From contig VGAC01000015.1 of the NCBI GenBank assembly GCA_016870865.1, forward strand, positions 1-40,864: DNA of 40,864 bases, read 5' to 3'. Made by a program: the position numbers and the translations under genes. The notes beneath the pieces are model-generated. The model did not search any database, had not been told where the DNA came from, and saw only the letters and a list, made by a program, of their open reading frames with translations. Positions 1-40,864 of the stretch are shown piece by piece (within the stretch, counting starts at the first letter, position 1; each line of letters begins with the position of its first letter). Origin of the DNA: Actinomycetota bacterium. GTDB taxonomy: Bacteria > Actinomycetota > Acidimicrobiia > Acidimicrobiales > Ilumatobacteraceae.

Positions 1-1
1 G

Positions 2-74
2 TGGAGCTGAGGGGAATTGAACCCCTGACCTCTTCATTGCGAACGAAGCGCTCTGCCAACTGAGCTACAGCCCC
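2..74 (-). tRNA. tRNA-Ala (anticodon CGC)
   Basis: Read on the minus strand, the segment folds as a standard 73-nt tRNA. The 7-bp acceptor stem pairs GGGGCTG with CAGCTCC (one G-T pair), followed by discriminator A. The D-loop region has TAGCTCAGTTGGCAGAGC. The anticodon stem CTTCG/TGAAG closes the loop TTCGCAA, giving anticodon CGC, which reads GCG (Ala). The T-stem AGGGG/CCCCT closes TTCAATT. The G-C pairs of the acceptor stem agree with alanine identity, although the G3-U70 pair should be checked in a model. The window ends one base past the discriminator, so an encoded CCA cannot be judged. Confidence 0.95.
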
Positions 75-124
75 TAATCGGGAGGAAGGTTATCGGCGCA
101 CGCGTGAAATGGACGCGGTCGTAC

Positions 125-703
125 TTAGGCGGCGCGGTAGTACGGACCCGCGTAGCCGTAGTTGGCACGCTGGGCGCGGATCTGCGCGAGCATGTAGCAG
201 TAGCCGATGAAAGAGAGGAACGCGACCGCAAAGACCCAGATCATGAGGGTCGAGCCGGTGGTGAAGGCGAGGAAGAGCGAGCCGAGGTTGATCCCGAGCA
301 GGGCGTTGAAGATGTTGCGGCGACGGCGGCGGACAAGTTCGCGTTGCGGGATTCCGTAGAGGTTGGTGGCGGGGCGCGGAATGCCATGCGAGGTGGTGTG
401 GTGCGTGCGCATGCCGGGCTGGGGCACGATGGGTGCGCGGCGCTGGGCCGAGGTGGCGGGTGCGAAGGGGCGGGCCATTTGGCGCATCGGGTAGCCGGCC
501 TGCACGGGGCGGCGGTAGTTGGGGGTGGCGGGGCGATAGCCGGGCTGCGGGCGGGGTGCGTAGGCGCCTTGCTGCAGGGTGGTGAGTTGGCGACGGAAGA
601 CGTCAACCGACGACTGTGGCCGGTCGAACTTGGCGCGGAAGAGAGGCGGCAGCAGAACCGCACACCACATCGCTCCCACGAGGAGAAGAATGACTTTGCT
701 CAC
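125..703 (-). CDS. SepX/GLPR-like septal membrane protein
   Basis: A 192-aa membrane protein with a GTG start. A hydrophobic segment spans about residues 4-20 (ILLLVGAMWCAVLLPPLF), followed by an FDRPQSSVDVFRRQL stretch, a Pro/Arg/Gln-rich linker (about 45-125), an RRRR cluster, and two C-terminal membrane segments (about 130-175). This pattern (N-terminal TM with W..VL.P, then a basic SSVD.FRR motif) is what I recall of the actinobacterial SepX/GLPR family: SepX is a Streptomyces septum-site factor and GLPR is the membrane receptor of the gephyrin-like FtsZ-binding protein Glp in Corynebacterium. Finding it on the same strand as moeA (the Glp homologue) supports the call. It would act at the division site. 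The family call is from memory and pattern, not from a search; function in this organism is inferred. Confidence 0.65.
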   Translation of the reverse strand: MSKVILLLVGAMWCAVLLPPLFRAKFDRPQSSVDVFRRQLTTLQQGAYAPRPQPGYRPATPNYRRPVQAGYPMRQMARPFAPATSAQRRAPIVPQPGMRTHHTTSHGIPRPATNLYGIPQRELVRRRRRNIFNALLGINLGSLFLAFTTGSTLMIWVFAVAFLSFIGYCYMLAQIRAQRANYGYAGPYYRAA

Positions 704-871
704 GTCTGTAACTGTCCCGTCACTTGGGTGTTGCGTTCGGGGGTTCGAACAACCTTGACAAGTCTAAAAGGGGCTTTGGGGGATGGGAACAACCATTTCG
801 GGCCGCTCGTGGCGGGTGCCACAGCGGGGCAGACACCCCTTTCAGCCTGTTTTGGGCGTTTTGGGGCCCGG

Positions 872-1354
872 TTAGATGCTGTCGCGGCGGTAGGTGCCGT
901 CGCGTCCGCCGCTCTTTTCCCACAGGGCGACCTCACCGATGACCATGCCCTTGTCGGCCGACTTGCACATGTCGTAGATGGTGAGGGCAGCCACGGTGCA
1001 GGCGTGGAGGGCTTCCATTTCGACACCGGTGCGGTCGATGGTGTCGACCTGAACCTCGATCGCCACGTGGTCGTCGCCGATTTCGAAGTTGATGTACACC
1101 GCACCGATGAGGAGGGGGTGGCAGAGCGGGATCATGTCGCTGGTGCGCTTGGCCGCCTGGATGCCGGCCACGCGGGCGACGGCGAGAACGTCGCCCTTCT
1201 TCACCTCACGGTTGGCGATGGCGGTGGTGGTTTCGGGCTTCATGAATACCTTGGCACGGGCGACGGCGCGGCGGGCGGAGGGGTCCTTCTGCGTGACGTC
1301 GACCATGCGGGCGCGGCCGAGCGGGTCGAGATGGCTGAAGGTGAGATCGGACAT
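872..1354 (-). CDS. moaC: cyclic pyranopterin monophosphate synthase MoaC
   Basis: 160 aa, the usual MoaC length. MoaC converts 3',8-cyclo-7,8-dihydro-GTP, made by MoaA, into cyclic pyranopterin monophosphate in the cytosol. Family signatures are clear: MVDVTQKDPSARRAVARA near the N-terminus, SDMIPLCHPLLI in the middle, and GVEMEALHACTVAALTIYDM followed by CKSADKGM near the C-terminus. The ATG at 1354 is chosen because the conserved FSHLDPLGRARMVDV segment starts right after it; an upstream extension of the frame is not family-like. It lies 176 bp downstream of moaA on the same strand, with a short inverted repeat (1391-1405) in between, so it may have its own promoter. Confidence 0.95.
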   Translation of the reverse strand: MSDLTFSHLDPLGRARMVDVTQKDPSARRAVARAKVFMKPETTTAIANREVKKGDVLAVARVAGIQAAKRTSDMIPLCHPLLIGAVYINFEIGDDHVAIEVQVDTIDRTGVEMEALHACTVAALTIYDMCKSADKGMVIGEVALWEKSGGRDGTYRRDSI

Positions 1355-1530
1355 GAGCCCAAGCGTACTGTCCGCATCGGTGCAGGTTTCGGGGGTATTT
1401 CCCCCTCGGGTATGTCGATGGGAGGTCACCACACTGAATCTGAACGCCGCCGACGACATTGGCTGCGTTCAGTCCGTCGTTGCCCCGAGGTCTATGCCGG
1501 TCGGCGTGCGCCAGCCCGATGACGTGCCGC

Positions 1531-2556
1531 TTAGCCGCCGATTTGGCTCATCGTGCGGGCGGGGCGCACGAAGGTGACCTGGCCGATTTGGTGGCCGGCC
1601 CATTTGGTGCCGACGGCGGCACGGATTTCGTTGGCGATGTCGTCGTCACTGGCCCCGTTGCGCAGCAGTACACGCATGTCGAATTCGCGCGTTGCGAAAA
1701 GGCACGTACGGAACTGGCCCTCGGCGGTGAGACGCACGCGGTCACAGTCGCCGCAGAAAGGCTTGGTGACGGTGGGAATGACGCCGACGGTTGCTCCGGG
1801 CGTGCCGAGTTCCCGGTCGAGGTAGCGCCAGCGGTCGGCGGGTGCTGCGCCGCGCTGGGGAACCGGTTCGAGGGGGAACACTTCGGCGATGCGGGCGACG
1901 ATCTCGTCCTGACTGACGACTTTTGATGTGCTCCAACCCTGTTCGGCATCGAGGGGCATGAATTCGATGAAGCGCATTTCGATACCGCTGTCGCGGCCGA
2001 AGCGGGCCAGGTCGACGATCTCATCGTCATTGGTTCCACGTTCGACGACGGCATTGATCTTCACCGGGGTGAAGCCGGCGGCCTTGGCTGCTTCGATACC
2101 GGAGAGAACGTTGTCGAGCTCGTCACGGCGCGTCATGGCAAGGAACTTGTCGCGTTGCAGGGTGTCGAGGCTGATGTTGATGCGCTTGATACCGGCCGCG
2201 AACAATTCATCGGCGACGTTGCGCAGTGTCGAGCCGTTGGTGGTGATGGCGATGTCGGGTGTGTGGCCGTTGGCGCGCTTGAGCTGTGCGAGTTTGTCGA
2301 CGAGAACGGGCAGATGCGCACGGACGGTGGGCTCTCCCCCGGTGAGGCGAATACCATCGACGTCGAAACGCTCCACGCAGATGCGTGCGAATCGCTGGAT
2401 TTCCTCGAAGGTGAGCACGTCGACGCGGTCGAGCCACTTCATTCCCTCTTCGGGCATGCAATAGGTACAGCGGAAGTTGCAGCGGTCGGTGACGGAGATG
2501 CGCAGGTCGCGCACGGTGCGACCGAACGGGTCGATCAACGCCTCCGGTGCGGACAT
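1531..2556 (-). CDS. moaA: GTP 3',8-cyclase MoaA (radical SAM)
   Basis: 341 aa, a full-length MoaA, which carries out the first step of molybdenum cofactor synthesis from GTP. The N-terminal radical-SAM cluster motif C26-x3-C30-x2-C33 lies in DRCNFRCTYCMPEEG. The SAM-binding GGEP motif is at 73-76. The second 4Fe-4S cluster uses C268, C271 and C285 (FCGDCDRVRLTAEGQFRTC). The chain ends in the double glycine typical of MoaA, which is needed for activity in studied homologues. The ATG at 2556 sits two bases from the moeA stop (2558), so moeA and moaA are probably translationally coupled. Upstream in-frame codons encode moeA overlap sequence and are not used. Confidence 0.97.
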   Translation of the reverse strand: MSAPEALIDPFGRTVRDLRISVTDRCNFRCTYCMPEEGMKWLDRVDVLTFEEIQRFARICVERFDVDGIRLTGGEPTVRAHLPVLVDKLAQLKRANGHTPDIAITTNGSTLRNVADELFAAGIKRINISLDTLQRDKFLAMTRRDELDNVLSGIEAAKAAGFTPVKINAVVERGTNDDEIVDLARFGRDSGIEMRFIEFMPLDAEQGWSTSKVVSQDEIVARIAEVFPLEPVPQRGAAPADRWRYLDRELGTPGATVGVIPTVTKPFCGDCDRVRLTAEGQFRTCLFATREFDMRVLLRNGASDDDIANEIRAAVGTKWAGHQIGQVTFVRPARTMSQIGG

Positions 2557-2557
2557 G

Positions 2558-3757
2558 TCAGAAGGATAGGAGCAGCGCCTGCACGCTGTCACCGGGCGCG
2601 ACAGGGTTTCCGTCGGGGAGGATGACAAGCGCATTGGCAAGTGCGGTGGCTGCCAGTTGATGGCTGCCCTGGGCGCTCACGGGTGTGGCGGAGAGGACGC
2701 CGTTGTTGGCGGTGACGATGGCACGGGCGAAGTGTTCCTTGCCGTCAGGCTTGCGATTGAACGCGGCTTGCGCGGTGACGTTGAGGGCCGGGCGTTGGGG
2801 CTGCGTGTGGCCGGCCATTTTCCGCAGCGCGGGGCGGGCGAATAATTCGAAACTGACGAACGACGACACGGGATTGCCGGGCAGGCCGAAGATCGGAGTC
2901 CCGTCGAGCTCTCCGAAGGCGAAGGGTTTCGCAGGCTTGATTGCAATCTGCATCCACTGCATGTCGGCGATGCGGCCGAGTACGGCCTTGACCACGTCGT
3001 AGTCGCCCATGCTGACGCCGCCGCTGGTGACGATTGCGTCGCAGTGCTGCGCCGCGTGGCGCAGCACTTCTTCCAGTTTTCCTTCGTCGTCGCGCACGAT
3101 GCCGTAGTCGACAACGTCGCACCCGGCCTCGGCGACGAGCCGCACGAGCATCGTCTTGTTGCTCTCACGGATTTGTCCGGGGCCAAGCCGACTGCCGTCG
3201 TCGACGAGTTCGTCGCCCGTGGACAACACGGCAACGGTGGGTCGGCGTGTGACGTCCACGTGTTCCACATTCATGCTGGCGAGCATCCCGATGACGGCGG
3301 CGTTCACTTCGTCACCGCTGCGGAACACGGTGTCGCCTCGCTTCACGTCGTCACCCGCGGGGCGAATCGCCTGGTCGGGTTGCACCCTGGCGGTCAGCTT
3401 GACGTGGTCGTCGCCGACGCGCTGTGAATCCTCGACCATCACGATTGCCTCGGCACCGGCGGGCACAGGCGCACCCGTCATGATGCGCACGGCGTGTCCG
3501 GGAGTGACGGCGGGTTCGGGTGCGCCGCCTGCCGCGATGGTCCCCGACACTTTGAGTTCGGCTGCTCCGTTGGCCATGTCGGCAAGGGTGACGGCGTAGC
3601 CATCGACGGCAGAGTTGGCAAAGGGTGGCACGTCCTCGGGCGACACCACGTCGGCGGCGAGTACACACTGATAGGCGTCATCCCTGGCCACCGTGACCGT
3701 GTCGAGGCGCGCGACGGCGTTGAGCACCGTGTTCTGGGCGGCGACGCGGGCGATCAC
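2558..3757 (-). CDS. moeA: molybdopterin molybdenumtransferase MoeA (gephyrin/Glp family)
   Basis: About 400 aa. MoeA inserts molybdate into adenylylated molybdopterin. Motifs: PPFANSAVDGYAV, TGAPVPAGAEAIVMVED, STGDELV, TSGGVSMGDYDVV and GLPGNPVSSF, with the C-terminal domain ending in LLLSF. The start is uncertain. Homologues begin just before a V-[DE]-A-[LV] helix, here TVDAVIARV, yet the only ATG/GTG/TTG codons in frame are GTG 3757 (inside that helix, used here), TTG 3868 and ATG 3937; the last two would overlap the divergent gene at 3809. In Actinobacteria a MoeA paralogue, Glp, binds FtsZ and the membrane protein GLPR; the SepX/GLPR-like gene three places downstream raises the possibility of a division role. 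The stop is 1 bp from the moaA start. Confidence 0.9.
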   Translation of the reverse strand: MIARVAAQNTVLNAVARLDTVTVARDDAYQCVLAADVVSPEDVPPFANSAVDGYAVTLADMANGAAELKVSGTIAAGGAPEPAVTPGHAVRIMTGAPVPAGAEAIVMVEDSQRVGDDHVKLTARVQPDQAIRPAGDDVKRGDTVFRSGDEVNAAVIGMLASMNVEHVDVTRRPTVAVLSTGDELVDDGSRLGPGQIRESNKTMLVRLVAEAGCDVVDYGIVRDDEGKLEEVLRHAAQHCDAIVTSGGVSMGDYDVVKAVLGRIADMQWMQIAIKPAKPFAFGELDGTPIFGLPGNPVSSFVSFELFARPALRKMAGHTQPQRPALNVTAQAAFNRKPDGKEHFARAIVTANNGVLSATPVSAQGSHQLAATALANALVILPDGNPVAPGDSVQALLLSF

Positions 3758-3808
3758 GGCGTCAACGGTATAGGTGCGAAAGGACGCCTGTGCGAGGATG
3801 AACGCGCC

Positions 3809-4357
3809 ATGATCTACCGCGCACTGCCAGCCGATGGTTTGGACGTGGTGTGGGGCACGCCAGCGGGCCAAACCAGCGCCGAGTTCCGATGGGAAAACGA
3901 GGGCTGGACGATCAATTGCATGCTCGGCCCGCAGCACTCACAGGTGGTGATGCGCGTCGGGGCGCAGTGGCACATTCAGCAGGTGATCCTGTTCCGCGAC
4001 CTCGAACAGCCCGACCTGTGGCTGGCCACCGACGGCGCGGGGCGCTGGGGCGAAGTGAACGGTGCGCACCGCACCGACCTCGACGGCAGCCGGCTGGTGG
4101 CCGTTGTCGGTACGCCGATCACGCACTGCATCGCGATGCGACAACTGCCCCTGCAGGTGGGCCACGGTGCAAAGGTCAAAACGGTGGTCATCGACACCGA
4201 GACGCTGTCTGTGACGCCACGCACGTTGGTCTTCGAGCGGCTGGGCGAACGGTTCTGGCGCTACAACCCGTTGGATGCACCCGATTCCTTGGTGGAAGTG
4301 CGGGTCGACGAGTACGGCCTGGTGGAATCAGAAGAGGGCGGCTTCGAGAGGCGCTAG
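3809..4357 (+). CDS. putative glycolipid-binding domain protein (PF06475-like)
   Basis: 182 aa, cytosolic, no signal peptide. The order of conserved segments matches the putative glycolipid-binding family (PF06475) as I recall it: a WENEGWTINC start of the first strands, LWLATDGAGRWGEVNG, LDGSRLVAVVGTPITH, AMRQLPLQVGH, TLVFERLGERFWRYN, then VRVDEYGLVESEEGGFER at the end. The family is small, and its biochemical role is poorly established; the name comes from structural similarity. The ATG at 3809 has a GAGG 9 nt upstream. It runs head to head with moeA, whose 5' end is within about 50 bp. TAG stop; fmdB-like gene follows 32 bp later on the same strand. Confidence 0.7.
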   Translation: MIYRALPADGLDVVWGTPAGQTSAEFRWENEGWTINCMLGPQHSQVVMRVGAQWHIQQVILFRDLEQPDLWLATDGAGRWGEVNGAHRTDLDGSRLVAVVGTPITHCIAMRQLPLQVGHGAKVKTVVIDTETLSVTPRTLVFERLGERFWRYNPLDAPDSLVEVRVDEYGLVESEEGGFERR

Positions 4358-4389
4358 CGCACCGGTGGGCGATACCCTTTCGCCTCGTT

Positions 4390-4743
4390 ATGCCGACCTA
4401 CGTCTACAAGTTCATCCAGACCGGTGAAACCATTGAGATACAGCAGGCTTTCACCGACGACGCCCTGACCGAGGCCAAGCATCCGGCCGACGGCACCATG
4501 CGCCCCGTGAAAAAGGTGTTCCAGCCCGTCGGCGTGACCTTCAAGGGTGGCGGTTTCTACAAAACCGATTCCAAGGGTTCGGGCGGGGGTTCGGACTCGT
4601 CGACGTCTTCTTCCTCTACGTCTCCGGCGAGCGAATCGTCTTCTTCTCCCGCGGGCGAATCGTCGGGCTCGGCGTCGTCGGATTCGTCGAGTTCGGTGTC
4701 ATCTCCTACGCCGGCAGCCCCCGCAGCCACGCCCGCCCCGTAA
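4390..4743 (+). CDS. FmdB-family protein lacking the zinc-ribbon cysteines
   Basis: 117 aa. Residues 1-63 clearly follow the FmdB family: MPTYVYK at the start, FTDDALTE at 21-28, RPVKKVFQPVGVTFKG at 38-53, GGFYKTDSKG to 63. After that comes a low-complexity Gly/Ser/Pro/Ala tail, common in actinobacterial members. The unusual point is that the family's two CxxC pairs, expected around residues 8-11 and 28-33, read FIQT and AKHPADG, and the whole protein has no cysteine. It therefore cannot form the usual zinc ribbon. FmdB was named for regulation of formamidase and amidase genes; the general function is unclear. Start ATG at 4390 is fixed by the conserved MPTY. Confidence 0.85.
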   Translation: MPTYVYKFIQTGETIEIQQAFTDDALTEAKHPADGTMRPVKKVFQPVGVTFKGGGFYKTDSKGSGGGSDSSTSSSSTSPASESSSSPAGESSGSASSDSSSSVSSPTPAAPAATPAP

Positions 4744-4749
4744 GCGGGC
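4731..4749. terminator. possible weak hairpin between convergent genes
   Basis: GCCCGC and GCGGGC form a 6-bp GC stem around a 7-nt loop that contains the stop codon of the FmdB-like gene. It lies between the convergent fmdB-like and tldE genes, where a bidirectional terminator would be useful. There is no T-tract, so this is only a candidate. Confidence 0.3.
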
Positions 4750-4769
4750 CCCGCAACGAGACGCTTGGC

Positions 4770-6110
4770 CTAGCTGCCGCTGAGGGTCACGTCGCGAATC
4801 ACCAGGCTCACGCCCGCGGCCGACATGGGCAGCCACTCGGTGTCGCCGCCGATGGCCACGACGTCGAGGAGCATTTTTTGCAGCGTCGAGGCGATGGTGA
4901 ACTCGCGCACCGGTGCGCCGACTTTGCCGTTGTCGATGACGAGGCCCGATGCACCGGTGGAGAAGTCGCCCGAGATGGGGTTGACACCGCTGTGCAGGCC
5001 CTGCACCATTTGGATCAGTACGCCATCGTCGACGTTGGCGATGAGCTCGTCTTGTGTGGCGGTGCCGGGGGCGAGTTGCATCGCGAGGCAGCTGACGCCG
5101 GGGGTTCCACCCGATCGCACGGCGTTGCCGGTGCTCTTGGTGTTGCCTCGGCGCGCGCTGTACGAGGAATGCAGGAACGTCGCCAGCACACCGTTTTCGA
5201 TGAGCACGTTGCGACGTGCGGCAAGGCCTTCGCCGTCGAGCTCTGTCGCACTGTAGGCAAGCGGGTTCGTGGGGTCGTCGATGAGGGTGATGATGGGGTT
5301 GGCGACGGCTTCGCCCATGCGCTCGGCGAAGAAACTCCGTCCCTTCTGCACGTTCTCGCCGCTGAAGCTGCCTGACAGGACTCGCAGGAACTGTGCAGTG
5401 ACGTACGGATCGAGCACGACAGTGGTGCGCTTGGATTGCGGCTTGGTGGCACCGAGGAGTCGTGTTGCGCGGTCGGCTGCTTCACGTGCGGCGCGCGGCA
5501 GGTCGAACTCGGCGGGTGAACGCCCGACGGAGAAACCAAAACCGGTTTGTGTTTCATCGCCGTCGTCGGCGAGGGTGCCGACGCTGACGTAGCAACCGTT
5601 TTCTCGGCCGTATGCGCTGACGCCGCTGGTGGTGGCGAATGCGGTTTCACCGTAGGCGTCGTCGTAGTTGGAGTCGTCGCAGCGTACGCGCGAGTCGGCG
5701 GCAAGGGTGAGGGCTTCGAGTTCCTTGGCGAGTGCGATCTTCTGCTCGGTGGGGAATGCGGCGAGCGCATCGTTCCACAGCTCTTGTTTGATCACCGGCA
5801 CGCCGTCTGGTTCGGCAAGACCGGCGAATTCGTCGGACGTTCCGAACTGCACGTTGTCGCGCGCGTCGGCCAGAACCTCGTGCAGCACGCTTTCCTCTAG
5901 CGTTCCGGCGTAGGCATAACCGGTGCGTCCGTCACGGATGACGCGAATGCCGACGCTCTGCGATTGTGCCGAGACGAAGTGTTCGACCTCGCCTTCATAA
6001 ACGCGGATCGAGGTCTCTCCCCCACGCGAAACGTAGGCCTCGATCTGTTCGCCCGACTTGGCCTGGGCGACGATGCGATCGGCAAGTGCCTGCAATTCGT
6101 TGGTGCTCAT
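4770..6110 (-). CDS. tldE: TldE/PmbA subunit of the TldD-TldE protease
   Basis: 446 aa. In studied bacteria TldE forms a heterodimer with TldD that trims unfolded or leader peptides (microcin B17 maturation and CcdA degradation in E. coli). The PmbA/TldE pattern is visible: an N-terminal VEAYVSRGGE-like helix and strand (AYVSRGGETSIRVYEGEVEH), central TVVLDPYVTAQFLRVLSGSF, SFFAERMGEAVANP, ARRNVLIENGVLATFLHSSY, and a C-terminal SGDFSTGASGLVIDNGK. As expected for TldE there is no HExxxH metal site. The ATG at 6110 overlaps the tldD stop by 4 nt (ATGA), so the subunits are translationally coupled in equal amounts. Confidence 0.93.
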   Translation of the reverse strand: MSTNELQALADRIVAQAKSGEQIEAYVSRGGETSIRVYEGEVEHFVSAQSQSVGIRVIRDGRTGYAYAGTLEESVLHEVLADARDNVQFGTSDEFAGLAEPDGVPVIKQELWNDALAAFPTEQKIALAKELEALTLAADSRVRCDDSNYDDAYGETAFATTSGVSAYGRENGCYVSVGTLADDGDETQTGFGFSVGRSPAEFDLPRAAREAADRATRLLGATKPQSKRTTVVLDPYVTAQFLRVLSGSFSGENVQKGRSFFAERMGEAVANPIITLIDDPTNPLAYSATELDGEGLAARRNVLIENGVLATFLHSSYSARRGNTKSTGNAVRSGGTPGVSCLAMQLAPGTATQDELIANVDDGVLIQMVQGLHSGVNPISGDFSTGASGLVIDNGKVGAPVREFTIASTLQKMLLDVVAIGGDTEWLPMSAAGVSLVIRDVTLSGS

Positions 6111-7519
6111 GCCGCGGTGCCACCGATGGTCATCGCGGTGACGCGCAGCGTCGGCTGGCCGTCGCCCACGGGCACGCCCTGACCGTCCTTGCCGCACGTC
6201 CCGGGGTTGCCCATCGCGAAGTCGTTTCCAAGCAGGTCGATGTCACGCAGCACCTGCGGGCCGTTGCCGATGAGGTTTCCCTCGCGCAATGGTTCGGTGA
6301 TCTCACCGTTCTCGATGAGGTAGGCCTCGGTCATGCCGAATACGAAGTCACCCGTTGCGGTGTTGACGCTGCCGCCACCCAACTTGGCGATGTACACGCC
6401 GTTCTTGGTGGCGCGCACGATGTCGTCGGGGTCGGTCTCGCCGTTGATGACGAAGGTGTTGGTCATGCGCACCATCGGCAGGTGCATGTAACTCTGGCGA
6501 CGACCGTTGCCGCTTTGCGGGCGGCCCTCCTTGCGGGCGCGAAGGTAGTCCCACATGTAGTCGCTGAGCACACCGTCCTTGATGAGTGTGTTCGACTGAC
6601 TGCGGTGGCCCTCATCGTCGATGCCGATACAGCCCCACTCGGTTGTCATCGTGCCGTCGTCGATGAGAGTGACGAGCGGAGAAGCGACGAGTTCGCCCAC
6701 CTTGCCGCGGTACACGCTGGCGCCTTTGCCGACGAGGTCGGCCTCAAGACCGTGGCCACAGGCTTCGTGAAACAACACGCCACCACTACCGCGCTTGATG
6801 ACGACGGGCATCGAACCCGATGGTGCGGGACGTGCACGCAACTTGGTCACGGCCTGGCGGGCAGCGCCGACTGCCAGTGCCTCGACGTCTTCAGTGTCGA
6901 AGAGTTCGAACCCGATGGTGCGGCCCATCGAGTCGTAGCCCGTTTGCATGCCGGCGTCGCCTGTGGCCACCGCGCTGACACGAAAGAGCGTGCGCACCTG
7001 CTGGTCGGAGGCGAGGATGCCGTCGCTGTTGGCAACCAGGATGTGGCGCACGCTGTCGCCGTATCCCGCCGACACCTGCGCGATCGATCCGTCGACACTG
7101 CGTGCAGCATCGTTGGCACGCTGGAGGAGTTGCACCTTGCGCGACTTGGCGACGGTGTCGGGAAACTCGGCGATGTTGTTGACCCGCTGGATGGTCTCGG
7201 CACCAAGGGCCACCTTGACGACGCCACCCTTGCCCTGGCGGGCCGCGACGGCCGCGGCCTCGGCGGCAGCGAGAAGACCCGCTTCTGACAGGTCGGCTGT
7301 GTGGGCAAAGCCCGTGGTTTCACCGTGCACGACGCGGATGCCCGCGCCCCGGTCGCGACCCGAGGTGACCTGTTCAACCTTGCCGTCGTCAAACGCGGCC
7401 GAAGTCGAACGTTTGTCCTCGATGAAAATTTCTGCAAACCCGGCCCCGGTGCTGCGTCCTTTGGCGAGCACCCGCTGGATGGTCTCGGTGCCGATCTGGT
7501 CAAGAAAAGGGCTGCTCAT
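6107..7519 (-). CDS. tldD: TldD metalloprotease subunit
   Basis: 470 aa, the catalytic subunit of the TldD-TldE protease, cytosolic. The HExxxH zinc motif is intact as HEACGH at residues 251-256, in the family context GGVLFHEACGHGLEAD, and the C-terminal GDFVFGMTEAYLIENGEIT is also typical. The ATG at 7519 places MSSPFLDQIGTE at the N-terminus; in-frame ATGs at 7543 and 7558 would add only a short non-conserved tail. tldE follows with a 4-nt overlap. No small peptide gene that could be a modified-peptide substrate is evident nearby, so the substrate here is unknown. Confidence 0.95.
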   Translation of the reverse strand: MSSPFLDQIGTETIQRVLAKGRSTGAGFAEIFIEDKRSTSAAFDDGKVEQVTSGRDRGAGIRVVHGETTGFAHTADLSEAGLLAAAEAAAVAARQGKGGVVKVALGAETIQRVNNIAEFPDTVAKSRKVQLLQRANDAARSVDGSIAQVSAGYGDSVRHILVANSDGILASDQQVRTLFRVSAVATGDAGMQTGYDSMGRTIGFELFDTEDVEALAVGAARQAVTKLRARPAPSGSMPVVIKRGSGGVLFHEACGHGLEADLVGKGASVYRGKVGELVASPLVTLIDDGTMTTEWGCIGIDDEGHRSQSNTLIKDGVLSDYMWDYLRARKEGRPQSGNGRRQSYMHLPMVRMTNTFVINGETDPDDIVRATKNGVYIAKLGGGSVNTATGDFVFGMTEAYLIENGEITEPLREGNLIGNGPQVLRDIDLLGNDFAMGNPGTCGKDGQGVPVGDGQPTLRVTAMTIGGTAA

Positions 7520-7627
7520 GGGTGCTGACGTTACTTGCCCCATTGCCAAGTCCTCCACGGAGCAGACCTAACCTTTGGTGTCGTGGGGCAGGGCGACGAC
7601 ATCACGCGGGAGGTCGATCTCAGCCCC

Positions 7628-8470
7628 GTGGGCCGTATGCATCGACGCCGCTGGTGGAAAGAGGCGCTGATCATCGGCTTCTTTTATTCCATCTACACAT
7701 TCACCCGCAATCAGTTCGGTTCGGACGTGGTGGACGGCCAGGACGTTCCGGTTCACGCCTTCACCAACGCAATGCGCGTCATCCGATTCGAACGCTGGAT
7801 CGGCACGTTCCACGAAGAAACGGTGCAGGACGTCTTTCTCTCGCATCGCTGGTTCCTCCAGCTGATGAACACGTACTACGGCACCGCGCACTTCTTCGTC
7901 ACGATCGGTGTGTTCATCGTCCTGTACCTCAAACGACCCGACGTCTTTCCTCAATGGCGCAACACCCTGGCCATAACAACGGGTCTCGCGCTCATCGGCT
8001 TTGCGCTGTTTCCGCTGATGCCACCGCGACTCTTGGATGCGCCGTGTCCACCCGCGGGTCACGGTGGTATGTGCATCGAGGCGCCGGAACGTGGCACCGA
8101 CAGGGGTAAAGAAAACTTCGGCTTCGTCGACACCCTCGATGTGTACGGCGGTCCGTGGGACTTCAGTTCCGGGGCGGCGGCGAAGGTGTCGAATCAGTAC
8201 GCGGCGATGCCGAGCCTGCACATCGCCTGGGCCAGTTGGTGTGCGTTCGGAATTTGGCCACTCGCACGCCGACGATGGGTGAAAGCAGCGGTGCTGCTGT
8301 ATCCCGCGCTCACGCTGTTCTGTACCGTCGTGACCGGGAACCACTACTGGATCGACGGTGTCGGTGGTCTGGTTTTCCTACTCGCCGGGTTCGGTCTCGG
8401 TACGTGGTTGCACCGCTGGAACCAACGACGCCTCGACACCAGATACGAACGCCTACTTGCCACGTCGTAG
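7628..8470 (+). CDS. PAP2-superfamily membrane protein (inositol-phosphotransferase-like)
   Basis: About 280 aa, polytopic. At least five hydrophobic segments are visible (ALIIGFFYSIYTF, FFVTIGVFIVLYL, TLAITTGLALIGFALF, AAVLLYPALTLFCTVV, GGLVFLLAGFGLGTWL). The lipid-phosphatase signatures are AAMPSLHIAWASW (conserved SxH) and TGNHYWIDGVGG (conserved HxxxD pair). This arrangement fits the PAP2_3/Aur1-like group, which acts on phospho-inositol or prenyl-phosphate lipids at the membrane. The start is uncertain: GTG 7628 has GGGAGG 13 nt upstream; ATG 7637 is just downstream; GTG 7583 preceded by a TAACCT box could be a leaderless start. Substrate cannot be assigned from sequence. Confidence 0.82.
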   Translation: MGRMHRRRWWKEALIIGFFYSIYTFTRNQFGSDVVDGQDVPVHAFTNAMRVIRFERWIGTFHEETVQDVFLSHRWFLQLMNTYYGTAHFFVTIGVFIVLYLKRPDVFPQWRNTLAITTGLALIGFALFPLMPPRLLDAPCPPAGHGGMCIEAPERGTDRGKENFGFVDTLDVYGGPWDFSSGAAAKVSNQYAAMPSLHIAWASWCAFGIWPLARRRWVKAAVLLYPALTLFCTVVTGNHYWIDGVGGLVFLLAGFGLGTWLHRWNQRRLDTRYERLLATS

Positions 8471-8473
8471 CCC

Positions 8474-9256
8474 TCAGAACGAGTGGTACGCACCGTCGAT
8501 GGTTATGCAGTCACCCGAGTGGTACGCAGACAGGTCGCTGGCGAGGTAAACGGCAATGCCGCTGAAGTCACTTGCGTCACCCCAGCGACGCATCGGTACG
8601 CGTGGCAAAACCTTGGCCTTGAAGGCATCTGATTCGAGTTGCCGGTGGGTCATGTCGCTTTCGATCCAGCCTGGGAGAACGCAGTTGCTGCGGATGCCGT
8701 AGCGCGCGAACTCGACGGCGATCGCCTTGGAGATCGAGAGCAACGCGGCCTTCGAGCCGCCGTAGTGCTGCGACCGCGCGGCGCCGTAGAGCGCGGAACC
8801 CGACGTGGTGAAAACGATCGAACCACCGCCTTTGTCCATCATGTGGCGGCACGCCTCCTGGGCGGTGAAGAACGCGCCGTCGAGGTTGACGCGCATGACA
8901 CGATGCCACTCGTCAGCCGACATTTCGTGGAACGGGATTCCCCGCCCGGCGATCCCGGCGTTGACGAACACCGAATCGATGCGACCGAACCGTTTGGCCG
9001 CATCGTCAAAACCAGCAGCGACTTCACCCTGGTCACCGACGTCACACACACGGGCTGCAACCGCACCACCCCCCGTCTCGGTCGACAGGACCGTGAGTTC
9101 AGCCGTGGCTGCGGCGTTCTTCTCAGCATTTGTGCCCCAGATCAGGACGTTTGCGCCATGGGCGACGAGCCCACGGGCGAAACCCAGCCCAATGCCGCCA
9201 TTGCCACCCGTCACAAGCGCGGTCTTGCCGGAGAGTGAGAAGTTGGGCACCTGCAT
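8474..9256 (-). CDS. SDR-family NAD(P)-dependent oxidoreductase
   Basis: 260 aa, a classical short-chain dehydrogenase. The nucleotide-binding TGGNGGIG motif lies at about residues 16-23; VNAGIAGRG corresponds to the NAG structural motif; the catalytic Ser lies in TTSGSALYG and the Tyr-Lys pair in HYGGSKAA. C-terminal PGWIESDMT and CITIDGAYHSF are typical of the glucose/gluconate-5-dehydrogenase-like and 3-oxoacyl-ACP-reductase-like SDRs. The physiological substrate is unknown. It ends 3 bp from the convergent PAP2 gene and is divergent from dxs (50 bp between starts). Confidence 0.9.
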   Translation of the reverse strand: MQVPNFSLSGKTALVTGGNGGIGLGFARGLVAHGANVLIWGTNAEKNAAATAELTVLSTETGGGAVAARVCDVGDQGEVAAGFDDAAKRFGRIDSVFVNAGIAGRGIPFHEMSADEWHRVMRVNLDGAFFTAQEACRHMMDKGGGSIVFTTSGSALYGAARSQHYGGSKAALLSISKAIAVEFARYGIRSNCVLPGWIESDMTHRQLESDAFKAKVLPRVPMRRWGDASDFSGIAVYLASDLSAYHSGDCITIDGAYHSF

Positions 9257-9306
9257 GGGGTCACAGTACCCCTCGTGCTGCGTGTCGGCGGTAGCGTCAA
9301 GCCGGC

Positions 9307-11295
9307 ATGAAACTTGCTGATCTCACGGCGCCAAGCGACCTGCGCGGACTCTCCTACGGGCAATTGAACGAGCTCGCCGGCGAGATTCGTGACTTCATCG
9401 TGCAGGCCGTTTCCGAGACCGGTGGCCATCTTGGCTCGAACCTCGGTGCGGTGGAACTCACGATCGCGTTGCATCGGGTGTTCGACAGTCCCACCGATGC
9501 GATTCTGTGGGACACCGGCCATCAGGCGTACGTGCACAAGTTGGTGACCGGTCGCGCTTCTGAATTCACGCGGTTGCGTCAGGCACAGGGTTTGTCGGGT
9601 TACCCCAGCCGCAGCGAAAGTACCCACGACTTCATCGAGAACAGCCATGCATCGACGGTGCTGTCGTATGCGTACGGCATGGCGGTTGCGCGCGACCACG
9701 CAGTGCACCACGACATCACCCCCGAGCACAGGCACATCGTTGCCGTTATCGGTGACGGGTCGATGACCGGCGGACTCGCCTACGAGGCGTTGAACAATCT
9801 CGGTCACTCGGGCCGCAGGGTCATCATCGTCCTCAACGACAACGGTCGCAGTTATGCACCGACGATTTCGCAGCTCACCGTCTCATCGACCGCGCCGTCG
9901 CTCGGTGAAGACATCGACGAGGACGATCCGAACTTCGCCGACAAGATCGCCGACCGGTTGGCGACGACACTCACCAACATACGCCTGAACCCCACCTACG
10001 TGCGCCGCCAGCGCCGCATAGAACAGTTCCTCCGTGACCTGCCTGCGGTCGGTCGCCAAGCAGGTCGCAGTATGGAGGCGGTCAAGGCTGCAGTGCGTGA
10101 GTTCTTGCAACCGCCGGGGTTCTTCGAGGCCCTCGGTGTGCGCTACATCGGCCCGATCGACGGCCACGACATCGAAGCCGTCGAACGCGCATTGCGATCC
10201 GCCGAACAACGCTCCGACGAGGGTCCCGTGTTGCTGCACGTCGTGACACAAAAAGGTCGGGGCTATTCGCCCGCCGAGGACGACGATGAAAAGCACCTGC
10301 ACGACGCACCCGTTTTCGACCCACAGAGCGGCCCGCCCAAGGCGATCCTCACCGGTTACACGCAGGCCTTTGCCGACACGTTGCTGAAGGAAGCCGATTC
10401 CGACTCGCGTATCGTCGCCATCACGGCGGCGATGCCCGGCCCAACCGGATTGTTGCCCTTCGAGCGTCGTTTCCCCGACCGCTTTTTTGACGTCGGCATT
10501 GCAGAACAGCACGCGGTAACGGCCGCCGCCGGCATGGCCATGTCGGGTCTTCGTCCCGTGGTCGCCGTCTACAGCACGTTCCTCTCGCGCGCATGGGACC
10601 AGGTGGTCTACGACGTCGCACTCCACAAGTTGCCCGTCGTGTTCTGCCTCGACCGCTCGGGAATCACCGGCGACGACGGCCCCAGCCACCACGGTGTGTA
10701 CGACATGACGCTTCTCTGCAAGGTGCCCGGCATGCGAGTGCTTGCCCCTTCTTCGGCGCAGGAACTCCAGCAGATGCTCCACGACGCAATGACACTTGCC
10801 GACGATGGCCCCGTCGCGATTCGCTACCCGAAAGGCACGGCGCGCCACGTGGACGACACCGATGTCGGAGCGGGCCTTGCGGCCCGACGTTTGGTGTCGC
10901 AGTCGGCGCCGGGTACCAAAGTTGCCGTTCTCGCCATCGGCAAACTGGTCGGCAATGCCCTCAAGGCCGTCGAATCAATGGGGACGGACACGAATATCGA
11001 GTTGTGGGACGTCCGCTCGTGCCAGCCGCTCGACCCAGAGATGATCACATCGGCGGCAGCGGCCGACGTCGTGATCACCCTCGAGGACGGCATCGTCGAA
11101 GGCGGCGTGGGTGCCGCCATCGCACAACACATCGAGGCACGCGTCGCAGCAACGGGTGGCGCGATGCCACGCGTGCACACGATGGGCGTCCCGACGCGTT
11201 TCATCCCACAGGCAAAGCCCGACGTGATTCTCGCCGAACTCAGCCTCGATGCCGCGGGCATCATGGGCGCAATCCGCGCCGCCACCGGCCGCTGA
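9307..11295 (+). CDS. dxs: 1-deoxy-D-xylulose-5-phosphate synthase
   Basis: 662 aa. Dxs condenses pyruvate and glyceraldehyde-3-phosphate using TPP, the first step of the MEP isoprenoid pathway. Signatures: GGHLGSNLGAVELTIALH near the N-terminus, DTGHQAYVHKL, the TPP motif GDGSMTGG followed by VLNDNGRSYAPT (GDG...N), the transketolase-type DVGIAEQHAVTAAAGMA with the catalytic Glu, and DRSGITGDDGPSHHGVYD. Full length for the family, slightly long because of a loop near residues 195-235. ATG start 50 bp from the divergent SDR. Its TPP demand connects it to the thiamine operon at 21.2-25.2 kb, though not physically. Confidence 0.97.
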   Translation: MKLADLTAPSDLRGLSYGQLNELAGEIRDFIVQAVSETGGHLGSNLGAVELTIALHRVFDSPTDAILWDTGHQAYVHKLVTGRASEFTRLRQAQGLSGYPSRSESTHDFIENSHASTVLSYAYGMAVARDHAVHHDITPEHRHIVAVIGDGSMTGGLAYEALNNLGHSGRRVIIVLNDNGRSYAPTISQLTVSSTAPSLGEDIDEDDPNFADKIADRLATTLTNIRLNPTYVRRQRRIEQFLRDLPAVGRQAGRSMEAVKAAVREFLQPPGFFEALGVRYIGPIDGHDIEAVERALRSAEQRSDEGPVLLHVVTQKGRGYSPAEDDDEKHLHDAPVFDPQSGPPKAILTGYTQAFADTLLKEADSDSRIVAITAAMPGPTGLLPFERRFPDRFFDVGIAEQHAVTAAAGMAMSGLRPVVAVYSTFLSRAWDQVVYDVALHKLPVVFCLDRSGITGDDGPSHHGVYDMTLLCKVPGMRVLAPSSAQELQQMLHDAMTLADDGPVAIRYPKGTARHVDDTDVGAGLAARRLVSQSAPGTKVAVLAIGKLVGNALKAVESMGTDTNIELWDVRSCQPLDPEMITSAAAADVVITLEDGIVEGGVGAAIAQHIEARVAATGGAMPRVHTMGVPTRFIPQAKPDVILAELSLDAAGIMGAIRAATGR

Positions 11296-11314
11296 ATCGC
11301 CTAGCGTCATCTGC

Positions 11315-12133
11315 GTGACAACGCCCGATCTCGCCCGTTACTCGGCGTACAGCAGCCTCTCCTTCGAGGCCCACGACGATGGCGTTCTGCTGATCACGCT
11401 GTCGAACCCCGAGAAGTTGAATGCCACGGATGCCGACATGCACCGTGAACTCTCCCGCATATTTCGAGACATCGACGACGACCCGACCATCCGGGCGGTC
11501 GTCGTCACGGGTGCCGGCAAGGCGTTCAGTGCGGGCGGTGACCTGCAGTGGATAAAGGAACAAGTCGGTGACTACACGCAGACGATGAAGGTGATGCGCG
11601 AGGCAGGCGACATCGTGCGCACGATGATCGATTGCGACACCCCGATCATCTCCGCGATCAACGGCGTGGCCGTGGGGGCAGGTCTTGCCGTGGCTCTGCT
11701 GGCCGACATCAGCATCATCAACGAAGACGCCCGCATCACCGACGGACACATCCGACTCGGTGTCGCCGCGGGTGATCACGCCGTGGCGATCTGGCCGCTG
11801 TTGTGCGGCATGGCCCAGGCGAAGTGGTACCTGATGACCGCGGACTTCCTTGATGGTCGCGAGGCGGCGCGAATCGGTCTCGTCACGCGTGCGGTGCCGG
11901 CGCCCGAGGTGCTGCCAACCGCACTCGCCGCGGCACGAAAGGTCGCGGCCGGGCCCCGCGATGCGGTGCGATTCACGAAGCGTTCGTTGAACCACTGGTT
12001 GCGGCAGTCGCTGCCGAACTTCGAGGCCAGCCTCGCCTATGAGATGCTCAACTTCCTCGGCCCCGATGCCAGCGAGGGCCTGACCGCCCTCGTCGAGAAG
12101 CGTCCGCCGGACTTCCTGCGCGGCGATTCATGA
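11315..12133 (+). CDS. enoyl-CoA hydratase/isomerase family protein
   Basis: 272 aa, crotonase superfamily. Crotonase-type features: NPEKLNATDADMHRELS, the first oxyanion-hole segment AFSAGGDLQWI, and the second INGVAVGAGLAVALLADI. The usual catalytic Glu position of true hydratases (GxxE in the helix after the second oxyanion hole) reads RLGVAAGDHAV, so hydratase activity is not certain; the fold also includes isomerases, hydrolases and decarboxylases. The GTG at 11315, 19 bp after the dxs stop, is preferred; an earlier in-frame ATG at 11249 lies inside dxs. The stop overlaps the next gene by 4 nt. Confidence 0.88.
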   Translation: MTTPDLARYSAYSSLSFEAHDDGVLLITLSNPEKLNATDADMHRELSRIFRDIDDDPTIRAVVVTGAGKAFSAGGDLQWIKEQVGDYTQTMKVMREAGDIVRTMIDCDTPIISAINGVAVGAGLAVALLADISIINEDARITDGHIRLGVAAGDHAVAIWPLLCGMAQAKWYLMTADFLDGREAARIGLVTRAVPAPEVLPTALAAARKVAAGPRDAVRFTKRSLNHWLRQSLPNFEASLAYEMLNFLGPDASEGLTALVEKRPPDFLRGDS

Positions 12134-12924
12134 CACTCCGCGACGTCGACTTGTCGTCCGAGCTGGAGTTTGCCCTCAGCCTCGCCGACCTCGCCGACGC
12201 CACAACGCTCCAGCCATTCCACGACCGCGGGTTCACCGTCGACTGGAAGGCGAACCGCACCGAGGTGACGGAACTCGACCGCCGCACCGAAGAGGTACTG
12301 GCCGACGCGATCGCGCATTTCCGCCCCGATGATGCCGTGTTCGGTGAGGAGTTCGGGGAACGTGGCGCGGTGGGCGGTTCCCGATGGACATGGGTACTCG
12401 ACCCCATCGACGGCACCAGCAACTACGCACGTGGAGTACCCGTGTGGGCGACGCTCATCGCGCTCCTCGACCCGACCGATGTGCCTGTGCTCGGTGTCGT
12501 CAGCGCGCCCGCCATCGATGCGCGCTGGCACGGCGCAATCGGCGAGGGTGCGTACAACCGCCGTGGACCGCTGCGCGTGAGTACCGTCGCACGACTCGAC
12601 GAGGCACAGATCAGCACCACACCCAATGCGGGGTGGGAGGCCGTCGGTGGCTACCAGTGCGTCGTCGACCTCGGGCGCCGCGCGTACCGTGCCCGCGGAT
12701 TCGGCGACTTCTGGCAGCACATGCTCGTCGCCGAAGGGGCCATCGATGCAGCCGTGGATGCAATCGGTCTCGAGCCCTACGACACCGCTGCACTGTGGCC
12801 GATCGTCGCCGAAGCGGGTGGCCGCATCACCGACAGACTGGGAGGAAACTCCTTCCGCAACGGCTCGGCCGTCTCGACGAACGGCCTCCTCCACGACACC
12901 GTGCTCGGTGCCATCGCCGTCTGA
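12130..12924 (+). CDS. inositol-monophosphatase-family phosphatase, HisN-like
   Basis: 264 aa, Mg-dependent IMPase superfamily. Metal-binding signatures: GEEFG at 72-76, WVLDPIDGTSNYARG with D91, D94 and T96, and a C-terminal D218 in EPYDTAALWPIVAEAGG. The segment FGDFWQHMLVAEGAID resembles actinobacterial HisN (histidinol-phosphatase), where it reads GDF..YMLVAEGA, so histidinol-phosphate is a good candidate substrate; inositol phosphate remains possible. No other his gene is in the window. ATG overlaps the enoyl-CoA hydratase stop (ATGA), so it is cotranscribed with it and probably with dxs. Confidence 0.85.
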   Translation: MTLRDVDLSSELEFALSLADLADATTLQPFHDRGFTVDWKANRTEVTELDRRTEEVLADAIAHFRPDDAVFGEEFGERGAVGGSRWTWVLDPIDGTSNYARGVPVWATLIALLDPTDVPVLGVVSAPAIDARWHGAIGEGAYNRRGPLRVSTVARLDEAQISTTPNAGWEAVGGYQCVVDLGRRAYRARGFGDFWQHMLVAEGAIDAAVDAIGLEPYDTAALWPIVAEAGGRITDRLGGNSFRNGSAVSTNGLLHDTVLGAIAV

Positions 12925-13035
12925 GCACAGACGGTGTGGGCGCGCCCCCGGGGCCGCGTCGAAGTGCAGATCTCGACATCATCGGTTTCGCCTCGCTCAC
13001 CTTCATTGGCGGCAAACTGCGGTACCGTCACCGTC

Positions 13036-13209
13036 ATGGCGCGCTGGAGACACGCGGTTGCGATCGGCTTTGCCGCTTTTGGTGCATTGCTGGCCGTCGC
13101 CGCGGGCGGCGACCCCGCAGCGCTCAGTATCGCGATGGGTAGCGGCCTGAGCGCCGCACTCGGCTACTGGGTCGGTGCGTTGCTCGACCGTACACGTCGT
13201 TCGCGATAG
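13036..13209 (+). CDS. small two-helix membrane protein, unknown function
   Basis: 57 aa. A short basic N-terminus (MARWRH) is followed by two hydrophobic segments (VAIGFAAFGALLAVAAG and ALSIAMGSGLSAALGYWVGALL), then a basic tail DRTRRSR. I do not recognise the family. A GGTACCGT element about 15 nt before the ATG could be the -10 of a leaderless or short-leader transcript, and there is no good Shine-Dalgarno. Its last 46 bp overlap the 3' end of the convergent TauE/SafE gene. The call rests on membrane pattern and position only. Confidence 0.5.
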   Translation: MARWRHAVAIGFAAFGALLAVAAGGDPAALSIAMGSGLSAALGYWVGALLDRTRRSR

Positions 13210-13928
13210 ACCGTCTGTGCGGCCACCGCCAACAACAGGCTGGCGAAGAGGGCATTCGACAACGACTCCGACATCTTGGCAGCCAGCAATCCGCCGACCA
13301 CCGCCGATACGACACCGGACAGGCCAACCACGACTGCGGCCTTGATGTCGACGTTTGCCGTCTTGCGGTTGCGGATCGTTCCGGTGACAGACGTCGGGAT
13401 GATCACGGCAAGCGAAGTGCCCTTGGCCATCACATTCGTCTCTCCGAGCAACAACACCATCGCCGGGATCATGATGACTCCACCACCCACGCCGAGCAGC
13501 CCCGCCAACGTTCCCGTGACGACACCGATCACGATGAGTGCGACCGCCGTAACCACGGTGAGGTCGGTGCGGCCGTCGCTGCTCGTCGTCCAGTAGAGAC
13601 GAATCGCCGAGACGAGTAGCACCGTCGCAAAGCCGTAGCCCAACACGTCGTGGCGCACGATCCTCAACAACTTTGTTCCGAGAAGTGCCCCACCGACCGC
13701 GCCGATTGCCAACCAGAGTGCGACGGACCAGTCGACATGCTCATGCGACCAGTAGGTGATGAGGCTGGCGAGCGAGATCGGCAGTACCGCGGCGAGCGAC
13801 GTTCCATGGGCGCGACGTTGGTCGATCTTCGCAAAGAACACGAGGGCGGGAACGATGAGAATGCCGCCCCCGACCCCGAATACTCCCGAGAGGAACCCCG
13901 CTCCCAGACCACCCAGGAGGATGCTCAC
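13164..13928 (-). CDS. TauE/SafE-family sulfite/organosulfonate exporter-like permease
   Basis: 254 aa, about eight membrane segments in two halves. Each half begins with the family's glycine motif: GVFGVGGGILIVP near residues 15-27 and GLLGVGGGVIMIP in the second half. Both are followed by an HGTSLA or KGTSLA motif (HGTSLAAVLPIS, KGTSLAVIIPTS), diagnostic for TauE/SafE. Members export sulfite, sulfoacetate or related anions, but many are of unknown specificity. The GTG at 13928 overlaps the LLM oxidoreductase stop (GTGA), so the two are cotranscribed. The 3' end overlaps the small membrane-protein gene on the other strand by 46 bp. Confidence 0.88.
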   Translation of the reverse strand: MSILLGGLGAGFLSGVFGVGGGILIVPALVFFAKIDQRRAHGTSLAAVLPISLASLITYWSHEHVDWSVALWLAIGAVGGALLGTKLLRIVRHDVLGYGFATVLLVSAIRLYWTTSSDGRTDLTVVTAVALIVIGVVTGTLAGLLGVGGGVIMIPAMVLLLGETNVMAKGTSLAVIIPTSVTGTIRNRKTANVDIKAAVVVGLSGVVSAVVGGLLAAKMSESLSNALFASLLLAVAAQTVYRERRVRSSNAPTQ

Positions 13929-14785
13929 GCAGCCGACCCGAAAACCGGTCCGAACAGGTCGGCATACCGGTGGATGTCTTTTGCCGACAAGGGTCTGGGC
14001 AGGCTGACGAGGCCGAGACCAACCCCCGCATCGGCATATGCCAGGGCGGTCTGTACCGCCTGGGCATCGCTCATCTGGGCCACCCACAACTGTGTGCTGA
14101 TGCGGATTTCGGACATGTCGCGGCCCACCTCGTCGCAACATTCGCCCAGCCGCGCAAGCGACTTGTTCAAGTCGCCCAACGGGTCTTCGCTGTTGCCCGG
14201 AAAGTTCCAATGATCGGCGTACCGCGCCACGAGTGGCAGCGTGCGCTTGTGGCCGCCGCCGCCGATGAGAACGGGCGGCATCGGAGACTGCAACGGCTTT
14301 GGCTCGCAGTACGCATCGCTGAGCGTGTAGTACTTGCCGGAAAATGAACTCTGCTTCTGCGTCAACAATTGTTTCAACACTTCGAGTCCTTCGGCAAAGC
14401 GATCGAAGCGTTCGGTCAACGATCCGAGTTCGATACCGTATGCATTGCACTCGTCCTCGTTCCACGCCGCACCAACTCCGAGTTCGAGTCGCCCGCCGGA
14501 GGTGTGGTCGAGTGTCGCGGCCATGTTCGCCAGCACCGCCGGGTGGCGGTACACCATTCCCGTCACCATGACGCCACCACGCAGCCGCTTCGTTGCCTGC
14601 AGCAATGCGGTGAGTGTGATCCAACCCTCCATGCACGGACCGGAACGGTCGCCGGTGAAGATGGGTTCGAAGTGGTCGAAGGTCCATCCGCTCTCCCAGA
14701 ACGGTACGTCGTCTGCGGCACGCCACACGTCGAGAACCTCTTGCCATGTGCACACCTGTGGTGCGGTGGCGAATGCGAACTTCAT
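13925..14785 (-). CDS. LLM-class flavin/F420-dependent oxidoreductase
   Basis: 286 aa, luciferase-like TIM barrel. Family marks are MKFAFATAPQ at the start, GVMVTGMVYRHPAVLANMAATLDHTSGGRLELGVGAAWNEDE spread over about 72-113 (typical LLM segment 'R.HP..LAK.A.TLD..S.GR..LGiGAGW'), and PPVLIGGGGHKRTLPLVARYADHWN. Actinobacterial members mostly use F420 and act on small hydrophobic substrates. No substrate can be assigned. It is translationally coupled to the TauE/SafE gene, so the pair may handle one (perhaps sulfur-containing) compound; this is inference. Confidence 0.9.
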   Translation of the reverse strand: MKFAFATAPQVCTWQEVLDVWRAADDVPFWESGWTFDHFEPIFTGDRSGPCMEGWITLTALLQATKRLRGGVMVTGMVYRHPAVLANMAATLDHTSGGRLELGVGAAWNEDECNAYGIELGSLTERFDRFAEGLEVLKQLLTQKQSSFSGKYYTLSDAYCEPKPLQSPMPPVLIGGGGHKRTLPLVARYADHWNFPGNSEDPLGDLNKSLARLGECCDEVGRDMSEIRISTQLWVAQMSDAQAVQTALAYADAGVGLGLVSLPRPLSAKDIHRYADLFGPVFGSAA

Positions 14786-14833
14786 GTCGACTCCCTCTTC
14801 GATTGCGCGCGTGTCTCAGGGTAGTTTCACCAC

Positions 14834-15517
14834 GTGATAGAGAAGGTTCGCGCCATCCTCGAGCGGGCAAACCATCCGAACACGCCCCAGGCCGAAGCCG
14901 AAACCGCACTCGCACTCGCGTATCGCTTGATGCAAAAGCACGGGTTGGAGGAGTCGGATGTGGCCCGCACAAGCAACAAACGCTCTCCTGATGCGCGGAT
15001 CATCACCAAAACCGTCACAATCACGGGCCCGTACCGCGTACGGCGTGGAACGCTGTTCCACATACTGGCAACGAGCCTGTCGTGTGCCGACTATCGCGAC
15101 ATGGAAACCGAATCGCGCGATGCGGTCACGATGGTCGCGTTCGGCGCCCCCGACGACTTGTTCGCACTCGAAACGCTGTTCACCGCGGCCGATCTGCTTG
15201 CCCTGCGATCGATGCCGAAGGGCGACCGTCGCTGGCGCACGTCGTGGTGGCACGGCTTCTGCGCGGGGGTCGAAGAGAAACTGCGCGCCGAACACCGTGG
15301 TATCGTCCGCGACTCCCCCGGCGCGGGTTTGGTCCTCGTCGAGCGCACCGAACGTGCGCAGCGCATCATGCGCGACTCGACACCGCACCTGCATTCCAGC
15401 CGCGGCAGTTTCGTGTCCGACCGCGATGCCTACGGGGTGGGCCGCTCGGCAGGTTCGACATTCTCTGCATCGCGACGCTCGGTACCCGGCGCACGACGCG
15501 AACTCGGCCGCGGCTAG
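14834..15517 (+). CDS. DUF2786 domain protein
   Basis: 227 aa, GTG start 48 bp from the divergent LLM gene. The first 45 residues match DUF2786: a helix (MIEKVRAILERAN), a spacer with EAETALALAYRLMQKHGL, then EESDV. The middle contains a conserved-looking block FGAPDDLFALETLFTAADLLAL and WRTSWWHGFCAGVEEKL, as in other long DUF2786 proteins. The C-terminal 60 residues are rich in Ser, Arg and Gly. No enzymatic motif is visible. Its neighbour encodes a HExxH protein, an arrangement I recall from mycobacteria (Rv0184-Rv0185). The function is unknown; DUF2786 is often found in phage or nucleic-acid-related contexts. Confidence 0.8.
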   Translation: MIEKVRAILERANHPNTPQAEAETALALAYRLMQKHGLEESDVARTSNKRSPDARIITKTVTITGPYRVRRGTLFHILATSLSCADYRDMETESRDAVTMVAFGAPDDLFALETLFTAADLLALRSMPKGDRRWRTSWWHGFCAGVEEKLRAEHRGIVRDSPGAGLVLVERTERAQRIMRDSTPHLHSSRGSFVSDRDAYGVGRSAGSTFSASRRSVPGARRELGRG

Positions 15518-15584
15518 TCGTAGCCACCCGGGACCGTGGTGCGGCGTTTCACCCCTGGCAGCATCTCCCGTTACCGTGAGGCCG

Positions 15585-15995
15585 ATGTCACCGACGGAGG
15601 CAACATTGACCTACGAGGCGGAGTCCACCTTCGAGGCGGCGATGCCCACGCGCGAACTCACACTCGCCGAGGCCCGGGCATGGCTCGAGGAACTGTGCCG
15701 CGCCGAGGACCTCGACACCCCCGATCTGCACGTGGCGCGCCTGCGACCAACCTCCGAGGCCGCGGCGGTACCCGATGAGTGGTGCCTGCTGGTGGCCGAC
15801 GTCGCGCCGACCCAGCACACCCTGTTGCACGAACTGGCCCATCTCTCCTGCGCGAACCGGGGGCACGGACGCGAGTTCCGCACGCAACTCGTGCGCTATC
15901 TGCGACGCTGGGTGTCGATCGAACACGCAGCCGACCTGCATGCCCGTTTCGTTGCGGTGGGCCTGGGTGTCGACCCGTTCGCTGCGACGCGCTAG
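15585..15995 (+). CDS. small HExxH putative metallopeptidase (TIGR04338/Rv0185-like)
   Basis: 136 aa. A zinc-protease type motif HELAH is at residues 82-86, in THTLLHELAHLSC, and GHGREF at 93-98 could give a third ligand (His94), as in SprT-like folds. The first 75 residues hold strand-rich sequence. The size, motif layout and upstream DUF2786 neighbour fit the actinobacterial family I recall as HEXXH_Rv0185 (TIGR04338). No substrate is known. The ATG at 15585 follows the DUF2786 stop by 67 bp. Its TAG stop lies in a CTAG tetramer that also supplies the stop of the convergent thiolase. Confidence 0.75.
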   Translation: MSPTEATLTYEAESTFEAAMPTRELTLAEARAWLEELCRAEDLDTPDLHVARLRPTSEAAAVPDEWCLLVADVAPTQHTLLHELAHLSCANRGHGREFRTQLVRYLRRWVSIEHAADLHARFVAVGLGVDPFAATR

Positions 15996-17188
15996 TCGAG
16001 TTCGGTCCCAACTACCGAGACGAAACTGACGCACGCGCCCGGAGCTCCGCCGAGGTTGTGGGTCAGCGCCCTCGTCTTGCCGTCTGCGATGCTCTTGATC
16101 TGACGCGCACCGGCCTCGCCGCGCAACTGCGTCCAACATTCGAACAACATCCGCAGGCCCGATGCTCCGATCGGATGCCCGAACGACTTCAACCCGCCGT
16201 CGGGATTGACCGGCAGTTCACCATCGAGGTCGTAGGTGCCCGACAGCACCTCTTTCCACGCGGTGCCGCGCTCGGCGAAGCCGAGGTCTTCCATCAACAC
16301 CAACTCCGTGGGCGTGAAGCAGTCGTGCACCTCGGCCATCGCGAGTTCCGCGCGCGGGTCGGTGATGCCGGCCTGGCTGTAGGCGTCGTCCGCACTGTGC
16401 ACGACTTCGTCGAACGTCGTGTAGTCGTAGGCAGGATCGATGGGGCCGGCCGCGGGGCCCGCCACGAAGGAGAGCGCCTTCACGTACAGCGGCCTGTCGG
16501 TGTACTTGTGGGCGTCTTCCGCACGCACGATGATCGCGGCGGCCGAACCGTCGCTGACACCGCTGCAATCGAAGATGCCGAGCGGGCCGGCCACGAGCGG
16601 GGAGCACGCGATGGTCTCCATCGGTACTTCCTTCTTGAACTGCGCCCGCGGGTTCAACGCACCGTTGCGGTGGTTCTTCCAGGCGATACGCGTCAGTACC
16701 TGCTTGAGTTCCGACTCGTCGACGCCGTACTTCTTCGCATAGGCGGGAGCAAGCAGCGAGAAACTCGCGGGTGCGGTGACGGTGGCCTTCGTACCGTCGT
16801 CGGCGGGAGCCGACACGACGAGACCCGAATAGCCCGAGTCCTTCAACTTCTCCACACCGATCGCCATGACGACGTCGTAGGCGCCCGACGCAACCGCGTA
16901 GCACGCATTGCGGAAGGCTTCGCTGCCCGTAGCGCAGTAGTTCTCGACGTGGGTCACCGGCTTGTGCTGAATCTTGAGCGGGCGGCTGAGCGTGAGTCCC
17001 GACAAACCCGAGCCCATCGTGCCCAACCAAAAGGCATCGATGTCATCGAGGTTGACGCCGGCATTTTTCAGCGCCGCATCAGACGACTCGATCAACATAT
17101 CGTCGGTGCTCTTGTCCCAGTGCTCGCCGAAGTTGGTGCAGCCCATACCGATGATTGCAACCTTGTCGCGGATTCCATGACTTGCCAT
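15992..17188 (-). CDS. SCP2-type thiolase / acetyl-CoA acetyltransferase-like protein
   Basis: 398 aa, thiolase superfamily of the sterol-carrier/lipid-transfer type. The nucleophile region is VENYCATGSEA with C85. The other active-site loops are EVHDCFTPTE, GHPIGASGLRM and the C-terminal GGAPGACVSF, which differs from the CxxGGG of degradative thiolases, as is usual in this subgroup. Family members cleave or form C-C bonds in sterol side chains and long acyl-CoAs, and several need a partner DUF35 protein. The upstream gene on the same strand encodes just such a domain, fused to an HMG-CoA-synthase-like domain. GGGAG lies 8 nt before the ATG at 17188. Confidence 0.9.
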   Translation of the reverse strand: MASHGIRDKVAIIGMGCTNFGEHWDKSTDDMLIESSDAALKNAGVNLDDIDAFWLGTMGSGLSGLTLSRPLKIQHKPVTHVENYCATGSEAFRNACYAVASGAYDVVMAIGVEKLKDSGYSGLVVSAPADDGTKATVTAPASFSLLAPAYAKKYGVDESELKQVLTRIAWKNHRNGALNPRAQFKKEVPMETIACSPLVAGPLGIFDCSGVSDGSAAAIIVRAEDAHKYTDRPLYVKALSFVAGPAAGPIDPAYDYTTFDEVVHSADDAYSQAGITDPRAELAMAEVHDCFTPTELVLMEDLGFAERGTAWKEVLSGTYDLDGELPVNPDGGLKSFGHPIGASGLRMLFECWTQLRGEAGARQIKSIADGKTRALTHNLGGAPGACVSFVSVVGTELD

Positions 17189-17242
17189 CGTTCACTCCCT
17201 GCTTTGGTGCCACGCCCTGACGGGCTTCGCCAGACTCATGCG

Positions 17243-18649
17243 CTAGACCCTCACGGGCTTCGCTTTCCAGAAATAGTTGTGGATGCCGTCGACGGTGTAG
17301 AGGCGACGGAACGTCATCTCCACGCGGTCGCCGATCTTCACCGACGCCGGGTCGACATCGGTAAGTTCGCATTGGAACCGGCCGCCGCCATCAAAATCGA
17401 TGACCGCCGCCACGACCGGCGGGCTCATGCTGTAGGCCAAACGGTCGACGGTGTAGGTGGCGATCGTGGCCTGGACGTCGGCCATCCGCACCATTTCCAT
17501 CTGGTCGATACTGCCCGACTTCATGCTGATCCGCGCCGGGGGCAGATACACGAAACCGCTTTCATCACGGCTGCCGTACAAGCCGTACTTCCACGCCTGC
17601 GAGCGCAGGCTCGGCGGGCCGGCCGGGCGATCAGGCTCGGGACGACGCGGCGGTTCACGGTGCAGGAACCCGCGCCACGTGAGGAACTGTGCATAGGTCA
17701 GGTCGTTGCGACCCGCAGCAATTTGTCCGCGAACGGTCAGTTCGGCGACTTGGCGGGCACGATATTTGGTGATTGCATCGGTGGTGCGCAACAGCCACAC
17801 GTTCACGCCATCGGCGAGTAGCACCACCGCGATGATCTGGCCGGGCTCGGCACGGTCGAGAACGTCGGCCAGCATCACACCCCATTGCGCCGTACCCGCA
17901 TTGCCGATCGCTGCCGACAAGTCGTCGGCCACCGATTCGCCTGCGACACCACATGCCTTGACTGCTGTCTTGACCGCACGCGTGTGCAGACCTGAGAAGA
18001 TTGCGTGTCCGACGTCGCCGGGCGCCAGATTCGCACTCTTGAGCGCGTCGCTGAATGCATTGTCGACCAGTGGCGCGTAAGCATGTTCACCGAAACGCTC
18101 TTCCCATTGTTTGCTTGCCGTTTCACCCGGCTGACGCCACCGGTCCGTGAACTCGACGGTCGCACTTGCCCCACCGATGACTTCGGCAATGACGCCTTCA
18201 TCGCCGAAACAGAACGCGGCGGCGGCGTCGCCACCGTTTGATTCATCCGAGCCACCCGGAAGGCCCGTGCGAATGTCGGACAGGATCGCGATCGCATTGC
18301 CGTTGCCGGCGCCCATCATCGCAGCGACGCCGCTGCGTACCGAGCCGATCGTATCGAAGGCGATTGTCGAGGCGGGAAGGCTCAGCGCTGCATGAATCGT
18401 GTTTGCGTTCGTCTTGTCGAGGTACGCAGGGTTGGTCGTGGCGAACCACAGCGAAGCGGGCACCCAGTTTGCCGACGCGTTGCGCAGTGCGACACGCCCG
18501 GCCTCCACGGCCATCGATGTCGTGTCCTGGTCGAAACTCGCTACCGCACGCTCACCTTTTCCGCCTCCTGCGCCGAGCGAAGTCGTGATGGCACCGCGCT
18601 GCAGACGCCAATAAGGGATGTGGGTCCCGTAGGCGACGATTCCGGTCAT
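17243..18649 (-). CDS. HMG-CoA-synthase/KAS III-like domain fused to DUF35 OB-fold domain
   Basis: 468 aa with two parts. Residues 1-300 follow the HMGCS/KAS III thiolase fold (MTGIVAYGTHIPYWRL, SLWFATTNPAYLDKTNANTIH, FSGLHTRAV, IGNAGTAQWG with the GNxG Asn at about 250). Residues 315-468 follow DUF35: a linker helix, GFVYLPPARIS, then an OB-fold with VDRLAYSMSPPVVAAVIDFDGGGRF and VKIGDRVEMTFRRLYT. Two losses stand out: where the catalytic Cys should precede SG the sequence is TIGSVRSG, with Arg105, and the zinc-ribbon CxxC pairs of DUF35 are absent (YGLYGSRDESG). So the first domain is unlikely to be a standard synthase. It may be a structural partner of the thiolase next door (54-bp gap). 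A 20-bp tandem repeat lies upstream. Confidence 0.85.
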   Translation of the reverse strand: MTGIVAYGTHIPYWRLQRGAITTSLGAGGGKGERAVASFDQDTTSMAVEAGRVALRNASANWVPASLWFATTNPAYLDKTNANTIHAALSLPASTIAFDTIGSVRSGVAAMMGAGNGNAIAILSDIRTGLPGGSDESNGGDAAAAFCFGDEGVIAEVIGGASATVEFTDRWRQPGETASKQWEERFGEHAYAPLVDNAFSDALKSANLAPGDVGHAIFSGLHTRAVKTAVKACGVAGESVADDLSAAIGNAGTAQWGVMLADVLDRAEPGQIIAVVLLADGVNVWLLRTTDAITKYRARQVAELTVRGQIAAGRNDLTYAQFLTWRGFLHREPPRRPEPDRPAGPPSLRSQAWKYGLYGSRDESGFVYLPPARISMKSGSIDQMEMVRMADVQATIATYTVDRLAYSMSPPVVAAVIDFDGGGRFQCELTDVDPASVKIGDRVEMTFRRLYTVDGIHNYFWKAKPVRV

Positions 18650-18680
18650 GTGGGGACAATAACCCACCGAGCCAGCCGCC

Positions 18681-18720
18681 AATCCAGTGAAGGAAACTTG
18701 AATCCAGTGAGGAAAATTAC
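18681..18720. repeat. two-copy 20-bp tandem repeat upstream of the HMGCS-like/DUF35 gene
   Basis: AATCCAGTGA occurs at 18681-18690 and again at 18701-18710, each followed by a similar GGAAA tract, giving a 20-bp period. It sits 32-71 bp upstream of the minus-strand start at 18649, in the gap before the Nfu gene's 3' end. It could be a paired operator (two helical turns apart) or a chance duplication. A TATTGT box lies 11-16 nt before the ATG, compatible with a near-leaderless promoter. Confidence 0.5.
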
Positions 18721-19388
18721 GAGTAGAAGGGGTTCTCGCCACTGGTGTGGTCGGTGAGGTCACGGACCTTCAGCACACCCGGCACTTTTTCGACCAGCGT
18801 CGTCTGGACCCCTTCGAGCATCGTCATGCGGCTCATCGAGCAACCGTGGCAGCCCCCACCCATCGTGAGGTACGCGGTTCCTTCGCCGTCGTGGCCGACG
18901 AAGGTGACAAAGCCACCGTGCGCGGCGAGTGCCGGGTTGACGTCGTCGCGCAGGACATCGTTGATCGACACAGACATTGCATCGTCGCTGACCAGACCCT
19001 CGACCGACGGGACGAGCGGCTTGTTCGGGTTGCGGATGATGAGACCCTGCGTGTCGTTGTAGTCGAGGATCGAACCGGTGAGCAGTTCGATGCTGTTTGC
19101 GGGGATGATGATCTTGAGACCTTCGATCGTGCGCACCTCGTCGGTGAAGGCCGCAGTGGTCACCTTTTCGAAGGAGAGGTCGTAGCGGAAGTCCTCGCCC
19201 GGGGCGCTGATGATTTCGACGCGCAAACCCAGCTGCGTGGTTTCGGGTTCCATGTCGCGCAGTTCCTTCAACTTCGCGACACCGTCGGCCGTGACGTCGA
19301 CGATCGGGTTGTCGGCGGTGGTACCGCCTTCTGCGAAGGGGCTGGTGGGGACTGTCGAACCTGCGAGTGGACTGGGGGGTGTCGTCAC
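18717..19388 (-). CDS. NfuA-type Fe-S cluster carrier protein
   Basis: 223 aa. Residues 30-135 are an A-type (HesB-like) domain whose cluster cysteines are absent, as in E. coli NfuA (GLRVEIISAPGEDFRYDLSF, GLKIIIPANSIELLTGSILD). Residues 145-215 are a NifU C-terminal domain with the cluster-binding CxxC in GGGCHGCSMSRMTM. NfuA-type proteins hold a 4Fe-4S cluster between two chains and deliver it to targets such as aconitase and lipoyl synthase. Likely targets in this window include MoaA and the molybdoenzyme. The start GTG at 19388 gives a Thr/Pro-rich, probably disordered first 25 residues; a later start cannot be excluded. It lies 36 bp after the SDR gene. Confidence 0.92.
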   Translation of the reverse strand: MTTPPSPLAGSTVPTSPFAEGGTTADNPIVDVTADGVAKLKELRDMEPETTQLGLRVEIISAPGEDFRYDLSFEKVTTAAFTDEVRTIEGLKIIIPANSIELLTGSILDYNDTQGLIIRNPNKPLVPSVEGLVSDDAMSVSINDVLRDDVNPALAAHGGFVTFVGHDGEGTAYLTMGGGCHGCSMSRMTMLEGVQTTLVEKVPGVLKVRDLTDHTSGENPFYS

Positions 19389-19424
19389 GACCGTCAGGGT
19401 ATCGGCGTCGTCAAGCGCACGCCG

Positions 19425-20207
19425 TCAATAACTCGAGATGGCACCGCCACCGTCACATTCGATGCGCTGGCCGGTCACGTAACCCGCGCCCGCGGAGCAG
19501 AACCACAAGATGACTTCGGCCACATCGTTCGGCTGGCACACCCGCCCGAAGGGCGATTTCGCATCGAGTTCGCGCAGATCTTCCATCTCACGCTTGCCGT
19601 GCATCGAACGCGCGAGGCGCACCCCCATGTCGGTCTCCACCAGTCCGGGCGCGGCGATGTTCACGTGGATGCCGTTGTGGCGCTCTTCCTTGGCCAGGGT
19701 GTAGGCCAACGCTTCCATCGCGGCCTTGCCCATGTTGTACGGCGCACCCTTCGCGGAATAGTGGGAAGTGGCGACCGACGACACAAAGACGATGTCGCCG
19801 CGACCCCGCGTGCGCATCGAGGGCAGTACCGCGGCAGCGAGTTGGTGTCCACCGATCGCATGGACGGCGAGCAACTTCTCGACCTCGGCCGCGTCGGTGT
19901 CGGCGACCACCCTGCCCGTCGAGGCGATACCTGCGTTGTTGACGAGGATGTCGATGAATCCAAAGTCGGCGATGACATCTCGGACCATCACACGGGTTGC
20001 CGCGTAGTCGGCGACCGATGCCTGGTACGTCCGCGCGCGGCCACCCGCCGCGACTATGTCGCTGCGCACGGCCTCGGCCCCGTCGGCGCCTCGCGAATAG
20101 TTGATCGCCACGGTCGCACCCTCGGACGCGAGCCTGCGACTGATGCCCGCCCCGATACCTCGACCACCACCCGTGACGAGGGCAACACGTCCTTCGAGAA
20201 GTCCCAT
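19425..20207 (-). CDS. SDR-family oxidoreductase (FabG-like)
   Basis: 260 aa from ATG 20207; an in-frame ATG at 20219 would add four residues (MFAH). Motifs: TGGGRGIGAG for the cofactor, VNNAGIAS, catalytic Ser in VSSVATSHY and Tyr-Lys in YNMGKAA, then AAPGLVETDMG and TGQRIECDGGGAISSY at the end. Strongly like 3-oxoacyl-ACP reductases and related 3-hydroxyacyl-CoA dehydrogenases; the exact substrate is unknown. It starts 18 bp from the divergent, broken cation-efflux gene. The downstream Nfu gene may be cotranscribed. Confidence 0.9.
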   Translation of the reverse strand: MGLLEGRVALVTGGGRGIGAGISRRLASEGATVAINYSRGADGAEAVRSDIVAAGGRARTYQASVADYAATRVMVRDVIADFGFIDILVNNAGIASTGRVVADTDAAEVEKLLAVHAIGGHQLAAAVLPSMRTRGRGDIVFVSSVATSHYSAKGAPYNMGKAAMEALAYTLAKEERHNGIHVNIAAPGLVETDMGVRLARSMHGKREMEDLRELDAKSPFGRVCQPNDVAEVILWFCSAGAGYVTGQRIECDGGGAISSY

Positions 20208-20225
20208 GTGTGCAAACATAATCAA

Positions 20226-21149
20226 GTGCAGGACGGCAGTCGGAAAGCGATCCTTGCGGCGTTCTTCGCCAACTTCGGTATCGCCATTGCGAAGTTTGTC
20301 GGCTTCCTGATAACCGCTTCGGCGTCGTTGTTGGCCGAGGTGGCGCACTCGCTGGCCGACACCGGCAACCAAGCCTAGTTGTTGCTCGGTGGCAGTCGCG
20401 CCAAGCGTCGGCCCAGTGCATCACGCCAGTTCGGCCACGGGCGCGAGCGCTACTTTTGGGCCTTCGTCGTTGCCCTTGTTCTCTTCAGCATGGGCGGCCT
20501 CTTCGCGCTCTACGAGGGAATCAAGAAATTGATCCACCCGCACGAAACCGAAAACTTCGGTGTCGCGGTCGTGATTCTCGTTGTCGCGATCTGTCTTGAG
20601 ACGGTTTCCCTCATAACAGCCATCCGTGAAGCGCGCCACGTGAAGTCGGCATCGATGTCGTGGTGGCGGTTCATCCGCACCTCGAAGCAGCCCGAACTTC
20701 CCGTCGTCCTGCTCGAGGACATCGGCGCTGAAGTTGGTCTCTTTCTCGCACTCTTTGGTGTCGTCTTGGGCCACTACACGCACAACGCCCGATGGGACGC
20801 AATCGGGTCGGGGTCGATCGGCATCCTCTTGATCGTCATTGCGGCCGTGTTGGCGGCAGAGATGAAGAGCCTTCTCATCGGCGAGTCGGCCTCGACCGAC
20901 GACGAAGCAACGATCCTCTCTGCGTTGCGTGCACACGCCGCGGTTGTCACGGTACTCAACCTGCGCACCCAACATCTTGGGCCCGATGAATTGCTGGTTG
21001 CCGTGAAGCTCGAGTTCCGCGGCGACCTTGCCGTTGCCGAAGTGTCGGCCGCGATCAACGAAGTCGAGGCCGGGGTGCGCGGGGCGTGCCCGGCGGCGCG
21101 GTTCATCTTCATCGAGCCCGACATTGCTCGTGAGGAAACAGCGCGCTAG
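20226..21149 (+). pseudogene. cation diffusion facilitator (CDF) transporter interrupted by in-frame TAG
   Basis: Reading from GTG 20226 to the stop at 21149 gives 307 codons of a CDF transporter. TM1 (AAFFANFGIAIAKFVGFLITA) and the TM2 metal site HSLAD in EVAHSLADTGNQ are on the 5' side; TM3-TM6, an NxxxD site (NARWD) in TM5 and a C-terminal domain ending FIFIEPDIAREETAR follow. Codon 51, at 20376-20378, is TAG, exactly between NQA and LLLGGSRAKRRP, where CDF proteins have a run of leucines. The frame is unchanged on both sides. A single T-to-A change from TTG would explain it. The 3' part alone lacks TM1 and TM2. TAG ends several other genes here, so recoding is unlikely. Pseudogene or sequencing error. 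Confidence 0.85.
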
Positions 21150-21152
21150 CAT
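21124..21152 (+). promoter_or_regulatory. predicted promoter of the thiamine operon
   Basis: TTGCTC (21124-21129) and TAGCAT (21147-21152) are separated by 17 bp. This fits a sigma-70-type promoter with transcription starting near 21159, just before the TPP riboswitch. The elements lie at the 3' end of the interrupted CDF gene, which may therefore be kept for this reason. Prediction from sequence only. Confidence 0.45.
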
Positions 21153-21162
21153 CTGTGCTCTA

Positions 21163-21254
21163 AACCACGGGGAGCTCGTCGGATCGGCGGGCTGAGAGGG
21201 TGGCCGCCGCCACCGACCCGAGAACCTGATCCGGGTAATGCCGGCGGAGGGAAG
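21163..21254 (+). promoter_or_regulatory. TPP riboswitch (THI element)
   Basis: The two conserved sensor halves are present: GGGCTGAGAGGG at about 21189-21200 for the pyrimidine-binding arm, and ACCTGATCCGGGTAATGCCG at about 21224-21243 for the pyrophosphate-binding arm, closed by CACGGGGAG at the 5' side and GGCGGAGGGAAG at the 3' side. The helix P1 side includes GGAGGGA, which is also the Shine-Dalgarno of the thiamine pyrophosphokinase gene at 21257. TPP binding would thus hide the ribosome site; no terminator hairpin is seen. The controlled operon runs to 25647. Confidence 0.95.
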
Positions 21255-21256
21255 AG

Positions 21257-21934
21257 ATGAGCGGCCAGCGGAACGAAAAACGGGTACTCGTGGTCACCGG
21301 TGGTTCGATTCTGCGCTCCGTCCCGGTGCTGGATTCGTTCGACATGGTGATTGCGGCCGATTCGGGTGTCGACTCGGCATTCGCCCTCGGCCTCACCCCG
21401 AACGTCGTCATCGGCGACCTCGACTCGGTGTCGGATGCGGGTCTGGCGCGTGTACGAGCATCGGGCATCACCGTCCTCTCGTCCCCGACCGACAAGGACT
21501 TCACCGACACCGAGCTCGCACTCTCCCACCTGCTTGATGCCGACGCCACGCACGCCACGCTGCTCAGCCCCGGCGGTGGTCGTCTCGACCACGCCCACGG
21601 GGTTCTTTGTGCTCTGGCAAATCCGCTCCTCGCATCCGTGTCGATCGAGGCGGTCATCGACACCGCACACGTGACGATTCTCCACGGCCGGACGTCGCGT
21701 CGATTACCCCGGCGCTCGCCGATCACCTCGTTGCACGCGATGAACGGTGTCGCGCGCGGCATCACCACCACAGGATTCCGCTGGAATCTCTCCGGAGAGG
21801 ATCTCGCACCCTGGGCAGGCCGCGGGGTGAGCAACGAGATGATCGCGGTTGAGGCCGACATCGTCGTCGACGGGGGAACCCTCGTCGTCATCCAACCTTT
21901 TTCCCACTCAGCACTGATCGGAGCAGCCCCATGA
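21257..21934 (+). CDS. thiN: thiamine pyrophosphokinase
   Basis: 225 aa. The enzyme transfers pyrophosphate from ATP to thiamine, making TPP. Motifs of the TPK catalytic domain: AADSG at 34-38, GDLDSVS at 53-59, and KDFTDTELAL at 80-89, followed by LLSPGGGRLDHAHGVL. The C-terminal part has the thiamine-binding beta-sandwich (RGITTTGFRWNLSGEDL, GVSNEMI). Directly under a TPP riboswitch, whose 3' strand is its ribosome site, and coupled to the thiamine transporter genes by a 4-nt overlap, so specificity for thiamine is well supported. Confidence 0.95.
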   Translation: MSGQRNEKRVLVVTGGSILRSVPVLDSFDMVIAADSGVDSAFALGLTPNVVIGDLDSVSDAGLARVRASGITVLSSPTDKDFTDTELALSHLLDADATHATLLSPGGGRLDHAHGVLCALANPLLASVSIEAVIDTAHVTILHGRTSRRLPRRSPITSLHAMNGVARGITTTGFRWNLSGEDLAPWAGRGVSNEMIAVEADIVVDGGTLVVIQPFSHSALIGAAP

Positions 21935-22971
21935 AAAAAATCACTCTCGCCCTTGCAGCCTCGGCAATGAGCCTCGCGGCGTGCGGTGGAGACGAGGCGT
22001 CAGCGCCGAAGTCACTCACACTGCTCGCCTATGACTCATTCACGCCTTCCGAGGGAATCTTCGAGGCATTCACACAGGAGACGGGAATTGCTGTCGATGT
22101 GGTGACAGGCGGCGATGCCGGAGAATTGGTTGCCAAGGCGGTCCTCACGAGCGGCGAGCCCGAAGGTGACGTCCTCTGGGGTGTCGACAACACGTTGATG
22201 TCCCGGGCCCTTGCCGCAGACGTTTTCGTGGCGCATACTTCGGTGCACCGCGACGACCTCGACTCGCGGGCTCTGGCGCTCGTGGAGGACAACCTCCTCA
22301 CACCCGTCGACACCGGCGACGTGTGCGTGAACTACGACAAGACATGGTTCGCCGAGAGAGGAATCAAACCACCTGCGTCGCTTGCCGATCTCGCCACACC
22401 TGCCTACAAGGGTCTGCTCGTGGTGCAGAATCCGAACACTTCGTCACCCGGTCTTGCGTTCCTGCTTGCCACCATCGCTCAATTCGGCGAGAACGACTGG
22501 CAGGACTACTGGTCGTCACTGCGCGAGAACAACGTGAAGATCGTCGACGGCTGGACCGAGGCCTATACCGTGGAGTTCTCGGGTTCGTCGGGAAAGGGCA
22601 GTCGCCCACTCGTCGTCAGCTACGCATCGAGCCCACCCGCTGAAGTCGTCTTCGCCGATCCTCCCGTTGCCGAACCGCCGACCGCAGTCATCGAGTCGAC
22701 CTGCTTCCGGCAGGTCGAGTTCGCAGGTGTTCTGCGCGGGACCAAGAGTGCCGAGGCAGCCGGGAAGTTGGTCGACTATCTGTCGGGGCCCACGTTCCAA
22801 GCCGATCTTCCGCTGACCTTGTTCGTCAACCCGGCGAACACGACGGTCGACCTGCCACAAGTCTTCACCGATTTTGCAGCAATCCCCGTCGCACCGCTGA
22901 CGATGGACCCGGCCGCAATCGAACAAAACCGAATCAAGTGGCTCGAAGCCTGGCGGGTCGCCGCATTGTGA
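21931..22971 (+). CDS. thiB: thiamine ABC transporter substrate-binding lipoprotein
   Basis: 346 aa. The N-terminus is a lipoprotein signal (MKKITLALAASAMSLAACGG) with Cys18 in the lipobox LAAC. The mature part is a periplasmic-binding fold of the ThiB/iron-Fbp type (LTLLAYDSFTPSEGIFEAF, ETGIAVDVVTGGDAGELVAKA, EGDVLWGVDNTL, VCVNYDKTWF). ThiB binds thiamine, TMP and TPP in E. coli. Position between thiamine pyrophosphokinase and the permease under a TPP riboswitch fixes the substrate. Coupled on both sides by 4-nt overlaps (ATGA, GTGA). Confidence 0.95.
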   Translation: MKKITLALAASAMSLAACGGDEASAPKSLTLLAYDSFTPSEGIFEAFTQETGIAVDVVTGGDAGELVAKAVLTSGEPEGDVLWGVDNTLMSRALAADVFVAHTSVHRDDLDSRALALVEDNLLTPVDTGDVCVNYDKTWFAERGIKPPASLADLATPAYKGLLVVQNPNTSSPGLAFLLATIAQFGENDWQDYWSSLRENNVKIVDGWTEAYTVEFSGSSGKGSRPLVVSYASSPPAEVVFADPPVAEPPTAVIESTCFRQVEFAGVLRGTKSAEAAGKLVDYLSGPTFQADLPLTLFVNPANTTVDLPQVFTDFAAIPVAPLTMDPAAIEQNRIKWLEAWRVAAL

Positions 22972-24542
22972 CGGCGGCGGACGCGCACGGGCCCTACGGG
23001 CGGGTGGCACGCCGTCTGGTCATCGTGCCCGGTGTCTTTGTTGCCCTCTTCACCGTTTGGCCTGCATTTGCGACGTTGCGACGCGGGTTCGACATCACGG
23101 CAGCGATAACTGAAACGGGCTTGCGCAACACGGTGTTGTTCACGGTATGGCAGGCGACGGTCAGCGCGGCGCTGACGTTGATCGTCGGACTGCCCGTCAC
23201 GTGGATCGTCAGTCGTCACGAATTCGTCGGCCGACGCATCGTGCGTGCGCTCACCCTCGTGCCGTTTGTCCTCCCCACGCTCGTCGTCGGCCTGGCTTTC
23301 CGTGCGGTTCTGCCCGCCGACCTGCGCTCCGGCGTGCTTCCACTCGTCGTGGCACATGTTTTTCTCAACGTCGCCGTCGTCGTGCGCGTCGTCGGTGCAC
23401 GCTGGGAGTCACAACCCCGTTCCTTTGACGAAGCGGCCGCGACACTCGGGGCGGGAGCCATCACTCGTTTTCGCACCGTCACATTGCCGATGCTGCGCGG
23501 CAGCATCGCCGGTGCGGCCGGCCTGGTGTTCATGTACTGCTTCACCACCTACGGTGCGGCACGGGTTCTTGCGGGTCCTTCACGGCCCGTGACCGAAACC
23601 GAGATCTACAGGTTCGCTGTCCTCGCGGGTGACATGCGCGCGGCCTCGGCGCTGGCCGTCACCCAGGTCGTAATCGTCGGAGCCGTGCTTGCACTAACAG
23701 CGCGGGGCGCCTCCCATACTTCGGTGCCGCAACGACCCTTGGCGCTGCGTACCGCCGCACCTCTACGGCGTTTCGGCGTGGCCATCGGCGCCGTGTTGAT
23801 CACCGTGGCCTTCGTGCTTCCGATCATCGGCTTGGTTTCCCGATCGATACGGGTCGGTGACGGTTTCTCCCCCGCCGCGTGGCGCCACGCATTCGGTGGG
23901 GCGGGTGCGCTCGACGTGGTCTCGTCGTTGACGGCTTCACTCACGACGGCAGCCGCCGCCGCGACGTTGTCGATCATGATCGGCTCGCTCATTGCGTTCG
24001 CCCAGGTGCATGCCGCATCGCGAGCGGCACATGGTGTCGCAACCGCCTGCGAGGTGATCCCCGTGGTGGTGTCGGCTGTGGTCGTTGGCCTGGGCTTTCT
24101 GCTTGCTTTCCGCACCAGCCCGTTCGACTGGCGCGGGCAGTGGTGGTTGCTGCCCGTGTCGCACGCCGTCGTCGCACTTCCACTCGTCTCACGCACGGTG
24201 GTCGCCTCCATGCGTCAGATCCCCGCAGATTTGCGCAGTGCCGCGTCGACCCTCGGTGCCAGCCCGCTTCGCGTACTGGCCTCGATCGATGCATCACTGC
24301 TGCGTCGACCGATCGGGGCTGCCACCGCTCTGGCAGCGCTCGTTTCCCTCGGCGAGTTCGGCGCATCGAGTCTCCTGAGTCGACGCGGCAATGAAACCCT
24401 GACGATGGCCGTGGGTCGTCTGCTCGGACGGCCGGGCGACGTCGTCCAGGCCCAGGCGTTCGTTGCAGCGGTCGTTCTCGCCGCACTGTGTCTCGCGCTC
24501 GTCACCGTGGTCGATCTCGCCACAACCTTGGGGCAACGATGA
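22968..24542 (+). CDS. thiP: thiamine ABC transporter permease (two fused halves)
   Basis: 524 aa, about twelve membrane segments formed from two homologous halves, as in ThiP. Each half carries an EAA loop: DEAAATLGAGAITRFRTVTLP around residue 155 and RSAASTLGASPLRVLASIDASLL around residue 425. The GTG at 22968 overlaps the thiB stop (GTGA) and is preferred; another in-frame GTG at 22938 lies within thiB. The permease forms the membrane channel for thiamine together with ThiQ. Confidence 0.93.
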   Translation: MTAADAHGPYGRVARRLVIVPGVFVALFTVWPAFATLRRGFDITAAITETGLRNTVLFTVWQATVSAALTLIVGLPVTWIVSRHEFVGRRIVRALTLVPFVLPTLVVGLAFRAVLPADLRSGVLPLVVAHVFLNVAVVVRVVGARWESQPRSFDEAAATLGAGAITRFRTVTLPMLRGSIAGAAGLVFMYCFTTYGAARVLAGPSRPVTETEIYRFAVLAGDMRAASALAVTQVVIVGAVLALTARGASHTSVPQRPLALRTAAPLRRFGVAIGAVLITVAFVLPIIGLVSRSIRVGDGFSPAAWRHAFGGAGALDVVSSLTASLTTAAAAATLSIMIGSLIAFAQVHAASRAAHGVATACEVIPVVVSAVVVGLGFLLAFRTSPFDWRGQWWLLPVSHAVVALPLVSRTVVASMRQIPADLRSAASTLGASPLRVLASIDASLLRRPIGAATALAALVSLGEFGASSLLSRRGNETLTMAVGRLLGRPGDVVQAQAFVAAVVLAALCLALVTVVDLATTLGQR

Positions 24543-25192
24543 CGACCCCCGGCCTCGAGATCTGTGGCGTGACCGTGAGCTTCAACGGCTCACGGGTACT
24601 GACCGACGTGTCACTGCGCGTCGAGCGCGGCGAGATCGTGGCCGTTCTCGGCCCCAGCGGGTCGGGTAAGTCGACGTTGTTGCGCGTGATCGCCGGACTC
24701 GTTCCCGCATCGAGCGGCTCGGTTCACGTCGACGGCAACGACATGTCGGGCATCCCGACACACCGTCGGGGAGTCGGACTGGTGTTCCAGAACAACCAGT
24801 TGTTTCCCCACCTCGATGTCGCCGACAACGTCGCCTACGGGCTGCGCATCGCACGAATCACGGCTGGGCAACGTCGCGCCCGGGTCGCGGCGTTGTTGGC
24901 ATTGATCGGGATGTCGGACCACGCCACTCGCGATGTCGCAACTTTGTCGGGTGGTGAAGCCGCGCGTGTGGCTCTCGCCAGATCGCTCGCCACCACCCCG
25001 CGTATCTTGTTGCTTGACGAACCACTCTCGGGCCTCGACCATGACCTGCGCTACTCGCTCGCCCAGGAGCTGCGTCGCGTCATCCACGCGGCGGGGTCGA
25101 CGGCTCTCCTCGTCACCCATGATCCGCTGGAAGCCGAACGCATCGCCGACAGGGTCGTGCGACTCACCGAACTATCTTCGGGCACGTCATGA
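24539..25192 (+). CDS. thiQ: thiamine ABC transporter ATP-binding protein
   Basis: 217 aa, a compact ATPase. Walker A GPSGSGKST at 38-46, Q-loop Gln84 (VFQNNQLFP), signature LSGGEAARVALARS at 136-149, Walker B LLLDEP with Asp160-Glu161, and H-loop His194 in TALLVTHDPLEAERI. The ATG overlaps the permease stop by 4 nt. The short length, without an extra regulatory domain, fits ThiQ. Confidence 0.93.
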   Translation: MTTPGLEICGVTVSFNGSRVLTDVSLRVERGEIVAVLGPSGSGKSTLLRVIAGLVPASSGSVHVDGNDMSGIPTHRRGVGLVFQNNQLFPHLDVADNVAYGLRIARITAGQRRARVAALLALIGMSDHATRDVATLSGGEAARVALARSLATTPRILLLDEPLSGLDHDLRYSLAQELRRVIHAAGSTALLVTHDPLEAERIADRVVRLTELSSGTS

Positions 25193-25647
25193 ACGACCAC
25201 GTCTACGACATCGGTACCGCGACGACCGCCGAGGTCCTACCGCTGCGCATGTCGGTCTTGCGTAGAGGCACCCCGTCGCGTGATCCTCGCTACGCCGAGG
25301 ACGACGACGACAGGACGATCCACCTCGTTGCGCGCCGGGCCGACGGTGTCATTGTCGCCACCTCATCGTGGTTACCGCGGCCGTTCCCACCCGAACCCGA
25401 CTCAGCGGGCGTTCAGTTGCGCGGGATGGCGGTCGACGAATCACTGCAAAGCCGGGGGGTGGGCGCCTCGTTGTTGGCGGCGGGAATCGAATGGGCACGA
25501 GACGTCGGGGCGACCAACGTGTGGGCGCGTGCCCGCGACACGGCGCTTTCGTTCTACGAACGCAACGGGATGACAACCGTCGGCGGGGCATTCACCGACG
25601 ATGCGACGGGCATGTCACATCACCTGGTCGTCCTGCGTCTGGGCTAG
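25189..25647 (+). CDS. GNAT-family N-acetyltransferase
   Basis: 152 aa, single GNAT domain. The acetyl-CoA-binding segment is VQLRGMAVDESLQSRGVGASLLAAGI (V/I-x-x-x-x-R/Q-x-x-G-x-G/A), at about 79-104, followed by the strand GATNVWARARDTALSFYERNGM. The start overlaps thiQ's stop by 4 nt, so it is the last gene of the riboswitch operon. Its substrate is unknown; a role in thiamine or thiamine-precursor handling is possible but only inferred from position. Confidence 0.85.
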   Translation: MNDHVYDIGTATTAEVLPLRMSVLRRGTPSRDPRYAEDDDDRTIHLVARRADGVIVATSSWLPRPFPPEPDSAGVQLRGMAVDESLQSRGVGASLLAAGIEWARDVGATNVWARARDTALSFYERNGMTTVGGAFTDDATGMSHHLVVLRLG

Positions 25648-25668
25648 AGATGCGCCCCAAAGAGGGTG

Positions 25669-27279
25669 TCACCGACGCACGTCGACCGGCGTGGTGAACA
25701 GAGACTCGCGTTTGTCGGATTCGACGAGGATGACGTCAATCTTCCATTTTCCTTCGAAGGGAATCTGGACGGTCGCGACGAAATGATTCGGTCCGACTTC
25801 GGCGGGTCCGACGGCTATCGGTGGTACGTCGCGCTCCGACGACGAAAAGCGCACCTTCACGCCGGCGATGGGCTCGAGTGAACCACCCGGTTTGGCGATG
25901 ATCACGTGCATCTCGACCGTTCCGACACGTGCCGGCGACACGGTGACGTTGACGATGGTCTCGCCCTGCACGAGATTCGTCACGAACGGTGCCGCCGACA
26001 CGGTGGCACGGGGGGTTTGCGTGACGAGACCCAAGGTCACCGCGAGCACGAGCAGACCCACGACGGCCTCGGCGACGAGAACCGGACGCAAACGGGCGGT
26101 TCCCGATTCGATGAACCGCTTGCGCACGACGGCGGCCACCAGCAACATCACCCCGACGAAGGTGAGTTTTGCGATGAGCACCTTGCCGTACGTGAGGTCG
26201 AGCACACTGCGAAGATCGTCGACGATCACCAGCGACTGCACCACGCCCGTGACGACGGAAATACCGACCAGTGCAGCTGCGCGCTGAGAAAACCACTTGA
26301 CGACACCGGGCTCACGCAACGTAGACGACCAACCCAACAAGACGAGTCCGCCGAACCAGGTACCGACCGCAGCGATGTGACACACGGAGGTGGCAACTGC
26401 AACCACCGGTGGATTCGCCGCTCCCGGGTGACCGGCGAAAGCGTACGACGACGGTACGACAACGAACGCCGCAACGACGACGAAACGCACCATCTCACCG
26501 TCGCCGAGTCGTCGGACGACGCGTGTCGCAACGACGAACGCCAGCATTCCCATCGCGACACGGACGAGAAGTGCGTGGCCCACACGCGTGTCGGCAACGC
26601 CGGAGAGTGTCGACCAGCGCAAGGCCGTCCCGACTCCGCCACCCTCGAGCGACGCGCCCTGCAGGCCGAGGAGGGCCACCGCCGCGGCCGCGGTTCCACC
26701 GCCGGCGAAAGAAAAAACGCGAGAGAGTCGCGCACTCGACTCCCTTGCGACACCGCCGAGGAGAAAAAAGCCCGATGCAAGCAGGAGGGCAAGTGCGAGA
26801 TAGCCCACCAGGCGCACGAGGCCGGACAAGATGTCGACGACACCGTCCGACACATCATCGGCCAACGCGCCGGCCACGACATCGCTGACGTCGACGCGTG
26901 CGCCCTCACCCACCTGGAAGGTGATTGCGCCCTCGACGGGATGACCGTCGACCGACACCACGCGGTAGGTGACGACGTACGTATCATCGTCGAGACGCGG
27001 TACGTCGACACTCACGATCGAAGGATCGGATGCGTCGCGTGAGAGGGTGGGCAGGCCGACACGTGAAGCCTCACTGGAGAAGAGCCGCACGAAGCCGAGC
27101 GTCGTTTCGACTGGTTCATCAAAGTCGAGCACGATCCGGGGCGGCGACGCCACCAGCGTCGCACCCGACGTAGGAGTCGACTTGTCGAGCACCGCGTGTG
27201 CCCAGACCGTCCTCGCCGGGGCGAAGAGGACGATGGCTGCCGCGAGCACCGCGGGCAGGGTCTGACGAAAACGGCCCAC
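25669..27279 (-). CDS. CopC-CopD fusion copper-transport protein with C-terminal YtkA/FixH-like domain
   Basis: 536 aa. A signal peptide ends at about residue 27 (TVWA|HAVL), leaving His28 as N-terminal residue, the Cu(II) ligand of CopC; the partner ligands would be Asp111 and His113 in SVDGHPVEG. Residues 28-125 are the CopC domain. Residues about 145-425 are eight membrane helices of CopD type. Residues about 435-536 form an extracellular beta domain (VNVTVSPARVGTVEMHVI, GKWKIDVIL) like the C-terminal domain of Bacillus YcnJ. Expected role: copper uptake or handling at the membrane. GTG at 27279 is preferred because it gives the signal peptide. It follows the MDMPI gene by 5 bp. Confidence 0.9.
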   Translation of the reverse strand: MGRFRQTLPAVLAAAIVLFAPARTVWAHAVLDKSTPTSGATLVASPPRIVLDFDEPVETTLGFVRLFSSEASRVGLPTLSRDASDPSIVSVDVPRLDDDTYVVTYRVVSVDGHPVEGAITFQVGEGARVDVSDVVAGALADDVSDGVVDILSGLVRLVGYLALALLLASGFFLLGGVARESSARLSRVFSFAGGGTAAAAVALLGLQGASLEGGGVGTALRWSTLSGVADTRVGHALLVRVAMGMLAFVVATRVVRRLGDGEMVRFVVVAAFVVVPSSYAFAGHPGAANPPVVAVATSVCHIAAVGTWFGGLVLLGWSSTLREPGVVKWFSQRAAALVGISVVTGVVQSLVIVDDLRSVLDLTYGKVLIAKLTFVGVMLLVAAVVRKRFIESGTARLRPVLVAEAVVGLLVLAVTLGLVTQTPRATVSAAPFVTNLVQGETIVNVTVSPARVGTVEMHVIIAKPGGSLEPIAGVKVRFSSSERDVPPIAVGPAEVGPNHFVATVQIPFEGKWKIDVILVESDKRESLFTTPVDVRR

Positions 27280-27284
27280 GCGCG

Positions 27285-27965
27285 TCAGGGACCCTGCAGT
27301 GCCTCGAGGCCCTCGGGTGCGTGCCGACCGAGCAACCACGCAAGCCGCTCGGATTCGGTGAGCCGCAAGGCCGCATCGGGCAGTCTCGACATTCCCATCG
27401 GCCTGCGGCTGGTCTGCATCATCGTCATACGGGGCAGGTCGTAGCGAACGTAGAGGGGGTGCCAGTCGTGGAACGTCGCACCCGCGTCGAGGTCGGTCGT
27501 GTGCACCTCCACCTCCCTCCAACGCAGCATCGGCAGGTCACGGGTCTTGATGTGCACTCCCAACGTGTTGCGTCCCGCACCGTCCCATGCGGTGGCGGAT
27601 GATCCTGCCCACACTGCTTCGAGAGCGTAGATGGCGGCTCGGTTCAGGGTGGCCAGTGTCGGGGCATCGAGTGCCAGGTACGACTCGATACCCGCCGTAC
27701 GGGCCCTTGCTCCACCGGGATATTGATCGCCCTGGCGACCCGCCTCGGCCTCGGCGAAGAGGTGCACGTGGCTTTCTGCATTGCGCACCAGGTGTGCAAT
27801 CACGTGACGCCGCGACCAGTCGGGCAGTGTCGACGGCGCCGAGAACCACGCCTCGGGATCGTCGAGTTCCAGCACTTCGTCCACCAACACGAGCAGTCGC
27901 TGGTGGCTTCGCGCGCATCCCTCAACGCAATTGTCGAGATACAACGGGTCGTTGCTCGCGGACAT
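27285..27965 (-). CDS. mycothiol-dependent maleylpyruvate-isomerase-family (DinB-like) protein
   Basis: 226 aa. The N-terminal metal-binding four-helix domain shows LPDWSRRHVIAHLVRNAES (His58 candidate ligand) and LRWREVEVHTTDL (Glu151 or Glu153 and His155), the HxxxE-like triad of MDMPI proteins. The QYPGGARARTAGIE segment is typical as well. Such enzymes use mycothiol, the actinobacterial thiol. Substrate unknown. ATG 27965 is preferred over a TTG two codons upstream. Linked to the CopC-CopD gene (5-bp gap), so a link to metal or thiol stress is possible. Confidence 0.85.
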   Translation of the reverse strand: MSASNDPLYLDNCVEGCARSHQRLLVLVDEVLELDDPEAWFSAPSTLPDWSRRHVIAHLVRNAESHVHLFAEAEAGRQGDQYPGGARARTAGIESYLALDAPTLATLNRAAIYALEAVWAGSSATAWDGAGRNTLGVHIKTRDLPMLRWREVEVHTTDLDAGATFHDWHPLYVRYDLPRMTMMQTSRRPMGMSRLPDAALRLTESERLAWLLGRHAPEGLEALQGP

Positions 27966-27988
27966 GACCAAGCCAACCTAACCGCACC

Positions 27989-28933
27989 TCAGCCCAATCG
28001 TGCGAGGGCATCGAAGAGGCGTTCGGATCTGCTCGGTCGTATCCCCTCTGACAGCGCCACGTAGACCGTGCCACTCTTTGTCACCGCCGCCGCGGTGCGC
28101 ACCGCGTACAGGGACCCGGTATGACCCCATGCAGCGCCGCGGTAACGCAGACCGTTGCGGTACTCGGCCGCGTACGCCACGGAGTGGAGTCGTGCCAGCC
28201 ACTTCGGTGGAAGAAGTTTCGTTCCGGGGCTGTCGGGGTTCAATGCTGCGAACAGAACCGCAACGTCATGTGCGGACGCTACCCAGGCTCCCGCACCACC
28301 GAGCACCTGGGTCGCCCGTGTCGTCACGTCAAGTCGACCACCATCGACCCCGAGCGGCTCCCACACGAGGTCCCTGACCGCAACGCTGAACGATTTGTCG
28401 CTCACCTCGACGACCAACTTTGTGAGAAGGACATAATTGTCGTTGGAGTACAGGTATCGGCCGGGCGTTGCCTTGACACGACCGGCGGCGGCCTGTGCTG
28501 CATACATCTGCCATGTCGTGAGCCCGCTGCTCACGGCACGTAGGTTGTTCGACCGCAGACCTGTCGCGTGGTTGAGAAAGGCCGACACCGGCTGCGACGC
28601 GATTTTCGGGTCTCGGTCTGCGAAGAACCGGGCGAGATATTTCCCGATTGGCGCGTTCAGATCAATGTCTCCACGCTCGGCGAGCCGCATCACGGCGGCG
28701 GCGGTCACGGTTTTCGAGACCGAGGCCAAGTGCAGTGGCGTGTAGAGGTCGGCATCACGACCGGCCGAGCCGATGACGCGCCCCCGGTACAGCGCGACGA
28801 CGGCACTGCGACCCGACAATGACTCGAGGATCTTCTCCAGACGTCCGTCAAGGTTGCCTCGGGCGTGCGTTGTGGGGGCGGCGGGGAAGACCATCGCACA
28901 TGAAATGGCGAATACAAGGACGAATCGCCGCAT
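27989..28933 (-). CDS. secreted serine hydrolase, class C beta-lactamase family
   Basis: 314 aa. Signal peptide MRRFVLVFAISCAMVFPAAPTTHA with cleavage near residue 25. Active-site motifs: S71-V-S-K74 in LHLASVSKTVTAAAV, Y-S-N in GRYLYSNDNYVL, and HTG in AWGHTGSLY, which replaces KTG. This motif set marks the penicillin-binding/beta-lactamase-like esterases and D-peptidases; many members have no role in antibiotic resistance. It acts outside the cytoplasmic membrane. 23 bp separate it from the MDMPI start. About 210 bp upstream (28934-29143) hold no gene I can support. Confidence 0.88.
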   Translation of the reverse strand: MRRFVLVFAISCAMVFPAAPTTHARGNLDGRLEKILESLSGRSAVVALYRGRVIGSAGRDADLYTPLHLASVSKTVTAAAVMRLAERGDIDLNAPIGKYLARFFADRDPKIASQPVSAFLNHATGLRSNNLRAVSSGLTTWQMYAAQAAAGRVKATPGRYLYSNDNYVLLTKLVVEVSDKSFSVAVRDLVWEPLGVDGGRLDVTTRATQVLGGAGAWVASAHDVAVLFAALNPDSPGTKLLPPKWLARLHSVAYAAEYRNGLRYRGAAWGHTGSLYAVRTAAAVTKSGTVYVALSEGIRPSRSERLFDALARLG

Positions 28934-29143
28934 CGTCCAAGCCTAGTGATGGTGCATTGGTCGGTGCCGTTCGTCGCCGCGAAACGGGACCGCAACGGTG
29001 CAGTCGGTTTCGTGGTGCACACGGGCCGACACCCCGTGGAACTCGGCGAACCTCTCGGGTCACGAGGACCATCGGACACATCCGGGTAACCAGCACCCGA
29101 CAACGTGAGTGGTACACGATCGGTGAGCACCGTGACGTTTCTC

Positions 29144-30169
29144 CTAACCCTTCGCCGAGGCAACGAACTCCGTGACGGCTTGAGCGACGACCTTGACCAG
29201 TTCAACAATTCGTGGCCCCCAGCGCAAGGTGACATCCTCATCGAGTTCCACGATGTTGCCCTTGGCGACGGCGTCAATGACATCCCATCCTGCACGTGTC
29301 GCAACCGTCTCGGCCGTCTGCCCGCAACATCTCAAGTCGGCGAGGAAAATCACCTGTGGATTCGACGAGATGATCGATTCCTCCGACAGCTGCGGATAGT
29401 CGCTGTCCGACTCGGCGGTGTCGGCGATGTTCCGCAGCATGAAGCGCGACATCAATTGACCGATGAGCGTGTTCGATGTGATCGAGTGGAAGGTGTCGTC
29501 TGTCTCGTAGTAGTACGACACAGGTGCATCAGGCAGCTCGGTACCGGTGATCGTTGCCTCGATTTCACTCTTCATCGACTCGATGAGTGCGGCGGCGGCC
29601 TCGGCCTTCCCGGTCAGGTCGCCGAGTTCCGTGATCTGTCTGTAGGTGTCGTCGAGGGTTCCGGCGGCCGCACCGATCCAGACTTTGACACCCAAGGTCT
29701 CGAGGCGTGCCTGCAGGTCACCCGCGTCACCGGTCAGGAGAACCACCGTCGGATCGAGTTTGGTGATCGCCGCCATGTCCGGCTCGGCGGTGTCAATCTT
29801 CGTGGCCATGTCGGCTGCCGCTCGGGGGTAGTTGCTCAGGTTGTCGACCGCCACGATCTGGCCCTGCGCGCCAAGCGCGTAGAGCATCTCCGTCGCGGTT
29901 GCCGACAGCGACACAATGCGCTCACCGACCGTCTCGTTTGCATCCGCCGTGTCTCGGGCGACTGCGGTCACCGATTCAGCGGTGGTCTCGGCTACGGCAG
30001 GCTCGGGCGTTGCCGGCTTGGTGTTGTCGGGGTCAGCCCCGCAGGCGGCGAACAACAATGTTCCGGCCAGCAGGCGCGGGAGGTACCGCGCTCTCAGCGG
30101 GCCGTGCTGTGTTTTGCGCCGACCGACTGTTGCCGTTTTGCTGCGATGCCCGTCGGTGTTATTTGGCAC
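29144..30169 (-). CDS. orphan ABC-type substrate-binding lipoprotein (BtuF/FepB/TroA-like)
   Basis: 341 aa. A long basic N-terminus (about 27 residues), a hydrophobic segment and lipobox LFAAC mark it as a lipoprotein. The mature protein starts with a Pro/Thr/Glu spacer and then the class III binding fold: [51 protein letters not shown], and near the end [21 protein letters not shown]. Substrates of this fold are cobalamin, haem or siderophore-bound iron. No permease or ATPase lies nearby, so it must use a remote transporter. The GTG at 30169 overlaps the aminotransferase stop by 11 nt; no later start would keep the signal peptide. Confidence 0.85.
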
Positions 30170-31367
30170 AGAGTGAGGTGAAGCGCGTGATGCCCTCCAC
30201 GATGTCGTCATCGCCAAGCGCGAAGGAGAAGCGTGCGTAACCCGGTGCGCCGAACGCCTCGCCGGGCACGAATGCAACCTTGGCGTGCTCGAGGACAAGG
30301 TCGGCAAGTTCGAGGGTCGACGATGCAACGTGCCCGCTGAGCGAACGACCGAGCAGACCCTGCACCCGCGGGAAGCAATAAAACGCCCCCTGCGGTTCGA
30401 TGCATGTGACACCCGGAATGTCGGAGAGCATCTTGTGCATCGTCCGACCACGGCGCTCGAACGCGTTGCGCATCATCTTCACTGCTTCGAGGTCGCCGCT
30501 GACCGCCGCAAGCGCGGCAATCTGCGCAATGTTCGAAACATTCGACGTTGAGTGCGACTGGAAGTTGATCGCCGCCTTCATCACGTCGTCGGGGCCGATC
30601 ATCCAACCGACACGCCAACCGGTCATCGCGTATGTTTTCGCCACCCCGTTCACGATGACGCACTGGTTCGCGACTTCCGGAACGAGCGTCGGCATTGACG
30701 CAAAAGTGTGCGTGCCGTAGGTGAGGTGCTCGTAAATCTCATCGGTGATCACCCAAATCCCGTTGTCGGCCGCCCACTTGCCGATGGCGGCGATCTCTGC
30801 GGGCGGGTACACGGCACCACTGGGGTTGTCGGGCGATACGAACAACAACACCTTCGTGCGCGGTGTCTTTGCGCGCTCGAGCTGTTCGACGGTCACACGG
30901 AAGCCCATCTCCTCGGTTGTGTCGATGACGACGGGAACACCACCGGCCAACGTGATCGCCTCGGGGTACGTGGTCCAGTACGGCGCGGGACAGATGACTT
31001 CATCACCCGGATCGCACAGGGCGGCGAAGGCCACGAAGACGGCGTACTTTCCACCGGTGGTCACCAGTACCTGGCTTGCCTTGCAGTCGAAACCACTGTC
31101 GCGCTTGGTCTTGACCGCAATGGCTTCGCGGAGCTCGGGCAAGCCGGCGGCGGGCGTGTAGCGATGGTTCTTTTCGTCGTGGCATGCCTTTGCAGCCGCT
31201 TCAACGATGTGGGCGGGCGTCGGGAAATCGGGTTCACCCGCGCCGAAGCCGATGACATTCTCACCTTTTGCCTTCAGGGCCTTCGCCTTGGAGTCGACGG
31301 CCAGGGTTGCGGACTCTGCAATGGCAGCCAGACGCACCGAGGCCCGCGCTTTCGTTGGGGAAGCCAT
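30159..31367 (-). CDS. class I pyridoxal-phosphate aminotransferase (aspartate-type)
   Basis: 402 aa, fold type I. N-terminal [17 protein letters not shown] (substrate-recognition loop), [50 protein letters not shown] with the PLP-binding Asn, [11 protein letters not shown], and [17 protein letters not shown] with the PLP lysine (AKTYAMTG). These match the Igamma aspartate/prephenate aminotransferases (AspC/AspB of Thermus and cyanobacteria). The ATG at 31367 is 18 bp from the divergent serC start, making a shared 18-bp spacer that must contain both translation starts. Confidence 0.92.
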
Positions 31368-31373
31368 GGGTGA

Positions 31374-32516
<1,143 letters not shown>

Positions 32517-32538
32517 AAACGCTGCTTGAATTCGGGGT

Positions 32539-33408
32539 GTGAAGTCGAGCGACGTCCTCACCACCAGTTGGGGTGACGTCGCGCCGCTGCGCGACCCCGT
32601 CTTTCTGATCGCCCTGCGCGGTTGGTTCGACGTCTCGGGTGCCGCGACGCAGGCCATCGAATGGTGCGTGCGCGACCGCGTGGTGACCATCGTCGGAAGC
32701 ATCGATCCCGATCCGTTCTTCGACTTCACGCAGGAACGCCCCGAGGTGTTTCTCGACGATGACGAGCAACGCCAGATTCGATGGCCCGAAAACGACATCT
32801 ACATCGCACGTTTTCCCGAGGGCAGTCGCGACCTTGTGCTCCTCGCCGGTGTCGAGCCGCACATTCACTGGTCGACTTTCATCGATGCGATCGTCGAGGT
32901 TGCCCAGGGCCTGAAGTGTTCCGCCGTCGTCACGCTCGGTGCACTCGCCGACCAGGTGCCCCACACACGCCTGCCACCCGTCGTTGGCAGCACCACGAAC
33001 CCCGATCTCGCGCGTCGTCTCGGCCTGCAACAACCGCAGTACCAGGGTCCCACCGGTGTCATCGGCGTGATGCAGGAGCGCTTCGACCGCACGGGCCTGC
33101 CGGCGGTTTCGCTGCGTGTCGGCGTTCCGCACTACCTCACCAACGCACAACACCCCCGCTCCACGGCGGCACTACTGCGCCATCTCGAACACGTTCTCGG
33201 TGTTCCAACGGGCCATGCGAACATGGACGGCGAAGTACGGCGCTGGGCCGTGCTGCATGAAGAAGCCGTCGAGGACGACACGAAGGCACTCGCCTACGTT
33301 CGCATGCTCGAGCAACAGTTCGACCAACGCTCAGAGGCCTCAATGCCAAGCGGTGACGACCTTGCCGCCGAATTTGAGAAGTTCCTCCGCGACCAAAACC
33401 CCGACTGA
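32539..33408 (+). CDS. PAC2-family protein
   Basis: 289 aa, related to the proteasome-assembly-chaperone family PF09754, whose ATP-grasp-side partners are common in actinobacteria. Visible marks: FLIALRGWFDVSGAATQAIEW, WSTFIDAIVEVAQGLKCSAVVTLGALADQVPHTR and VGVPHYLTNAQHPRSTAALLRHLEHVLG. The C-terminal 60 residues look like a coiled helix (EEAVEDDTKALAYVRMLEQQFDQR). In Actinobacteria with proteasomes a role as assembly chaperone is suggested, but bacterial PAC2 proteins are not proven chaperones. GTG start at 32539. A strong hairpin follows the stop. Confidence 0.88.
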   Translation: MKSSDVLTTSWGDVAPLRDPVFLIALRGWFDVSGAATQAIEWCVRDRVVTIVGSIDPDPFFDFTQERPEVFLDDDEQRQIRWPENDIYIARFPEGSRDLVLLAGVEPHIHWSTFIDAIVEVAQGLKCSAVVTLGALADQVPHTRLPPVVGSTTNPDLARRLGLQQPQYQGPTGVIGVMQERFDRTGLPAVSLRVGVPHYLTNAQHPRSTAALLRHLEHVLGVPTGHANMDGEVRRWAVLHEEAVEDDTKALAYVRMLEQQFDQRSEASMPSGDDLAAEFEKFLRDQNPD

Positions 33409-33693
33409 GACTTCCCGGCGTGCCGGGACACCTTTGGAGATGGGTAGTGGGTGAGCCGAGCGAGGCCATCGTCGCCCATCGCGAAAAATGTGGCGGCCAA
33501 CGCGTCGGCCCACATCTGGTGTGGAGCGTTGACGGCACCCGTGTCGATGGCGAAGGGCTGAAACTGGACGTCGCCCGGCAGCGTCGGGGGGCTCGCAGTC
33601 GTCGTGCCCCGCACGATGCCCTGCCCGGGTGTTGGCTCGCTCCCTATCGGCCGTGATCCCCCCTCGAGACATCTCCGACCACCAAAACCGGGG
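33409..33693. other. unassigned 285-bp gap between PAC2 gene and molybdoenzyme gene
   Basis: The region starts with the hairpin at 33413-33428. Two ORFs overlap in it: a 78-codon GTG-started one on the plus strand (33420-33656) and a minus-strand frame running from about 33620 that contains an unusually protein-like stretch (FQPFAIDTGAVNAPHQMWAD, then ALAATFFAMGDDGLARLTHY). Neither has a convincing ribosome site or a family I recognise. It could be a gene remnant. I call no gene here. Confidence 0.4.
33413..33428 (+). terminator. hairpin after the PAC2 gene
   Basis: TCCCGGC and GCCGGGA form a 7-bp perfect stem with a 2-nt (effectively 4-nt) loop, five bases after the PAC2 stop. There is no T-tract, as often in GC-rich actinobacteria. 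It is a likely transcription end of the serC-PAC2 unit. Confidence 0.45.
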
Positions 33694-35667
33694 CTAGGTG
33701 CGGGAGACCTCGACGAACGTGTCGTGGTATGCCACACCACCACCCATGTCGGTCGGGGCATCCGACGTCAGGTCGTTGGCCGACACGGCGCCGTCGTGGG
33801 CTGCATCCCACCAACCAAACGGCACCGCCACGACACCCCGACCCAAGCGGTCGCTCACCCGAACGGGCAGCCTCAGTTCACCCCGATCATTCGCAACGCG
33901 CGCCACATCACCGTCGAGGAGTCCACGTTCGGCTGCGTCATCGGCCGTCATCTCGACGAAGGGTCCGCCTTCACGCGGACCGTGCGCGGGCAGATGCGAA
34001 TAACTCGAATTCAGGAACCGTGAGTGCTGCTTCGGAGTCAACATGACGAGTGGCCGGCTCTCGTCGCGCGCGACCGGCTGATACACGATTCCCGACACGT
34101 CACAACGCCCGTCCGCATGACCGAACCGACCGTCGGCAAAAAGGCGACGATCCGCGTTCGGCAACCGCACGAAACCATCGCGACGCAGCACCGTGGCATC
34201 GATGTCACGCAGCGCCATGTCGACCAACTCGTCGTCGGTCAACGAAAACAGTCGGTCGGTGATTCCAAAAGCACCGGCAAGACGACGGAAAAGTTCGGTA
34301 TTAGGCACCGATTCCCCCACCGGCTCGATTGCCTTGCCGTTCCACCCAAGATTGAGATGGCCCCACGCGGGAACCACATCGACGTGCTCGATCTGGGTCG
34401 TAGCGGGTAGCACGACATCGGCATACTTCGCCGTATCGGTGAGGAACTGTTCGCTGACCACGGTGAACAAGTCCTCGCGCACCAAACCCCGTCGAGTCAA
34501 TGCGGCGTTCGGACACGTGATCACCGGATTGCCGTTCCACACGAAGAGCGCTGTCACGGGCGGAGTCTGTGGGTCGGTCAACACCCGACCAAGCTGGGTG
34601 AAGGGCAGAGATCGCACCCGCGGCGCTTTGACCGGGTTGAACACTGAGTCGTCGACGTAGTCACCAAACCATGAGCCGACGCTGCGTGACAGGCCGCCCC
34701 CCAAGTGCCGCCACTGGCCTGTGACCGTCGGCAGACACGCGAGCGTACGGAAGATCATGCCGCCGTTCGCGCGATGCTCGGCACCGATCAACGTGCGAAT
34801 GAACGCCGGACGGGTTGTCGCGTATTCGCGTGCCAGCGTGGTGATATCGGCGGCATCGATGCCGCACTCCTCGGCCGCTCTCGCAGGCGACCACTCGCCC
34901 GTGGTGCTGACGAGATCGGCGTAGCCCGAGACGTGTGCCTCCACGTAATCACGATCGACGAGGCCCTCGCCAATGATCACGTGGAGCATCGCAAGGGCCA
35001 GCGGCGTATCGGTTCCCGGACGAGGCTGAATGAACCAGTCGGCCGAGTCGGCCGTGATCGTTCGTACGGGATCGATCACAACCAACTTGGCGCCAGCGGC
35101 GCGAGCACGCTCGACGAAGGGCCACAGGTGCCTGTTCGTGAGACGCGTGTTGGTGCCCCACAGAATGATGTACCGCGAATGCTCGACCGTCGTCGGGTCC
35201 GAACTCATGCCGGTGCCGGTGGTGGCGGCATGACCCGTTTTTGCCACGCTGCCGCACAGTGCACCGTGCGTCGTCGAGGCGCCCAATGCGGCGAAGAATC
35301 GGCGGTCGAGCGACGACATCTGCAACAAGCCCTGGTTCCCCGCCGACGACCAGGGCAGAACCGTCTCCCCACCGTGCAGCGTCACACGCTCACGCACCGC
35401 ATCGACGATCAACGCGAGCGCTTCGTCCCACGACGTGCGCCGGAACCGACCCGAGCCCTTCGCGCCGTCCCGGATGAGCGGAGTCGTCACACGGTCGGGG
35501 CTGTAGACGCGCTCGAGAAAATGGTTCACCTTCGGACACAGTTCACCCTGCGAAAAGGGATGCTCTGCGTGACCACGCATTTTCGTCGCAACGCCTTCGT
35601 CGACCGTGACCTCCCAACCGCACGAATCAGGACAGTCGTGGTGGCAGGTACCGAGAACGATGCGCAC
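33694..35667 (-). CDS. molybdopterin (bis-MGD) oxidoreductase, formate-dehydrogenase/DMSO-reductase superfamily
   Basis: 657 aa. The N-terminal 4Fe-4S motif is C8-x3-C12-x3-C16 and C44 (GTCHHDCPDSCGW, GELCPK). Further segments of the family: WDEALALIVDAVRER, YIILWGTNTRLTNRHLWPF, VWNGNPVITCPNA, ADVVLPATTQIEHVDV. The metal ligand is probably C138 in HGALCGSVAKTG; no selenocysteine codon is present. C-terminal LTPKQHSRFLNSSYSHLPAH is the MGD-binding part. No twin-arginine signal, so cytosolic. No electron-transfer subunit is adjacent. Substrate unknown; the size and Fe-S motif suit the small, stand-alone actinobacterial group. It would take its cofactor from the MoaA/MoaC/MoeA pathway at 0.9-3.8 kb. 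GTG start 36 bp from the divergent mscS. Confidence 0.9.
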   Translation of the reverse strand: MRIVLGTCHHDCPDSCGWEVTVDEGVATKMRGHAEHPFSQGELCPKVNHFLERVYSPDRVTTPLIRDGAKGSGRFRRTSWDEALALIVDAVRERVTLHGGETVLPWSSAGNQGLLQMSSLDRRFFAALGASTTHGALCGSVAKTGHAATTGTGMSSDPTTVEHSRYIILWGTNTRLTNRHLWPFVERARAAGAKLVVIDPVRTITADSADWFIQPRPGTDTPLALAMLHVIIGEGLVDRDYVEAHVSGYADLVSTTGEWSPARAAEECGIDAADITTLAREYATTRPAFIRTLIGAEHRANGGMIFRTLACLPTVTGQWRHLGGGLSRSVGSWFGDYVDDSVFNPVKAPRVRSLPFTQLGRVLTDPQTPPVTALFVWNGNPVITCPNAALTRRGLVREDLFTVVSEQFLTDTAKYADVVLPATTQIEHVDVVPAWGHLNLGWNGKAIEPVGESVPNTELFRRLAGAFGITDRLFSLTDDELVDMALRDIDATVLRRDGFVRLPNADRRLFADGRFGHADGRCDVSGIVYQPVARDESRPLVMLTPKQHSRFLNSSYSHLPAHGPREGGPFVEMTADDAAERGLLDGDVARVANDRGELRLPVRVSDRLGRGVVAVPFGWWDAAHDGAVSANDLTSDAPTDMGGGVAYHDTFVEVSRT

Positions 35668-35703
35668 GGGCTCATCCTGTCATGTCGTTATGCTGACCCA
35701 CAG

Positions 35704-36540
35704 ATGCTTTTGATCGTTGCCGCCGAACGCACCACGGGCGCGTGGAACTGGATCAAAGACGAAGGTCTCATCATCGTCACCATCACCTCGGGGGCGTTCT
35801 TCCTCACCCGCATCATCGGTCTCATCGCCCGCTACCAGGCCCGCCGGATCGAGCGCCTGCGCGCCAAGGTCGACCCCCTCGGCCACAACCCCATCGGCGC
35901 CTATCAGGGGGCACTGGTCGGTGCGGCACGGTGGGGCCTCAACTTCACGATCGCCACCGTCGCCTTCGTGTGGGTGTTACTGCTCCTCAACCTCCCGGCA
36001 AGTGCCGTGGTGCCCATGGTGTCGGTCATCGGCGCGGGGCTCGGCTTTGGCGCACAACAAATCGTCGGCGACGTTCTTGCCGGCATCTTCATCATCTCCG
36101 AGCGCCAATTCGGCGTCGGTGACGTGGTGAACGTCGGCCCACTCGTTCCCGTCGGTTGGGTCGAGGGTCGCGTGGAGGAGGTCACCCTGCGCGTGACCAA
36201 GGTACGCACCTTCGACGGCGACCTTTTCACCATCGCCAACGGGCAGTTACGTCAAACGATGAACCTCTCGCGCGACTGGTCGCGTGTCCTCATCACCGTG
36301 CCCGTGTCGCGGGACGCCGACCTCGACGCGACTATCGATCAGTTGAACCGCATCGGCGCCGAAATCGCCCGCGACCCCGAATGGGCACCACTCATTCTCG
36401 AGGCACCCAGCGTGCTGGGAGTCGATGACATCGCGACAGAAACGTTCGACCTGCGTTTCTCGGGTCGCACCCTCGCCGCCCAACAGTGGAAGGTCGCCCG
36501 CGAGATTCGCCGCCGCATCGCGGTGGAGGGCGCACCATGA
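35704..36540 (+). CDS. small-conductance mechanosensitive channel (MscS family)
   Basis: 278 aa. Membrane segments lie at about 20-38 and 80-100 and in the pore helix about 105-130. The glycine-rich pore helix SVIGAGLGFGAQQIVGDVLAGIFIISE is typical of MscS TM3, followed by the beta domain QFGVGDVVNVG and VEEVTLRVTKVRTFDGDLFTIANGQL. It releases solutes on hypo-osmotic shock. ATG at 35704 lies 36 bp after the divergent molybdoenzyme start. Its stop overlaps the next gene (ATGA). Confidence 0.93.
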   Translation: MLLIVAAERTTGAWNWIKDEGLIIVTITSGAFFLTRIIGLIARYQARRIERLRAKVDPLGHNPIGAYQGALVGAARWGLNFTIATVAFVWVLLLLNLPASAVVPMVSVIGAGLGFGAQQIVGDVLAGIFIISERQFGVGDVVNVGPLVPVGWVEGRVEEVTLRVTKVRTFDGDLFTIANGQLRQTMNLSRDWSRVLITVPVSRDADLDATIDQLNRIGAEIARDPEWAPLILEAPSVLGVDDIATETFDLRFSGRTLAAQQWKVAREIRRRIAVEGAP

Positions 36541-36902
36541 TGCGCGAGACGCGGGTCAGGCGCATCGGCCGCGCCACCATCGGTTCGGCGATCGTGTTCG
36601 GCGCTTCACTCACCTTGTGGCTCAGCCAACGCCCCGAGGACCAACTGCAACAGACTCCCGAAACCATTCCGTGGCCAGCGGTCAGTTGGGTGATCGTCAC
36701 CACCACCTCGACCACCACCACGGTGCTCGAGACAACAACGACGAAGCCCAAGCGAACGACCACAACCGCTGCTGAGACCACGACCTCGGTCGACACTTCG
36801 TCGACGACGATCGACCCCAACGGCACAACGACAGCGGTCGAGGTGGATGGATCCACCTCGACCGTGTCGGGCACTTCAACCACGACGACTCTGTCGTCGT
36901 GA
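36537..36902 (+). CDS. membrane-anchored Thr-rich protein coupled to MscS
   Basis: 121 aa. A basic N-terminus (MMRETRVRRIGRA) precedes a hydrophobic helix (about 14-29, TIGSAIVFGASLTLWL) with no clear cleavage site, so it is probably anchored with the rest outside. Residues 50-121 are mostly Thr, Ser, Val and Ala with runs such as TTTSTTTT and TTTTAAETTTS, a sequence type often O-mannosylated in actinobacteria. GGAGGG is 6-7 nt upstream of the ATG. The 4-nt overlap with mscS implies a joint function, perhaps an extracellular spacer or sensor of wall state. No family recognised. Confidence 0.75.
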   Translation: MMRETRVRRIGRATIGSAIVFGASLTLWLSQRPEDQLQQTPETIPWPAVSWVIVTTTSTTTTVLETTTTKPKRTTTTAAETTTSVDTSSTTIDPNGTTTAVEVDGSTSTVSGTSTTTTLSS

Positions 36903-36910
36903 AACCTTGA

Positions 36911-38275
36911 TCAGCCGGCGTTGATCGTCTTCGCCAGTGACTCGGCGGCCTTCAGCAACGCTCCGGCAACCGGTGCGTAGTAGAGCGACTCCGCCAACTG
37001 CGGACCACACTCATCGAGCAGGAACGTTGCGAAGTCAGAGACGATCGCGTTCTTGGCACTAGGTGCTGTCTTGCCCAGCAGATATGTCACGGCCGCGATC
37101 GGGTACGCATTCGCATCCTTGTTGTCGTACTTGAACGAAATCGTTCCCTTGGCTCCCGGCGCGTAGTCACTGAGGAAGGCCGACACGTTCGCCGACGACG
37201 GGTACACGTACTTGCCGGCGGCGTTCTTGATGTACGCAGCCTTCATGCCCTTCGCCTCGCGCTCGATCACGAACGACACTTCGGTGTAACCAACGGTGCC
37301 GTTGTTGTCGGCGACGTAGTTCGAGAGTGCCGTCGAACCGCTTTGACCCTGGAAGCTGCCCGGAACTGCGCTTGCGCCACCCGGGAACGCGCCGGTGAAT
37401 GCATCGGCAACGGTCCAAGTGTTGGCCGTGTCGGTGTTCTTCAGGTAGTTGACGAAGTTGTTCGTCGTACCCGAGCCGTCACTGCGGTACACCACCGTGA
37501 TGTTCTTGTCGGGCAGGGTCACCTTCGTGGCCTTGAATGCGGCGAGCTTCTTACCGTTTGCATTCACGACGTACTCGGCATTTGCAACCGTCTTCACCGC
37601 GATTGACACCGCGCCGACCTTCGTCGCAACCGACTTGAGGACCGTCTTCTTGCCCTTCAGCTCCTGCACGACCTCAATCTTCTTGCCTTTGGTCGCCTTT
37701 GCGGCGGCGGATGTCATGTTGACCGAGACGGTTGCTGCGGCGGTCGAATCTGCCTTCATCGTGACGACGGCACCCTTGTAGTAGCTCTTCTTCACCGAGT
37801 TCGCGAAGACCGGGTTGGCCTTCACGTCGGCGGCAATCGCCGGGTCGTTCCACTTGGTGATCTTGCCCGAGAAGATTCCACCAACGGTGGCCGAGCCGAG
37901 CGACAAGTCTGCGCCCTTCAACTCATCGAGGCGGAACACCACGCCGATGCCCCCCAGCACGTACGGCACGTAAGTCCAGCCGAACGACGGGTTGTCCTTC
38001 GTGGCGACGAGCGAGTCGGTACCGGCGAAATCGGTGAGACCGTTCTTGAAGTCGGTCTTGCCACCGCCCGAACCCTTCGCGTTGTACGAGAGCGTGTGCC
38101 CGGACTTCTGGTTGAAGAGGGGGATGCAGGCATCGAGGAAGGTCTTCGGGAAAGTTGCACCCGAGCCCGACACCGACTCTGCCTTCGCGACACCCGAAAA
38201 TCCGAGGCTCGCAACGAGACCCGCGATCGTTCCGGCGACTGCCATTTTTCCTACTGCACGGCGGCGAAATGCCAT
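36911..38275 (-). CDS. pstS: phosphate-binding protein PstS with inserted beta-rich domain
   Basis: 454 aa, about 100 longer than usual PstS. A Sec signal (about residues 1-32, ending GVAKA|ES) with no lipobox Cys suggests an SPase I-released or wall-attached protein. PstS features: GSGATFPKTFLDACIPLF, GSGGGKTDFKNGLTDFAGTDS, GKITKWNDPAIAAD, and VYRSDGSGTTNNFVNYL. Between KWNDPAIAAD (about 150) and LPDKNITVVYRSDGSGT (about 254) sits a roughly 100-residue Lys/Ala/Val/Thr-rich block; standard PstS has only a few residues there. It resembles Ig-like wall-protein repeats (GKKIEVVQELKGKKTVL, GAVSIAVKTVANAEYVV). GGAGGA lies 8 nt before ATG 38275. A PHO box precedes it. Confidence 0.93.
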   Translation of the reverse strand: MAFRRRAVGKMAVAGTIAGLVASLGFSGVAKAESVSGSGATFPKTFLDACIPLFNQKSGHTLSYNAKGSGGGKTDFKNGLTDFAGTDSLVATKDNPSFGWTYVPYVLGGIGVVFRLDELKGADLSLGSATVGGIFSGKITKWNDPAIAADVKANPVFANSVKKSYYKGAVVTMKADSTAAATVSVNMTSAAAKATKGKKIEVVQELKGKKTVLKSVATKVGAVSIAVKTVANAEYVVNANGKKLAAFKATKVTLPDKNITVVYRSDGSGTTNNFVNYLKNTDTANTWTVADAFTGAFPGGASAVPGSFQGQSGSTALSNYVADNNGTVGYTEVSFVIEREAKGMKAAYIKNAAGKYVYPSSANVSAFLSDYAPGAKGTISFKYDNKDANAYPIAAVTYLLGKTAPSAKNAIVSDFATFLLDECGPQLAESLYYAPVAGALLKAAESLAKTINAG

Positions 38276-38303
38276 TTTGTTGGTCCTCCGTAGTGGTGTG
38301 AAT

Positions 38304-38319
38304 CGTCAGTTCTCTGACG
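38304..38319 (-). promoter_or_regulatory. short hairpin in the pstS leader
   Basis: CGTCAG and CTGACG form a perfect 6-bp stem with a TTCT loop, 29-44 nt upstream of the pstS start. It lies between the PHO box and the ribosome site, so it would be in the 5' leader if transcription starts near the TACCGT box. It could stabilise the leader or act as a small operator. Confidence 0.35.
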
Positions 38320-38358
38320 AAAGAAACGGTAGAAGACCGAGTTCAACCGAAAGGGTTG

Positions 38359-38402
38359 AGGGGGTGAACGAAACGGTTCACCAATGTGAACAATGGCTGA
38401 AC
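38359..38402 (-). promoter_or_regulatory. PHO box: four 11-bp direct repeats upstream of pstS
   Basis: Read on the minus strand, four consecutive 11-bp units follow: GTTCAGCCATT, GTTCACATTGG, TGAACCGTTTC, GTTCACCCCCT. Three match the GTTCA core of the Streptomyces-type PhoP direct-repeat unit (GTTCACC plus 4 variable bases). A further related GTTGAAC lies at about 38341-38347 in phase. The array ends about 84 nt before the pstS ATG; a TACCGT -10-like box lies downstream. It indicates control by the PhoR-PhoP phosphate-starvation system. Confidence 0.8.
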
Positions 38403-38406
38403 GAAA

Positions 38407-39246
38407 TCAGCCGAAGCGACCCTGGACGTAGTCCTCGGTGCGCTTGTCGGTCGGCGTGGTGAACATCTGCGACGTCAGTCCCGATTCAACGAGGTGGCCC
38501 GGACCGCCGTCGGCCAGGAAAAAAGCGCAGTAGTCGGACACGCGTGCCGCCTGCTGCATGTTGTGCGTGACGATGATGATGGTCATCGTCTTCGACAACT
38601 CGCCAATGGTTTCCTCGATGCGCAGCGTGCTACCCGGGTCGAGCGCGGAACACGGCTCGTCCATCAACAGAACTTCGGGGTTCACGGCCAGTGCTCGAGC
38701 GATGCACAAACGCTGCTGCTGGCCACCCGAAAGCGACCCACCCTTTGCGCCGAGGCGATCTTTGACTTCCTTCCACAAACCCGCACGCGTCAGGCACTCT
38801 TCAATCACTTCATCGCGGCTTGCAACCTTGAGCTTCGCCAACTTCACTCCGGCGACGACGTTCTCGGCAATGGTCATGGCCGGGAACGGGTTCGGCTTCT
38901 GGAACACCATGCCGATCTTCAGACGGATTTCGGCGGGGTTGACTGACGGGTCGTAAATATCGCCGTCATGAAGCAAGACTTCACCGGCCATCGCGGCCTT
39001 CGGGATGAACTCGTGCATGCGGTTGAGAATGCGAAGAAACGTCGACTTGCCACACCCCGACGGACCAATGAGACCGGTGACGGTGTTTTCCGGGAAGAAC
39101 AGGTTGACGTCTTCGAGCGCATGATGCTTGTCGAACCAGGCATGAATTCCTCGGGCCTCGAGTCCGGCCTTCTGTCGCGACGAGACGGCAACCGCCTCTT
39201 GAGTTTCGACCATTTTCGTGACCTCGTGCCCTTTCACATCCGTCAT
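38407..39246 (-). CDS. pstB: phosphate ABC transporter ATP-binding protein
   Basis: 279 aa. Walker [10 protein letters not shown] at about 61-69, [20 protein letters not shown] (Q-loop), signature [15 protein letters not shown], Walker [13 protein letters not shown], and [18 protein letters not shown] (H-loop, typical of PstB). C-terminal [16 protein letters not shown] is also family-typical. The first 25 residues are a polar extension. ATG 39246 overlaps the pstA stop by 4 nt. It energises phosphate uptake through PstC-PstA. Confidence 0.96.
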
Positions 39247-40295
39247 CGCTTGTCTCTCCCGCTCAATGCGCGCGCAATCGTGAACAATACAAATACCGCC
39301 AAGAGAAGCAGCAATGAGCAGGCCCACGCGCGTGCAAACGAGTACTCAGTGCCGCTCTGCAAGAGACCGAACGTGAACATCGGCAACGATGCCACCGGGC
39401 CCTCGGTCGGCGAGAACGTCGTTGCAGTGAAGTAGCTGGCGGTCAACAACAACGGCGCCGTCTCCCCTGCAATACGCGCAACACCGAGAATCCCCGATGT
39501 CACGATGCCGCTGCGAACCGTGGGCAGTACAACGAACAACGTGGTGCGCCACTGTGGTGCACCCAATGCGTAGCTCGCCGAACGCAGATCGTCAGGAACC
39601 AACTTCAAAACTTCCTCGGCCGTACGTGCGACCGTCGGCAGCATGAGAATCGCAAGTGCAAGACCACCAGCCAAACCGCTGAATTTGTTCATTCCCATCA
39701 CAACCGTGGAATAGATGAACAATCCCGCAACGATCGAAGGCACACCGCTCATCGACTGGATGATGAAGCGCACCAAGGTGCGCAATTTGCCGCGCACTTC
39801 CGTGACGTACACGGCTGTCAGCACACCGAGCGGCAACGTGATCACGGCAGCGATCGACACCATCATCAAGGTTCCAACGAGAGCGTGCAGCGCACCGCCC
39901 ATGTTCAATTCGTCGTCGGGACCCGAAATGCGCATGTCCGAGGAAACAAAATTCCAGTTGAGCAACGCGTCGAGACCCTGCGAGATGACGGTCCACAAGA
40001 GCGAAACAATCGGGTAGAACGAAATCCCGGCGACCGTAACGATTCCGTTGCCCACAATGGCGTCGACCGATGCGACTGCGCCCTTGCTGCGCGAGAGCAG
40101 CAGCGTGCCGATGATCGAGATCGGAACGAACACCACGAGCCAGCCGTCGAACCCCGCAAGGCCCGTGGCCAAGACCACCGCCATCGCCGCAACTGCTCCC
40201 CCGAATGCAAGGCCCAGCTGCGGCGCCACCATGCGCGGCGTGACCTTCCACGGGCGAATCGGTGCAGGTGTCGGGGCAAGTGCGGTGTCGCTCAT
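39243..40295 (-). CDS. pstA: phosphate ABC transporter permease PstA
   Basis: 350 aa, about six to eight membrane segments. The N-terminal 60 residues carry two extra hydrophobic segments ([36 protein letters not shown]), more than in the usual 280-aa PstA. Core features: [54 protein letters not shown] (EAA-loop) and [16 protein letters not shown]. Coupled by ATGA overlaps to pstC (upstream) and pstB (downstream). Confidence 0.95.
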
Positions 40296-40864
40296 GATTC
40301 CAGTGGTGATTTCTTCTGGACGATGTACGTAGCCGCCATGTTGACGACCATCGTCAACACGAAGAGAACAAAGCCCGCCGCAAGCAACGCTTTGATTTCG
40401 TATTGGCTTGCTTCGCCGAACTTGGTGGCAATCAATGAAGCGACGTTGCCGCCCTGCGATTCGAGAATCCGGAAATTCGGCTTGAACACGAGGTTCAACA
40501 CCAGGTACACGGCAACCGTCTCACCGAGTGCCCGACCGAGGCCCAGCATGGTGCCACCGACGACACCACTCGAGCCGTACGGCAACACGACGTTGCGAAT
40601 CGCACCCCAGCGACTGCCACCGAGGGCATACGAGGCATTGACCAAGTCGGGAGGCGTGCGGGAGAACACTTCACGCGACACCGACGTGATGATCGGCGTG
40701 ATCATGATGGCAAGCACCAAACCCGCCACGAACGGGCTGCGGTCATACTGCTCGTTCTCGACTCCGAACAGTGGGAACCAGCCGGCGAACTTGTGCAGCA
40801 GCTCTCCCCACGACGAGGCGGCGCCGGAGAAGATCGAAACTGCCCAAAGGCCGTAGACAACCGA
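40292..40864 (-). CDS. pstC: phosphate ABC transporter permease PstC (5' part outside window)
   Basis: The last 190 residues of PstC; the reading frame is open to the window end (40864), where it reads SVVYGLWAVSIFSGAASSW. Family segments: GLVLAIMITPIITSVSREVF, ASYALGGSRWGAIRNVVLP (EAA-loop) and GLGRALGETVAVYLVLN. The stop overlaps the pstA start by 4 nt. The N-terminal half lies beyond the window and cannot be judged. Confidence 0.95.
   Translation of the reverse strand, partial: SVVYGLWAVSIFSGAASSWGELLHKFAGWFPLFGVENEQYDRSPFVAGLVLAIMITPIITSVSREVFSRTPPDLVNASYALGGSRWGAIRNVVLPYGSSGVVGGTMLGLGRALGETVAVYLVLNLVFKPNFRILESQGGNVASLIATKFGEASQYEIKALLAAGFVLFVLTMVVNMAATYIVQKKSPLES

Follow-up and report, generated by a model that had tools for sequence, protein, structure and literature searches.

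A thiolase gene paired with a fused HMG-CoA synthase-like/DUF35 protein lacking catalytic and zinc-binding cysteines

Complexes of a thiolase with an HMG-CoA synthase (HMGCS)-like protein and a DUF35 protein are already known. PhlABC (PpATase, 5M3K; CsATase, 9SKH), a multicomponent Friedel-Crafts acyltransferase, is described in the accounts available as an active thiolase-fold subunit, an HMGCS-like subunit without the Cys and Glu, and a DUF35 subunit; in the accessible part of PMC6392133, PhlA lacks both residues and the bound substrate is touched by PhlC residues only. The gene pair described here, from a 40,864-nt stretch of DNA (the window) of an apparent actinobacterium, encodes the same three parts, with the PhlA- and PhlB-like parts fused where PhlABC has three separate chains. 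The Cys and Glu positions, given as Gly115 and Cys83 for PhlA, are Val104 and Thr72 in the window fusion, which like PhlA has neither residue, and whereas PhlB is described as keeping a Cys4 site on a chain of its own, the window DUF35 domain belongs to the fusion and has none of the ribbon cysteines. The two also differ in substrate and operon, and CoA-independent C-acylation of phenols and an (A2C2)2B4 assembly are features of PhlABC. Among the matches listed, the best structural match of both window proteins is the archaeal acetoacetyl-CoA thiolase/HMGCS/DUF35 complex (6ESQ/6ET9), to whose chains all three parts are homologous (6esq_I, 6esq_E and 6esq_A were all matched). In that complex, however, HMGCS retains its Cys, is not fused and has a mevalonate role; in the window the Cys is lost and the domain fused, and with the residues gone there is no catalytic HMGCS subunit that could take over acetoacetyl-CoA.

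Other systems share some or all of these parts. The HMGCS-like and thiolase-like chains of MucABC from Streptococcus macacae (9VBO/9VBT) are matched by both window proteins, and 9vbo_A has Glu at the Cys column. MucABC chains are separate and more distant, the fusion having 20% identity to this system over 330 residues. BbsA is a lone zinc-binding DUF35 protein, and we know of no HMGCS-like domain in BbsAB. This benzoylsuccinyl-CoA thiolase (7PXP) is described, in the excerpts available, as an SCP2-type thiolase with a DUF35 partner, like the window pair. The steroid aldolases Ltp2-ChsH2(DUF35) and Sal-Shy(DUF35) (6OK1, 9MYR) also join a thiolase fold to DUF35, which according to the accessible text of PMC12329534 binds zinc by Cys4, or by Cys3His1 in CtShy, with four Cys in the DUF35 homologs compared; unlike the window pair, they are without an HMGCS-like domain and have aldolase residues in place of the thiolase set. 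The same two adjacent genes, annotated by names alone as 'OB-fold domain-containing protein' and 'acetyl-CoA acetyltransferase', occur in catabolic-looking operons on Rhodococcus, Variovorax and Novosphingobium plasmids (34–53% identity to the fusion in four regions), and a DUF35 protein is named in acetone-grown cells in the available part of PMC8084838. As far as our searches show, the fusion–thiolase pair is widespread and is uncharacterised in the open-licence literature searched; what is new here is a putative PhlABC-like complex with fused non-catalytic subunits and a cysteine-free ribbon.

Both open reading frames lie on the reverse strand, exactly where an earlier sequence-only reading had placed them. 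The downstream gene (15992..17188, or 15995–17188 without the stop codon) encodes an SCP2-type thiolase of 398 aa, which scores 606.1 bits against NF004810 (PRK06157; NCBIfam cut-off 403). Its catalytic set is intact: Cys85, as that reading had said, is conserved in 90 of 90 aligned thiolases (the window one included), as is His338 (GHPIGASG), and His288 (HDCF) is conserved in 89. The Tyr-based motif of steroid aldolases, YDCY in CtSal, is thus replaced by HDCF, and Cys85 is kept. The apparent operon begins with an SDR oxidoreductase (19425..20219, reverse strand; PF13561, PF00106), found in the same order in same-genus loci, followed by an NfuA-like (NifU-domain) protein (18717..19388, reverse strand; PF01106), whose position upstream of the fusion is kept in relatives. 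The listed SDR open reading frame starts at 20372, but homology agrees better with an ATG near 20219. These are the only operon genes beyond the pair, which counts against a fixed pathway. Genes near relatives' pairs encode acyl-CoA dehydrogenases, CoA-transferases, SDRs and enoyl-CoA hydratases, and such gene content would point to acyl-CoA catabolism. The co-occurrence that the sequence-only reading proposed to look for is borne out: among the best 80 of 531 GTDB matches, a selection whose shares are not population figures, 74 loci have a same-strand thiolase whose start is no more than 350 nt downstream, four have one at 0.9–2.2 kb, a point against a shared complex, and the other two reach a contig end. 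A second set of relatives' loci gave a thiolase in 28 of 30, the other two again at contig ends.

The fusion (468 aa plus stop; 17243..18649, or 17246–18649 without the stop, reverse strand) starts at an ATG at 18649 that is common to its relatives. Residues 1–330 (17660..18649) form an HMGCS/KAS III-like domain by profile alignments to 6esq_I, 5m3k_A, 9skh_A and 1tvz_A and by the match of its model to 6esq_I, and residues 385–468 (17246..17497) form the DUF35 OB-fold, with PF01796 matched at residues 389–448 (52.4 bits; Pfam cut-off 27.1) and in all 65 fusions of alignment A2 (the window fusion plus 64 of 96 after a length limit of 441–504 aa and a redundancy filter). The fused architecture had thus been read correctly. 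The scores against the archaeal HMGCS profile NF003274 (130.3 bits; NCBIfam cut-off 244) and TIGR00748 (83.2 bits; cut-off 353.35) are both too low for assignment as HMG-CoA synthase or as that equivalog. We take E79, C111 and H233 to be the catalytic Glu, Cys and His of S. aureus MvaS. In the profile alignments the Glu and His positions of HMGCS are Thr72 and Ser219 of the fusion, and the Cys column falls on Val104 (codon 18338..18340, reverse strand) against 6esq_I, PhlA (5m3k, 9skh) and S. aureus HMGCS (1tvz); by these residues the fusion is not an HMG-CoA synthase. The nucleophile position had previously been read as Arg, which was off by one: it is the adjoining Arg105, which pairs with a Lys that follows Cys in 6esq_I and follows Gly in PhlA.

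The same loss runs through 101 fusions, the window one included, in which the Glu column never holds Glu, the Cys column never Cys (V 47, A 20, L 12, I 9, P 8, T 2, S 2, gap 1) and the His column never His. Since the column after the lost Cys is Arg or Lys in 97 of the 101 (Arg in 94) while the Cys column is never Cys, the assignment of Val104 is more than chance. A conserved Cys elsewhere in the active site, which would have spoken against a non-catalytic protein, was absent, the His column being Cys in only 4 of 101; in the HxR motif His222 is kept in 83 and Arg224 in 97. We rejected a role in mevalonate formation, because the HMGCS residues are missing, PF01154 has no match in the genome (96% complete) and DXS, a marker of the MEP pathway, is encoded in the window; the archaeal HMGCS profile likewise has no match above cut-off. 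Most likely, the HMGCS-like half is a pseudoenzyme and the fusion a structural partner of the thiolase and not an enzyme.

AlphaFold2 models support such a partnership. The fusion model (pLDDT 92.8, pTM 0.93) matches 6esq_I with Z 43.7 and rmsd 1.9 over 326 residues, and a joined model of fusion and thiolase, an artificial chain through the stop codons run without a non-partner control, reached pLDDT 90.0 and pTM 0.87 and matches 6esq_A (Z 53.2, rmsd 1.8, 372 residues). The joined model thus predicts with confidence, by its whole-chain scores, how fusion and thiolase lie against each other; a predicted structure with no thiolase–DUF35 interface would have told against the sequence-only reading. 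Among the 50 matches listed per fold search, which were solely HMGCS/KAS III or thiolase folds and exclude no other fold, the closest structures were 6esq_I and PhlA for the fusion and 6esq_A for the thiolase. As the nearest structures of both proteins come from the same complexes, we infer that the two share a complex.

We consider it probable that the pair encodes a PhlABC-like thiolase complex whose two non-catalytic subunits have been fused. Two genes would then yield one hetero-oligomeric thiolase, in which the 398-aa thiolase would be the sole catalytic subunit, with Cys85 as acyl acceptor and the conserved histidines serving in 3-ketoacyl-CoA thiolysis or condensation. The fusion would do no chemistry; its HMGCS-like pseudoenzyme would dock on the thiolase dimer as HMGCS and PhlA do in 6ESQ and PhlABC, the DUF35 domain would bridge both bodies and form a wall of the acyl-CoA cleft, and fusion of the subunits would fix a one-to-one ratio. 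The non-catalytic scaffold or acyl-CoA-binding subunit proposed from the sequence therefore gains support from residue loss, thiolase pairing, purifying selection (below), the joined model and homology to 6ESQ and PhlABC.

The losses of catalytic and metal residues could also be taken as signs of decay, with a broken enzyme joined to a broken zinc finger. This is contradicted by the selection data, which make it scarcely credible: the fusion is under strong purifying selection (dN/dS 0.026–0.079 in six pairs, at most 0.035 in the ribbon), the replacement residues are specific and conserved, and the cysteine-free ribbon is as conserved as the cysteine-bearing one (mean pairwise identity 0.667 versus 0.657). 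Low dN/dS and conservation likewise rule out a pseudogene or an assembly artefact. That the HMGCS-like domain retains enzyme activity through other residues, such as Arg105 or the HxR motif, for example as a decarboxylase or CoA-ester hydrolase, would fit the conservation of Arg105, His222 and Arg224 near the old active site, yet we think it very unlikely, the Cys, Glu and His positions all being lost with variable replacements and dN/dS of the KAS domain exceeding that of both other domains in five of six pairs, while it is level with the ribbon in the sixth.

A carrier role seems improbable too, if less so. Here DUF35 and the dead KAS pocket would hold acyl-CoA and pass it to the thiolase or a neighbouring SDR in no lasting complex, as the accessible part of PMC2954200 puts forward for DUF35 proteins, and conservation of the Arg after the lost Cys and of the HxR Arg would fit; but the three proteins make stable complexes in 6ESQ and, according to the available text of PMC6392133, in PhlABC, and the joined fusion–thiolase model is confident.

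Within the preferred complex, the ribbon (residues 353–384, 17498..17593, reverse strand) sets the window lineage apart. Asp362, Ser364, Ser375 and Ser378 stand at the four zinc positions, and PF12172 has no match in the window fusion at E 0.01, whereas it matched 35 of the 65 fusions of A2. A ribbon without cysteine, as read earlier, therefore holds for this protein and fails as a trait of the whole family: cysteines are all-or-none, 62 of 101 fusions having none and 39 all four, with no intermediate. Cysteine-free ribbons carry a near-fixed Asp/Ser/Ser/Gly-or-Ser set, and to judge from these residues the window-lineage ribbon seems metal-free. The quick tree used closed open reading frames of 441–529 aa from loci L001, L005 and L031–L130 (101 rows; L005 and L034 are identical, L111–L129 were hand-picked from a match table, and L130 was left out of counts, having no fusion above the score limit). 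We do not claim several independent cysteine losses, for although this tree wants three changes, the AU test does not reject one cysteine-free clade (p 0.78), and the one-clade constrained tree outscored the free search by 19.7 log units, the cysteine-free group having been named after the tree was seen. A single loss is thus allowed. Among loci with room, 37 of 61 cysteine-free ones and none of the 35 cysteine-bearing ones have an NfuA-like gene within 1.5 kb upstream (five more loci were without room); we do not claim a link between ribbon and gene, as there is only one independent pair on supported branches and three on all (38 carriers counted).

We lean, by a small measure, towards a mostly actinobacterial thiolase complex whose DUF35 bridge became metal-free, possibly in one ancestral step, with the ribbon still serving as cleft wall and as glue for the pseudo-HMGCS; its fold and place would be kept and zinc no longer needed. 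In the accessible parts of the papers concerned, one speculation has the DUF35 zinc ribbon in contact with the nucleotide portion of acyl-CoA (PMC2954200), and in a 2025 study the zinc finger was read as shaping the substrate cleft (PMC12329534); no zinc-free DUF35 was found among open-licence PMC papers, as far as their available text goes. PhlABC is of applied interest as a biocatalyst, and the pair would be its compact counterpart with two chains. Whether the metal matters is put to a natural experiment by the large, conserved set of cysteine-free fusions and their cysteine-bearing relatives. If the metal-free bridge is real, zinc in DUF35 would be a replaceable stabiliser of the fold with no part in CoA binding or catalysis.

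The gene order on the minus strand of the window is SDR, NfuA-like, 468-aa fusion and 398-aa thiolase, the fusion gene ending at 17243 and the thiolase starting at 17188 (−) in the same frame after a 54-nt gap. Residues 1–329 of the fusion match archaeal HMG-CoA synthase (NCBIfam, E 8e-38, under the family cut-off) and residues 389–448 a ChsH2-type OB-fold (DUF35; Pfam), while the thiolase score exceeds the NF004810 cut-off. Profile alignments with 6esq_I, PhlA (5m3k and 9skh) and S. aureus HMGCS (1tvz) place Val104 in the nucleophile-Cys column, Thr72 in the active-site Glu column and Ser219 in the His column, the three positions that are catalytic in HMGCS. PMC6392133 names Cys and Glu as HMGCS catalytic residues. 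The sequence-only reading, which had put Arg at the nucleophile position, was thus off by one: its Arg is residue 105, which aligns with the Lys after Cys in 6esq_I and the Lys after Gly in PhlA. By profile alignment the MucABC chain 9vbo_A has Glu at the Cys column. Across 101 fusions (the window's own included) the Cys column reads V 47, A 20, L 12, I 9, P 8, T 2, S 2 and gap 1; Glu and His are each found in 0 of 101 at their own columns, and Cys occupies the His column in four. The thiolase Cys85, previously noted as intact, is indeed Cys in 90 of 90 aligned thiolases (again counting the window's own), as His338 is conserved in 90 and His288 in 89.

An AlphaFold2 model of the fusion built from 65 aligned fusions reached pLDDT 92.8 and pTM 0.93, with local values of 85–90 in the ribbon blocks and 58–72 in the preceding linker. 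Its top structural matches are 6esq_I (Z 43.7, rmsd 1.9, 326 residues) and, at Z 41.9–42.9, chains of the PhlA type. Fusion and thiolase joined as one 885-residue chain gave pLDDT 90.0 and pTM 0.87, the artificial linker (469–487) being the sole stretch of at least three residues under 50. Because random placement of two such bodies would give a pTM near 0.55 (our estimate rather than a modelled non-partner control), the two proteins are confidently predicted to be placed together. For the thiolase half the first match is 6esq_A (Z 53.2), followed by BbsB, thiolases of the SCP2 type and chains of the PhlC type.

The ribbon cysteines are all-or-none, with none in 62 and four in 39 of the 101 fusions (two rows of which are identical) and no intermediates. 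The residues at these positions in the cysteine-free group are, in order, D 55/G 7, S 50/T 9/A 1/N 1/D 1, S 60/G 1/gap 1 and G 36/S 14/E 7/gap 3/T 2. The ribbon is equally conserved in both groups (mean pairwise identity 0.667 in the 62 cysteine-free rows versus 0.657 in 31 cysteine-bearing rows, eight distant rows omitted). PF12172, the zinc-ribbon family of Pfam, was matched by 35 of the 65 aligned fusions and gave no match in the window fusion. Across six close-relative pairs, dN/dS (NG86) was 0.026–0.079 for the fusion, 0.005–0.035 for the ribbon, 0–0.038 for the OB-fold and 0.007–0.038 for the thiolase, single values being rough because some synonymous distances are near saturation. On a quick tree built without ribbon columns cysteine state requires three changes, and a single cysteine-free clade is not rejected (p-AU 0.78). 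Since seven of seven outgroup rows carry four cysteines, loss is the simpler direction, as inferred from a tree that has long branches. By record title, the cysteine-free rows comprise 30 Acidimicrobiia, 16 other Actinomycetota, two bearing the name of another phylum or class, and 14 nameless; the cysteine-bearing rows comprise six Acidimicrobiia, 12 other Actinomycetota, four Rokubacteria, one Chloroflexota and 16 nameless. Three loci (L038, L040 and L084) are titled Bifidobacterium breve, yet their fusions group among Acidimicrobiia-rich cysteine-free clusters, and the titles look wrong.

Fusion matches at E 0.001, some short, occur in 40 of 61 related genomes. The thiolase is present in 28 of 30 loci drawn from that search (several cut by contig ends or broken), and the remaining two stop at a contig edge. 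Among the best 80 of at least 531 GTDB matches, it starts within 350 nt downstream in 74, lies at 0.9–2.2 kb in four and meets a contig edge in two. A phylum sample of 246 genomes gave any match in 105 and a near full-length one in 37, with up to six candidates scored per genome. Among the GTDB matches listed, the named carriers range over Frankia, Nocardia, Mycobacterium, Rokubacteria and Chloroflexi, among others. Plasmid records matched in 35 cases, and four plasmid regions (two Rhodococcus, Variovorax, Novosphingobium) carry the pair under the annotations 'OB-fold domain-containing protein' and 'acetyl-CoA acetyltransferase'. Taken together, the neighbours in these four regions include acyl-CoA dehydrogenases, CoA-transferases, enoyl-CoA hydratases, MaoC dehydratases and SDRs, with a ring-hydroxylating dioxygenase in one of the four. 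Ten representatives of recurrent neighbour clusters were acyl-CoA dehydrogenase (three), SDR (two), type III CoA-transferase (two), NifU, amidohydrolase and no match (one each). One homologous locus, L119, carries two tandem fusion–thiolase pairs (4340–10258(−)), each with four ribbon cysteines. In another, L031 (a MAG locus on the same contig as L004), the thiolase was found only as two pieces, one of 96 aa and one of 178 aa, that lie in different frames (about 9490–10280(+)); the gene may be truly broken or misassembled.

Directly upstream of the window fusion lies the gene for the NfuA-like Fe–S protein (18717–19388(−)). Among loci with room, such a gene precedes 37 of 61 cysteine-free versus 0 of 35 cysteine-bearing fusions, an association confounded by phylogeny. 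Contig 2 of the same genome (L144, 4044–5730(−)) holds a second thiolase-like/DUF35 pair on separate chains, adjoining an enoyl-CoA hydratase and a P450, its ribbon by eye keeping one cysteine (ACPRS). That a single genome encodes two DUF35 proteins poor in zinc ligands might be a sign that the organism economises on zinc. Elsewhere in the window (21257–24542(+)), a thiamine pyrophosphokinase-like gene followed by substrate-binding protein and ABC permease genes, identified by eye, is a possible thiamine uptake cluster.

Earlier papers describe DUF35 fused to thiolase-superfamily members, with PhlA an inactive member (PMC2954200); PhlA without Cys and Glu, transfer involving only PhlC residues, and a Cys4 site retained in PhlB (PMC6392133); and four Cys as ligands in every DUF35 homolog compared there except CtShy, which has Cys3His1 (PMC12329534). 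The architecture and the pseudoenzyme idea were therefore already known. The cysteine-free ribbon is the sole surprising element of the system, and among the titles and abstract openings of the open-licence papers that our searches listed we found no fused form carrying it as a stable lineage. The earlier proposal of a non-catalytic scaffold or acyl-CoA-binding subunit of a thiolase complex holds, key residue aside. Mechanistically, the pair is most likely a two-chain counterpart of the acyltransferase PhlABC and the archaeal complex 6ESQ, in which the thiolase would be the one catalytic chain and the fusion its non-catalytic scaffold.
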